42,348 nucleotides of DNA from Marivita sp. (lineage in GTDB: Bacteria; Pseudomonadota; Alphaproteobacteria; Rhodobacterales; Rhodobacteraceae), in the NCBI RefSeq assembly GCF_020055635.1, contig NZ_JAIPUT010000039.1, positions 1 through 42,348 of the forward strand. Direction: 5' to 3'. Numbering within the stretch: position 1 is the first letter of the stretch; each line of letters opens with the position of its first letter. Positions 1 through 42,348 of this stretch are shown here, one piece after another. The notes beneath the pieces were generated by a model that was not told where the DNA came from, did no database searches, and was given only the letters and a program-made list of their open reading frames with translations. The translations under genes were made by a program, and so were the position numbers.

Positions 1-150
1 CGCAATCTTTTCTCTGTCCCAGCTCGCCGCCGTTCCGCTCTCACCATCCGCTACCATCGGCTCGAAGCATTCGAAGCGTGGAAATCCGCGGCACATGCCG
101 CTTGATCAACGACCGGAATGCAACTTGCAAACTCGGCGAGTTAACGTGAC
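1..150 (-). repeat. Dispersed repeat, copy 1
   Basis: Read on the minus strand, this stretch matches 37621-37770 on the plus strand along its whole length, by eye at roughly two thirds to three quarters identity with a few one-base gaps. The best block contains GATCAAGCGGCA and TGCTTCGAGCCGATGGTA. A perfect palindrome GCGGCACATGCCGC lies at 88-101 and is kept in the other copy with changed centre bases. The copy runs to the window edge, so its full extent is unknown. No recognisable protein is encoded. It could be a degenerate insertion-sequence end or a structured intergenic repeat. Confidence 0.65.
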
Positions 151-291
151 AACACCCTTTCTCCAGCTTGTGCCTCAGGGGCGTGATCGGAAACTTTCTT
201 CTCAAGATCTGGAATGATTGTTCTGGATATGTCTTAATCGCGGCAAGAGTCGCCGCGTTACGCGGCAGATACAAACAACAGAGAGGTCGAC

Positions 292-1866
292 ATGTTCAAA
301 GCCACGCTTCCTGCAACCGCACTTGCCTTAGGCACCACAGTGCTTTGCGCCTTGCCCGCCGGAGCCGAAAGCTTCCGTTGGGCCGGAACGACGGACCCAC
401 AGACGATGGACCCTCACGCCGTGAACGCCACGCCGGTGCTGTCCTTCCTGAACAACGTCTATGAAGGCCTTGTCCGTCGCGGACCGGACATGGCGATTCA
501 GCCGTCGCTCTCCACGTCATGGGAGGCTCTTCCCGATGGCGCAGGGTGGCGGTTCTCACTGCGCGAGGGCGTGACCTTTCACGATGGTGCCCCGTTCAAT
601 GCCGACGACGTCATCTTCTCTTATGAGCGTGCCATTTCGGAACCGTCCGACGTGAAATCCTGGTTCGCCAACATCACCGAGGTCGTCAAGGTCGACGACA
701 CCACTGTCGATTTCATGACAACAGCTCCCGATCCCCTATTTCCGGGCTCAATTGCGAACTTCATGATCCTCGACGCTGACTGGGCCGCCGAAAATGACGC
801 CGAGGTTCCGGCGCGCGACGCGGAGAACCACGCCACGCGCAACACGAATGGCACCGGACCGTTTGTGCTGACCGCCCGCGACCCGGGCATCCGCACCGAG
901 CTGACCCCGAATGAAGCCTGGTGGGACACCGCAGAGCACAACCTGACTGAGGCCGTTTTCACGCCTATCGGCAACCCCGCCACGGGTCTGGCTGCCCTCT
1001 TGTCAGGGGAGATCGATTTCATTTCCCCGATTCCGCTTCAGGACGTAGAGCAGGTTGAAAGCCGCGACGGCTTCAAGGTTCTGACAGGGCTTGAAACGCG
1101 AGTCATCATGCTGGGCTTTGGCCACGATCACGATGCTCTGCGCTATTCCGAGGATATCACCGAAGAGAATCCGTTTCTTGACGTTCAGGTGCGTGAAGCC
1201 GTCGCCAAGGCAATCGACGTGGACACCATCGACCGCGTGATCATGCGCGGTGCCGCCGAACCTGCCAGCCAGCTTTTGCCCGCGGGCCTGTCGGGCTATT
1301 CCGAGGACCATGCAGATCGCCCCGAATTCGATCCCGAAGCTGCGAAGGAACTGTTGGCCGCGGCCGGCTATCCTGACGGATTCTCGTTCGGCCTCATGTG
1401 CCCCAATGACCGCTACATCAACGACGAAGCGGTGTGCCGCGCCGTGGCCTCCATGCTTGCTCGCATCGGCCTGGACGCGAACGTCAACGCCATGCCGGTG
1501 CGCGGATACTGGGACGAGCTTCGGGCTGACAATTTCGATATGTACATGCTGGGCTGGTCGCCCGGCACGTTCGATGCCGAGCATCCGATCCGCTTTTTAG
1601 CACATACCCCGACAGAGCGTTTGGGAACCTGGAACTTTGGCGGATACTCCAATCCACAGATCGACGACATGCTGGCGCCGATCCAGCAGGAAATCGACGC
1701 GGAGGCCCGTCAGGACATGCTGGAAGAGGTCGCCGGTATCCTTCAGGACGATGTGGCCTACGTTCCCCTGTATACCGAGCCGTTGATCTGGGCGATGAAG
1801 GAAAATATCGACGTCGTACAGCGCCCTGACAACTTCTTCATGTTGCGCTGGGTCGAAGTGAACTGA
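292..1866 (+). CDS. Dipeptide/oligopeptide-type ABC transporter substrate-binding protein
   Basis: This 524-residue protein is a periplasmic binding protein of the SBP_bac_5 family (DppA/OppA type) that delivers a peptide-like or other substrate to the permeases encoded just downstream. Residues 1-25 form a Sec signal peptide ending in AGA, followed by the typical mature start FRWAGTTDPQTMDPHA. The length is normal for the family. The start is supported by a GAGAGG ribosome site a few bases upstream. It is the first gene of a four-gene importer operon, with only 26 bp to the first permease gene. The family also carries nickel, haem and opines, so the substrate is not certain. The binding-protein assignment itself is secure. 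Confidence 0.93.
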   Translation: MFKATLPATALALGTTVLCALPAGAESFRWAGTTDPQTMDPHAVNATPVLSFLNNVYEGLVRRGPDMAIQPSLSTSWEALPDGAGWRFSLREGVTFHDGAPFNADDVIFSYERAISEPSDVKSWFANITEVVKVDDTTVDFMTTAPDPLFPGSIANFMILDADWAAENDAEVPARDAENHATRNTNGTGPFVLTARDPGIRTELTPNEAWWDTAEHNLTEAVFTPIGNPATGLAALLSGEIDFISPIPLQDVEQVESRDGFKVLTGLETRVIMLGFGHDHDALRYSEDITEENPFLDVQVREAVAKAIDVDTIDRVIMRGAAEPASQLLPAGLSGYSEDHADRPEFDPEAAKELLAAAGYPDGFSFGLMCPNDRYINDEAVCRAVASMLARIGLDANVNAMPVRGYWDELRADNFDMYMLGWSPGTFDAEHPIRFLAHTPTERLGTWNFGGYSNPQIDDMLAPIQQEIDAEARQDMLEEVAGILQDDVAYVPLYTEPLIWAMKENIDVVQRPDNFFMLRWVEVN

Positions 1867-1878
1867 TCGGGCAGTACT

Positions 1879-1902
1879 GGCGAGATGGCGAGATGGCGAG
1901 AT
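1879..1902 (+). repeat. Three tandem copies of GGCGAGAT across a start codon
   Basis: The octamer GGCGAGAT occurs three times without mismatch. The permease start codon at 1893 lies inside the array and a second, out-of-frame ATG lies at 1885. Gain or loss of one unit would change the leader or start region by 8 bp. Confidence 0.8.
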
Positions 1903-2867
1903 TCATACTGAAGCGGCTGGTCCAGTCCATCTTTGTTATGCTGGCCGTGGCGTTTCTCGCTTTCTCCCTGTTCCGCTTCGTCGGGGACCCGATCAGCCAG
2001 ATGACCGGTGTCGAGACATCTGTTGAAGACCAGGAAAGGCTGCGTGAAGAGCTGGGGCTGAACGATCCCTTCGTGGTGCAGTTCATCCGGTTCACCGGAG
2101 ACATTCTGCGGGGCGACTTCGGCTACTCCTTTCGCACGCGCGAACCGATCGATGAGATGCTGCTGACCCGGCTGCCCGCGACGCTGGAGCTGGGCACTGT
2201 GGCGCTGATGATCTCCCTGGTCGCGGGAATACCGGCCGGTGTCTATACCGCGCTCAGGCCAAGGGGCATCTTCAGCCAGTCGATCCTGATCGGCACCCTG
2301 ATCGGTGTCTCGATCCCGACCTTCGTCATCGGTATCCTTTTGATCTTTCTATTCGGGGTCCAGCTTGGCTGGCTTCCGACCTACGGTCGCGGTGGTACGG
2401 TGGAAATTGGCTGGTGGCGGTCCTCGTTCCTTACGGTCGAAGGCTGGAGATCGCTGGTACTCCCTGCCCTGACGTTGGGGCTGTTCCAGCTGACATTGAC
2501 GATGCGGTTGGTGCGGGCTCAGATGATGGAGGTCATGCGGACGGATCACATCCGCTTTGCCATAGCGCGGGGCGTGCCTTGGCGCAGTATCCGCTATCGC
2601 CACGCGCTGGCCAACACCATGATCCCGGTCATCACGATCATCGGCTTGCAGTTCGGTGGCGTGATCGCCTTTTCGATCGTGACGGAAAGCGTGTTCCAGT
2701 GGCCGGGCATGGGTCTTCTCTTTCTGGAATCGATCCGCTTCGTCGATATCCCGGTCATGAGCGTCTATCTCGTCGTGATCGCCTTCTTCTTCGTGTTGAT
2801 CAATCTGCTGGTGGATCTTCTTTACTTCGCCATTGACCCGCGACTGCGCGTGCGCGAAAGCGCCTGA
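1893..2867 (+). CDS. Peptide-type ABC transporter permease (DppB-like)
   Basis: This 324-residue inner-membrane permease belongs to the BPD_transp_1 family, DppB/OppB branch. The first membrane helix spans about residues 9-29, followed by the periplasmic segment with the typical LNDPFVVQFIRFTGDILRGD stretch. Further helices lead to the cytoplasmic EAA-type coupling loop near residues 220-245 (ARGVPWRSIRYRHALANT) that contacts the ATPase. It ends in a typical FAIDPRLR tail. The stop overlaps the start of the next permease gene as TGATG, so the two are translationally coupled. ATG 1893 is preferred because ATG 1885 is out of frame. Together with the DppC-like partner it should form the membrane channel of the importer. 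Confidence 0.92.
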   Translation: MARFILKRLVQSIFVMLAVAFLAFSLFRFVGDPISQMTGVETSVEDQERLREELGLNDPFVVQFIRFTGDILRGDFGYSFRTREPIDEMLLTRLPATLELGTVALMISLVAGIPAGVYTALRPRGIFSQSILIGTLIGVSIPTFVIGILLIFLFGVQLGWLPTYGRGGTVEIGWWRSSFLTVEGWRSLVLPALTLGLFQLTLTMRLVRAQMMEVMRTDHIRFAIARGVPWRSIRYRHALANTMIPVITIIGLQFGGVIAFSIVTESVFQWPGMGLLFLESIRFVDIPVMSVYLVVIAFFFVLINLLVDLLYFAIDPRLRVRESA

Positions 2868-3772
2868 TGCTGACCCGTCTTGTCCAGTCCGAAGGCATCT
2901 GGCTGTTTACGCGCAGCCCTGCCGCGATGCTTGCCGCTGTCGTCACGATCGTGATCGTGACCGGCGCGCTGTTCGCTCCCTGGATCGCCCCGACCGACCC
3001 TTATGACCTGTCGTCGTTTTCGCTGATCGACGGCCTGTTGCCCCCAGCGTGGGAGGAAGGCGCCGATCCGCGCTTTCTGCTTGGCACGGACGACCAAGGA
3101 CGCGACCTGCTGTCGTCGATCCTTTATGGCGCCCGGCTATCGCTGGGAATTGCCGCCGTCGCGATGGCAGTCGCACTGGTGCTGGGCGTCAGCCTCGGGC
3201 TGGCCGCGGGATATCTCGGCGGACGCTTCGATGCTGTCGTGATGCGGATCGCGGATGTACAGTTGGCACTTCCGGCGATCCTGACCGCATTGCTTATCGA
3301 TGGCATTTCGCGGGGGATCCTGCCCGCCGCCCTGCACGACGACCTGCGACTGGCCGTCATCACGCTGGCGATCGCACTATCGCTCTGGGTCAATTTTGCA
3401 CGCACGGCGCGGGCCTCGGTCTTTGTCGAGCGCAACAAGGATTACGTTTCGGCCGCAATCATGATGGGCCAGCACCCGGTTCGGATCATGCTGCGGCACA
3501 TCCTGCCGAATATCGTCGGACCGCTGCTTGTCATTGCGACAGTCGATCTGGCATCAGCCATTCTGCTTGAAGCGACGCTATCCTTCCTGGGGGTCGGCCT
3601 TCCCGCAGATTCACCGTCTCTCGGGACATTGATCCGGATCGGCATGCAATATCTGCTCTCGGGTGAATGGTGGATCCTGTGGATTCCCACCGTCTTTCTG
3701 GTCGTTTTGGTCGTGGCGATCAATCTGTTAGGTGACTTTCTCCGTGATCTCTTCAATCCGAGTCTGCGCTGA
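2867..3772 (+). CDS. Peptide-type ABC transporter permease (DppC-like)
   Basis: This 301-residue inner-membrane permease is the DppC/OppC-type partner of the preceding gene. An N-terminal helix is followed by the family motif LGTDDQGRDLLSS, multiple membrane helices, and the EAA coupling loop GQHPVRIMLRHILPNIVGP near residues 200-222. The carboxyl end, GDFLRDLFNPSLR, is typical. Its ATG overlaps the stop of the DppB-like gene and its own TGA overlaps the ATG of the ATPase gene, so three proteins of one complex are made from coupled frames. Nothing is unusual in length or motif order. Confidence 0.92.
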   Translation: MLTRLVQSEGIWLFTRSPAAMLAAVVTIVIVTGALFAPWIAPTDPYDLSSFSLIDGLLPPAWEEGADPRFLLGTDDQGRDLLSSILYGARLSLGIAAVAMAVALVLGVSLGLAAGYLGGRFDAVVMRIADVQLALPAILTALLIDGISRGILPAALHDDLRLAVITLAIALSLWVNFARTARASVFVERNKDYVSAAIMMGQHPVRIMLRHILPNIVGPLLVIATVDLASAILLEATLSFLGVGLPADSPSLGTLIRIGMQYLLSGEWWILWIPTVFLVVLVVAINLLGDFLRDLFNPSLR

Positions 3773-5472
3773 TGCTGACGATCGAACACCTGTCAGTCCG
3801 GTTCCGAGACCGATTTGGCGCCACGATGGCTGTCGAGGACGTGTCGCTTGATGTGCGCCCGGCAGAGATCCACGGACTCGTCGGTGAATCGGGGGCCGGG
3901 AAATCCACCATTGGAGCCGCGATCATGGGACTTCTTCCCGCCGCGGGCGAGATCACCGCGGGGCGCATGACCCTTGGCAAAACCGACCTGCGGACGCTGT
4001 CTCCTGTTGCGGCGCACCGTATGCGCGGCAAACGGATATCGATGATCTTTCAGGATCCGCAGACCAGCCTTAACCCGCTGATGACGATCGAGGATCAGTT
4101 GATCGAAACGATCCTCGCGCATGAACACCTGTCGCTCGATGACGCGCGGAGACGGGCCGTTGGGCTGCTGGAAGAAATCGGTATTGCCAATGCCGCAACG
4201 CGCATCAAGGCCTACCCGCACCAATTTTCCGGTGGCATGCGCCAGCGCGTCGTGATTGCGCTGGCATTGTGCACGAACCCCGAACTGATCATCGCGGACG
4301 AGCCCACGACAGCGCTCGACGTCGCGGTGCAGGCGCAGGTTCTGGACCTGATCCAGAAGCTCGCGCGAACGCGGCAGGTCGGTTTCATTCTTATCACGCA
4401 CGATATCGGCGTGATTGCGCAGGTCTCGGACCGGGTGACGGTTCTGCGGGGTGGTCGGGTGATGGAACAGGGAGCAACGCGGCGTATTCTGGGCCAGCCG
4501 GAACATCCCTATACCCAAGCGCTGATGGCCGCCGTGCCGCCGCTTGACCGCAAGCTCGAAAATTTCCACCTTCCCAAGGTCGCGGGCGAAACAGCCGATG
4601 CAGCGGATGCAGCCCAGGCCAGAGAAGCCGAGGACTGGCTTTTGTCGGGGATCGGCGGGGGCGGGCCGGCGCTGGACGTGCAGAACATCACCGTGCGCTT
4701 TGGTGGAGAACGGAAGGGCTTTTTTGCCGCGCGCGAGGAGTTCGTGGCGCTGGACGCGGTATCGCTGGGGGTCAGACCCGGCTCCGTCATGGGTCTGGTC
4801 GGCGAAAGCGGTTCGGGGAAATCCACCCTGGCCAAGGTCATCGCGGCGCTGGTCCAGCCCGCAGAGGGTGAGATGCGACTGGACGACGTTCCATTGGCAC
4901 CGATGCGCTCGAGGCGCAGAGGTGATGCGTCGCGGCGGCTGATCCAGATGATTTTTCAGGACCCCTATTCCAGCCTGAATTCCCGACATCGGGTGATCGA
5001 CGTGCTGACCGAACCTCTCTGGCTCTTCGGTCTGGAAAAGGACCAGCGCCGCCGCGAAAGGCTGGCAGAAGCCATGCTGGCCCTCGTCGGCCTTCCCGCT
5101 CAGTCCCTGGATCGTTATCCGCACCAGTTTTCGGGTGGCCAGCGGCAACGGATCGCGGTGGCGCGGGCGCTTCTGTCGCGGCCCGGTCTGCTGATCTGCG
5201 ACGAACCCACCAGTGCACTTGACGTGTCCATACAGGCGCAAGTGCTCAACCTGTTAAAGGACCTTCAGACCCGGTTCGGCCTTACCACTATTTTCATCAG
5301 CCACGATCTCGCCGTGGTCCGGCAGATGTCGAATGACATCGCGGTCCTGAAGGACGGAAAGCTGGTCGAAACGGGTCCGTCCGAGGCGTTCTTCGCCGGC
5401 CCGAAAGCCGCCTACTCTCGCGATCTTCTGGCACAAACGCCGGCGATCAGATTCGACAAGTCCGGCACCTGA
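3772..5472 (+). CDS. Fused double ATP-binding protein of peptide-type ABC importer (DppD-DppF fusion)
   Basis: This 566-residue cytoplasmic protein carries two complete ABC ATPase domains that are separate DppD and DppF proteins in many bacteria. Domain 1 has Walker A GESGAGKST near residue 40, signature FSGGMRQR and Walker B LIIADEPTTALD. Domain 2 starts near residue 300 and has GESGSGKST near 342, FSGGQRQR and LLICDEPTSALD. Both keep the FQDP segment (FQDPQTSLNP and FQDPYSSLN) typical of the peptide/nickel family, and the linker after domain 1 has the usual oligopeptide C-terminal region. Both sites look catalytically intact. It closes the operon and should power the two upstream permeases. 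Confidence 0.93.
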   Translation: MLTIEHLSVRFRDRFGATMAVEDVSLDVRPAEIHGLVGESGAGKSTIGAAIMGLLPAAGEITAGRMTLGKTDLRTLSPVAAHRMRGKRISMIFQDPQTSLNPLMTIEDQLIETILAHEHLSLDDARRRAVGLLEEIGIANAATRIKAYPHQFSGGMRQRVVIALALCTNPELIIADEPTTALDVAVQAQVLDLIQKLARTRQVGFILITHDIGVIAQVSDRVTVLRGGRVMEQGATRRILGQPEHPYTQALMAAVPPLDRKLENFHLPKVAGETADAADAAQAREAEDWLLSGIGGGGPALDVQNITVRFGGERKGFFAAREEFVALDAVSLGVRPGSVMGLVGESGSGKSTLAKVIAALVQPAEGEMRLDDVPLAPMRSRRRGDASRRLIQMIFQDPYSSLNSRHRVIDVLTEPLWLFGLEKDQRRRERLAEAMLALVGLPAQSLDRYPHQFSGGQRQRIAVARALLSRPGLLICDEPTSALDVSIQAQVLNLLKDLQTRFGLTTIFISHDLAVVRQMSNDIAVLKDGKLVETGPSEAFFAGPKAAYSRDLLAQTPAIRFDKSGT

Positions 5473-5581
5473 ATGTTCAGCTTCTGGCATACGGTGAAAC
5501 GACTACCCTTGTGAGGGGCTCCACACACGAATTCGGGCATAGTGCGCCGCGCTTGGGCGGTCAAAGCACGGCGCTTTCGGA

Positions 5582-6148
5582 TCAATCAACCTTGTAAGGC
5601 GCGAACACATCATCCACCGGCGTTCCGGCCAGATGATTGGTGTAGTTCGAGAACGTTTTGCACGCGATGGCCAACACAACACCCAGCACCTGTTTTTCGC
5701 TGTAACCCGCGGAAATAAATCTATCTACTGCGGCTTTTCCCGGGGTACCGCGCGACACAACCATAGCCTCGGTGAACTTTGCCACGGCATCCAGCTTTGC
5801 TTCAGGCAGGTCGCCTCCGTCGCGCAGTGCCTTCAGGCTGTCGGCGGGCACGCCCGATTTCTTGTCGGCGATCATCGAGTGAGCAGCGGTACAGTAGGTG
5901 CAACCGTTAATCCGACTGATGGTCAGAAACACCGTTTCCTGTTCGGCCGGAGTGAAGCCGGATGTCTCGCGGAAGGATTTGTAGGTGCTCAGATACCCGT
6001 CCAGAACACCCGGCAGATTGGCCATGTAGGTATACATGTTTGGCACAAAGCCGAGGCCAGCCTTTGCTCCGGCCAGAAGCTCTTTGGCCTCGCCTTCCGC
6101 GTTTTCGAGAGTGGTTGGCGACATGTCGATCAAGGGTTCGCGGCTCAT
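5582..6148 (-). CDS. AhpD/carboxymuconolactone decarboxylase-family protein
   Basis: This 188-residue protein resembles peroxidase-related AhpD-like enzymes, which use a CxxC pair for thiol-based peroxide reduction. The motif CTYCTAAH gives Cys83, Cys86 and His90, the typical CxxCxxxH centre. A MYTYMANLPGVLDGYL stretch near residue 38 is also family-like. ATG 6148 is chosen because GGAG lies just upstream of it, whereas ATG 6160 has no ribosome site. It diverges from a TetR regulator gene, and two palindromes lie between them, so that regulator probably controls it. The physiological role (peroxide or electrophile defence) is inferred from the family. Confidence 0.85.
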   Translation of the reverse strand: MSREPLIDMSPTTLENAEGEAKELLAGAKAGLGFVPNMYTYMANLPGVLDGYLSTYKSFRETSGFTPAEQETVFLTISRINGCTYCTAAHSMIADKKSGVPADSLKALRDGGDLPEAKLDAVAKFTEAMVVSRGTPGKAAVDRFISAGYSEKQVLGVVLAIACKTFSNYTNHLAGTPVDDVFAPYKVD

Positions 6149-6166
6149 GAGAGACTCCATTTTTTA

Positions 6167-6180
6167 AGAATGATCATTCT
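6167..6180. promoter_or_regulatory. Perfect palindrome upstream of AhpD-like gene
   Basis: AGAATGATCATTCT is a perfect 14-bp palindrome 19 bp upstream of the chosen AhpD-like start and within the divergent promoter region. It is a candidate operator for the adjacent TetR protein. Confidence 0.5.
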
Positions 6181-6213
6181 GTATATTGCGGAAATCGGGA
6201 ATGACAGTTATTT

Positions 6214-6231
6214 TTGAAACGATCCGTTCAA
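6214..6231. promoter_or_regulatory. Palindrome upstream of tetR-type gene
   Basis: TTGAAACGATCCGTTCAA has arms TTGAA/TTCAA around a central GATC, 14 bp upstream of the TetR ATG at 6246. It is a second candidate operator, possibly for autoregulation. Its position argues against the longer 6186 start for the regulator. Confidence 0.4.
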
Positions 6232-6245
6232 AAAAGGGTGAGACC

Positions 6246-6860
6246 ATGCAACCCCTCACAAACGCACCACGACCGCGCGGTCGCCCACGGGGCTTCAAAA
6301 TCGACCAAGCGCTGGATGCAGCGGTGCACGTCTTCTGGCAAGAGGGCTACAACGGAGCTTCGATCGACAGGCTTTGCCGTGAAACGGAAATGCCCCGTGC
6401 CAGTCTTTACCAAGAATATGGCGGCAAGGAGGGTCTGTTTCTGGCCGCCATCGCCCATTACGTCGAAACACGGCTGGGTCCGGTGGCGCAGTCACTCGGC
6501 CCGGTGGGGACACTCGAAGAGGACCTGACTGCATTTTTTGAGGCAGTCGTGACATTGGCCACGCTCGACAGCCGCACCCCCGGCTGTTTGATTTCGTGCG
6601 TTCTGGCCGAAGTCGCGGGTGCAAACGGAACTTTTCGGCAGGAATTGAAAACTCGTTTCGCCGCTCTTGAAGATCGTATCGCGCAACGCCTTGAACATGA
6701 CGGCATTGGCGTCGAACCGAAGGACCAAACCGCGTTGGCGGGTATGCTTGCCGCAATAGCCCGGGGCATCATGCTGCGTGCGCGGTCGGGTGCATCTTCC
6801 GCAGACCTGCACCCAATCGCCGAAGCAGCTGTCCAATGCGCGATCGCGAGAGGACGCTAA
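6246..6860 (+). CDS. TetR/AcrR-family transcriptional regulator
   Basis: This 204-residue protein begins with the RPRGRPRGF arm common in this family. A helix-turn-helix follows at about residues 15-60 (GYNGASIDRLCRETEMPRAS then LYQEYGGKEGLF). The rest is a helical ligand domain containing TPGCLISCVLAEVA, as in TetR proteins with TetR_C-type domains. The start at 6246 is preferred over 6186 because GGGTGAG lies just upstream and a palindrome would otherwise fall inside the gene. It is divergent from the AhpD-like gene, and a repressor of that gene and of itself is the simplest reading. The inducer is unknown. Confidence 0.88.
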   Translation: MQPLTNAPRPRGRPRGFKIDQALDAAVHVFWQEGYNGASIDRLCRETEMPRASLYQEYGGKEGLFLAAIAHYVETRLGPVAQSLGPVGTLEEDLTAFFEAVVTLATLDSRTPGCLISCVLAEVAGANGTFRQELKTRFAALEDRIAQRLEHDGIGVEPKDQTALAGMLAAIARGIMLRARSGASSADLHPIAEAAVQCAIARGR

Positions 6861-7084
6861 GACCTATCCAAGATGAGAGATACCAATGGCTTTTTCATCA
6901 AGGAGGTTTCGCTATTGAACAACCAGGGAGTTTCAGCGCGATTAAGCGGAGGACAAACCCGCAACCGAATTATCCAACCTAAAACTCATATCGACACCGG
7001 TCGCCCCGAATGGCGGGCGATACGGCCTCGCGCTAACCCGCCTATGGGCGAGTCGGTCCTCCGGGTTCGCGGCGCGCGACAAGG

Positions 7085-7271
7085 GTGGGCTGGGCCGTGG
7101 TTGTTGTCATCACCGCGCTGCAAATTGTTGTCACCTATTTGCCACCGCTCAGCGCCATCTTGGGCAAAAGCGGTTCCGCTGATGAATGGCCCTCCGATCG
7201 TGCCAATCGGCGTTGCCTTCTCTGCGCTGACTGAAATCGAGAAACGGATCCGACTGGGAGTTTACTCATGA
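7085..7271 (+). pseudogene. C-terminal relic of a P-type cation-transporting ATPase, frameshifted
   Basis: In the frame beginning at 7085 the DNA reads VGWAVVVVITALQIVVTYLP then PLSAILGKSG..DEW. This is the last membrane helices of a P2-type cation ATPase (Cation_ATPase_C). After the tryptophan at 7187-7189 the homology continues in the frame of 7191 as IVPIGVAFSALTEIEKRIR, the usual end of the family. A single-base frameshift at about 7190-7197 therefore separates the two parts, and everything upstream of about 7085 is missing. The ancestral stop TGA (7269-7271) overlaps the PHA synthase ATG as ATGA, so the two genes were once coupled. A strong AAGGAGG with a TTG at 6915 opens a frame into this region, but its peptide is not ATPase-like. 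Confidence 0.75.
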
Positions 7272-9070
7272 CACGATCTCAGAAACAGAAGCCTCGCGCA
7301 GCACCCGCTCCGGCGGTTGTCCAGCTTCCTGCCGTCGTGCCACCTTTGCGCGATCCGTCGCAGGACCATCCGCACCACGCCTTCGACCGCGCAGCGCGGG
7401 GCGCCTTGGCGCGGCTCAGCGGCGGGGTCTCGCCGCATGCGTTCCTGGAGGCCTGGAGCGATTGGGCCCAGCATCTGGCGCGCTCGCCCGGCCGGCAGAT
7501 GGAACTGGCCGAGCATGCGCAGCGCAACCTGCTGAAGGTGATGGCGCTTGCGGCCGATCTGGACAGCCCGCCTCCTTTCGCGCCGAAATTCTATGATAAG
7601 CGCTTCACCCATCCGGGCTGGCAGGCCTTCCCGTTCCGCCTCTGGCAACAGGGGTTCCTGTCCGTGCAGGACTGGTGGGACCATGCCACCGAACCGACGC
7701 GGGGCCTGCGCCCGGAGGATGCCCATCGCACGCGGTTCCTCGCTCGGCAGACGCTCGACGTCCTGTCCCCGTCGAACTCTCCGCTGCTCAATCCGGAAAT
7801 CATCGAGGAGACCGTGCGGACGGCGGGCCACAACCTGGCCGAGGGTGCGGCACATTTCGCCCATGACGCGGTGAAGACGCTGACCGGCCAACGCGATCCC
7901 GCGCCCGAGGGCTACCGGATCGGCGAGGAACTGGCCTGCACACCCGGACAGGTGATTTTCCGCAATGACCTGATGGAGCTGATCCAGTACGCGCCGCAGA
8001 CGCCACAGGTGCAGGCCCGGCCGATCCTGATCGTGCCGGCCTGGATCATGAAATACTATATTCTCGATCTGTCGCCCGCTAACTCGATGGTGCGCTACTT
8101 GGTCGACGAGGGCTTTACCGTCTTCATGATCTCCTGGACGAATCCGACCGCAGCTCAGCGCGACCTGTCGCTCGAGGACTACCGCAAGCGCGGCGTGATG
8201 GCGGCGCTGGACGCGGTCAGCGCCACCATCCCGGACGCGCCTGTCCACACCGTCGGCTATTGCCTTGGTGGCACCATCCTGGCAATCGCGGCGGCCACGA
8301 TGGCGCGCGACGGCGACGACAGACTGGCCTCGGTCACGCTGATGGCGGCGCAGGTGGATTTTGCCGAGGCGGGCGAGTTGCTGCTGTTCCTCGACGAAAG
8401 CCAGATCGCCTTTCTCGAAGATCTGATGTGGGAACAGGGCTATCTTGACCGCCCGCAGATGGCTCGCGCCTTTGCCACCATCCGGGCCGAGGACCTGATC
8501 TGGACCCGCGCCGTCCAGCGGTATTTCCTGGGGCGCGAAGACGTTCCGACCGACATCGGCGTCTGGCTGTCGGACACGACGCGGATGCCGGCGCTGATGC
8601 ATTCGCAATACCTGCGCAGCCTGTTCCTGGAGAACCGGCTGACGGCGGGGCGCTTCGCGGTCGAGGCTCGGGTGATCGCGCTCAAGGACCTGTCGGTGCC
8701 GCTTTTTGTCGTGGCGACCGAGACCGACCACATCGCGCCCTGGCGGTCGGTCTACAAGACCCAGCTCTTTACCGATTGCGACCTCACGTTCGTGCTGACC
8801 AAGGGTGGGCACAATACCGGCATCCTCAGCGAACCGGGACATGCGGGGCGACAATACCGCCTTTCGCACCGCCCGGCGGGCGCGCTTTACCTTGGCCCCG
8901 ACGCGTGGCTGGCCCGGTCCGTGCCGAAAGCCGGGTCTTGGTGGCCCGAATGGTCGGACTGGCTGACGACACGGGGCGGTGGCCTTGCGGAGCCACCGGA
9001 CATGGGCGCTCCAGGCCGCGGGTTGCCTCCGCTCTCCGCCGCGCCCGGCACATACGTCCTGCAAGATTAA
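7268..9070 (+). CDS. Poly(3-hydroxyalkanoate) synthase (PHA polymerase)
   Basis: This 600-residue enzyme polymerises hydroxyacyl-CoA into polyester storage granules. The N-terminal PhaC_N-like region covers about residues 90-260 (FYDKRFTHPGWQAFPF). An alpha/beta-hydrolase domain with the lipase-like box VGYCLGG follows. The predicted triad is Cys332, Asp487 (VATETDHIAPW) and His515 (GGHNTGI). The sequence belongs to the divergent class of PhaC-like proteins seen in Rhodobacteraceae stress gene clusters. The start overlaps the stop of a decayed P-type ATPase gene as ATGA, so its original operon promoter may be lost. The AAGGAGG at 6900-6906 is too far upstream to serve it. No phasin, PhaA or PhaB gene lies nearby, so this is likely an accessory synthase. 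Confidence 0.88.
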   Translation: MTRSQKQKPRAAPAPAVVQLPAVVPPLRDPSQDHPHHAFDRAARGALARLSGGVSPHAFLEAWSDWAQHLARSPGRQMELAEHAQRNLLKVMALAADLDSPPPFAPKFYDKRFTHPGWQAFPFRLWQQGFLSVQDWWDHATEPTRGLRPEDAHRTRFLARQTLDVLSPSNSPLLNPEIIEETVRTAGHNLAEGAAHFAHDAVKTLTGQRDPAPEGYRIGEELACTPGQVIFRNDLMELIQYAPQTPQVQARPILIVPAWIMKYYILDLSPANSMVRYLVDEGFTVFMISWTNPTAAQRDLSLEDYRKRGVMAALDAVSATIPDAPVHTVGYCLGGTILAIAAATMARDGDDRLASVTLMAAQVDFAEAGELLLFLDESQIAFLEDLMWEQGYLDRPQMARAFATIRAEDLIWTRAVQRYFLGREDVPTDIGVWLSDTTRMPALMHSQYLRSLFLENRLTAGRFAVEARVIALKDLSVPLFVVATETDHIAPWRSVYKTQLFTDCDLTFVLTKGGHNTGILSEPGHAGRQYRLSHRPAGALYLGPDAWLARSVPKAGSWWPEWSDWLTTRGGGLAEPPDMGAPGRGLPPLSAAPGTYVLQD

Positions 9071-9258
9071 TGCGCGCCCGTCGTCCCTGTCCGGCATTAG
9101 TATTCGGCAATAATACAGTCTTCTCACAATAACTTCTTTCTTTCGAACCAGAATTGGCGCCCAGCAGCATGTCATTTACAGCCCCGATGCCTTCGGTCGC
9201 TCATCGCCCGGGAAACGATTGAGGATGAGGCATTCCAGCGGGCCTGACCACCGATCAT

Positions 9259-10464
9259 TTATCCGGCTGGACCGGCGAGTTTCTCGATGCCGCGATCAAT
9301 TGACACGGCCAGCACAAGCAACAAGCCAGTCACGATCAACCGCGCTTCATTGGCCACGCCCATCAGATTGAGACCGTTGGACACAGTGCCGATAATCAGC
9401 GCCCCAAAAAGGGCACCGATCACCATGCCGCGTCCACCAAAGAGACTGACCCCACCAATGACAGCAGCAGCGATGCTCTCAAGAAGCAAAGCGCCGCCTC
9501 CGACACCGCCGCCAGACGAGACCGAGACGCCAAGAATCCGCGACGCCGACAGGATTCCGCCAAAGGCCGCCATGCCGCCCGCGATGGCAAAGGCAGTGAT
9601 CTTGATACGGTCCACCTTGATTCCGGCGCGCCGGGCGGCCTCGGCATTGTCACCAATGGCGTAGAGATAGGTACCAAAGCGAGTTTCGTGGGCAATATAG
9701 CACATGACGCCCAGCAAGCCGATGAACAGGATCACCGGCATCGGCAGACCACGCTGGTTTTCAAGAAACATGAGTAAGGCGATCAGTACCACGCCGACAA
9801 TCGCCACGGGCAAGATCACGCCGCCGCCCAGCGAGGCAGGCAGACCCGCGCTCCGACGCGAGCGGAAAGTGGTCAATCGGATCAGCGCAAACAGGGTGGA
9901 CGCGACCAGCACCAACGCCCAGGCGGCGGGACCCGAAACATAGGTCGCAGCCAGTTTCTCGACACCGGTATTTAGCAGATTGTAGCGCCCGGTGTTGGGC
10001 AGGAGCAGCAATTGCACACCATTGAGCAACAGTCCGACTCCCAGCGTGACCACGAAAGACGGCACGCCGATCAGAGTAATCCATCGCGCCGATGAAGCCC
10101 CGATGAGCATGCCGATCCCCACGCCCAGGAGGATGGCGAGGGGGATCGGGAGCCCGGTATCCACCACCATCTTGGCCATGAACACCGCTGCGACGCCGGA
10201 GGTAGCGGCCACAGACAGATCGATTTCGCCGGTGAGCAAGACAAAGACCAGCCCCAGAGCGATGATCCCGGTCACTGTGGACTGGATCAGCAAGTTGTTG
10301 AGGTTTCGGCTGGTCAGGAAAACATCCGACTGGAAGGAAAAGAAGATCAAGAGCGCAACCAATCCCAGCGCCACTGGAACAAAGCGCAATTCATTGCCCA
10401 GCCGCTCGGTCAGGCCCCGTCTTGCAGGCAAGGTTATCTCGGGTGCGGTTGCTGTGTTTGCCAT
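9259..10464 (-). CDS. Sugar ABC transporter permease, system 1 (XylH/RbsC family)
   Basis: This 401-residue inner-membrane protein belongs to the BPD_transp_2 family of ribose/xylose-type permeases. Around ten hydrophobic helices are visible, with the family motif LLTGEIDLSVAATSGVAA in the first third and GDNAEAARRAGIKVDRIKI before the last helices. ATG 10464 is chosen because it starts 13 bp after the ATPase gene. The upstream ATG at 10512 would overlap that gene by 35 bp. It is last in an operon running binding protein, ATPase, permease. Only one permease gene is present, so a homodimeric channel is expected. The substrate is a monosaccharide or polyol that cannot be named from sequence. 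Confidence 0.9.
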   Translation of the reverse strand: MANTATAPEITLPARRGLTERLGNELRFVPVALGLVALLIFFSFQSDVFLTSRNLNNLLIQSTVTGIIALGLVFVLLTGEIDLSVAATSGVAAVFMAKMVVDTGLPIPLAILLGVGIGMLIGASSARWITLIGVPSFVVTLGVGLLLNGVQLLLLPNTGRYNLLNTGVEKLAATYVSGPAAWALVLVASTLFALIRLTTFRSRRSAGLPASLGGGVILPVAIVGVVLIALLMFLENQRGLPMPVILFIGLLGVMCYIAHETRFGTYLYAIGDNAEAARRAGIKVDRIKITAFAIAGGMAAFGGILSASRILGVSVSSGGGVGGGALLLESIAAAVIGGVSLFGGRGMVIGALFGALIIGTVSNGLNLMGVANEARLIVTGLLLVLAVSIDRGIEKLAGPAG

Positions 10465-10477
10465 TGGAACGCCTGTC

Positions 10478-11242
10478 TTATCCTGCCATGTTGACGGCTT
10501 CGTTGCCACCAACCATTACGTTGACTACCTGTTCGCCGGTCACGTCTCTGGAATTGAAACTGCCCGCATTGCGCCCCAGCCGCAGCACTTCGATCCGGTC
10601 GGTATTGTCCAGAACGAAGTGATGAATGTCGTGGCTGATCACCAGAACGGCCAGCCCGTGCGATGCCAATTCGCGCACGAGGTTGCCCACCTGTTCTGAC
10701 GCCGAATGGCTGAGGGCCGCGGTAGGTTCGTCGAGCAGGACCACCTTAGGTTCCCACAGGATGGACCGGGCGATGGCGATGTTCTGACGCTGACCGCCGG
10801 ACATGGCCCCGACATTTCGGCTGAGCGAGATCGAGTCGAGCCGCATTCGTCTGAGCACGTCCTTGGCCTTCTTTTCGGCGTGGGCGCGGGTCACACGGAA
10901 TCCTGTCCACCAAGGGCCTGTCATCTCGCGCCCGAGAAAGAGATTCTGCACCGCATCGAGATTGTTGCACAAGGCGAGGTCCTGATAGACCGTCTGTACC
11001 CCCATGTCCGACACGCTTGCCGGGGTCGCCCCCTCGACCTTATGTCCTTCGAACAGGTACTCCCCGCTGTCGGGGCGATGCGCGCCGGCCATCACCTTGA
11101 CCAGAGTCGATTTCCCGGCACCGTTGTCACCGACAAGGGCCACGACCTTGCCCGGTTCAAGATCGAGCGAGACATCTGTCAGCGCTTTGACAGGGCCGAA
11201 ATGCTTTGTGATCCCGCGCAGGCGGAGAATGGGTTCTGTCAT
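10478..11242 (-). CDS. Sugar ABC transporter ATP-binding protein, system 1
   Basis: This 254-residue single-domain ABC ATPase has Walker A GDNGAGKST near residue 38, Q-loop YQDLALCNNLD, signature MSGGQRQN and Walker B VVLLDEPTAAL, then switch histidine SHD. All catalytic residues are present. Most ribose/xylose systems use a double-length ATPase; this one is a single-domain protein of the FrcA-like type and so should dimerise. It lies 75 bp after the binding-protein gene and 13 bp before the permease gene, consistent with one transcript. Confidence 0.9.
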   Translation of the reverse strand: MTEPILRLRGITKHFGPVKALTDVSLDLEPGKVVALVGDNGAGKSTLVKVMAGAHRPDSGEYLFEGHKVEGATPASVSDMGVQTVYQDLALCNNLDAVQNLFLGREMTGPWWTGFRVTRAHAEKKAKDVLRRMRLDSISLSRNVGAMSGGQRQNIAIARSILWEPKVVLLDEPTAALSHSASEQVGNLVRELASHGLAVLVISHDIHHFVLDNTDRIEVLRLGRNAGSFNSRDVTGEQVVNVMVGGNEAVNMAG

Positions 11243-11317
11243 CTGAAGTCACCTCTGATACGCGGGGTACGTCGGCAGCCAACGCCGCCGACGGCTCTAC
11301 TTGAGCGGAGTTACCTG

Positions 11318-12406
11318 CTACATGTTTTCCTGGCAGATTGCGGTGGCTGCGGCTCCATCACAGATCTTTTCCCAAGTGTAGAGACCCGCGTCGACGACGG
11401 TGGAGACATTGTCGATTGTCACGTTTTCCACCGGCAGAAAAGCGGCTGGGACATCCATGAAGTCGTTGCTGACACTGTCATTGATCCAGTCAGCGGACAG
11501 ATCCCCGGCATTCAGAATGTCGACCGACAGATCCGCCGCGGCTTCGGCCATTACCCGCAGGTCCTTGAAGATGGTGTTGTCCTGCCAGCCCTGAACGATA
11601 AACTGAACCGCCTCGATGGTTGCGTCCTGACCGCCGGTCACGACCACATCGCCTTTCTGGTAGCCTTGGCTGATCAGCGCCGCGACAGAGCCGCCGGTGG
11701 TGCCGTCATTCATCCCCAAGAACATGTCCACTTGTCCGCCGGTGCGGGTCAGGCAGTTCTCGGCGAACGCCTGCGCCTCGACCGGATCCCAGTTCGGGGT
11801 GAAATCTTCGCAGACCACTTCGACTCGGCCCGAAGCCATCAGCGGCTGGAGATATTCATTCTGGCCCAGTTCGTATTGCGTGGTGCCGTACTCACCCTGA
11901 TTGCCCTTGACGCGGGCGATACGAACCGTGCCTTCGGGCATCGCCTCGATCAGCTCGGCGGCGCGCTTGCCCTGGGCCTGCCCCACGGCGCGGGCGTTGA
12001 AAAGCACATGGGCCTCTGCCTTGCCGCCAATCGCGTCATGCTCGTACAGCAAGACGGGCACCCCTGCCTCTTCCGCCGCCTTGAGCGCCCCGGCCGCCAG
12101 GTTGGCGTCGGACGAGGTATAGACGATCAGGTCCGCGCCCTGTGCCAGCGCATCCTCGACCAGCCGCTGCTGACGCTCCGGATCCCCTTCGCCGTTCTGA
12201 ACGGTCACCGTGGCGCCCGGCATCCGCTCCTTCATGGCGGCCACATACAGCGGCGCGTCGCGTCGCTCGAAGCGGATGGTGGTCGAGTTGGGCAGCATGA
12301 AGAAGACGCTTGCCTCTTGAGCAGCCGCCGGGGCCGCGGCAAACCCGCTGATGGCGAGCGCTGCAAGCAGGCTACCACTCATGAGGTGTCTGATGGATCT
12401 GTTCAT
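11318..12406 (-). CDS. Sugar ABC transporter substrate-binding protein, system 1 (XylF-like)
   Basis: This 362-residue protein has a signal peptide of about 29 residues ending in AAPAAAQ, followed by a Peripla_BP_4 type I fold. The blocks DLIVYTSSDANLAAGALKAA, GVPVLLYEHDAI and FLGMNDGTTGG match xylose/ribose-binding proteins. It should capture a sugar or polyol in the periplasm for the permease and ATPase encoded downstream. A strong GGGAGG site sits just before the ATG. A 29-codon reading frame with its own ribosome site lies immediately upstream, and a regulator-type operator candidate lies 286 bp upstream. Confidence 0.9.
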   Translation of the reverse strand: MNRSIRHLMSGSLLAALAISGFAAAPAAAQEASVFFMLPNSTTIRFERRDAPLYVAAMKERMPGATVTVQNGEGDPERQQRLVEDALAQGADLIVYTSSDANLAAGALKAAEEAGVPVLLYEHDAIGGKAEAHVLFNARAVGQAQGKRAAELIEAMPEGTVRIARVKGNQGEYGTTQYELGQNEYLQPLMASGRVEVVCEDFTPNWDPVEAQAFAENCLTRTGGQVDMFLGMNDGTTGGSVAALISQGYQKGDVVVTGGQDATIEAVQFIVQGWQDNTIFKDLRVMAEAAADLSVDILNAGDLSADWINDSVSNDFMDVPAAFLPVENVTIDNVSTVVDAGLYTWEKICDGAAATAICQENM

Positions 12407-12453
12407 TGTGTCCTCCCTTGGTTCAAATGACCCGGTCGCCGGGCAGAATTGAG

Positions 12454-12543
12454 TTACTTTCCTTTGCAGAGCGGCGCGTCAAACCCGGTCAGCGCGGCGT
12501 TTACCAACGCGCTGGTTCCTGTCAGTCTGTTGACGATGGTCAT
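12454..12543 (-). CDS. Small open reading frame, 29 residues, upstream of XylF-like gene
   Basis: ATG 12543 is preceded seven bases upstream by a strong GGGAGG (complement at 12551-12556). It encodes MTIVNRLTGTSALVNAAL followed by TGFDAPLCKGK and a TAA, 47 bp before the binding-protein start. I do not recognise the peptide. The strong ribosome site and its position as first frame of the ABC operon suggest a leader peptide or a small protein made with system 1. It could also be the surviving start of a lost gene. There is no stem-loop between it and the next gene that clearly suggests attenuation. Confidence 0.4.
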   Translation of the reverse strand: MTIVNRLTGTSALVNAALTGFDAPLCKGK

Positions 12544-12903
12544 TTTGAGACCTCCCTTTGATCTGGCCGATCGTCCGTGCTCCAGACCAGATTTCCTGCC
12601 GTCACTTTCACGACGATCCGCGCAACGGTTCCACTCTGGTATCGCTCAACAAGATGCTATCCCGTGGTCTGCCGCCCGTCGCCTTGCATTCTGTCCAATC
12701 TGGAATCGCCAGTGCCGGCTCAGGTGCGCGCGCCAAGGCCGGGTTCGGCGCGTAAGTTCTCGGCCATCGCTGCGTGAGCGCCAACAGATGGCGCGGTTGC
12801 CAAAATGGTTGATCGCAGCATTTTCGTGATACTTATAGCTTCCTCCGAATTGAATTTGTCCGTCCGCCGGCTGCCTGCCGGTCTAGTTTTGTGGCGTCCG
12901 GTC
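12544..12903. other. Non-coding promoter region of ABC system 1
   Basis: This 360-bp gap between the SDR stop and the 29-codon frame holds no convincing gene. It contains one good operator candidate at 12692-12706 and a weaker related one, TTGCCAAAATGGTTG, at 12797-12811. A 33-codon frame on the minus strand from 12821 looks signal-peptide-like but lacks a properly spaced ribosome site. The gap most likely holds the promoter of the ABC system 1 operon. Confidence 0.55.
12692..12706. promoter_or_regulatory. Candidate operator, class I (copy upstream of ABC system 1)
   Basis: TGTCCAATCTGGAAT fits TGTCCA-N3-TGGAAT, an inverted repeat TCCA-N3-TGGA. The same pattern with different centre bases occurs at 14849-14863 between the iolG-like gene and regulator 1. 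Assignment to regulator 1 is inferred from that pairing. Confidence 0.45.
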
Positions 12904-13779
12904 TCAGCGGAGTTGCTCCGGCAACGGCGTGGACTCGTAGCAACCGATAACCCCCTGATCAAAATCAAGAATCGACCCGGTCATTATACCCGACTCGTCG
13001 CTGGCCAGATGGGCGATCCAGCGCGCCACCTCGTTCATGTCGAGCAGCCGTCCGGCGGGCAATTTCGCCCCGGCCTCTTTTTGCCACCCCTCGGGCATGT
13101 CGTGGTACGTCTTCTGGATGACATCCTCTGCCGGGGTGTCCATCCAGCCGATGGCCAGCGCGTTGACGCGGATTCCGTCGCGCATCAGCGAGAAGGCCGC
13201 GTTCTTTGTCGTCGCCACCAACGCTGCCTTGGACGCGGCATAGACCGTCAGAAACGGCACTCCGCCATGGGCAGTGACCGTTGCCACGTTGACCACGGTC
13301 CCGGGTTTGCCTGCATCGCGCCAATGATTTGCTGCGTTCTGCATCAGAAAGAAGGGCGCCCTTGCATTGATCGCAAAGGTCTGCTCCCAAAGCTCCGCGT
13401 CTCCGTCCAGAATGCCGCCCCGGTCGGTCTTGCCGGCGGAATTTATGAGGACGTCGTAGGTGCCGAATTCTTTGATTGCGCGCTCATGTACCGAACGGCA
13501 ATCATCGAGATCGGTCAGGTCCGCCTGATGATAGACGACACGCTGCGTCTCGGTGCTCAAGGCTTCTGCGGCTGCTTTGCCCTCGGCCGCCTTGCGACCC
13601 ATGATCAGCACACCCTTAAGCCCGCGCCGAAGCATCAACTTCACTGCCGTAAGCCCGAGCCCTTGAGTCGAACCTGTGACCACCGCCACCTTGCCCTCGA
13701 ATTGCCGGTCCAGCGGCACATCTTTGTCAGAGGCCGCACGATAGGCGGCATTGCCGTAGGGGCTTTCATAATCTGTCAT
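12904..13779 (-). CDS. SDR-family oxidoreductase
   Basis: This 291-residue NAD(P)-dependent short-chain dehydrogenase has a Rossmann motif VTGSTQGLG at residues 34-42, the NAG-like motif NSAG near 113, and catalytic Tyr180 and Lys184 in YAASK. The usual catalytic serine region reads VVNVATVTAHGG, with threonine where serine is expected; whether this matters is uncertain. A 28-residue N-terminal extension precedes the Rossmann fold. Its start overlaps the stop of the iolG-like gene as ATGA, so the two dehydrogenases are made together. It probably oxidises or reduces a hydroxyl of the sugar or polyol imported by system 1, but the substrate is unknown. Confidence 0.88.
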   Translation of the reverse strand: MTDYESPYGNAAYRAASDKDVPLDRQFEGKVAVVTGSTQGLGLTAVKLMLRRGLKGVLIMGRKAAEGKAAAEALSTETQRVVYHQADLTDLDDCRSVHERAIKEFGTYDVLINSAGKTDRGGILDGDAELWEQTFAINARAPFFLMQNAANHWRDAGKPGTVVNVATVTAHGGVPFLTVYAASKAALVATTKNAAFSLMRDGIRVNALAIGWMDTPAEDVIQKTYHDMPEGWQKEAGAKLPAGRLLDMNEVARWIAHLASDESGIMTGSILDFDQGVIGCYESTPLPEQLR

Positions 13780-14780
13780 GAGTAATCCACCTGCACTGGC
13801 TTGTTCGTTTGATGTGATTTCAGCGCAGCCTCCGACAGCAAGAGCGCCCGCCGACCGTCTTCAAATGTCACATTGGGAGGCTTGCCCGCCGTAATCTGGT
13901 CAATGAAGTCACGGATCTCTGCCTCGTAGGCCGCGCGGTAGCGCTCAATGAAGAAATAAAGCAGTTCGTCGCGCGTCGCCGTGCCGCCCGCACCATAGCG
14001 TGACACTTCGGAGGGGCGGTGATTGTTCGAGCGCACCATGCCTTGGGGGCCGAAGGCTTCGACCCGCTGGTCATAGCCGTAATTGGTGCGCCGCGAATTG
14101 TTGATATGGCACAGCGCGCCCGATGCGCCGCGCATCACGATCATGGCAGTATCCACGTCGTTCAATTCCGCAAAGATCGGGTCCACCCTGTTGGCGGCCA
14201 TGGTGAAAACCTCGACCGGATCTTCTCCCATGACGAACCGGGCCATGTCCATGTCGTGGATCGTGGTATCGCGGAACAAACCTCCGCAGGCCTCGAGGAT
14301 TGGGCGCGGCGGTGGCGGACCGGGGTCGCGGCTGGTGATCACCAAAAGCTCAAGCGCGCCCACATCTCCGCGCGCCACGGCTTGCTGCACCCCGGCATGG
14401 CTGGGATCAAAGCGTCGATTGAAGCCCAACTGCACCGGAACATCGAACGCCTTGAGCTTTTCCTTGCATTCCTCGACCTTGTCGATGTCCACATCGATCG
14501 GCTTTTCGCACAGGATGGGCTTGCCGGCTTCGGCCGAGCGCAGGATCATCTCCACGTGGGTGTTGGTCGGCGAGGCGATCAGCACTGCATCGACATCCTC
14601 GGCGCCCAGCAGCGCATCGAGATCCGTGGTTGCCCGGGCGCTGACGGCATCGGCGGTGGCCTTGGCGTTGTCGGCGTAAACGTCATAGCACCAGGTCACG
14701 GAGGCATCCTGCTGCAACGCGACCAGTCGGGCATGCATGTCTCCGATGCGACCGGCTCCAATGATTCCGAAACGCAGCAT
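13776..14780 (-). CDS. Gfo/Idh/MocA dehydrogenase, inositol 2-dehydrogenase-like
   Basis: This 334-residue NAD-dependent enzyme has a Rossmann motif GIIGAGRIG at residues 5-13, the cofactor-side EKP triplet at 92-94, GFNRRFD at 119-125 and a D-x3-H pair (Asp171, His175) at the position used by inositol dehydrogenases. It closely resembles IolG proteins, which oxidise myo-inositol to scyllo-inosose; related enzymes use other cyclitols and pyranoses. ATG 14780 is chosen for its AAAGGAA ribosome site and the glycine-rich start. It is coupled by ATGA overlap to the SDR gene and diverges from regulator 1 with a shared operator candidate between them. No iolE, iolB, iolC or iolD gene is present, so classical inositol catabolism is not shown. 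Confidence 0.85.
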   Translation of the reverse strand: MLRFGIIGAGRIGDMHARLVALQQDASVTWCYDVYADNAKATADAVSARATTDLDALLGAEDVDAVLIASPTNTHVEMILRSAEAGKPILCEKPIDVDIDKVEECKEKLKAFDVPVQLGFNRRFDPSHAGVQQAVARGDVGALELLVITSRDPGPPPPRPILEACGGLFRDTTIHDMDMARFVMGEDPVEVFTMAANRVDPIFAELNDVDTAMIVMRGASGALCHINNSRRTNYGYDQRVEAFGPQGMVRSNNHRPSEVSRYGAGGTATRDELLYFFIERYRAAYEAEIRDFIDQITAGKPPNVTFEDGRRALLLSEAALKSHQTNKPVQVDYS

Positions 14781-14848
14781 ATGATTTCCTTTGCGACTGC
14801 TGTTTTTCCCAGCTTTGCTTGCAGAGCGCCCACTCTCAACTTCGGGTT

Positions 14849-14863
14849 TGTCCACATTGGAAT
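14849..14863. promoter_or_regulatory. Candidate operator, class I (iolG/regulator 1 divergent promoter)
   Basis: TGTCCACATTGGAAT fits TGTCCA-N3-TGGAAT. It lies about 69 bp upstream of the iolG-like start and 79 bp upstream of regulator 1, where one site could serve both promoters. The partner copy is at 12692-12706. Confidence 0.45.
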
Positions 14864-14941
14864 TTTTCCGTCGTGCCACATGTCCGCACTTGCGGTATTC
14901 TTCCCGGCGAGAGGATAAAACGCTCGGTGGCCCAGACAAAA

Positions 14942-16681
14942 ATGACGAAACTGGACTCCAAGAAACCACAGCCCGCCGTGCCCGGGAATTTTTTCAACGA
15001 AATGTCGGCGCACGAGCTGGAACGGTTTCTCGATTTTGTCAGCCGGTTCATGACCGAAACCCAGGACACCCTGTTGCTGGGGATGCCCGCGCGCGAAGTG
15101 CCGATCATGGTCCAGCTCATGCGATCGCATCTTCGCGGGCGGCTGGAGACACCATCGTCGCTGATCGACGGTTCAGGACTGGCGCGGGGCACGGCCCACC
15201 GTCTGATCGAGGAAATGGTGGAGAAAGGCCTGATCGCCAAACGTCCCCGCACTCGTAGCGGCAAGACCTTCTCGCTGCATCCGACGCGGCGGATGATCGA
15301 TGCATGGATGAACTATGTGCGTCGGGTGAAATCGCTGCTGGGCACAGCGTTCGGACTGTCGGAAGACACGGATTATTTTTTTGGCGCCTCGTATCTGGCC
15401 ACTGCCGCTGTGGCCCCACTGCCTGTCATGCCCAGCAAGCTGAATCTGCCCGGCGGTTTGCGCCTGCTTCTTCACGCGGATGCGGGTTTCATGGCGATGC
15501 AGAAACTCAAACGGCAGTTCGAGATGCATTTCGGCACTGAAATCGAGGTTCGGGCGCTCAGCATTGACCGGCTGCACCGGGAAATTCTCGACAACGCCGG
15601 GCGAGGTCAGTCACGCTATGACCTGGTCACATGTGATGTCTGCTGGATGGAAGAGATGATCCAGGCCGAGGCGATCCGGCCCGTGCAAATCCTGGATGGA
15701 GGTGAGGCGCGCGATTTGATGGATTTCCACCCTGAGGCGCTTTCGACCGTTCAGCGCGACGATATCCTCTATGGCATTCCTGTCCAGACCACGCCGGAGC
15801 TGTTTCTGTACCGCACCGACATTTTCGAACAACAGGGATTGGAGCCACCAGAGCGCCTCGGCGACTTGCTGGAATGCGCCCGCCGGCTGCACGATCCGGC
15901 TCGCGGGATGAGCGGTATCTGCTGGAATGGCGCGCGCGGAACGCCGGTGGGCACGAGTTTCATGATGCTGATGGCGGATTTTGGGCAACCCATACTGAAC
16001 CTGTCGCGCATGGGGAACGGGTTCCGCGATCAGCAGCTTGCCGGCAAAGAGCTTGTTCCGATGCTTGATAGCCCGGAGGCGCTCGAAGCGGCGGAGTTTC
16101 TCGTTGAAGTGCTCTCATGGTCGCCGCCCAACGTGCTGCAGATGTCGTGGTACGAGCGCGCCCGTTGTTATGCGGACGGGAAAGCTGCAATGGCCTATAG
16201 CTACACCCAGATCCTGCCGTTGGTCGAGAACCATCCGGAACTGCCAAGCTTTGGGCACACGGGGTATCTCCCGCACCCTACGGCACCTGGCATCCCGCGC
16301 AATGCGCCGCTGGGTGGTTGGAACATCTGCGTGCCCTCCAACCTCAAATCCGCGCGGATCGGAGACGTAAGCCTGGCTGCGCGTACTCTGACCTCGGCTG
16401 CCGCCACGAAACTCTACATTGAAAATGGCAGCCTTGTGAGTTCACGCTTCAGCGTTTGCAACGACCCGGTCGTGGCTCACGGTCGCCCGGTCATCGCCAC
16501 CGTCGACAAGATGGCCCGCGCGGGTCAACTTCAGACTTGGGCGCGTCCGGCTGTGCCGCAATTCAACGCGCTTGTTCGCATCCTGGGGGAGGAAATCCAC
16601 ACCATGCTGCTGCGGAACAAGAAACCCGCCGCCGCCCTGCGTGATGCCCAGGCCCGCTGTGAACGGGCAATGGGTCTATAA
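14942..16681 (+). CDS. Regulator 1: winged-helix DNA-binding domain fused to an SBP_bac_1 solute-binding domain
   Basis: This 579-residue protein has no signal peptide. Residues 55-118 form a winged helix (helix pair SGLARGTAHRLIEEMVEKGL, wing RPRTRSGKTFSLHPTRR). From about residue 172 to 560 it has the complete fold of an extracellular solute-binding protein: LHADAGFMAMQKLKRQFEM, YDLVTCDVCW, DDILYGIPVQTTPELFLYR and FGQPILNL. Homology-only pipelines would call it an extracellular solute-binding protein, but the absence of an export signal and the DNA-binding domain point to a cytoplasmic sensor. It aligns with regulator 2 from the first residues to the last, including RSGKxFSLHPTR and GxLQTWxRP. 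ATG 14942 and ATG 15002 are both possible; 15002 aligns exactly with the start of regulator 2, but neither has a strong ribosome site. It is divergent from the iolG-like gene. Confidence 0.8.
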   Translation: MTKLDSKKPQPAVPGNFFNEMSAHELERFLDFVSRFMTETQDTLLLGMPAREVPIMVQLMRSHLRGRLETPSSLIDGSGLARGTAHRLIEEMVEKGLIAKRPRTRSGKTFSLHPTRRMIDAWMNYVRRVKSLLGTAFGLSEDTDYFFGASYLATAAVAPLPVMPSKLNLPGGLRLLLHADAGFMAMQKLKRQFEMHFGTEIEVRALSIDRLHREILDNAGRGQSRYDLVTCDVCWMEEMIQAEAIRPVQILDGGEARDLMDFHPEALSTVQRDDILYGIPVQTTPELFLYRTDIFEQQGLEPPERLGDLLECARRLHDPARGMSGICWNGARGTPVGTSFMMLMADFGQPILNLSRMGNGFRDQQLAGKELVPMLDSPEALEAAEFLVEVLSWSPPNVLQMSWYERARCYADGKAAMAYSYTQILPLVENHPELPSFGHTGYLPHPTAPGIPRNAPLGGWNICVPSNLKSARIGDVSLAARTLTSAAATKLYIENGSLVSSRFSVCNDPVVAHGRPVIATVDKMARAGQLQTWARPAVPQFNALVRILGEEIHTMLLRNKKPAAALRDAQARCERAMGL

Positions 16682-16683
16682 GG

Positions 16684-17799
16684 TTAGACGCAGACCCATT
16701 CCCGTTCGGCATGGGATGCCTGCATAGCTTCAACCGTGCGCTGTACTTCGTAGGCCTCGCGGAAATCGGGACCACAGGCCGGCCCGCCCGAATGCGCCGC
16801 CAGCAATTCGGCCACCTCGATCACCTTCAGATCATTGAAGCCCAAGTGATGTCCCGGTGCCGGACAGAATTGGCCATAAGGCGGATGGGCCGGGCCGGAT
16901 TCGATCCTCGTATAGCCGCTTCGCCCCTGCGTGCCGGACCAGAGCTGCAATTCGTTCATCCGTTCCTGGGTAAAAGCCATAGCACCCTTGGTTCCGCTGA
17001 TTTCCCAAGACAGGTCCATGGTGCGGGCGGTGGCGGCCCAATTGGCCTCGAGACTACCGCTCACCCCGCTATTAAAGCGCAGCAGCGCGTGGGTCATGTC
17101 GTCCACTTCGACGGGCGCTCGCTCGGACGCGCCGGGTGCTTTCGGCCGGGTCCTGTGGATCGTCCTGCAATCCGCCTGCACCCTGGCGATCGGGCCAACA
17201 AGATAGCGCGCCATCGAAATGATGTGGCTGCCGATATCGGCCACTGCCCCACCGCCCTGCGGGTCGGTGCGGAAGGAATGTGGCACGTCGGGGTCGGCCA
17301 TGTAATTCTCGGCATGGCGGCCACGAAAGCCGGTGACCTCGCCAATCTCGCCGCTCGAGATGATGTCGCGCGCCAGCTTGATCATCGGGTTGCGCAAGAA
17401 ATTGAATCCCACGAGCGTGACGATGCCCGACGCCTCTGCCGCTTCGGTCATCTCAAGCGCCAGCGCTGCCGTGGTCGAGAGAGGCTTTTCGCAATAGACG
17501 GTCTTGCCCGCCGCAATTGCCGCATGGGCAATCGGCGCATGCAGCACGTTGGGTGCGGTGATGGCCACGATGTCAACGGACTCATCCGCGACCAGATCCT
17601 GCCAGTCGCCTGTTCCGCGCGCAAAGCCAAGAGACAGCGCAGCCTGTGCAGCCTGTTCGTCGCTTGCATCCGCAAGCACGCGCAGTCGCGGCTCGGCCGG
17701 CACGTCGAACAGCCCCGCAACGCTGCGGAACGCATTTGCATGGCAGCGCCCCATGAATCCCGATCCTACCAGTCCGATGCCGATCTCCGGTTTGCTCAT
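16684..17799 (-). CDS. Gfo/Idh/MocA-family oxidoreductase, system 2
   Basis: This 371-residue NAD(P)-dependent dehydrogenase has a Rossmann start GIGLVGSGFMGRCHANAF, the EKP motif (YCEKPLSTT) and a GFNFLRNP segment, followed by the usual C-terminal alpha/beta domain. It is only moderately like the two IolG-type proteins here and belongs to the broader group that includes pyranose and levoglucosan-type dehydrogenases. ATG 17799 is chosen for a perfect AGGAGG eight bases upstream; 17838 would overlap the ATPase gene. It is the last gene of the ABC system 2 operon. Its stop lies 2 bp from the convergent stop of regulator 1, leaving no room for a separate terminator. Confidence 0.88.
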   Translation of the reverse strand: MSKPEIGIGLVGSGFMGRCHANAFRSVAGLFDVPAEPRLRVLADASDEQAAQAALSLGFARGTGDWQDLVADESVDIVAITAPNVLHAPIAHAAIAAGKTVYCEKPLSTTAALALEMTEAAEASGIVTLVGFNFLRNPMIKLARDIISSGEIGEVTGFRGRHAENYMADPDVPHSFRTDPQGGGAVADIGSHIISMARYLVGPIARVQADCRTIHRTRPKAPGASERAPVEVDDMTHALLRFNSGVSGSLEANWAATARTMDLSWEISGTKGAMAFTQERMNELQLWSGTQGRSGYTRIESGPAHPPYGQFCPAPGHHLGFNDLKVIEVAELLAAHSGGPACGPDFREAYEVQRTVEAMQASHAEREWVCV

Positions 17800-17818
17800 T
17801 GTCTGATCCTCCTGTCGG

Positions 17819-19324
17819 TCATGCCGCCGCATCGTCACGATGATGGGACACAGCGTCGATCAGGTTTTCCTCGGTCATCGCGTCCCCTTCGAATTCTGCA
17901 ACAATCGCGCCCTCGGACATGGCCAGAACCCGGTGGCTGACGCCGAGAACCTCGGGCATTTCCGAAGAGATCACGATCACTGCCAGCCCTTTTTGCGCCA
18001 AGTCCGCAATCAATTCGTGAATGGCCGATTTCGACCCCACGTCGATCCCACGAGTCGGTTCATCGAGAATGATCAGTTTGGGATCCGCACAAAGCCACTT
18101 GGCCAGAACAAATTTCTGTTGGTTGCCACCCGAAAGCTGAGACACCGCCTGATCCGGACCGGTGGTCTTGATCGACAGGGCCGAGCGGTATTTCTCGAAC
18201 ACCGCCAGTTCCTTTGGTCGGTTCATGATCGACACTGACGAAAACAGTCCAAGATGCGGCAGAGACGTGTTTTCCCGCCCACCCATCATCAGCACAAGCC
18301 CCTGTTCCTTTCGGCTTTCGGGCACCAGTGCCATGCCCATGTCAATGGATTGCCGAGGCGAGGGCAGGGCGATCTCGCCGCCTTTCCAATACAGCTTTCC
18401 GCTGTCGGCCTTGCGGACGCCAAAGACGGTTTCGACAACCTCCGACCGCCCGGCCCCGACAAGCCCGTACAATCCCAAAACCTCGCCTTCGCGTACCGAG
18501 AAACCGACATCGCGGAAAACACCCGCTTTGCTCAGCCCTTCGACGCGCAGCACTTCTGCCCCGAACTCGGCTTTGGCCCTGATAAAATAGGTATCCAACG
18601 TACGCCCGATCATCATGCGGGTGACCTGGTTCAAGTCGGTTTCGGCCGTATCGACCGTGCCCTGCACCTGACCGTCGCGCAGCACCGTGATGCGGTCGGT
18701 TATATCAAAAATCTCGTTCATCTTGTGCGAGATATAGACGATGCCGACACCCCGCGCCTTCAGGCCGCGAATGGTCTGGAACAATTGATCCTTCTCGGTG
18801 TCCGTCAATGATGCCGTGGGCTCGTCGAAGATCACGACGTTCGCGTTGAACGCTTCGGCGCGGGCGATCTCGACCATCTGCTGCATCGCTACCGACAGGG
18901 TGCCAACGCGCGTATCCGGGCCGAAGCCACATCCCAGTGCGTCCAACGCGCTTGCCGCGTGACGACGCAATTCGCGCTTCTTCAGCACCCCGAACCGGTT
19001 TGTGGGCCAAGCTCCCAGGTAGATATTCTCGGCCACCGATAGTTCCGGCGAGAGCGACAATTCCTGGTGGATCAGCAATATCCCCTTTCGCCGCGCATCC
19101 AAGGGGCCGGCGACCTGGGTCGGCGCTCCCTGGTAGATGATTTCACCGGCATCGGGCTTGTGCAGCCCGGCCAGCACTTTCATCAAGGTGGATTTTCCGG
19201 CCCCGTTTTCGCCCACCAACGCGTGAACCTCGCCGGAGCGGATGTCAAAGCTTACATCGTCAAGCGCTGTGACACCCGGGAACGTCTTGGTAATGCCTTC
19301 GACCTTCAGAATGACGTCGCCCAT
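17819..19324 (-). CDS. Sugar ABC transporter ATP-binding protein, system 2 (double domain, RbsA/XylG-like)
   Basis: This 501-residue protein has two ABC domains. The first has Walker A GENGAGKST near residue 39, Q-loop LIHQELSLSPELSVAENIYL and Walker B VVIFDEPTASL. The second has the degenerate Walker A GLVGAGRSE usual for this family, then LSGGNQQKF and LIILDEPTRGIDVG. This layout matches RbsA, XylG and MglA. The start at 19324 overlaps the stop of the permease gene as TGATG; a longer upstream frame has no family similarity. It powers the two permeases encoded just upstream and precedes a Gfo/Idh/MocA dehydrogenase by 19 bp. Confidence 0.92.
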   Translation of the reverse strand: MGDVILKVEGITKTFPGVTALDDVSFDIRSGEVHALVGENGAGKSTLMKVLAGLHKPDAGEIIYQGAPTQVAGPLDARRKGILLIHQELSLSPELSVAENIYLGAWPTNRFGVLKKRELRRHAASALDALGCGFGPDTRVGTLSVAMQQMVEIARAEAFNANVVIFDEPTASLTDTEKDQLFQTIRGLKARGVGIVYISHKMNEIFDITDRITVLRDGQVQGTVDTAETDLNQVTRMMIGRTLDTYFIRAKAEFGAEVLRVEGLSKAGVFRDVGFSVREGEVLGLYGLVGAGRSEVVETVFGVRKADSGKLYWKGGEIALPSPRQSIDMGMALVPESRKEQGLVLMMGGRENTSLPHLGLFSSVSIMNRPKELAVFEKYRSALSIKTTGPDQAVSQLSGGNQQKFVLAKWLCADPKLIILDEPTRGIDVGSKSAIHELIADLAQKGLAVIVISSEMPEVLGVSHRVLAMSEGAIVAEFEGDAMTEENLIDAVSHHRDDAAA

Positions 19325-20298
19325 CAGGTGTACCCCTTGTGGTTCAAAACTTTGTCCAGAACGAGGGCCAACACGAGCACGGCGCCCATCACCATCAGTT
19401 CCACATAATTGGGCGTGTTCAGCAGCCGCAGGCCATTCCGCAAGACCGCCAATGTCAGCACACCCCCGATCGTCATCCACATGCTGCCGAACCCGCCTTG
19501 CAGGCGCGTGCCGCCAAGCACCACGGCGATGATCGTCCACAATTCCCAGATCCTGCCTGCATTGGGTTCGGCCGTGCCAAGCCGCATCGATAGCAGTATG
19601 CCGCAAACCGCCGCCAGCGTGCTGCAGATTGTAAAATTTATGATCTTGTGGCGCTTGACGTTGATGCCCGCATCGTGCGCGGCCTCGATATTGTCACCGA
19701 CTGCATAGGTTTCGCGGCCATGCCGAGTGCTCGACAGCACCCATTGGAAAAACAGCGCAAGCGCGAAAAAAATCATTGCCGTAAGGGAAATCGGGCCAAG
19801 ATACACCTCGGGAATCTCGGTATAACTGAAATCCGGCACCATCAGCGCGTTTTCACCCGAGTAGACAAAAACCAGGCCCCGAATGCCGATCAGCCCACCC
19901 AGCGTCACGATAAAGGAATGCATCCCGGACAGCGCCACGAGCGTCCCGTTGAGGAACCCCAGCGCCGCGCCCGACATCAGGCCAAGGAACACCGCGGGCC
20001 AGACGCCCATGTGATCCTGCAACCCAATTGCCAATGCGGAGGCCAGTGCAAGGACGGCGCCCACGGACAAATCAATCTCGCCGTTGATCATTACCATCGT
20101 CATGCCGATGGCGAGAATGCCGATGAACGCGCCCTGGGTCAGGATGTTGCCAATATTGTTGACGGTAAGAAAATACGGGCTTGCCCAGGAAAAGACGATG
20201 ATTGTCAGCGCCAGGAACACCCAAATATGGTTTCTGAGCAGCCACCCGAGCACGCTTTGCAGCGGCGATCCGGCACGGATATCGGTTGCGTGGCTCAT
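19324..20298 (-). CDS. Sugar ABC transporter permease, system 2, second subunit
   Basis: This 324-residue inner-membrane permease belongs to the RbsC/XylH family. It shows about eight to ten hydrophobic helices, the family motif MVMINGEIDLSVGAVLALAS near residue 67, and GDNIEAAHDAGINVKRHKI before the last helices. Its ATG overlaps the stop of the other permease gene as ATGA and its stop overlaps the ATPase start as TGATG. The two permeases share family motifs but are clearly diverged, so a heterodimeric channel is likely, unlike system 1 with a single permease. Confidence 0.92.
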   Translation of the reverse strand: MSHATDIRAGSPLQSVLGWLLRNHIWVFLALTIIVFSWASPYFLTVNNIGNILTQGAFIGILAIGMTMVMINGEIDLSVGAVLALASALAIGLQDHMGVWPAVFLGLMSGAALGFLNGTLVALSGMHSFIVTLGGLIGIRGLVFVYSGENALMVPDFSYTEIPEVYLGPISLTAMIFFALALFFQWVLSSTRHGRETYAVGDNIEAAHDAGINVKRHKIINFTICSTLAAVCGILLSMRLGTAEPNAGRIWELWTIIAVVLGGTRLQGGFGSMWMTIGGVLTLAVLRNGLRLLNTPNYVELMVMGAVLVLALVLDKVLNHKGYT

Positions 20299-21248
20299 GC
20301 GAAAATCCTTCCGCGCTTGGCGCCCAGATCAATCCAGACTGCGATGATGATGACAGCCCAGGTGACGAGCCATTGCACGTAGTAGGGAAAGCCCAGCAAC
20401 AGTAGTCCGTTCTGGATGAAACCGAGCATCGAGATCCCGATGACCGTGCGCCAGATACTGCCCGAGCCGCCCAGGAGCGAGGTGCCGCCAAGGATTACAC
20501 CGGCAAGCACCGTCAGCTCATAACCTTGTCCGATCGTGTTCTGCGCGCCCATCACGCGGCTGCCCATGATGACGGCCGCAACACCGGTTGTGAAACCCGA
20601 GACGACATAGGTCCAGAATACCGTCCAGCGCGCGTCGATCCCGGAAAAGACGCTGGCGGTCTCATTGCCGCCCACACCATAGACGCGCCGCCCGAAGGTC
20701 GTGAATTGCAGAACAACGCCTGCGATTACGGCACCGACCAAAAACAGGATAACCGGCACCGGCAGACCCAGAAAATCACCCCGTCCGAAAACTGCAAACC
20801 AGGTCTCCTGCGCGTTTGCGACATTGACGTTCGACCCGCCCGAATACAGCAGGACAAGACCTTGTAAAAAAGACAACATCGCCAGAGTCACGATCAAAGC
20901 GTTCAGCCCGACAAAACCCACGAGCACTCCGTTGAAAGCGCCCACCGCCAACCCCGCCAGCAGCGTCATGACGATCGCTGGGAAAGGCCCTGCGATATTG
21001 TGCTGATCGACGACGATGACGGTCAGCAGCGTCAACAGCGAACCGATCGAGAGGTCAAGGCGCCCGGTCAGCACGACAAAGGTGACCCCCAGCGCCATCA
21101 TGCCCGTGATCGACACCTGCCGGAGCACATCGAGAATGTTGCCCGGCGACAGAAAGGCATCGGCATTGAGCGCGACTACTCCCAGAAACACCAGGAAGGC
21201 CAGTGCCAGCCCGTGCCGGCGCAACAAGCCATTGATCGTCTGTCCCAT
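20295..21248 (-). CDS. Sugar ABC transporter permease, system 2, first subunit
   Basis: This 317-residue RbsC/XylH-family permease has the motif FVVLTGRLDLSIGSLLTLLT near residue 57 and GGNETASVFSGIDARWTVF in the C-terminal third, with hydrophobic helices throughout. ATG 21248 is preceded by GGGAGGAC and is preferred over upstream frame extensions that look non-coding. It is first in the operon permease, permease, double ATPase, Gfo/Idh/MocA. The binding-protein gene is transcribed divergently from the same 260-bp intergenic region, which carries two operator-like sites. Confidence 0.92.
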   Translation of the reverse strand: MGQTINGLLRRHGLALAFLVFLGVVALNADAFLSPGNILDVLRQVSITGMMALGVTFVVLTGRLDLSIGSLLTLLTVIVVDQHNIAGPFPAIVMTLLAGLAVGAFNGVLVGFVGLNALIVTLAMLSFLQGLVLLYSGGSNVNVANAQETWFAVFGRGDFLGLPVPVILFLVGAVIAGVVLQFTTFGRRVYGVGGNETASVFSGIDARWTVFWTYVVSGFTTGVAAVIMGSRVMGAQNTIGQGYELTVLAGVILGGTSLLGGSGSIWRTVIGISMLGFIQNGLLLLGFPYYVQWLVTWAVIIIAVWIDLGAKRGRIFA

Positions 21249-21297
21249 TGAATGTCCTCCCTGCATTGACGATAGAAAGCGTCCGGGGTCCGAAAAA

Positions 21298-21318
21298 CTA
21301 CCGTTATGTCCAAAATGA
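21298..21318. promoter_or_regulatory. Candidate operator, class II (permease side)
   Basis: The sequence reads CTACCGTT then ATGTCCAAAATGA. It resembles 24324-24344, which has the same CTACCGTT followed by CGTCCAAATCTGA. It lies 50-70 bp upstream of the first permease gene of system 2. It is the weakest of the class II copies because the spacer is one base shorter. Confidence 0.4.
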
Positions 21319-21382
21319 ATCTTTGCCCGGAGGACTTCCGAGCAGCGCTCTGACGTCGGTCTTCGTTGCAAATTACCGAAAA

Positions 21383-21397
21383 TCAGATTTGGACATT
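21383..21397. promoter_or_regulatory. Candidate operator, class II (SBP side)
   Basis: The minus strand reads AATGTCCAAATCTGA, sharing the exact 12-mer GTCCAAATCTGA with the regulator 2/GMC intergenic region at 24333-24344. It lies about 112 bp upstream of the system 2 binding-protein gene. Confidence 0.5.
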
Positions 21398-21508
21398 TAA
21401 GCAATTGAGCGCGCCCCCCTTCTGCCGAACAGTCAGAGGCAAGCACCCCGAAACGCTGCCAACGGGGCGTGCACAGAGGAGGAATGGCAGTGTCCAGAGG
21501 AGGAAAAC

Positions 21509-22498
21509 ATGACGAAATTCACAAAAGCACTGGCCCTCGCCACCGCTGTTGTCTGCTCAGCAGGTGCCGTAACAGCACAGGATGTGCCGGACTGGCTTGA
21601 CGGAGAGCTCAAGAAGCCGCTTTCCGAGACACGGATCGGCATCACCGTGCTTTATCCCGGCTCCAACGCCTATCAGGCAAAATATGCCGAAACCGCCGAA
21701 GCCTATAGCCGGGAGCTTGGCATCCAGGCGACCGTGATGGACCCGCAAGGCGACCCGGCCACGCAATTTGACCAGATCCAGGATATGGCGTCACAAAACA
21801 TGGACGCGCTGGTGGTCTGGCCCACATCTCAGAATGCGCTTATTCCGGCGATCCGCAACGCATCGCGCGCAGGGATCCCGGTAATTACTTCGAACTCGCC
21901 GATCGGCGAAGCGGGACGCCGCTACGTCGTCGGCCATACCGGCCCCGACGATTGCGCTCAGGCCGAGCAAGCCGCCGAGATGTTGGCAGATTCACTCGGG
22001 GGCGAAGGCGATATCGTGGTGGTCGAAGGTACGCCCGGATACTCCGTTTCAATCCTGCGCAAGAACTGCTTCCTCGACAAGATGGCGGACGATTATCCCG
22101 GAATCAACGTTCTCGCCAGCCAGACCGCAGAATGGAACCGGGAGAAGGCGCAGACCGTGATGGAGACGTTCCTTACCCAGTTCGGCGACGAGATCGACGG
22201 GGTCTATGCCTTTGACGATGGTATGGGCTTGGGCGTGATCAGCGCACTGCAGGGCGCCGGCAAGGAACCGGGAGAGGTCAAGGTCGTGACCTGCAATCAG
22301 TTCGGCGAAGGCTGGGACGCGATGAAGGCCGGTTGGCATTCGGGATCCAACAAGCAATCCCCGGTCGATGACGCAATCCTGGCCATCCAGACCGCGATAA
22401 AGGTCGCTAACGGCATCGACGTGCCGGACCTGCAAGGCATCGAGACGCCGAAGGTGCTGCCGCAGAACGTGGACGATTTCGAGCGCCCGTCCTGGTGA
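21509..22498 (+). CDS. Sugar ABC transporter substrate-binding protein, system 2 (RbsB family)
   Basis: This 329-residue periplasmic protein has a signal peptide of about 23 residues ending in AVTA and a Peripla_BP_4 fold. Typical blocks are MDALVVWPTSQNALIPAI, AGIPVITSNSPI and VYAFDDGMGLGVISAL. It should supply substrate to the divergently encoded permeases and double ATPase. The ribosome site GAGGAGG lies six bases before the ATG. An exact second copy of CAGAGGAGGAA occurs 21 bp upstream. The gene is monocistronic and ends in a strong hairpin at 22519-22542. System 1 and 2 binding proteins are in the same broad family but are not close copies. Confidence 0.9.
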   Translation: MTKFTKALALATAVVCSAGAVTAQDVPDWLDGELKKPLSETRIGITVLYPGSNAYQAKYAETAEAYSRELGIQATVMDPQGDPATQFDQIQDMASQNMDALVVWPTSQNALIPAIRNASRAGIPVITSNSPIGEAGRRYVVGHTGPDDCAQAEQAAEMLADSLGGEGDIVVVEGTPGYSVSILRKNCFLDKMADDYPGINVLASQTAEWNREKAQTVMETFLTQFGDEIDGVYAFDDGMGLGVISALQGAGKEPGEVKVVTCNQFGEGWDAMKAGWHSGSNKQSPVDDAILAIQTAIKVANGIDVPDLQGIETPKVLPQNVDDFERPSW

Positions 22499-22518
22499 AC
22501 CCGGTCTCGTGTCATTTC

Positions 22519-22542
22519 GGGCCGCGTCTTGGGACGCGGCCC
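22519..22542. terminator. Hairpin terminator between convergent genes
   Basis: GGGCCGCGTC, a TTGG loop and GACGCGGCCC form a perfect 10-bp stem between the convergent system 2 binding-protein gene and regulator 2. There is no T tract, so it may act in both directions with weaker release or as an mRNA end. Confidence 0.7.
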
Positions 22543-22552
22543 GTATGACTGA

Positions 22553-24256
22553 TCAATAATGCCCCCGCGCGCGCATGATCGCGTCGATCCGGTTCTGTGA
22601 TTGGGACAGGGCCTGCTCGACCGTCAAAACCCCTTGCAACATCATGTGGATCTCATCGCCCAATACACTCAACAGGTCGCTGAATTCAGGGATCGGAGGG
22701 CGCGGCCAGGTCTGCAATTCCCCCCGCCGCTCCATGGCGTCCACTTCGCTGATCAGCGAAGAACTGGTCTGCACCTCCGGGTCGGCGCTGGTCGAGAAGC
22801 GCGGGCTGGTGAGGTTGCCGTTCAGGACGTACCATTTCAGCATTTCTGGTCGCGTCAGATACTCCATCACCTTCCAGGACGCCTTTTTGCGCTGATCGTC
22901 GAGTCCGGCAGGAACCGCCAGCGAAAACCCTCCGATTGGCGACACGGTCGGCGCGCCCGGTCCGTGCGGATGCGGCATAAACTTGACATTTCCATGCGCG
23001 GGAGAGTCCTCGTTCAGCTCGAAGGCGGCGGCACGGATACTCCAGCCATAGGTCATCACCGCCTCGCCGCGCGAAAAAATGTTGATCCGCCGATCCCAGT
23101 TGCAGGTCAGGCTATCTTTGTGGGAAAACTCCGCCAGTTCCAGTAAAAATTCCGCCGAGGCCCGCGCCGCTTCGGTGTTCAGTTGCGGGCGATAGTTCTC
23201 CCCTTCGATCTCGGCGACATTGAATTCATCCCCCAGCGGATCGAGATTGATGATCGGCTGGCCGAAATCCGCGAGTGTCTGGATGAAGGTGTGGGCCATC
23301 GGTGTGCCGCGGCCGAAATTCATCACGATCCCGGCCATATTGAACCTTGAGCGATGCAAGACCCGGGCCGCCAGTAAAAGCTCTTCGGTCGTTCTCGGGC
23401 AGGTCAGCCCGGCCTCGGCAAAGAGGTCCGAGCGGCAGAACAGCAGTTCCGCAGTCGGCTGGATCGGCAGGCCGTACTGGTTGTTGTTCCAAGATGATCC
23501 TTTGTAGGCTGCGTTGTGGAAATCGGATGGGTTATACCGTTCTGCCCGCATGATTTCGTCCAGCGGCTCGATCACACCTTCGGTGGCCAACTGCCCGATC
23601 CATGGAAGGTCCACAGCCATCAGGTCGAATTTGGAGACTTGCCGCCCGGCATTTCGCATGATCTCCCCATGCAGCTCGTCCAGAGGGAGATTTACGATCT
23701 CTATATTGGTCCCGCACAACTCATCCAGATTCGACGAAAACTCGCTGAGCGTCTTGAAGGTCGGATCGATCGGGCTGAGAATCCGGAACGTTCGGTCTAC
23801 CCCGACTCCGATCCGCATGGCACTGGGATATGGCAGCGTCCGCGAGGCCATGTAGTAGCCGCCGAAATAGAAATCGCCCATTTCTCCGTCGCCGGTCGTA
23901 AACCCGAAGGTGTTGCCCACCATCGCCTTGAGCTGCATGGCAAAGCTTTCGAATTCCGCGATGAGTTTTCGCGTGGGATGCAGTGAAAAGGATTTTCCGG
24001 ATCGCGATTTGGGCCGTTTGTGCAGCAGTCCTTCCTCGATCAACTCGGTGATCCGCCGCATCGCTGTGCCATAAGGCACGTCCGCCGCCATCGCCGCCGA
24101 GGTCACGGTCAGCAACTTGCCTTCCAGATGACGACGCATGGCGTAGGCCACGATATTCCAACGCGGGTCCACCTTGGCAAGGCTTGTGCGCTTTTCGGAT
24201 AATTCGCGGTTCGATTCCACGAAAGTCAGAATCCGCAACAGTTCCTCGCGTGTCAT
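22553..24256 (-). CDS. Regulator 2: winged-helix DNA-binding domain fused to an SBP_bac_1 solute-binding domain
   Basis: This 567-residue paralogue of regulator 1 has a winged helix at residues 35-98 (helices MAADVPYGTAMRRITELIEE, wing KRPKSRSGKSFSLHPTRK). A solute-binding fold runs from about residue 155 to 545, with FDLMAVDLPWIGQLATEGVI, YGLPIQPTAELLFCR, FGQPIINLDPLG and GELQTWPRPPIPEF. No signal peptide is present. ATG 24256 has a CAGGAG site nine bases upstream and aligns with the start region of regulator 1, so the longer frame from 24364 is rejected. It is divergent from the GMC oxidoreductase gene with an exact class II operator candidate between them, and convergent with the system 2 binding-protein gene. 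A sugar-responsive cytoplasmic transcription factor is the simplest inference. Confidence 0.82.
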   Translation of the reverse strand: MTREELLRILTFVESNRELSEKRTSLAKVDPRWNIVAYAMRRHLEGKLLTVTSAAMAADVPYGTAMRRITELIEEGLLHKRPKSRSGKSFSLHPTRKLIAEFESFAMQLKAMVGNTFGFTTGDGEMGDFYFGGYYMASRTLPYPSAMRIGVGVDRTFRILSPIDPTFKTLSEFSSNLDELCGTNIEIVNLPLDELHGEIMRNAGRQVSKFDLMAVDLPWIGQLATEGVIEPLDEIMRAERYNPSDFHNAAYKGSSWNNNQYGLPIQPTAELLFCRSDLFAEAGLTCPRTTEELLLAARVLHRSRFNMAGIVMNFGRGTPMAHTFIQTLADFGQPIINLDPLGDEFNVAEIEGENYRPQLNTEAARASAEFLLELAEFSHKDSLTCNWDRRINIFSRGEAVMTYGWSIRAAAFELNEDSPAHGNVKFMPHPHGPGAPTVSPIGGFSLAVPAGLDDQRKKASWKVMEYLTRPEMLKWYVLNGNLTSPRFSTSADPEVQTSSSLISEVDAMERRGELQTWPRPPIPEFSDLLSVLGDEIHMMLQGVLTVEQALSQSQNRIDAIMRARGHY

Positions 24257-24332
24257 GAGGCCATCTCCTGTGGTCCGGCGGGATACACCGGACCATGATC
24301 CCAAAGCGGTTCCGGCTTGCCAGCTACCGTTC

Positions 24333-24348
24333 GTCCAAATCTGACATT
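24333..24348. promoter_or_regulatory. Candidate operator, class II (regulator 2/GMC divergent promoter)
   Basis: GTCCAAATCTGACATT contains the exact 12-mer also found on the minus strand at 21383-21394, and is preceded by the CTACCGTT shared with 21298-21305. It lies 77 bp from the regulator 2 start and about 70-84 bp from the GMC start. Confidence 0.5.
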
Positions 24349-24416
24349 TCGCGTGTTCTGCCACAAGCTCGCCCCGTGCGACGGTCCTCGGGCAAGACCA
24401 GTCAGGGTAAAAGACG

Positions 24417-26018
24417 ATGGCGCAAACGCAATACGACTACATCGTGATCGGCGCAGGTTCCGCGGGCTGTGCAGTGGCCGGTCGGCTGGGCGAAGCCGGG
24501 CACTCGGTGCTGCTGCTGGAGGCGGGCGGCAAGGATCGCAACCCGTTTATCCACATCCCGCTTGGCTATTCGATGCTCTATGCCAACCGTTCCGTGAACT
24601 GGTGCTACGAAAGCGCGCCGGAGCCGCATCTGAACAATCGCCGCCTGTTCCAGCCGCGCGGCAAGGTTCTGGGTGGGACCGGTTCGATCAACGGCATGAT
24701 CTACATGCGTGGCCAACCTCAGGATTTCGACGGTTGGGAAGCGGCTGGGTGCACGGGCTGGGGATGGGAGGGCGTGTTGCCTTATTTCAAATCCTGTGAA
24801 GACCAGGAACGCGGTGCGGATGCGTTCCACGGGACCGGCGGCCCGGTCGCGGTGTCGGACATCCGCACCGAACATGCGCTTGGCGAAGCTTTTCACGCCG
24901 CGTCCGAAGCTCTTGGCGTACCGCGCAACGATGATTTCAACGGTGCCCAGCAGGAAGGCACCGGTTACGTCCAAACCACAACCAGAAAAGGCATGCGCTG
25001 GAGCACGGCGGCAGGCTATCTGCGCGGTGCTGCGAAACGGAATATCGACCTGACGCTTTACGCCATGGTCGAACGCATCCTTCTGGAGGGCCGTCGCGCC
25101 ACGGGTGTCCGCTGGACCGACAGGCAAGGCACACATGAGGCACGGGCACGGCGCGAGATCATCCTGAGCGGCGGAACCTTCAATTCGCCGCAGATCCTCC
25201 AAATCTCCGGGATCGGTCCGGGCGCGCTGCTCAGGCGCCACGGCATCGAGGTGCAGCACGAATTGCCGGGCGTTGGCGGAAACCTGCAAGACCATTTCGG
25301 CATAGGCGCGGAATACCGATCCACGGTCCATTCCACCGTCAACGATCTTTACAACAACAAGCTCAAGGGCGGGCTGCAACTTCTGCGTCACTTGATCTTC
25401 CGCAGCGGTCCCTTTGCCGACAACGGCAATTACTCCAATACCTTCATCTGCTCGGGACCAGAGATCGACCGCCCGGACATGATGGTCACTTTCATGGCCT
25501 GGTGCACGAACGAACAGCTCAAGCCGCACCCGTTCTCGGGCTTCACCATATTGGCCGAACACATGCGCCCCACCTCCCGCGGGCATGTCAGGATCTCCGG
25601 CCCGACTCCCACCGATCAGCCGGAGATCCAGTTCAATTTCTTCTCGGAAGAAGCCGACCGGCGCGCCGCGATTGCCGGTCTGCAATTCGGACGCAAGATC
25701 GCACAGACGCGGCCGATGGCCGACTGCGTGGATTACGAGATTTCACCAGGAAAAGATGTGCAGTCCGAGGCCGAATTGCTGGATTATTGTCGCGCCAATG
25801 GCTTGTCGCTTCTACACCCGGTCGGCACCTGCAAGATGGGAGTGGACGACGATTCCGTGGTCGACCCCCGCCTGCGGGTCCAGGGTATCGACGGGTTGCG
25901 CGTCGCCGATGCCTCGATCATGCCACGCATCGTCACCGGAAATACCAATGCTGCCGCGATCATGATCGGCGAAAAAGCTGCCGCTTTGATCCTCGAAGAC
26001 GTCAAGGAGCTTGCCTGA
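24417..26018 (+). CDS. GMC-family FAD-dependent oxidoreductase
   Basis: This 533-residue flavoprotein of the glucose-methanol-choline family has the FAD-binding start DYIVIGAGSAGCAVAGRL at residues 7-24 and GMC signature 1 RGKVLGGTGSINGMIYMRG near residue 80. Signature 2 (GGTFNSPQILQISGIG) and the catalytic histidine in LLHPVGTCKMG near residue 466 follow. The length matches choline/alcohol dehydrogenase-like members. There is no signal peptide, so it is cytoplasmic. It shares a TGATG overlap with the following IolG-like dehydrogenase gene, so both probably act on one polyol or sugar. Its substrate cannot be assigned; a true choline dehydrogenase role is not supported by neighbours. Confidence 0.88.
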   Translation: MAQTQYDYIVIGAGSAGCAVAGRLGEAGHSVLLLEAGGKDRNPFIHIPLGYSMLYANRSVNWCYESAPEPHLNNRRLFQPRGKVLGGTGSINGMIYMRGQPQDFDGWEAAGCTGWGWEGVLPYFKSCEDQERGADAFHGTGGPVAVSDIRTEHALGEAFHAASEALGVPRNDDFNGAQQEGTGYVQTTTRKGMRWSTAAGYLRGAAKRNIDLTLYAMVERILLEGRRATGVRWTDRQGTHEARARREIILSGGTFNSPQILQISGIGPGALLRRHGIEVQHELPGVGGNLQDHFGIGAEYRSTVHSTVNDLYNNKLKGGLQLLRHLIFRSGPFADNGNYSNTFICSGPEIDRPDMMVTFMAWCTNEQLKPHPFSGFTILAEHMRPTSRGHVRISGPTPTDQPEIQFNFFSEEADRRAAIAGLQFGRKIAQTRPMADCVDYEISPGKDVQSEAELLDYCRANGLSLLHPVGTCKMGVDDDSVVDPRLRVQGIDGLRVADASIMPRIVTGNTNAAAIMIGEKAAALILEDVKELA

Positions 26019-27040
26019 TGCAGACGCTTGGACTGGCCCTCATGGGCACCGGACGCATGGCCCATGTCTATGGTCCGAAGATCAACGCTCATCCCGGTCT
26101 GCGGCTCGAGGTCATCTATAACCCCCGCATGACATCGGCTGAAAAAGCCGCCGGGCAGTATGGCGGGTGCGCGATGGACGATCTGGATGCGGTGCTTGCC
26201 AACCCAAAGGTCGACGCGGTTGTGATCGCCACACCGACCGACACCCATGTCGACTATATCGAAGCCGCCGCCCGCGCGGGCAAGCCGATCTATTGCGAAA
26301 AGCCGCTTGATCAGTCGCTTGAGCGTGTGGACCGAGCCATGGCGGCGCTTGACGCTCACCCCGTGCCCTTCATGCTGGGTTTCAACCGGCGCTTCGATCC
26401 GGACAATGCGGCCCTGCGCGCGGCGGTGAAGCGGGGCGAGGTGGGGCGGCTCACCATGCTGATGAGTTGGTCGCGCGAACCCAGCCCACCGCCGATCGAC
26501 TATGTCCGGGCCTCAGGCGGATATTTCGTCGATGCCACGATCCACGATATCGACCTGATATGCTGGATTGCCGGCGAACGTCCGGTCGAGGTCATGGCGG
26601 CCGGCTCCTGCATGTTCGACGCCCGGATCGGCGCCGAGGGCGATTTCGACATGACCATGACGACGCTCAGGATGCCGTCTGGAGCCCTCGTTCACATCAA
26701 CAACAGCCGCAGCTGTGCCTACGGATTCGACCAGCGGATGGAAGTCTTTGGCGACAAGGGGATGGTGCAGACGCTCAACCACCGTGACGACAATCTCGTA
26801 CGCTGGGACAAGACCCGCACCGTCGCTCGCGAGCCGCTCAAACACTTCTTTCTCGAACGCTATGATCAATCCTTTTACAATGCACTCGACGAGTTCCATG
26901 CGGCAGTGACAACCGAGCGGAACCCATCCGCGTCCGCACAAGATGGTCGCGCCGCGCTCGCCATCGCGCTTGCCTGTTCGCAATCCGCAAAAACCGGCAG
27001 CGCCATCAAACCGGATTACGAACAATGCCTCCGGGAATGA
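26018..27040 (+). CDS. Gfo/Idh/MocA dehydrogenase, inositol dehydrogenase-like, second copy
   Basis: This 340-residue protein is a paralogue of the iolG-like gene at 13776-14780. The start is LGLALMGTGRMA, EKP lies at residues 94-96, GFNRRFD at 121-127, and the D-x3-H pair is Asp172 and His176. Shared blocks such as the SGALxHINNSR stretch make the relation plain. It is translationally coupled to the GMC gene by TGATG. The long frame upstream of 26018 runs through the GMC gene in another frame and is not part of it. It probably oxidises a cyclitol or pyranose hydroxyl using NAD. Confidence 0.87.
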   Translation: MQTLGLALMGTGRMAHVYGPKINAHPGLRLEVIYNPRMTSAEKAAGQYGGCAMDDLDAVLANPKVDAVVIATPTDTHVDYIEAAARAGKPIYCEKPLDQSLERVDRAMAALDAHPVPFMLGFNRRFDPDNAALRAAVKRGEVGRLTMLMSWSREPSPPPIDYVRASGGYFVDATIHDIDLICWIAGERPVEVMAAGSCMFDARIGAEGDFDMTMTTLRMPSGALVHINNSRSCAYGFDQRMEVFGDKGMVQTLNHRDDNLVRWDKTRTVAREPLKHFFLERYDQSFYNALDEFHAAVTTERNPSASAQDGRAALAIALACSQSAKTGSAIKPDYEQCLRE

Positions 27041-27815
27041 TCTCGAGAAACCGGTTTGTTTCGACGCTCGCACGACTCCATCTGGGCCTGAAACTGTCGT
27101 GGATGGCGGAACGCGGCTACCATGTCGAAGCGCAGAGCTGCATGTGCAGCCCAATGAAAGTCTGAACAATCTCGCGCTCTGAACGGGGTGCGATAGAATG
27201 GGTGGAATGATGAAGGTTCCCACCTTTGCCGAAACTGCCCGACTTTCCTCGCCTGAGCCACGCGATGACGACGAAGAAGACACGCCGGCGAAAGTCGTGG
27301 CCATACTTAAACGGATAACCGAGAGGACGTCTTGGCCTCCCGCAGTCGTTAGGTGTCGTCGGAAACCGGGTGAGAGCCCCCCACAAATAAGACCCGTTGG
27401 CTTCAAGACAGCGAGGCCGATCTTTGGTTTCCGCTTTGCTGCAATGTTGGACTCCAAAGTCCACAATGCCGACCACCTCGAACTCGAGGGGGCATCCATG
27501 CGCAAAACCATCGCCAAAATGAATAACGAAATGCCTCAAACCGGATACCCGGAACACGCTGCCTCACGGCAACGCGGCACTGGTCGGCGGATGCCCCGGA
27601 ACAAGTGGGCTCATGTTGTCGGAATCGGTGGGCGCATGCTCCAAAATACCCACTCCACCGACATTCCTCAAATAAAATGCCGTCTAGCTCATGGTGACGC
27701 CGACTGCGCAACGATCAATCCTTTTGGGCGCATTGTGCTGATGTCTGGGCATCTGGACCAAAGGGAAAGCTGATCGCATGAAACATCACAGTGGCGCATT
27801 ACCATGCCCGTAGGG
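27041..27815. other. Gene-poor stretch after the sugar locus
   Basis: No recognisable gene is seen here. Open frames on both strands (27198-27773 plus, 27117-27557 minus) have composition and content unlike their neighbours, no good family motifs and no convincing ribosome sites. Together with the toxin-antitoxin pair that follows, it may be the remnant of inserted DNA. Confidence 0.5.
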
Positions 27816-28148
27816 CTAATCGGCAAACAAACTCCGCGCCGACGCGAGCTTCATCCAATCCCGACCGCCGAAGGCGACGAGTGCGAGAAATATTTCCGCG
27901 GCGTCTACATCCGGTTTGAGTACGATGGTCAGTCGGTGGCCTGCGCCGCCATAGCGTACGATCCATCCGTCCAGTTTGCCGCCGAGCCGAACGCCTGATA
28001 GCGGGTTTACAGCAATTGCCTGGAGAAGGGCATCGACTTCATCCAGGCGTCGGGCGGCTGCGGCAACGTCACCGTCGGTCACCTCGATAATATGATCAAC
28101 AATACCGATAAGGTCCCGTTCGAAGAACGGATGCCTGCCAAAACGCAT
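27816..28148 (-). CDS. RelE/ParE-family toxin
   Basis: This 110-residue protein shows the ParE pattern: FFERDLIGIVDHII near the start, AAARRLDEVDALLQAIAVNP, then a beta-rich end with IVRYGGAGHRLTIVLKPD and a closing GGRDW. ParE-type toxins act on gyrase and RelE-type on ribosome-bound mRNA; which applies here cannot be told. ATG 28148 overlaps the antitoxin stop as TGATG, the usual coupling for such pairs, so the longer upstream frame is rejected. The pair lies in gene-poor DNA between two metabolic clusters. Confidence 0.78.
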   Translation of the reverse strand: MRFGRHPFFERDLIGIVDHIIEVTDGDVAAAARRLDEVDALLQAIAVNPLSGVRLGGKLDGWIVRYGGAGHRLTIVLKPDVDAAEIFLALVAFGGRDWMKLASARSLFAD

Positions 28149-28423
28149 CAGATCTTTTGGGCGATTGTGGCAAGATGCGCCCGTGCGCCTGCAGTAACGT
28201 CTGAGGCTTCGCCGACAGGTTCCCATTGATCGAATGGCAGAGATAGGCGGCGCTCTATTTCTGCCTCAAACAAAGTACGTTCACGGTCACGCACTGCTTT
28301 GGCTTTGGCCAACTCACCGGAGACTGCCGCGCTCACATTTGGGTATTCTCCAGCTTCGACCAGTTCCTTGGCAAAGGTGTAGGCCGTGTCGGTGAAACTG
28401 ACGGATTGCTTTTGAACGCTCAT
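28148..28423 (-). CDS. ParD-like antitoxin
   Basis: This 91-residue protein starts with a ribbon-helix-helix type segment: QKQSVSFTDTAYTFAKELVE, then AGEYPNVSAAVSGELAKAKA. An acidic/basic helix follows that would bind the toxin. ATG 28423 is preceded by GGGAGA. It is upstream of and overlaps the toxin gene by one base, as expected for a type II pair in which the antitoxin is made first and represses the operon. The extra C-terminal part (FDQWEPVGEASDVTAGARA) is unassigned. Confidence 0.75.
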   Translation of the reverse strand: MSVQKQSVSFTDTAYTFAKELVEAGEYPNVSAAVSGELAKAKAVRDRERTLFEAEIERRLSLPFDQWEPVGEASDVTAGARAHLATIAQKI

Positions 28424-28718
28424 GGGATCTCCCTTGGTGCTCCAGTAGACTACCATTGCGAGCTTTGTTTCGCAATGTTGATTGAAGGGTTTGTGCGTCC
28501 GAAGCCCAAGTCCTCCGGCCGCCCTGCTCGGCGGCCATGTCGCAGGAGTGAAAGGCCCTTCGGTCCGTCGCGCATTCCTCCCGCAACTCGTCCTGCGACT
28601 GCCGCTGTGCCTCGCATCGGCATGGGGGTTAGGGGCGTCCATTCCACCAACTCAGGCGGCCGCGCGAGTTTTTTTGCGCGGTCCGGTCGATTATCCAAAG
28701 CTATGTGCGAGACACAAT

Positions 28719-30518
28719 TCACGGATTGAGTGGCCAGACGTAAAGAAGCATCGGCGTCGCGACCAAGATGATCAACACTTCCAGTGGCAGCCCGGGTCGC
28801 CAATAATCGCCGAACCGGTAGCCACCGCGTGTAAAAACCAGCGTGTTGGATTGGTGCCCGATCGGGGTCAGAAACGCCGAGGAAGCGCCAACAGCGACTG
28901 CCATCAGGAACGGGTCCGCCGAGAAGGACAGGTTGTCCGCGAGCCGTATGGCAATCGGTGACATCACCAGCGCCGTCGCCGCATTGTTGATCACGTCCGA
29001 CAAGAGCATGGTGATGGCCATGAGAATGGCGATCAGCGCCCAGACCGGAATATCCTGCCCATTCGCAACGATGGCTCCGGCCAGCACATTCGCAAGCTCT
29101 GTGGACACCATGGCATCGCCGACGGGAAACAAAGCCCCAAGCAGCACGATCAGCGGCCAATCGATATGCTGATACAGTCCCAGCGGGCTGAGCGAACCGA
29201 TGGCAACCATGCCTAGAACCGCCGTCAGGAACGCCATGGACGAACTCATTGCCCCGGTCGAGGTCAGCGCGACCGCTGCACCGAAGATCACGAGGCTGGC
29301 GATCAGGCGCCGTGGCGCTCCAAGATTGCGTTGTTTCTGGCCCAGCGGGATCACCCCGAACCTGCCGGGCAATTCGCGCAGCGTCTCGACGCTGCCTTGA
29401 GCGAGGAACACATCCCCCGCTGCAAGTTTCTGGGTCGCGATCCGCTGCTTTACCCGTCGGCCCTGTTGCGCCAACGCGATGATTTCGGACTCGCGGCCGA
29501 TCATCCTGTCGAGTTTTCCCAAGGTCAGCCCGATGGCCTGGGCGTCAGCAGGCACGAGGAATTCCGAAAGTTCCTGATCGGACCAGTCGTAATCGCCAAG
29601 CGCTTTTTCCGCCCCTTCGCGGTGAATGCAAAAGAGGTCATCACTGATCAGCCGGTCCAGCGTGTCATGGTCGATCCGGGCGAGGATCACATCGTCCGGC
29701 CCCACAACCTGCACCCTTCGGATCGGCATGATCCGGTCATCCGCCAAGATTCCGAGCATCTTGGCGTTTTCCGGCAGGCGGCTCTGGATTTCACCGGCGG
29801 ACAGCCCATTGTAATCGGACTCCTCGGTCAGCGACAGTTCCACGATAAAATCCTGCCGGGAGAAAACGGTGTCGTTGTCGCTGTCCTGGCTGCGGCGCTG
29901 TGGGACCAGCCGCCAGCCCACGAAGATGAGATAGACGAAGCCGGTGACAGCCACGACAAGCCCGACAGGAGTGAAGTCGAACATCCCGAAAGGTTCGGCC
30001 CCGGCTGCCTTGTCGGTGCGCAGGTTTGCCACGATGATGTTCGGCGGTGTGCCGATCAGGGTGATCATGCCCCCCAGCATTGACCCGAAGGCCAATGGCA
30101 TCAGGAACATCGAGGGCGGCCGATCCCGCGACCGCGCGCTCTGGATGGCGACCGGCATCATCAGCGCCAGCGCGCCCACATTGTTCATGAAGCTGGAGGC
30201 GAAGGTCACGCTGCCCACGAGGTGGGTCAGATGCGTCAGTTTCTTTTTCGAGAACTCGTCGACCTGCGCCGTGATCAGATCAACAACCCCGGAATTCTTC
30301 AATGCCGTGCTGATGAGGAGCACACCGATCACGGTGATCACCGCAGGATGGCCAAAGCCGTCGAAGGCCTCGTCTGAGGGGGTCAACCCCGTCACGACAC
30401 TGGCGATCAGGGCGCATAGCGCAACGACGTCGTGGCGCAGCTTCGTCAGGCCGAAGCCGATGAGCGCGGACACGAGGATGGCAATCAGGATCATCTGATC
30501 CTGTGTCAGGGGTATCAT
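28719..30518 (-). CDS. SLC13-family permease with RCK_C domains
   Basis: This 599-residue inner-membrane transporter belongs to the DASS/SLC13 (CitMHS-like) group that moves sulfate, di- or tricarboxylates with sodium or protons. Two hydrophobic halves flank a soluble region at about residues 200-400. That region carries two TrkA-C/RCK_C-like domains, the second around VKQRIATQKLAAGDVFLAQG. Conserved SLC13 sequences include SFMNNVGALALMMPV, IGTPPNIIV, SDVINNAATALVMSPIA and TPIGHQSNTLV. ATG 30518 is chosen for its GAGGAG site; an earlier in-frame start at 30596 lacks membrane-protein character. It precedes no coupled gene. Confidence 0.87.
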   Translation of the reverse strand: MIPLTQDQMILIAILVSALIGFGLTKLRHDVVALCALIASVVTGLTPSDEAFDGFGHPAVITVIGVLLISTALKNSGVVDLITAQVDEFSKKKLTHLTHLVGSVTFASSFMNNVGALALMMPVAIQSARSRDRPPSMFLMPLAFGSMLGGMITLIGTPPNIIVANLRTDKAAGAEPFGMFDFTPVGLVVAVTGFVYLIFVGWRLVPQRRSQDSDNDTVFSRQDFIVELSLTEESDYNGLSAGEIQSRLPENAKMLGILADDRIMPIRRVQVVGPDDVILARIDHDTLDRLISDDLFCIHREGAEKALGDYDWSDQELSEFLVPADAQAIGLTLGKLDRMIGRESEIIALAQQGRRVKQRIATQKLAAGDVFLAQGSVETLRELPGRFGVIPLGQKQRNLGAPRRLIASLVIFGAAVALTSTGAMSSSMAFLTAVLGMVAIGSLSPLGLYQHIDWPLIVLLGALFPVGDAMVSTELANVLAGAIVANGQDIPVWALIAILMAITMLLSDVINNAATALVMSPIAIRLADNLSFSADPFLMAVAVGASSAFLTPIGHQSNTLVFTRGGYRFGDYWRPGLPLEVLIILVATPMLLYVWPLNP

Positions 30519-30641
30519 CTCGATCGGTCTGTCTCCTCGTTGGCTGGCCTCGGAGCAAGCGGTGACTCGCCGATCACCCGGACCCGACCACGGCAAACGG
30601 CACGGCGACAGAGCGCGACCGCGTCTGTTCGACGGTACGAC

Positions 30642-31403
30642 TTACCAGTAGGGGCGGAACCCGTAATGCGCGAAAATGCTGTCTTCGTACCCGCGGTCGA
30701 TGGTCATGCTCGGGTCGAATTCCGGTGCGTTCTTGACCTTGTCGCGGGTGACATCGACATAGATTTTCTGCTCGCTCCAGACGATCTCCCGCCGCCAGTC
30801 CGGCGAAATGAGCACCTTCTTGCCCGGCCACCAGTTCTTGGTATCGACCATAAGGTAACGGATCGCCCAATCGGTCTCGTCGACCATGACATCCTCGATA
30901 TGACCGATGCTTCCGTCGGTGGCTTCGACGTTATAGCCGGTCACCTCGTTGGCGCTACGCAGTTGGGGATCACCCAGATCACCTGCCTGCACATCCCTCG
31001 GGTCTTCCGACGACACAGGCGGTGTGACCGGCATCGCACCGGCCGGAACCATCCCGCCAGGTGCCGGGTAGCCGAACCCACCGTACCAGTAGGGCGTCCA
31101 GCCATAGTAGCCGTAAATGTCGGTCTCCATCTGGCGAGACACCGGCTGGTCACTGGCGAGACCCGGCGCTTCCTTGATCTGGTCCTTGACGAGATCGACC
31201 GGATACTCGCGCACATCGGTATCCGGGTCACTTAAGGCACTTGGAGGCAGCAGGACCTTGAGGCCGGGAAGCCATGTTCCGGTGTCCACGACGACCCATC
31301 GCACGCCGAAATGACTTTCATCGAACAGCAGATCGTCAATGCTGCCGATCGTGCCGTCCTTGGCGCGAAGCTGATATCCGGTGATGAGGGAACTGCGTTG
31401 CAT
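30642..31403 (-). CDS. Double PRC-barrel domain protein
   Basis: This 253-residue protein has two PRC-barrel domains, at about residues 5-75 (ITGYQLRAKDGTIGSIDDLL) and 150-220 (VTGYNVEATDGSIGHIEDVM). They are separated by a Tyr/Gly/Pro-rich linker. Each unit ends in a related aromatic tail, IYGYYGWTPYW and IFAHYGFRPYW, so the protein looks like an internal duplication. PRC-barrel proteins act in photosynthetic reaction-centre assembly, RNA processing and general stress; no such role is shown here. ATG 31403 is preceded by GGAGAC. It lies between the SLC13 gene and the methyltransferase fusion on the same strand. Confidence 0.82.
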   Translation of the reverse strand: MQRSSLITGYQLRAKDGTIGSIDDLLFDESHFGVRWVVVDTGTWLPGLKVLLPPSALSDPDTDVREYPVDLVKDQIKEAPGLASDQPVSRQMETDIYGYYGWTPYWYGGFGYPAPGGMVPAGAMPVTPPVSSEDPRDVQAGDLGDPQLRSANEVTGYNVEATDGSIGHIEDVMVDETDWAIRYLMVDTKNWWPGKKVLISPDWRREIVWSEQKIYVDVTRDKVKNAPEFDPSMTIDRGYEDSIFAHYGFRPYW

Positions 31404-31480
31404 GATCCTGTCTCCTTTCGTGGTGGTCCTGGATCGCCGTCCCGTCAAACCAGACGCGGCACGGCAGGGATGACGCCCGG

Positions 31481-32734
31481 TCAAAGACCGAACGGATAGG
31501 TGTCCGGCACACCGTCACGCGTCTTGTCGGTATCCAGCGGGGTGATCGCGCGGGTTTCGTCGAACCAGACCCACGCATCGAACTGCTGCGCCAGTGACGC
31601 CGCGGCGTAGTGACTCTGGAGTTCCGTTTCCGGGCGGTAGATCACGCCGATGAACCGTTCGAGCTTCTGCTCGGTCAAGCGCCGGCGCACCGCGTCGTCG
31701 CGCTTGAGGTCGAGCAGGAACTGCGGCACGTCCGCATCGTGGCAGACCCGTTCAAAGCTGTCGCCCCGCGAGGGGCGCACCTCTTTGACCTCCATGTCGC
31801 CACCCCACTCCGTCGCGGCGGCGACGATGGTGAAGCCGTGGTTTTCGATCAGGTGGCGGGTGATGGCGGCGCGGGCGCGGTAGAACTCGGACGTGCCATG
31901 GCTGGCTTCGCCAAGGAGCACAACGCGCTTGTCGGCATAGCGATCAAAGTCCGCGCCGAACTCGGGATCGTCGATATCAGGCAGCGGGTCCGCTGCATCC
32001 GCAATCATCTGCGGAAGCGACTTGCCGCTGTTTTGCCCCGGCACGTGGTTGGATGCGGAGCGCCGTCCATCCTCGGTCCAGCCCTGTGCGCCGATCAGGG
32101 GCACGAACCGGACACCGCCGATATCGGCGTCATCCCATGCGTCGGCTCCCGTGCGCACCAGCTTGCGCAGCCGCTGCGGACTGTCCTCTTCGCCTTCGCC
32201 CACCGGAATGACCAGACGCCCACCGGGTTTCAACTGGCGCTTGAGCGAGGCCGGAACAGACGGCCCACCCGCGGCGACAAGGATCGCATCGTAGGGCGCG
32301 GCATCGGGCCAGCCCAGCGTACCGTCCCCGACATGAATTTCTACATTGTCGGCGCCCGCCTTCGCCAGATTTTCGCGCGCCGTTTCGGCAAGCTGTTCAT
32401 GGCGTTCGACCGTGTGCACGCTGTCCACGATATGGCCCAGCACCGCAGCGGCATAGCCCGACCCCGCACCGATCTCCAGCACACTGTCACCGGGCCGGAT
32501 TTCGGCAGCCTCAACCATCAGCGCAACGATATAAGGCTGCGAGATCCTCTGGTCGTGGCCGATCGGCAACGGCCTGTCCTCGCAGGCGAATTCCTCGAAA
32601 CCATCCGCGACGAAGGTCTCCCGCGGCAGGTGGCGCATCGCGTTCAGAACATGCGGATCGCGGATGCCACGACCTGCAATCTGACGGGTCACCATTGCTT
32701 CGCGCTGGTTGGATCTGTCAATTAAGGGTGCCAT
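31481..32734 (-). CDS. Protein-L-isoaspartate methyltransferase fused to an internally deleted erythromycin-esterase domain
   Basis: This 417-residue protein begins with a PCMT-type methyltransferase at about residues 1-215 (DQRISQPYIVALM, SAM-binding VLEIGAGSGYAAA). The rest matches the erythromycin-esterase family only at its ends. Residues 265-310 give VVLLGEASHGTSEFYRARAA and residues 315-400 give the closing part (GVIYRPETELQSHYAAASLA, AWVWFDETRA). The middle of that domain, roughly 200 residues in the family as I know it, is absent at about residue 310, near position 31800-31815, without breaking the frame. The methyltransferase, which repairs isoaspartate in aged proteins, looks intact. 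The esterase part is probably not functional. ATG 32734 replaces a longer non-homologous start. Confidence 0.8.
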   Translation of the reverse strand: MAPLIDRSNQREAMVTRQIAGRGIRDPHVLNAMRHLPRETFVADGFEEFACEDRPLPIGHDQRISQPYIVALMVEAAEIRPGDSVLEIGAGSGYAAAVLGHIVDSVHTVERHEQLAETARENLAKAGADNVEIHVGDGTLGWPDAAPYDAILVAAGGPSVPASLKRQLKPGGRLVIPVGEGEEDSPQRLRKLVRTGADAWDDADIGGVRFVPLIGAQGWTEDGRRSASNHVPGQNSGKSLPQMIADAADPLPDIDDPEFGADFDRYADKRVVLLGEASHGTSEFYRARAAITRHLIENHGFTIVAAATEWGGDMEVKEVRPSRGDSFERVCHDADVPQFLLDLKRDDAVRRRLTEQKLERFIGVIYRPETELQSHYAAASLAQQFDAWVWFDETRAITPLDTDKTRDGVPDTYPFGL

Positions 32735-33162
32735 GTCTATGCTCTTTTGCCTGCCACGGCTGAAAGCGTCTTGCTCAATGGATGCGCAATCTCTTCCAGA
32801 AGTGCGGTTGCAAACCAAGGTGTTGTATTGGGAGAACTTTTGGTTTGTCCGTCAGTTCCAAGATCTCACGGCATCCATTGATGGGGAAGACGGAAATCCC
32901 CTGATGATAGGGGGATGCGACTCATTCGCGACGGAAGCCGCAATTTCCTATGTCTGTCAGGTTGAGCGCAAGCATGTCGAGTAAGCCGGTGCAAACAGCT
33001 ACAACTGGCTTGTCATGGTTGATGAGGCCGGCAGCTGCGTTGTCGGCATAGTATCCCTCAGGGAAGGTGTTGGCAGCACCTATACGAGCATCAAGTTTCT
33101 CCCCGGAACATGGCAGCCGGGGTTCGGGTTGCCTTTGCGAGACCCCGAAACGGAGCTAATTC
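32735..33162. other. Intergenic region with a possible CBS-domain relic
   Basis: No intact gene is seen in these 428 bp, which separate divergent genes. In the frame of 33006-33080 the plus strand reads WLVMVDEAGSCVVGIVSLRE, which resembles the core of a CBS domain. Both sides run out of similarity or into stops. It may be the remnant of a stress-cluster CBS protein, or chance. Confidence 0.3.
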
Positions 33163-33297
33163 ATGGCCTTCAAATATCTTCTCGCACTCGCCATCCTGCT
33201 GGTTGCCCTCGGCCTCGCAGCCTGGTTGGTCTATATCGTCGATGAAGAAACCGATCCGCCCTACGGGCCCGCTGAAACGTCAGACAGCAGAGATTGA
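33163..33297 (+). CDS. Small single-pass membrane protein, 44 residues
   Basis: ATG 33163 is preceded by GGAG eight bases upstream. The peptide starts with a membrane helix (YLLALAILLVALGLAAWLVY at residues 5-24) and ends in an acidic, proline-containing tail (DEETDPPYGPAETSD). I do not recognise a named family. The ribosome site and clean hydrophobic/acidic design make it more likely real than chance. It sits alone between the methyltransferase fusion and the ABC exporter. Confidence 0.5.
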   Translation: MAFKYLLALAILLVALGLAAWLVYIVDEETDPPYGPAETSDSRD

Positions 33298-33647
33298 AAC
33301 GTCCTGTTCCCATGCATCGGAACCGATGATGGCCGCAGCTGCAACGTCACGGTGATCGGCCTGGCGCCGCACGTGCGCTCTTCTCCGGCGAGAGCAATAC
33401 AAAAATCTCACGAACGCCGAGGTCGCAAATAGATTTCAGGTAGAACTGATTTAAGGGCAACGCGACAACATGCAAGGCGTGGCCCGGCGACGAGATTCTG
33501 GTTGCGGAACGCGAATCCGCCCTTTCACCTTCCGAGCGGGTCGGGTAGCCATTTCCTTATTCGGAATTATGGCCCGATGAGACGACGCTCCGGAATGGGG
33601 GTGTCGCGAAAAAGGAGGCTGCGGCGACCGACCGCGGCTTGACAGGA
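33298..33647. other. Intergenic region before the ABC exporter
   Basis: These 350 bp hold no convincing gene. An AAGGAGG at 33612-33618 lies about 30 bp before the exporter ATG, too far to be its ribosome site, unless the TTG at 33639 or an unrecognised start is used. No terminator or clear promoter was seen. Confidence 0.5.
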
Positions 33648-35498
33648 ATGACACCGCCAAACCAGGCCGCTGCTACACCCGACCGGGTGTTCCGCAGAAC
33701 CGCAAGCATCGATCCGCAGAAAGGCGTGGGCGCAGTCGCCCGCATCACTGCGATGTGTTTCCGCTACCCATGGCGGGCAGGGCTGGCGTTTGCGGCCACG
33801 GTGCCGGCGGTTCTGATGCAGCTCGCAATTCCGTTCATTCTGGGCCGCGCGATCGACCAGACGTTGGCTGCGGACCGCGACAACCCGGACGTTCGGGCGC
33901 TGGTCCTGATCGCCCTGACCCTTCTCGCCGTGAGCGTTCTGCGCGGGCTTTTCACCCTGGTACAGAACTACTCGGCGGAATCGGTCGGCCATGCCTTGGC
34001 CCAGGATCTGCGGAATGCGATCTACGACAAGGTGCAGCGACTGCCCTTCTCGTTTCACGACCGCACCCATTCGGGTGATCTGATCACCGTGGGAATGCTC
34101 GACCTCGAAGGGGTGCGGATGTATTTCTCCACCGCGCTGGTGCGGACGCTGCTGCTGACTTTGCTGATCGGGATCGGTGCCTGGCTGCTGCTGTCGACGG
34201 ATGTGGTGATGGGCCTGCTGGCCCTGTCTTTCGTGCCCTTCGCAGCCTGGCGCAGTACCGTGATGCGGCTCACTCTGCGGCGGACCTGGCTGATCCTTCA
34301 GGAGAAGCTGGGCGTGCTCAGCCAGGTGATGGAAGAGAACCTCGCCGGTATCCGCGTCGTGCGGGCCTTTGCCGCGCAGGATCACGAGATGGCCAAGTTC
34401 GACGCCTCCTCGAAGGACGCGCTCGACTACAGCCATCAGCGGATCGACGTTCGGGTGCGCAATACCTCGGCCATGACCCTGGCCTTCTTCGCGGCCATGG
34501 GGCTGGTCTTGCTCTACGGCGGCCGGCAGGTCGCGGCCGGAGAGATCACCGTCGGCACCCTCGCCACCTTCCTGACTTTCATGACCATCCTGCAGATGCC
34601 GGTCCGGCAATTGGGGCTGATGGTCAATGCTTATGCCCGCGCATCGACCTGCGGCACTCGGCTGTTCCAGCTGCTGGACATGCCGGTGGAGATCGACGAC
34701 GCCCCGGATGCGAAAAACCTCGAGGTCACCGAGGGAACCCTCAGGCTCGAAAATGTCGGTTTTGGCTATCAGGGTGCCTCAGGCCAGCGCGCCGTCTCGG
34801 GCATCTCCTTCGAGGCGAAGCGCGGCGAGACCATCGGCATCCTCGGCGCGCCCGGGGCCGGCAAGACGACGCTGATGCATCTCATCCCACGGTTCTACGA
34901 CCCCACCGAAGGGGCGATCACCATCGACGGCCAGGACCTCCGCAATGTCACGCTCGGCTCGGTCCGCGAGGCTGTAGCCATTGTCCAGCAGGACAGCTTC
35001 CTGTTCACCACCACGATCGAGAACAACATCGCCTATGCCGCCCCCTTCACCGAGGAACGCCGCATCCGCGGTGTCGCAGACAGCGCGCAGCTGCACGACT
35101 ACGTTCTCGGCCTGCCGCAGCAGTACGGAACCGTGGTGGGCGAGCGCGGCGTGTCCCTTTCGGGCGGGCAGCGCCAACGTCTGTCGATCGCGCGCACCCT
35201 GATGACGGAGCCCGCAGTGCTGATCTTCGACGACAGCACCGCCGCCATCGACGCCGGCACCGAAAGCCGTATCCGCACTGCCCTGCGCGGCTATGCCACT
35301 GACCGCGTCACCGTGATCGTGGCGCACCGTCTGGCCAGTCTGAAGCACGCCGACCGGATCCTGTTCATGGAGGACGGGCAAATCGTCGAACGCGGCACGC
35401 ATGAGGAGCTGCTCGCCCTCGGCGGCCGCTACAAGGCGCTGCACGATCTGCAGATGCACCCCGAAGCGGACGTGCTGGAGAAGGAGGCGCCGCAATGA
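33648..35498 (+). CDS. ABC exporter half-transporter 1 (ATP-binding/permease fusion)
   Basis: This 616-residue protein has an ABC transmembrane domain at about residues 30-330 and an ATPase domain after about residue 360. Motifs are Walker A GAPGAGKTT near 400, signature LSGGQRQR near 504 and Walker B VLIFDDSTAAID near 525. The position of the catalytic glutamate after Walker B is aspartate, so its own ATP site is degenerate. It overlaps the next half-transporter gene by ATGA and should form a heterodimer with it. Substrates of this MsbA/multidrug-like group range from lipids to drugs and cannot be assigned. ATG 33648 is preferred; TTG 33639 is an alternative. Confidence 0.9.
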   Translation: MTPPNQAAATPDRVFRRTASIDPQKGVGAVARITAMCFRYPWRAGLAFAATVPAVLMQLAIPFILGRAIDQTLAADRDNPDVRALVLIALTLLAVSVLRGLFTLVQNYSAESVGHALAQDLRNAIYDKVQRLPFSFHDRTHSGDLITVGMLDLEGVRMYFSTALVRTLLLTLLIGIGAWLLLSTDVVMGLLALSFVPFAAWRSTVMRLTLRRTWLILQEKLGVLSQVMEENLAGIRVVRAFAAQDHEMAKFDASSKDALDYSHQRIDVRVRNTSAMTLAFFAAMGLVLLYGGRQVAAGEITVGTLATFLTFMTILQMPVRQLGLMVNAYARASTCGTRLFQLLDMPVEIDDAPDAKNLEVTEGTLRLENVGFGYQGASGQRAVSGISFEAKRGETIGILGAPGAGKTTLMHLIPRFYDPTEGAITIDGQDLRNVTLGSVREAVAIVQQDSFLFTTTIENNIAYAAPFTEERRIRGVADSAQLHDYVLGLPQQYGTVVGERGVSLSGGQRQRLSIARTLMTEPAVLIFDDSTAAIDAGTESRIRTALRGYATDRVTVIVAHRLASLKHADRILFMEDGQIVERGTHEELLALGGRYKALHDLQMHPEADVLEKEAPQ

Positions 35499-37387
35499 GC
35501 CCCAGCCGCAGGGGCGAGCCCCGCGATCCCCACGACGACGGCCGGCCCCGGATGCGGGCGGTGGTGGGTTCCAACCGGATCGAGGAGGACATCTTCGGCC
35601 GGGTCTTCGACGGCAAGGTGGTCAGCCGCATCTGGAAATTCGTCGAACCCTACAGGCGCCGGGTCTGGATCGCGGTCGCCGCGGTGCTGGTCTTTACCCT
35701 GTCGCAGCTGACCATCCCGCTGCTGATCCGCTACGCCATCGACCACGGCATGGCCCCGGGGGCGCCCGGCGGGCTGCTGGCGGGGATCGTCGCGCTGTTC
35801 GGGGTCGCCATCGCGATCAACTATGCAGCCTCGCTCGTGCAGGAGCGGGTAACCGGGCAGATGGCCGAGAATGTGCTCTTTGACATCCGCCGCAAGATGT
35901 TCGGCCACCTGCAGCACGTCTCGCTGTCGTTCATGGACAAGACCGAGGTCGGGCGGCTGATGTCACGGCTTCAGGGCGACGTGAACTCGATGCAGGAATT
36001 CCTCGAGACCTCGGTGCAGTCGGTGGGCGACATCGCGCTGCTGGTCGGCATCGTCGGGGTGATGCTCTGGCTCGATTGGCAACTCGCGGGGCTCGTGCTG
36101 ATGGTGCTGCCGGTGCTTTTCGGCGTGCGCGTGCTGTGGTTGGCGAAGGCTCGCGCGGCCTTCATGGCGGCGCATGAGGCGAATTCGGTCACCAACAACG
36201 CCCTGGCCGAGGCGATCCACGGGGTTCGCGCCGTGCAGGCGATGAACCGTGCCCGCCTGAACGCCGAGCTTTACGGCGAACTGGCGAACCGGACCTACCA
36301 GGCGCAACTCCGGGCCTCCCGTCTCGCGCAGATCATGATCCCGATCGTCGACAGCCTGACCGGCATCGCCATGGCTGTGGTGGTGGTCGCGGGAGGCATG
36401 ATGGTCGCCTCGGGCCGGATCGAGGTGGGCGTCATGGTCGCCTTCCTGTTCTACGTGCAGCGATTCTTCGACCCGATCCGCTCTCTGACCATGCAGTATT
36501 CGGTGATGCAGCGGGCCATGGCCTCGGGGCACCGGCTGACAGAGGTGCTGGACGTGGAGGTGGATGTCACCGACGCACCGGATGCCGTGCCGCTCGGCCC
36601 CGTGGACGACGGATCCGTCGAGTTCAGGAATGTCACCTTCGGCTACGACCCTGCGATCCCGGTGCTCAAGGATGTCAGCTTTGCCGTAGCCTCGGGCGAG
36701 CGCGTGGCGCTAGTCGGTCCCACCGGATCGGGCAAGTCCAGCTCCATCTCTCTGATCCACCGGTTCTATGACGTGCAGGAGGGTGCCGTTCTGGTCGGCG
36801 GACGTGACGTGCGAGGCGTCACCCAGGAAAGCCTCGGTCGGCACATCGCCATGGTCCTGCAGGAACCCTATCTATTCACCGGCACGGTGATGGAGAACAT
36901 CCGCTATTCGTCATACTGGGCCTCGGACGAGGACGTGATCGCGGCGGCCCGGGCCGTCGGCGCGCATGACTTCATCGCGGCGATGCCAGGGGCCTACGAC
37001 GCAATGCTGGACGAACGCGGCTCCAACCTCAGTCTCGGTCAGCGCCAGCTTCTGAGCTTTGCCCGGGCGCTGGCGGCGGATGCGAAGATCCTGGTGCTGG
37101 ACGAGGCGACGGCCAACATCGACAGCTACACCGAAATGCAGATCCAGCGCGCCTTGCAGCGCCTGCTGGAGGGGCGGACGGGCCTGGTAATCGCGCATCG
37201 GCTCGCGACGATCCGCAACGCGGACCGGATCGTGGTACTCCAGCAGGGGGTCAAGATCGAGGAGGGAACCCACGACGCGCTGATGGCGCAGCGGGGCCTC
37301 TACTCGAAGCTCTACGACCTGAACTATGCCAGCTTCGATGACATTCCCGACGAGCTGACCGACGCCGACCGTGCCACGGCGACATAG
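35495..37387 (+). CDS. ABC exporter half-transporter 2 (ATP-binding/permease fusion)
   Basis: This 630-residue partner of the preceding gene has an N-terminal soluble extension of about 45 residues, a transmembrane domain, and an ATPase domain. Motifs are GPTGSGKSS near residue 407, signature NLSLGQRQLL near 512 and Walker B ILVLDEATANID near 531. The catalytic glutamate is intact, but the signature is LSLGQ instead of LSGGQ. In the heterodimer this altered signature faces the Walker motifs of half 1, which lack the glutamate, so one composite site is degenerate and the other canonical. This is the pattern known for heterodimeric exporters such as TM287/288. The substrate is unknown. Confidence 0.9.
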   Translation: MSPSRRGEPRDPHDDGRPRMRAVVGSNRIEEDIFGRVFDGKVVSRIWKFVEPYRRRVWIAVAAVLVFTLSQLTIPLLIRYAIDHGMAPGAPGGLLAGIVALFGVAIAINYAASLVQERVTGQMAENVLFDIRRKMFGHLQHVSLSFMDKTEVGRLMSRLQGDVNSMQEFLETSVQSVGDIALLVGIVGVMLWLDWQLAGLVLMVLPVLFGVRVLWLAKARAAFMAAHEANSVTNNALAEAIHGVRAVQAMNRARLNAELYGELANRTYQAQLRASRLAQIMIPIVDSLTGIAMAVVVVAGGMMVASGRIEVGVMVAFLFYVQRFFDPIRSLTMQYSVMQRAMASGHRLTEVLDVEVDVTDAPDAVPLGPVDDGSVEFRNVTFGYDPAIPVLKDVSFAVASGERVALVGPTGSGKSSSISLIHRFYDVQEGAVLVGGRDVRGVTQESLGRHIAMVLQEPYLFTGTVMENIRYSSYWASDEDVIAAARAVGAHDFIAAMPGAYDAMLDERGSNLSLGQRQLLSFARALAADAKILVLDEATANIDSYTEMQIQRALQRLLEGRTGLVIAHRLATIRNADRIVVLQQGVKIEEGTHDALMAQRGLYSKLYDLNYASFDDIPDELTDADRATAT

Positions 37388-37505
37388 GCTCCGATCCCGT
37401 TTTCTCGGCTTGCTTGAAGCGGGCCGCGGGTCGGGATGGGTCAGCTTGAACAAAGAAACCCCGAGGCGCGCGGGCTCTGTCCGGCCGCGTGCAAACCCGG
37501 ACCAA

Positions 37506-37535
37506 GGCAACCGGGCTTCAACCGCTCCGGTTGCC
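37506..37535. terminator. Hairpin downstream of the ABC exporter genes
   Basis: GGCAACCGG at 37506-37514 and CCGGTTGCC at 37527-37535 form a perfect 9-bp stem with a 12-base loop, about 120 bp after the exporter stop. No T tract follows, so the terminator role is tentative. Confidence 0.4.
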
Positions 37536-37620
37536 TGCAGGACAATCTGGAGGAGCCGGATCGCCGCCTTCGGCAGGACCGGCGGCGGCCCGGCCGACCC
37601 GCATGCGCTGCTTGGGAGAT

Positions 37621-37770
37621 ATCACGTGAACTTCCCCGGTCTGCAAGTTGTCGTGCCAGTTCGTGATCAAGCGGCATTTGCCGCGCAGTTCCACGCCTCG
37701 AGTGCTTCGAGCCGATGGTAACGGACCGCGAGGGCGGAGCGGCGGTGGCTGGCACCGAGTAGGAATTGCG
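37621..37770 (+). repeat. Dispersed repeat, copy 2 (and surrounding non-coding stretch)
   Basis: This segment matches the reverse complement of positions 1-150 along its length. The palindrome GCGGCATTTGCCGC lies at 37671-37684, and its arms match copy 1 exactly while the centre differs. The whole gap 37388-37980 around it holds no recognisable gene. The two copies face opposite ways across about 37.5 kb. Confidence 0.65.
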
Positions 37771-37980
37771 GAGTGCGGACTGGCATTGGTTGCAGGCATC
37801 ACGATCCCAGAACCCCTTTTCCGTAATCTCGCAGGTTTCCCAAGCCGATGCAAAACCAAGCGTCAGGTTGTGGACCCAGAGAAAGACTTCCGGTTCGCCG
37901 CTAAACCGGAGTTTGACCAACTCGTATGTCAAGGAGAAGCGGTCTTGATTTGCTCGACGAAAGTCGGCAGAGCGGGGAGA

Positions 37981-38415
37981 ATGAACAATACAGTCCATTT
38001 GTTATTCGAGTTCTTCGAGCGGCTGATCTCCGCGCTTCTGCTCATTGGCATGGTTGTTGTGATCGGCCTTGCTGCCTGGTCATTTTTGCGACTGACATAT
38101 ATCGTGTCATCCGATCCTCTCGTCGATATAGGCTACGTGACTTTTCAGACGCTATTCGACCGTTTGCTTGCTGCGGTCATCGCACTGGAACTGGCAAGAT
38201 CGGTTCTGTTGTTGGTCGAGGGACACCGAGGCTTGATGCAAGTACGGATCATCCTCGTCATCGGCCTTTTGGCGGTAGTGCGAAAGCTGATCCTGATCGA
38301 GTTGGAAGCCGCGGATCCTGCCTTGCTCTTTGCCTTGGCGGCTGCAGTGCTGGCGTTGGCCGCTTCACTTGTGCTGATCATGTACATGGACCCGAAACGT
38401 GACCGCCAGGAATAA
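37981..38415 (+). CDS. PsiE-like phosphate-starvation-inducible membrane protein
   Basis: This 144-residue protein has four hydrophobic segments: LLFEFFERLISALLLIGMVV, then helices around residues 65-85, a segment with IILVIGLLAVVRKLILIEL, and a last helix AAAVLALAASLVLIMYM. This matches the PsiE family. The family's exact function is unclear; PsiE of E. coli is induced by phosphate starvation. The ATG at 37981 has GGGGAG only one base away. The in-frame TTG at 37945 with AAGGAG at 37931-37936 is a plausible alternative start, adding 12 residues. It is followed by a gene-poor stretch. Confidence 0.65.
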   Translation: MNNTVHLLFEFFERLISALLLIGMVVVIGLAAWSFLRLTYIVSSDPLVDIGYVTFQTLFDRLLAAVIALELARSVLLLVEGHRGLMQVRIILVIGLLAVVRKLILIELEAADPALLFALAAAVLALAASLVLIMYMDPKRDRQE

Positions 38416-38572
38416 TCTGCATTTATTGGAAAAGGGAGTGCTGCGATGCCGCCTGGTCTCGCAGTCGACCGGAATCCTACCCGGAACCCAGCACTGATAT
38501 TGCGCGGCCGCGAAGGAGCGATCCGATTTAGGTCAGCAACTATGAACTATAATGCATTTTCTGTTGAGTAAC

Positions 38573-38596
38573 TTGCGCTTCTTCGTGAAAAGCAAA
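38573..38596. promoter_or_regulatory. LysR-type box candidate, distal
   Basis: TTGCGCTTCTTC then GTGAAAAGCAAA has outer arms TTGC/GCAA. Its GTGAAAAGC core repeats in the proximal copy about 132 bp downstream. Confidence 0.35.
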
Positions 38597-38706
38597 AAGT
38601 CCTTGGGGCGCTATTCTGCGAAGTTGAGGCCGAGGTAGTGAAAACCGGCGTTTGGAGTAACCTCCTGTACACCGCCCTCAACTCCGCAGGATTGTTGCTA
38701 CAGGCC

Positions 38707-38728
38707 GTGCGTTTTTGTGAAAAGCGAA
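38707..38728. promoter_or_regulatory. LysR-type box candidate, proximal
   Basis: GTGCGTTTTT then GTGAAAAGCGAA contains the imperfect dyad CGTTTTT-GTG-AAAAGCG, 44 bp upstream of the LysR start. A binding site for autoregulation is plausible but inferred. Confidence 0.35.
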
Positions 38729-38771
38729 TATTAATGGTGCTTGTGATAAAAAATGCTCATGGAAGACCGAC

Positions 38772-39701
38772 TTGGACATTACTCTCATCAAGACCTTCCT
38801 CGAAGTGGCCAACACCGGATCATTCGTTGCTGCGTGTAACCGATTGTTCGTCACCCAATCGGCCGTCAGCCTGCGGATCCAGCGCCTGGAAGGCAGTCTC
38901 GGACACGCCCTTTTTATTCGCTCGAAAGCGGGCGCTTCGCTGACACCGGAAGGCAAGCAATTCGAACCCTACGCGCTCAGCTTGCTGAAACTCTGGGAAG
39001 AGGCGCGGCAGCAGATCGCCATTCCCGAGGGCTACAGCCGCGCCATTTCCATCGGGGCACAATATTCGCTCTGGCCCCGGCTGGGGTTCCGCTGGCTCGA
39101 CGCGATGCAGGCCGAGATGCCGGAGCTGAGCGTGCATTGCGAACTGGGCATGAGTGACCGCATCATGCGGTTTCTGGTCGAAGGCGTGATTCAGGCCGCA
39201 CTGCTTTATACGCCGCAATTGCGCCCAGGGCTGATCGTCGAACCGGCGTTGGATGACGAGTTGATCCTCGTGGCCTCTTGGCCGGGGGCGACGCTCGATC
39301 TGGGTCAAGCCTTCGTTTCGGTCGACTGGGGCCCTGAATTCACCCATGCGCTTGCCATCGCGCTGCCGCACCTGACCGATTCCGGGCGCTCCATGGCGCT
39401 TGGGGCGCTGACCACGGACTATATCGTCAACCGCCGGGCCGCCGCGTTCCTGCCCGCCCGGTCGGTCAAGCGTCATCTCGATGCCGGTCATCTGCATATT
39501 GTGGCCGACGCGCCACGGTTTGCATATCCGTCTTGGGTGATCTGGCGCGAGGATCTGCCCCCCGACCTTGCCAGGCTTGCGCGCCGCACCCTAGCCGACG
39601 TGGTGCAAAACGCTGAAAAAGATCAGGAATCCGTCGTCGAACGGATCACCCCCATCGATGTGGCCGAAACTGTGTTGCACTCTAAAACTACAAGTGAGTA
39701 A
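38772..39701 (+). CDS. LysR-family transcriptional regulator
   Basis: This 309-residue protein begins with a LysR helix-turn-helix at about residues 1-60 (TFLEVANTGSFVAACNRLFV, QSAVSLRIQRLEGSLGHALF). A substrate-binding domain follows. The start codon is TTG at 38772, since the reading begins at the canonical first residue DITLIKTFLE and no in-frame ATG is nearby; GGAAG lies just upstream. The effector domain has no motif I can link to a ligand. Two dyads upstream suggest autoregulation. The DUF481 gene follows after 139 bp on the same strand. Confidence 0.87.
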   Translation: MDITLIKTFLEVANTGSFVAACNRLFVTQSAVSLRIQRLEGSLGHALFIRSKAGASLTPEGKQFEPYALSLLKLWEEARQQIAIPEGYSRAISIGAQYSLWPRLGFRWLDAMQAEMPELSVHCELGMSDRIMRFLVEGVIQAALLYTPQLRPGLIVEPALDDELILVASWPGATLDLGQAFVSVDWGPEFTHALAIALPHLTDSGRSMALGALTTDYIVNRRAAAFLPARSVKRHLDAGHLHIVADAPRFAYPSWVIWREDLPPDLARLARRTLADVVQNAEKDQESVVERITPIDVAETVLHSKTTSE

Positions 39702-39840
39702 TTCTCGCCTCACACCCGATTAATTCGAATTTCTCTCGCCTTAATCTGGTCTTTATATCCCCGGACAGCAGAGATGCTCCCGATCAACCGGCAACCGTTC
39801 CGGGGGGCGGGTCAGCTTTTTTTGGGAAAGGAATAGACCC

Positions 39841-40677
39841 ATGAACACTCTCGTGAAATCTGGTGTCGGGACCCTGGCATTGGTCGCCGCCCTATCCGCG
39901 ACCTCCGTATCCGCGCAAACCCTCGTCGGACGCGACTCCGTCGCCGCCGACCGCAATGAAGACCTGCTCGAGGCCATCGAAGACGATGCAGAGCGCGATC
40001 TGGACCGGTTCGGCAACGAAGGCCGTCCGCAGGGCTTTGATGGCTCCATCGCGGTGCGCGGCATCGCCTCCACCGGCAACACCGACAGCCTCGACATCGG
40101 CATCGGCTCGGACCTGAACTATGTCTGGGGCCCGAACGGAATCGAGCTTCAATTGAACTACGTCTACGGCGAAGATGACGGCGACAAGACCGAGGAAAGC
40201 CTGTTTTACGACCTCGAATACACACGTGATTTCACCCCGGTAGTGTTCGGCTTTGCCAAGGTGCAGGGATCGGTCGACGAGTTCTCTGAGTACGAAACCG
40301 ACACCTTCCTGAGCCTCGGCGCGGGCTACCGCATCTTCAACGAAGACACCCGCCAGTGGTCGGTTCAGGGTGGCCCCGGCTACCGCTTTGCCGAGATTTC
40401 CGACGTGACTCGCGGCGACATCGACGAAGGTGCCTTCGGTATCAGCTCGGACTATGCGCACAAGCTAACGGACACAGTGTTTCTGACCAATGACACCGAT
40501 GTGATCTGGTCGGAATCCGACACCGTGGTGTTCAACGATCTCGCACTGAACGTATCGATGACCAACAGCGTGGCGCTGCGCACAAGCATCCTGACCGAGT
40601 ACCACTCGGAAGTGGCACGTGGCGTCGATCACTATGACAACACCTACGGCGTTTCGCTGGTCTACTCGTTCAACTGA
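39841..40677 (+). CDS. DUF481-family outer-membrane protein
   Basis: This 278-residue protein has a signal peptide of about 25 residues ending in SVSA. An acidic stretch and a beta-rich domain follow, with DGSIAVRGIASTGNTDSLDI and YGVSLVYSFN at the end. DUF481 proteins (YdiY-like, salt-induced outer-membrane protein) form small barrels of unknown role. The acidic character fits a marine periplasm or outer membrane. The ribosome site AAGGAA lies eight bases upstream. A strong intrinsic terminator follows, so it is probably transcribed alone. Confidence 0.85.
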   Translation: MNTLVKSGVGTLALVAALSATSVSAQTLVGRDSVAADRNEDLLEAIEDDAERDLDRFGNEGRPQGFDGSIAVRGIASTGNTDSLDIGIGSDLNYVWGPNGIELQLNYVYGEDDGDKTEESLFYDLEYTRDFTPVVFGFAKVQGSVDEFSEYETDTFLSLGAGYRIFNEDTRQWSVQGGPGYRFAEISDVTRGDIDEGAFGISSDYAHKLTDTVFLTNDTDVIWSESDTVVFNDLALNVSMTNSVALRTSILTEYHSEVARGVDHYDNTYGVSLVYSFN

Positions 40678-40703
40678 TCTAGCGAAGATCCTCATGTAAA
40701 CTT

Positions 40704-40730
40704 GGGGCGGAGCAATCCGCCCCTTTTTTT
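40704..40730 (+). terminator. Intrinsic terminator after DUF481 gene
   Basis: GGGGCGGA, loop GCAA and TCCGCCCC form a perfect 8-bp stem with a tetraloop, followed by seven Ts. It ends the DUF481 transcript. Confidence 0.92.
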
Positions 40731-40956
40731 GTTTTCTACTGTGTCGAGACTGTGATTTGGGATCGCTAGCAACGCTTCCAGTGTCGCATGAGCGCCTCCC
40801 CAGTTGGAGCGTCGCGTCGGCGACGTGCCGAGGTCAGCCATGCGAACGGTGCTGCCTTTCCGCCAAAGACGGCTTTCGGGATCGAGGTGAGCGAGTTGGC
40901 ACTAACGTTCAAAGCTGTCATGTTGGAGTTTCACGCGGAAACTGGAGACGACACAT

Positions 40957-41348
40957 ATGCTCGTTGTCGGCTGGCAGGAGCGGGTCCACCCGCAGCTTCT
41001 GGGACTAACCAACCTCAAAGCGAAAATCGATACTGTGGCGCGGACTTCTGGCCTGCATTCGACGCATATTGACACCTTTGTCCGCCGTGGCGTGCCGTGG
41101 GTCCGGTTTCAAACCCGGTTCGATGATGACGCGCGCTACACCGATGTCGAATGCCTGATCCAAGACCGGCGGGACGAAAAGAACACCAACGGCGTCCCGA
41201 GACGCGCATCGTCATTCGAACCAAACTTCGGATTTCGATGCGCCTTTGGACAATTGCCCTTTCGCTCACAAAGCGCACGGAGATGAAGTTTCGCATGATC
41301 ACTGGCCGCACGGCCCTGCTCAAGCATTCGATCCTTGTAAATCCCTAG
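40957..41348 (+). pseudogene. RimK-associated retropepsin-like zinc protease gene, broken
   Basis: The first frame, from ATG 40957 with GGAG upstream, gives VVGWQERVHPQLLGL, KAKIDTVARTSGLHS and then NTNGVPRRAS before losing similarity. In the family as I know it, the same point continues ETRxVIRT, and this reading resumes in the next frame as PETRIVIRTKLRISMRL, later KFRMITGRTALL and VNP before TAG 41346-41348. A one-base loss in the CCC run at 41196-41198 explains the shift. The catalytic DTGA motif is DTVA at residues 25-28, a change that should disable an aspartic protease even without the frameshift. Such genes usually precede rimK, as here. Confidence 0.75.
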
Positions 41349-41407
41349 AAGAGGAATCTTACGACGCCAATTCCGGCAGACCTCCTCCAAAAACTTAGGA
41401 AAACATC

Positions 41408-42313
41408 ATGAAAATTGCCATGCTCGCAAGAAACGCCGACCTCTATTCGCATAAGCGCCTAGTTGAGGCGGCGGAAAAACGGGGGCATGAAATCGACATC
41501 ATCAATACCCTTCGTTGTTACATGAATATCGCCTCGCGCCGCCCCGAGATTTTCTACAACGGCGAAAAGCTCGAAGGATATGATGCGGTCATCCCGCGGA
41601 TCGGCGCTTCGGTTACGTTCTACGGGACGGCCGTTCTGCGCCAATTTGAGATGATGGGCGTGTATCCCCTGAACGAAAGCGTCGGAATCGGGCGATCACG
41701 GGACAAGTTGCGTTCCATGCAACTTCTGGCGCGCGACGGAATTGGCTTGCCGGTGACAACCTTCGCCCATGATCCGAAAGTCGCGGACGAGGTTGTCGAG
41801 CTGGCAGGAGGCACTCCAGTGGTCATCAAGCTCCTGGAAGGCACGCAAGGCTTGGGCGTGGTTCTGGCCGACACGAACCGGTCGGCGAAGTCGGTGATCG
41901 AAGCGTTCCGGTCAACCAACACCAACATCCTTGTGCAGGAGTTCATAAAAGAAGCCGGGGGGACGGATATCCGTGCCATTGTGGTCGGAGGCCGGGTGAT
42001 CGCTGCGATGAAACGGAGCGGCGCCGAAGGCGAGTTCCGGTCCAACCTGCATCGCGGCGGATCTGCGGCAGTGGTCAAACTCTCCCCCGAAGAACGCTCG
42101 ACCGCCGTGCGTGCGGCAAAGGCGATGGGGCTGAACGCATGCGGCGTCGATATGCTGCGCGCAAATCACGGGCCGGTGGTGATGGAGGTAAACTCATCGC
42201 CGGGTCTGGAGGGCGTGGAAAAGGCAACGGGCTTGGATATCGCGGGCAAGATGATCGAGTTTCTTGAAAAGAACGCCAAACCGCATTCAACCAAGACCAA
42301 AGGCAGGGGCTGA
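41408..42313 (+). CDS. RimK-family ATP-grasp ligase
   Basis: This 301-residue ATP-grasp enzyme of the RimK family links glutamate to a target. In E. coli RimK adds glutamates to ribosomal protein S6, and relatives make other peptides. The N-terminal domain starts [20 protein letters not shown]. The ATP-grasp region has [19 protein letters not shown] and [14 protein letters not shown], and the metal-site end is [12 protein letters not shown]. The length is normal. It overlaps the following aspartoacylase-like gene by TGATG and follows a broken protease gene that is normally part of this cluster. Loss of the protease may change the pathway but not the ligase itself. Confidence 0.9.
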
Positions 42314-42348
42314 TGCAGAAGCGTGCCGCATTCGACATCGGGGGCGAG
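42313..42348 (+). CDS. Succinylglutamate desuccinylase/aspartoacylase-like gene, start only
   Basis: Only 12 codons fall inside the window ([12 protein letters not shown]). The AFDIGGE start resembles the opening of aspartoacylase-like proteins that often follow rimK, and the ATG overlaps the rimK stop as TGATG. The identification rests on these few residues and the gene order. Confidence 0.5.
   Translation, partial: MQKRAAFDIGGE

Follow-up and report, generated by a model that had tools for sequence, protein, structure and literature searches.

Described regulators with solute-binding sensor domains

The closest known kind of regulator to the two proteins reported here is that of SgrR and DsvR, which join an HTH to a solute-binding domain of the SBP_bac_5 family (PF00496), the domain that SgrR carries. 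LacI and LysR regulators have effector domains of the periplasmic-binding-protein type, of other folds or subclasses and with other HTH types, and Btr combines an AraC HTH with a FhuD-like domain, that is, an SBP-like sensor of another SBP class. DsvR is described as an HTH + SBP_bac5 regulator and a homologue of SgrR (PMC13060122).

We analysed a 42,348-nucleotide contig of Marivita sp. (NZ_JAIPUT010000039.1; hereafter the window) that carries two genes, P0001 and P0002, whose products share with SgrR and DsvR, as the latter is presented, an N-terminal HTH, a C-terminal solute-binding domain and a tie to sugar metabolism (PMC13060122), and share with the SgrR family the combination of these two domains without a signal peptide. 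They differ in the sensor, which is SBP_bac_1/8 in both proteins and in the aligned members of their family, and in the neighbouring genes. SgrR_N (PF12793) gave no match at E ≤ 1 in either protein and none in the whole genome, while the E. coli and B. subtilis controls matched. Nor did Pfam find LacI or LysR families, or the IclR effector domain (E ≤ 1), in P0001 or P0002. The IclR HTH is absent from P0002 and matches 18 of 53 aligned members at E ≤ 0.1; the TrmB HTH matches 19 of the 53 weakly (best 0.0036), with no TrmB sensor domain in P0001, P0002 or those 53. The preliminary description of the window knew of no regulator with the SBP_bac_1 fold; SBP-domain regulators do exist, although the sensor reported for DsvR is SBP_bac5 (PMC13060122), and literature titles and abstract openings yielded no description of an HTH + SBP_bac_1 regulator, the searches returning mostly off-topic work.

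Two predicted winged-helix and SBP_bac_1 fusion genes

Both genes lie where they had first been placed, P0001 (clade A, 579 aa) at 14942..16681 on the plus strand and P0002 (clade B, 567 aa) at 22553..24256 on the minus strand, and the end-to-end alignment then claimed is confirmed by BLASTP (35% identity across 563 aa, 8 gaps). Each had also been said to consist of a winged helix followed by a full SBP_bac_1 domain. In Pfam, the SBP part is over the curated cut-off in both, with E-values of 2e-13 (P0001) and 8e-23 (P0002) for SBP_bac_1 and 7e-14 and 2e-17 for SBP_bac_8. The winged helix is sub-threshold only: HTH_IclR reaches 21.8 bits in P0001 against a cut-off of 22, MarR_2 is weak in both, and no curated HTH family exceeds its cut-off in either; the N-terminal profile A6 gave a best E of 0.011 against PDB chains. 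The AlphaFold2 models (mean pLDDT 87.2 and 87.9) predict the DNA-binding fold in both proteins and complete the computed architecture: helix-helix-helix-strand-strand, followed by a helix of 21 residues and by the SBP fold; RSGK lies within the loop that joins the two strands, and FSLHP at the second of them.

In P0001 the predicted winged helix spans aa 53-114 (15098..15283, plus strand; H53-64, H71-78, H82-94, E98-102, E110-114), the linker helix aa 116-136 (15287..15349) and the SBP domain aa 173-579 (15458..16678). The corresponding parts of P0002, all on the minus strand, are aa 31-94 (23975..24166), aa 96-116 (23909..23971) and aa 157-567 (22556..23788). On the model, the P0001 linker helix is a possible dimer contact. 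The best Foldseek match of the P0001 SBP domain is 5iai, with a TM-score of 0.90 by target length; 5iai, TMBP (1eu8) and a sorbitol SBP (4rya), exported SBP_bac_1 proteins of CUT1 importers, have the same fold at 20-23% identity.

The SBP domain could in principle be a dimer scaffold or a platform for protein interactions, for example with the importer, rather than a sensor. The neighbouring importers are mostly CUT2 and bring their own SBP of another class, as this would lead one to expect; we nonetheless hold it unlikely, as the domain is complete, has many residues conserved along its length and retains the GG-aromatic and RP motifs, aligned with sugar-binding homologues. In TMBP these motifs touch the sugar.

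A family of fusions

Sequence comparison places P0001 and P0002 in a proteobacterial family. That the architecture is established, rather than an annotation accident, had been argued from the two window proteins; the N-terminal part proved to be present in all 80 relatives fetched from named genomes (the best 80 of 324), as an extension of ∼150-170 residues, with matches beginning at query residue 30 or earlier in all 80. These 80 loci are the best of 324 stretches encoding some relative, and the other 244 may include ordinary SBPs. The loci fall into groups A (L018-L027), C (55 loci) and D (15 loci), set by identity and gene order before sites were counted; two D members, L040 and L051, were nearer C in the later tree. 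A third paralogue lies elsewhere in the Marivita sp. genome. All 53 aligned members match SBP_bac_1.

A branch of the computed tree (84/78) sets 61 regulators apart; an exported SBP adjoins them (92/99). The fusions form one clade in this tree, moderately supported (84/78; recovered in 86% of bootstrap trees). Among non-fused relatives, the nearest found was L141 (G427:C83), which has 39% identity to the P0002 SBP domain and adjoins two open frames that, read by eye, resemble importer permeases. Two partial matches were considered as non-fused counter-examples and rejected: one in G540, which is cut by a contig end, and G427:C83 itself, an exported SBP that became the transport sister in the tree. 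Like 5iai, 1eu8 and 4rya, L141 is exported and has no winged helix, unlike P0001 and P0002.

Absence of a recognisable export signal

On public annotation, these genes would encode periplasmic solute-binding proteins of the usual kind, whose N-terminus is atypical or wrongly called: among plasmid copies, 26 of 34 are annotated “extracellular solute-binding protein”, one as a periplasmic component, and SBP_bac_1 over its cut-off agrees with extracellular solute-binding protein family 1. Neither window protein has a recognisable signal peptide by computation, as the preliminary description had stated. The test was hydropathy, without a signal-peptide program: within residues 1-70, the highest Kyte-Doolittle mean over 12 aa is 1.0 (P0001) and 1.3 (P0002), and over the open stretch that surrounds and precedes the start it is 1.6 and 1.2, as against 2.1-2.2 for the three true SBPs of the window. 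This measure is insensitive, with just 24 of 57 neighbouring RbsB-like SBPs reaching 2.0, a value also reached by six of the 80 regulators (the best 80 of 324) once the open stretch upstream is counted in; the medians are 1.92 for the RbsB-like SBPs and 1.26 for these regulators.

Export from a true upstream start was rejected for the window genes on hydropathy, and for three Nioella loci (L019, L020, L022) because a stop closes the frame 11 codons ahead of the start, too close for a signal to be hidden there. With, in addition, an N-terminal extension in every fetched member, which both models predict to be a winged helix, CUT1 permeases beside a single long locus and conserved palindromes upstream (both below), we consider a periplasmic role extremely improbable.

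Neighbouring genes and importer class

Divergent oxidoreductase genes and an adjacent sugar importer had been reported beside each gene. The former were found as described: a Gfo/Idh/MocA gene (13776..14780, minus strand) by P0001 and a GMC gene (24417..26018, plus strand) by P0002, each a predicted target of its regulator. The importers are likewise present, with the correction that they are of CUT2 type (Peripla_BP_4, BPD_transp_2), not CUT1. Other predicted P0001 targets, all on the minus strand, are a CUT2 permease (BPD_transp_2; 9259..10512), an ABC ATPase (10478..11242), a CUT2 solute-binding protein (Peripla_BP_4; 11318..12406) and an SDR oxidoreductase (12904..13779). Those of P0002 are a CUT2 ATPase with two ABC domains (17819..19342, start provisional) and two CUT2 permeases (19324..20298 and 20295..21446, the latter probably starting near 21248), all on the minus strand, and a CUT2 solute-binding protein (Peripla_BP_4; 21509..22498, plus strand). 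A Gfo/Idh/MocA gene (16684..17796, minus strand) is the last of this second cluster, and another (26018..27040, plus strand) lies behind the GMC gene.

Among loci of at least 12 kb, a CUT2 permease was detected in 65 of 68, a count that rests on one permease query, and a CUT1 permease in one of 68, which differs from extracellular solute-binding protein family 1. SBP_bac_1 belongs to the CUT1 importer type, unlike the importers adjoining P0001 and P0002. CUT1-like genes adjoin the regulator in plasmid loci L162 and L167.

A candidate operator

The exact core TCCA-N3-TGGA occurs only twice in the window: as TCCA-CAT-TGGA (14851..14861) between P0001 and the divergent Gfo/Idh/MocA gene, included in TGTCCANNNTGGAA (14849-14862), and as TCCA-ATC-TGGA (12694..12704), 0.3 kb ahead of the genes for the CUT2 SBP, ATPase and permease; a second site ∼2 kb upstream is also found in L021, L023 and L027. 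Exact TGTCCANNNTGGAA is found four times in the 4.94 Mb genome (once for the reversed control): in these two promoters and on C33 and C57. With two mismatches, TGTCCANNNTGGAA is at chance level in the window (5 found, 9.4 expected), so that weight is given only to the two exact matches and their positions. One exact TGTCCANNNTGGAA match in L014 falls inside a coding match.

P0002 has a variant, TCAGATTTGGA, at both matching promoters: 78 bp upstream of its own gene (24334..24344, minus strand) and between the divergent CUT2 permease and SBP genes (21383..21393, plus strand), a region that also holds a one-mismatch family site, TCCAAAATGAA (21309..21319). The second P0002 site escaped TCAGATTTGGACNNA, owing to the tail of that pattern. 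The clade B alignment covered five of ten loci, and the site scan all ten plus the window and L021; the site is at the matching permease/SBP position in L017, L114 and L116, and the scan found none in L117 (44% identity, outside clade B). With one mismatch, TATCCANNNTGGATA has one place on both strands of its own genome and no match at the third paralogue. Counted from the match start, that paralogue shows TCCANNNTGGA as an exact core at -177 and again at -93; a further core with one mismatch, at -198, is separated from its neighbour by 21 bp.

Among related loci, TGTCCAnnnTGGAA is invariant upstream in the window and nine orthologues, where mean column identity is 48%, and an unguided count of spaced 4-mers ranked TCCA-N3-TGGA first or within the top four in both other groups. 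In 330 bp upstream plus 30, the exact core is present in 10/10 A, 34/55 C and 8/15 D loci (7/15 for D in 400 bp), as against dinucleotide-shuffle means of 0.05, 0.51 and 0.08; the half-sites at other spacings from 0 to 12 occur in at most one locus each. Allowing one mismatch in 400 bp upstream gives 10/10, 54/55 and 10/15 (simple-shuffle means 1.25, 7.5 and 1.8), with no such site in six of the 80 loci (the best 80 of 324). Because orthologous promoters share ancestry, the shuffles overstate significance. The density of exact cores in the 400 bp upstream exceeds that in the rest of these loci 58-fold (A), 93-fold (C) and 13-fold (D), and, with one mismatch allowed, tandem sites exactly 21 bp apart occur in 31 of 55 C loci (shuffles 0.01); inspection of promoter layout by eye in 18 sequences found no clear -35/-10 around them. 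A remote Aminobacter member (25-27% identity) has exact sites before its own operon and in the adjoining divergent promoter. In the 600 bp preceding the start, an exact site is present in L166 alone among eight plasmid loci, while L163 and L168 carry a site with one mismatch; the exact core is absent from the whole fetched stretch in L163, L164, L165 and L168.

The palindrome is known from computation only and might belong to another regulator, such as a LacI or GntR protein, with the fusion protein acting elsewhere. This is highly unlikely in our judgement: the same core lies upstream of A, C and D regulators, with a variant in B, and recurs in different operons with flanks differing by group. 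The conserved palindrome in regulator and neighbouring importer promoters, the strongest piece of new evidence, provides an independent, computational line of support for the one-component regulator proposed at the outset.

Proposed mechanism and significance

We conclude that P0001 and P0002 are very probably cytoplasmic one-component regulators with a MalE-type sensor, acting on adjacent importer and oxidoreductase genes. We infer DNA contact and a dimer: the N-terminal winged helix would bind the palindrome with the TCCA-N3-TGGA core, or in P0002 its variant, probably as a dimer. The C-terminal MalE/SBP_bac_1-type domain would close, in the cytoplasm, around a small solute or the product of its oxidation, for which a polyol or cyclitol is our guess, and closure would alter DNA binding. 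The targets of each regulator would be the divergent promoter at its own gene and the genes next to it for the CUT2 importer and the oxidoreductases. The simplest history would be a single fusion event, starting from an SBP exported as part of a sugar or polyol importer.

For the wider family, we somewhat favor the view that these are proteobacterial regulators in which a MalE-type SBP, taken over from a CUT1 importer in a single event, serves as cytoplasmic sensor, mostly governing CUT2 importers through a TCCA-N3-TGGA operator. If so, a type I SBP would capture a solute outside the cell and a type II SBP, unrelated to the first, would sense that one solute in the cytoplasm, and the MalE-type SBP, among the best studied ligand-binding domains, would join the natural one-component sensor domains. 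Genes now filed as transport proteins, dozens seen here and perhaps several hundred in all, would be transcription regulators. The predicted operator helps to define their regulons and offers an entry point to carbohydrate and cyclitol pathways of marine and soil alphaproteobacteria that are as yet uncharacterised.

Architecture, fold and distribution

The two genes (P0001, 14942-16681 on the forward strand; P0002, 22553-24256 on the reverse strand) lie where the preliminary description placed them, and their products are homologous nearly end to end (35% identity). The solute-binding domain proposed for each was recovered in an HMM check, with Pfam SBP_bac_1/8 well above cut-off, and the proposed winged helix appears in both AlphaFold2 models (input alignments of 53 and 39 sequences; pLDDT 87.2 and 87.9 for P0001 and P0002, respectively). 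In these models an N-terminal helix leads into the winged helix (three helices and two strands, with RSGK between the strands), followed by a 21-residue linker helix and, after a link modelled with low confidence, the SBP fold. The P0001 model was matched by Foldseek to 5iai, MalE3 (6dtq) and TMBP, with TM by target length of 0.90, 0.86 and 0.83. Searched against the PDB, a profile of 21 N-terminal domains retrieved 16 sequences with E no higher than 1 (best 0.011), headed by HTH/MarR-type regulators and including two non-regulators (Dicer-like 3 and an MS2 entry). The reported lack of a signal peptide is borne out, in that neither N-terminus shows a signal-like stretch by a hydropathy test that is crude, its threshold of 2.0 being reached by 24 of 57 neighbouring RbsB-like SBPs. 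In three Nioella orthologues there is no space for a hidden signal.

A third paralogue (42% identity) is encoded in the source genome. With that genome counted each time, P0001 finds matches in 12 of 17 genomes within the genus and 6 of 398 sampled across the phylum, and P0002 in 50 of 295 genomes of the bacterial family. Some relative is encoded by 324 stretches in named genomes; in all of the best 80, which were retained, the match starts at or before query residue 30. In all 34 matching plasmid records the match spans 80% or more of P0001, and 26 of them are annotated "extracellular solute-binding protein". All 53 aligned members match SBP_bac_1; MarR_2 is matched by 40 of them with E no higher than 0.1 (best 2.7e-6). 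Members also occur, on a long branch, in three 1.4 Mb genomes of a single family of the same class (G718, G923 and G994; loci L154-L156).

Candidate operator and predicted regulon

Upstream of P0001 and nine orthologues (group A), TGTCCAnnnTGGAA is invariant, while the rest of these regions has diverged (48% mean column identity). An unguided count in groups C (55 loci) and D (15 loci) recovered the same core, TCCA-N3-TGGA, with different flanks (TATCCAnnnTGGATA). Controls comprised shuffles, every spacing from 0 to 12, one-mismatch counts and density elsewhere within the same loci. Paired sites stand exactly 21 bp apart in 31 of the 55 group C loci (at most one mismatch); as 21 bp is two helical turns, the pair may accommodate two dimers on the same DNA face. 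Clade C promoters hold a further conserved stretch, TTTGAACATTTT, ∼60 bp past the first tandem site and near the regulator start codon, resembling a degenerate operator half. Exact cores occupy promoter-like places in Aminobacter (L162, two), Skermanella (L166, two), G158 (a genome of the same phylum) and, behind the regulator, Agrobacterium (L167); four of eight plasmid loci lack an exact core (L163, L164, L165 and L168).

Clade B, to which P0002 belongs, has a variant, TCAGATTTGGA, in which the TGGA half is kept and the spacing is unchanged. Of ten loci (the window included), seven have this variant upstream of the regulator gene exactly and two have it there with a single mismatch; in the remaining locus, L116, an exact family core takes its place. 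Four of the ten show the variant again at the promoter of the importer, and none was seen there in the available stretch of the other six.

The 42,348 bp window contains two copies of the exact core TCCANNNTGGA. One lies in the gap that separates P0001 from the divergent Gfo/Idh/MocA-SDR genes; the other precedes the CUT2 SBP-ATPase-permease genes by 0.3 kb. Across the genome, TGTCCANNNTGGAA occurs four times and its reversed control once; by our estimate this count is near chance expectation, and the weight therefore rests on site placement. The other two exact places are G000:C33:10544-10557 and C57:33278-33291. Among orthologous loci, the second site lies ∼2 kb upstream in L021, L023 and L027, like the window, at 1.1 kb in L026 and at the start codon in L025. 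The P0002 sites fall in the promoter that P0002 shares with the GMC gene and in the gap separating the second CUT2 SBP gene from the permease gene.

Neighbours and likely ligand

Of 68 loci of at least 12 kb, which are among the closest relatives, 65 encode a CUT2 permease and one a CUT1 permease; the remoter plasmid loci L162 and L167 carry CUT1-like genes. Because neighbouring genes encode oxidoreductases (Gfo/Idh/MocA, SDR, GMC) and sugar isomerases, in some loci alongside iolG, hydroxypyruvate isomerase or a ring-cleavage dioxygenase, our guess is that the ligands are polyols, cyclitols or the products of the first oxidation of either.

A conserved two-sided gene cluster surrounds relatives of the third paralogue (L168, 1642-19665; also numerous loci of clade C, such as L041, L050 and L065). 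One side has a CUT2 importer, an SDR and often a 3-hydroxyisobutyrate-dehydrogenase-like gene; the other has an SDR, an M24 protein, E1alpha, E1beta, a lipoyl protein and an aldehyde dehydrogenase. The M24 protein is closest in the PDB to 4s01/4rzy/4b28 (best E 1.4e-22), which we take to be the DMSP lyase DddP. In a remote clade (L162, L164, L165 and L169), YciI adjoins in all four loci, Gfo/Idh/MocA with 2,3-butanediol dehydrogenase occurs in three and intradiol dioxygenase in three, and L162 also has maleylacetate reductase; the gene set suggests oxidation and ring opening of a carbocycle. Elsewhere in the window, 31481-32818 encodes PCMT methyltransferase and erythromycin-esterase-like domains in a single chain.

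Origin of the fusion and known systems

The P0002 family search returned an exported SBP (G427:C83), an open frame of 450 aa whose N-terminus looks signal-like and which is 39% identical to the P0002 domain, adjoined by two permease-like open frames. A tree was built from 61 fusions and 13 rows treated as free SBPs (one, L157, unchecked); in it, all fusions fall on one side of a branch with support 84/78 (86% of bootstrap trees), and this SBP is their neighbour (92/99). A single fusion event would be the simplest reading of this tree, though not a proven one. The remaining free SBP rows have long branches and uncertain placement; two are in importer operons with L-iditol or mannitol dehydrogenase genes alongside.

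DsvR, a homologue of SgrR, is a published HTH and SBP_bac_5 regulator (PMC13060122). SgrR has its own N-terminal family, which finds no match here, so P0001 and P0002 are not SgrR. Searches of an open-access library turned up no regulator that uses SBP_bac_1 as its sensor; this does not prove that there is none. The HTH-SBP type of regulator is thus already known from DsvR and SgrR, and the proteins described here, with their proposed SBP_bac_1 sensor, are a new variation on it. They are of real interest because experiments can now address the sensor, the operator and the regulon.
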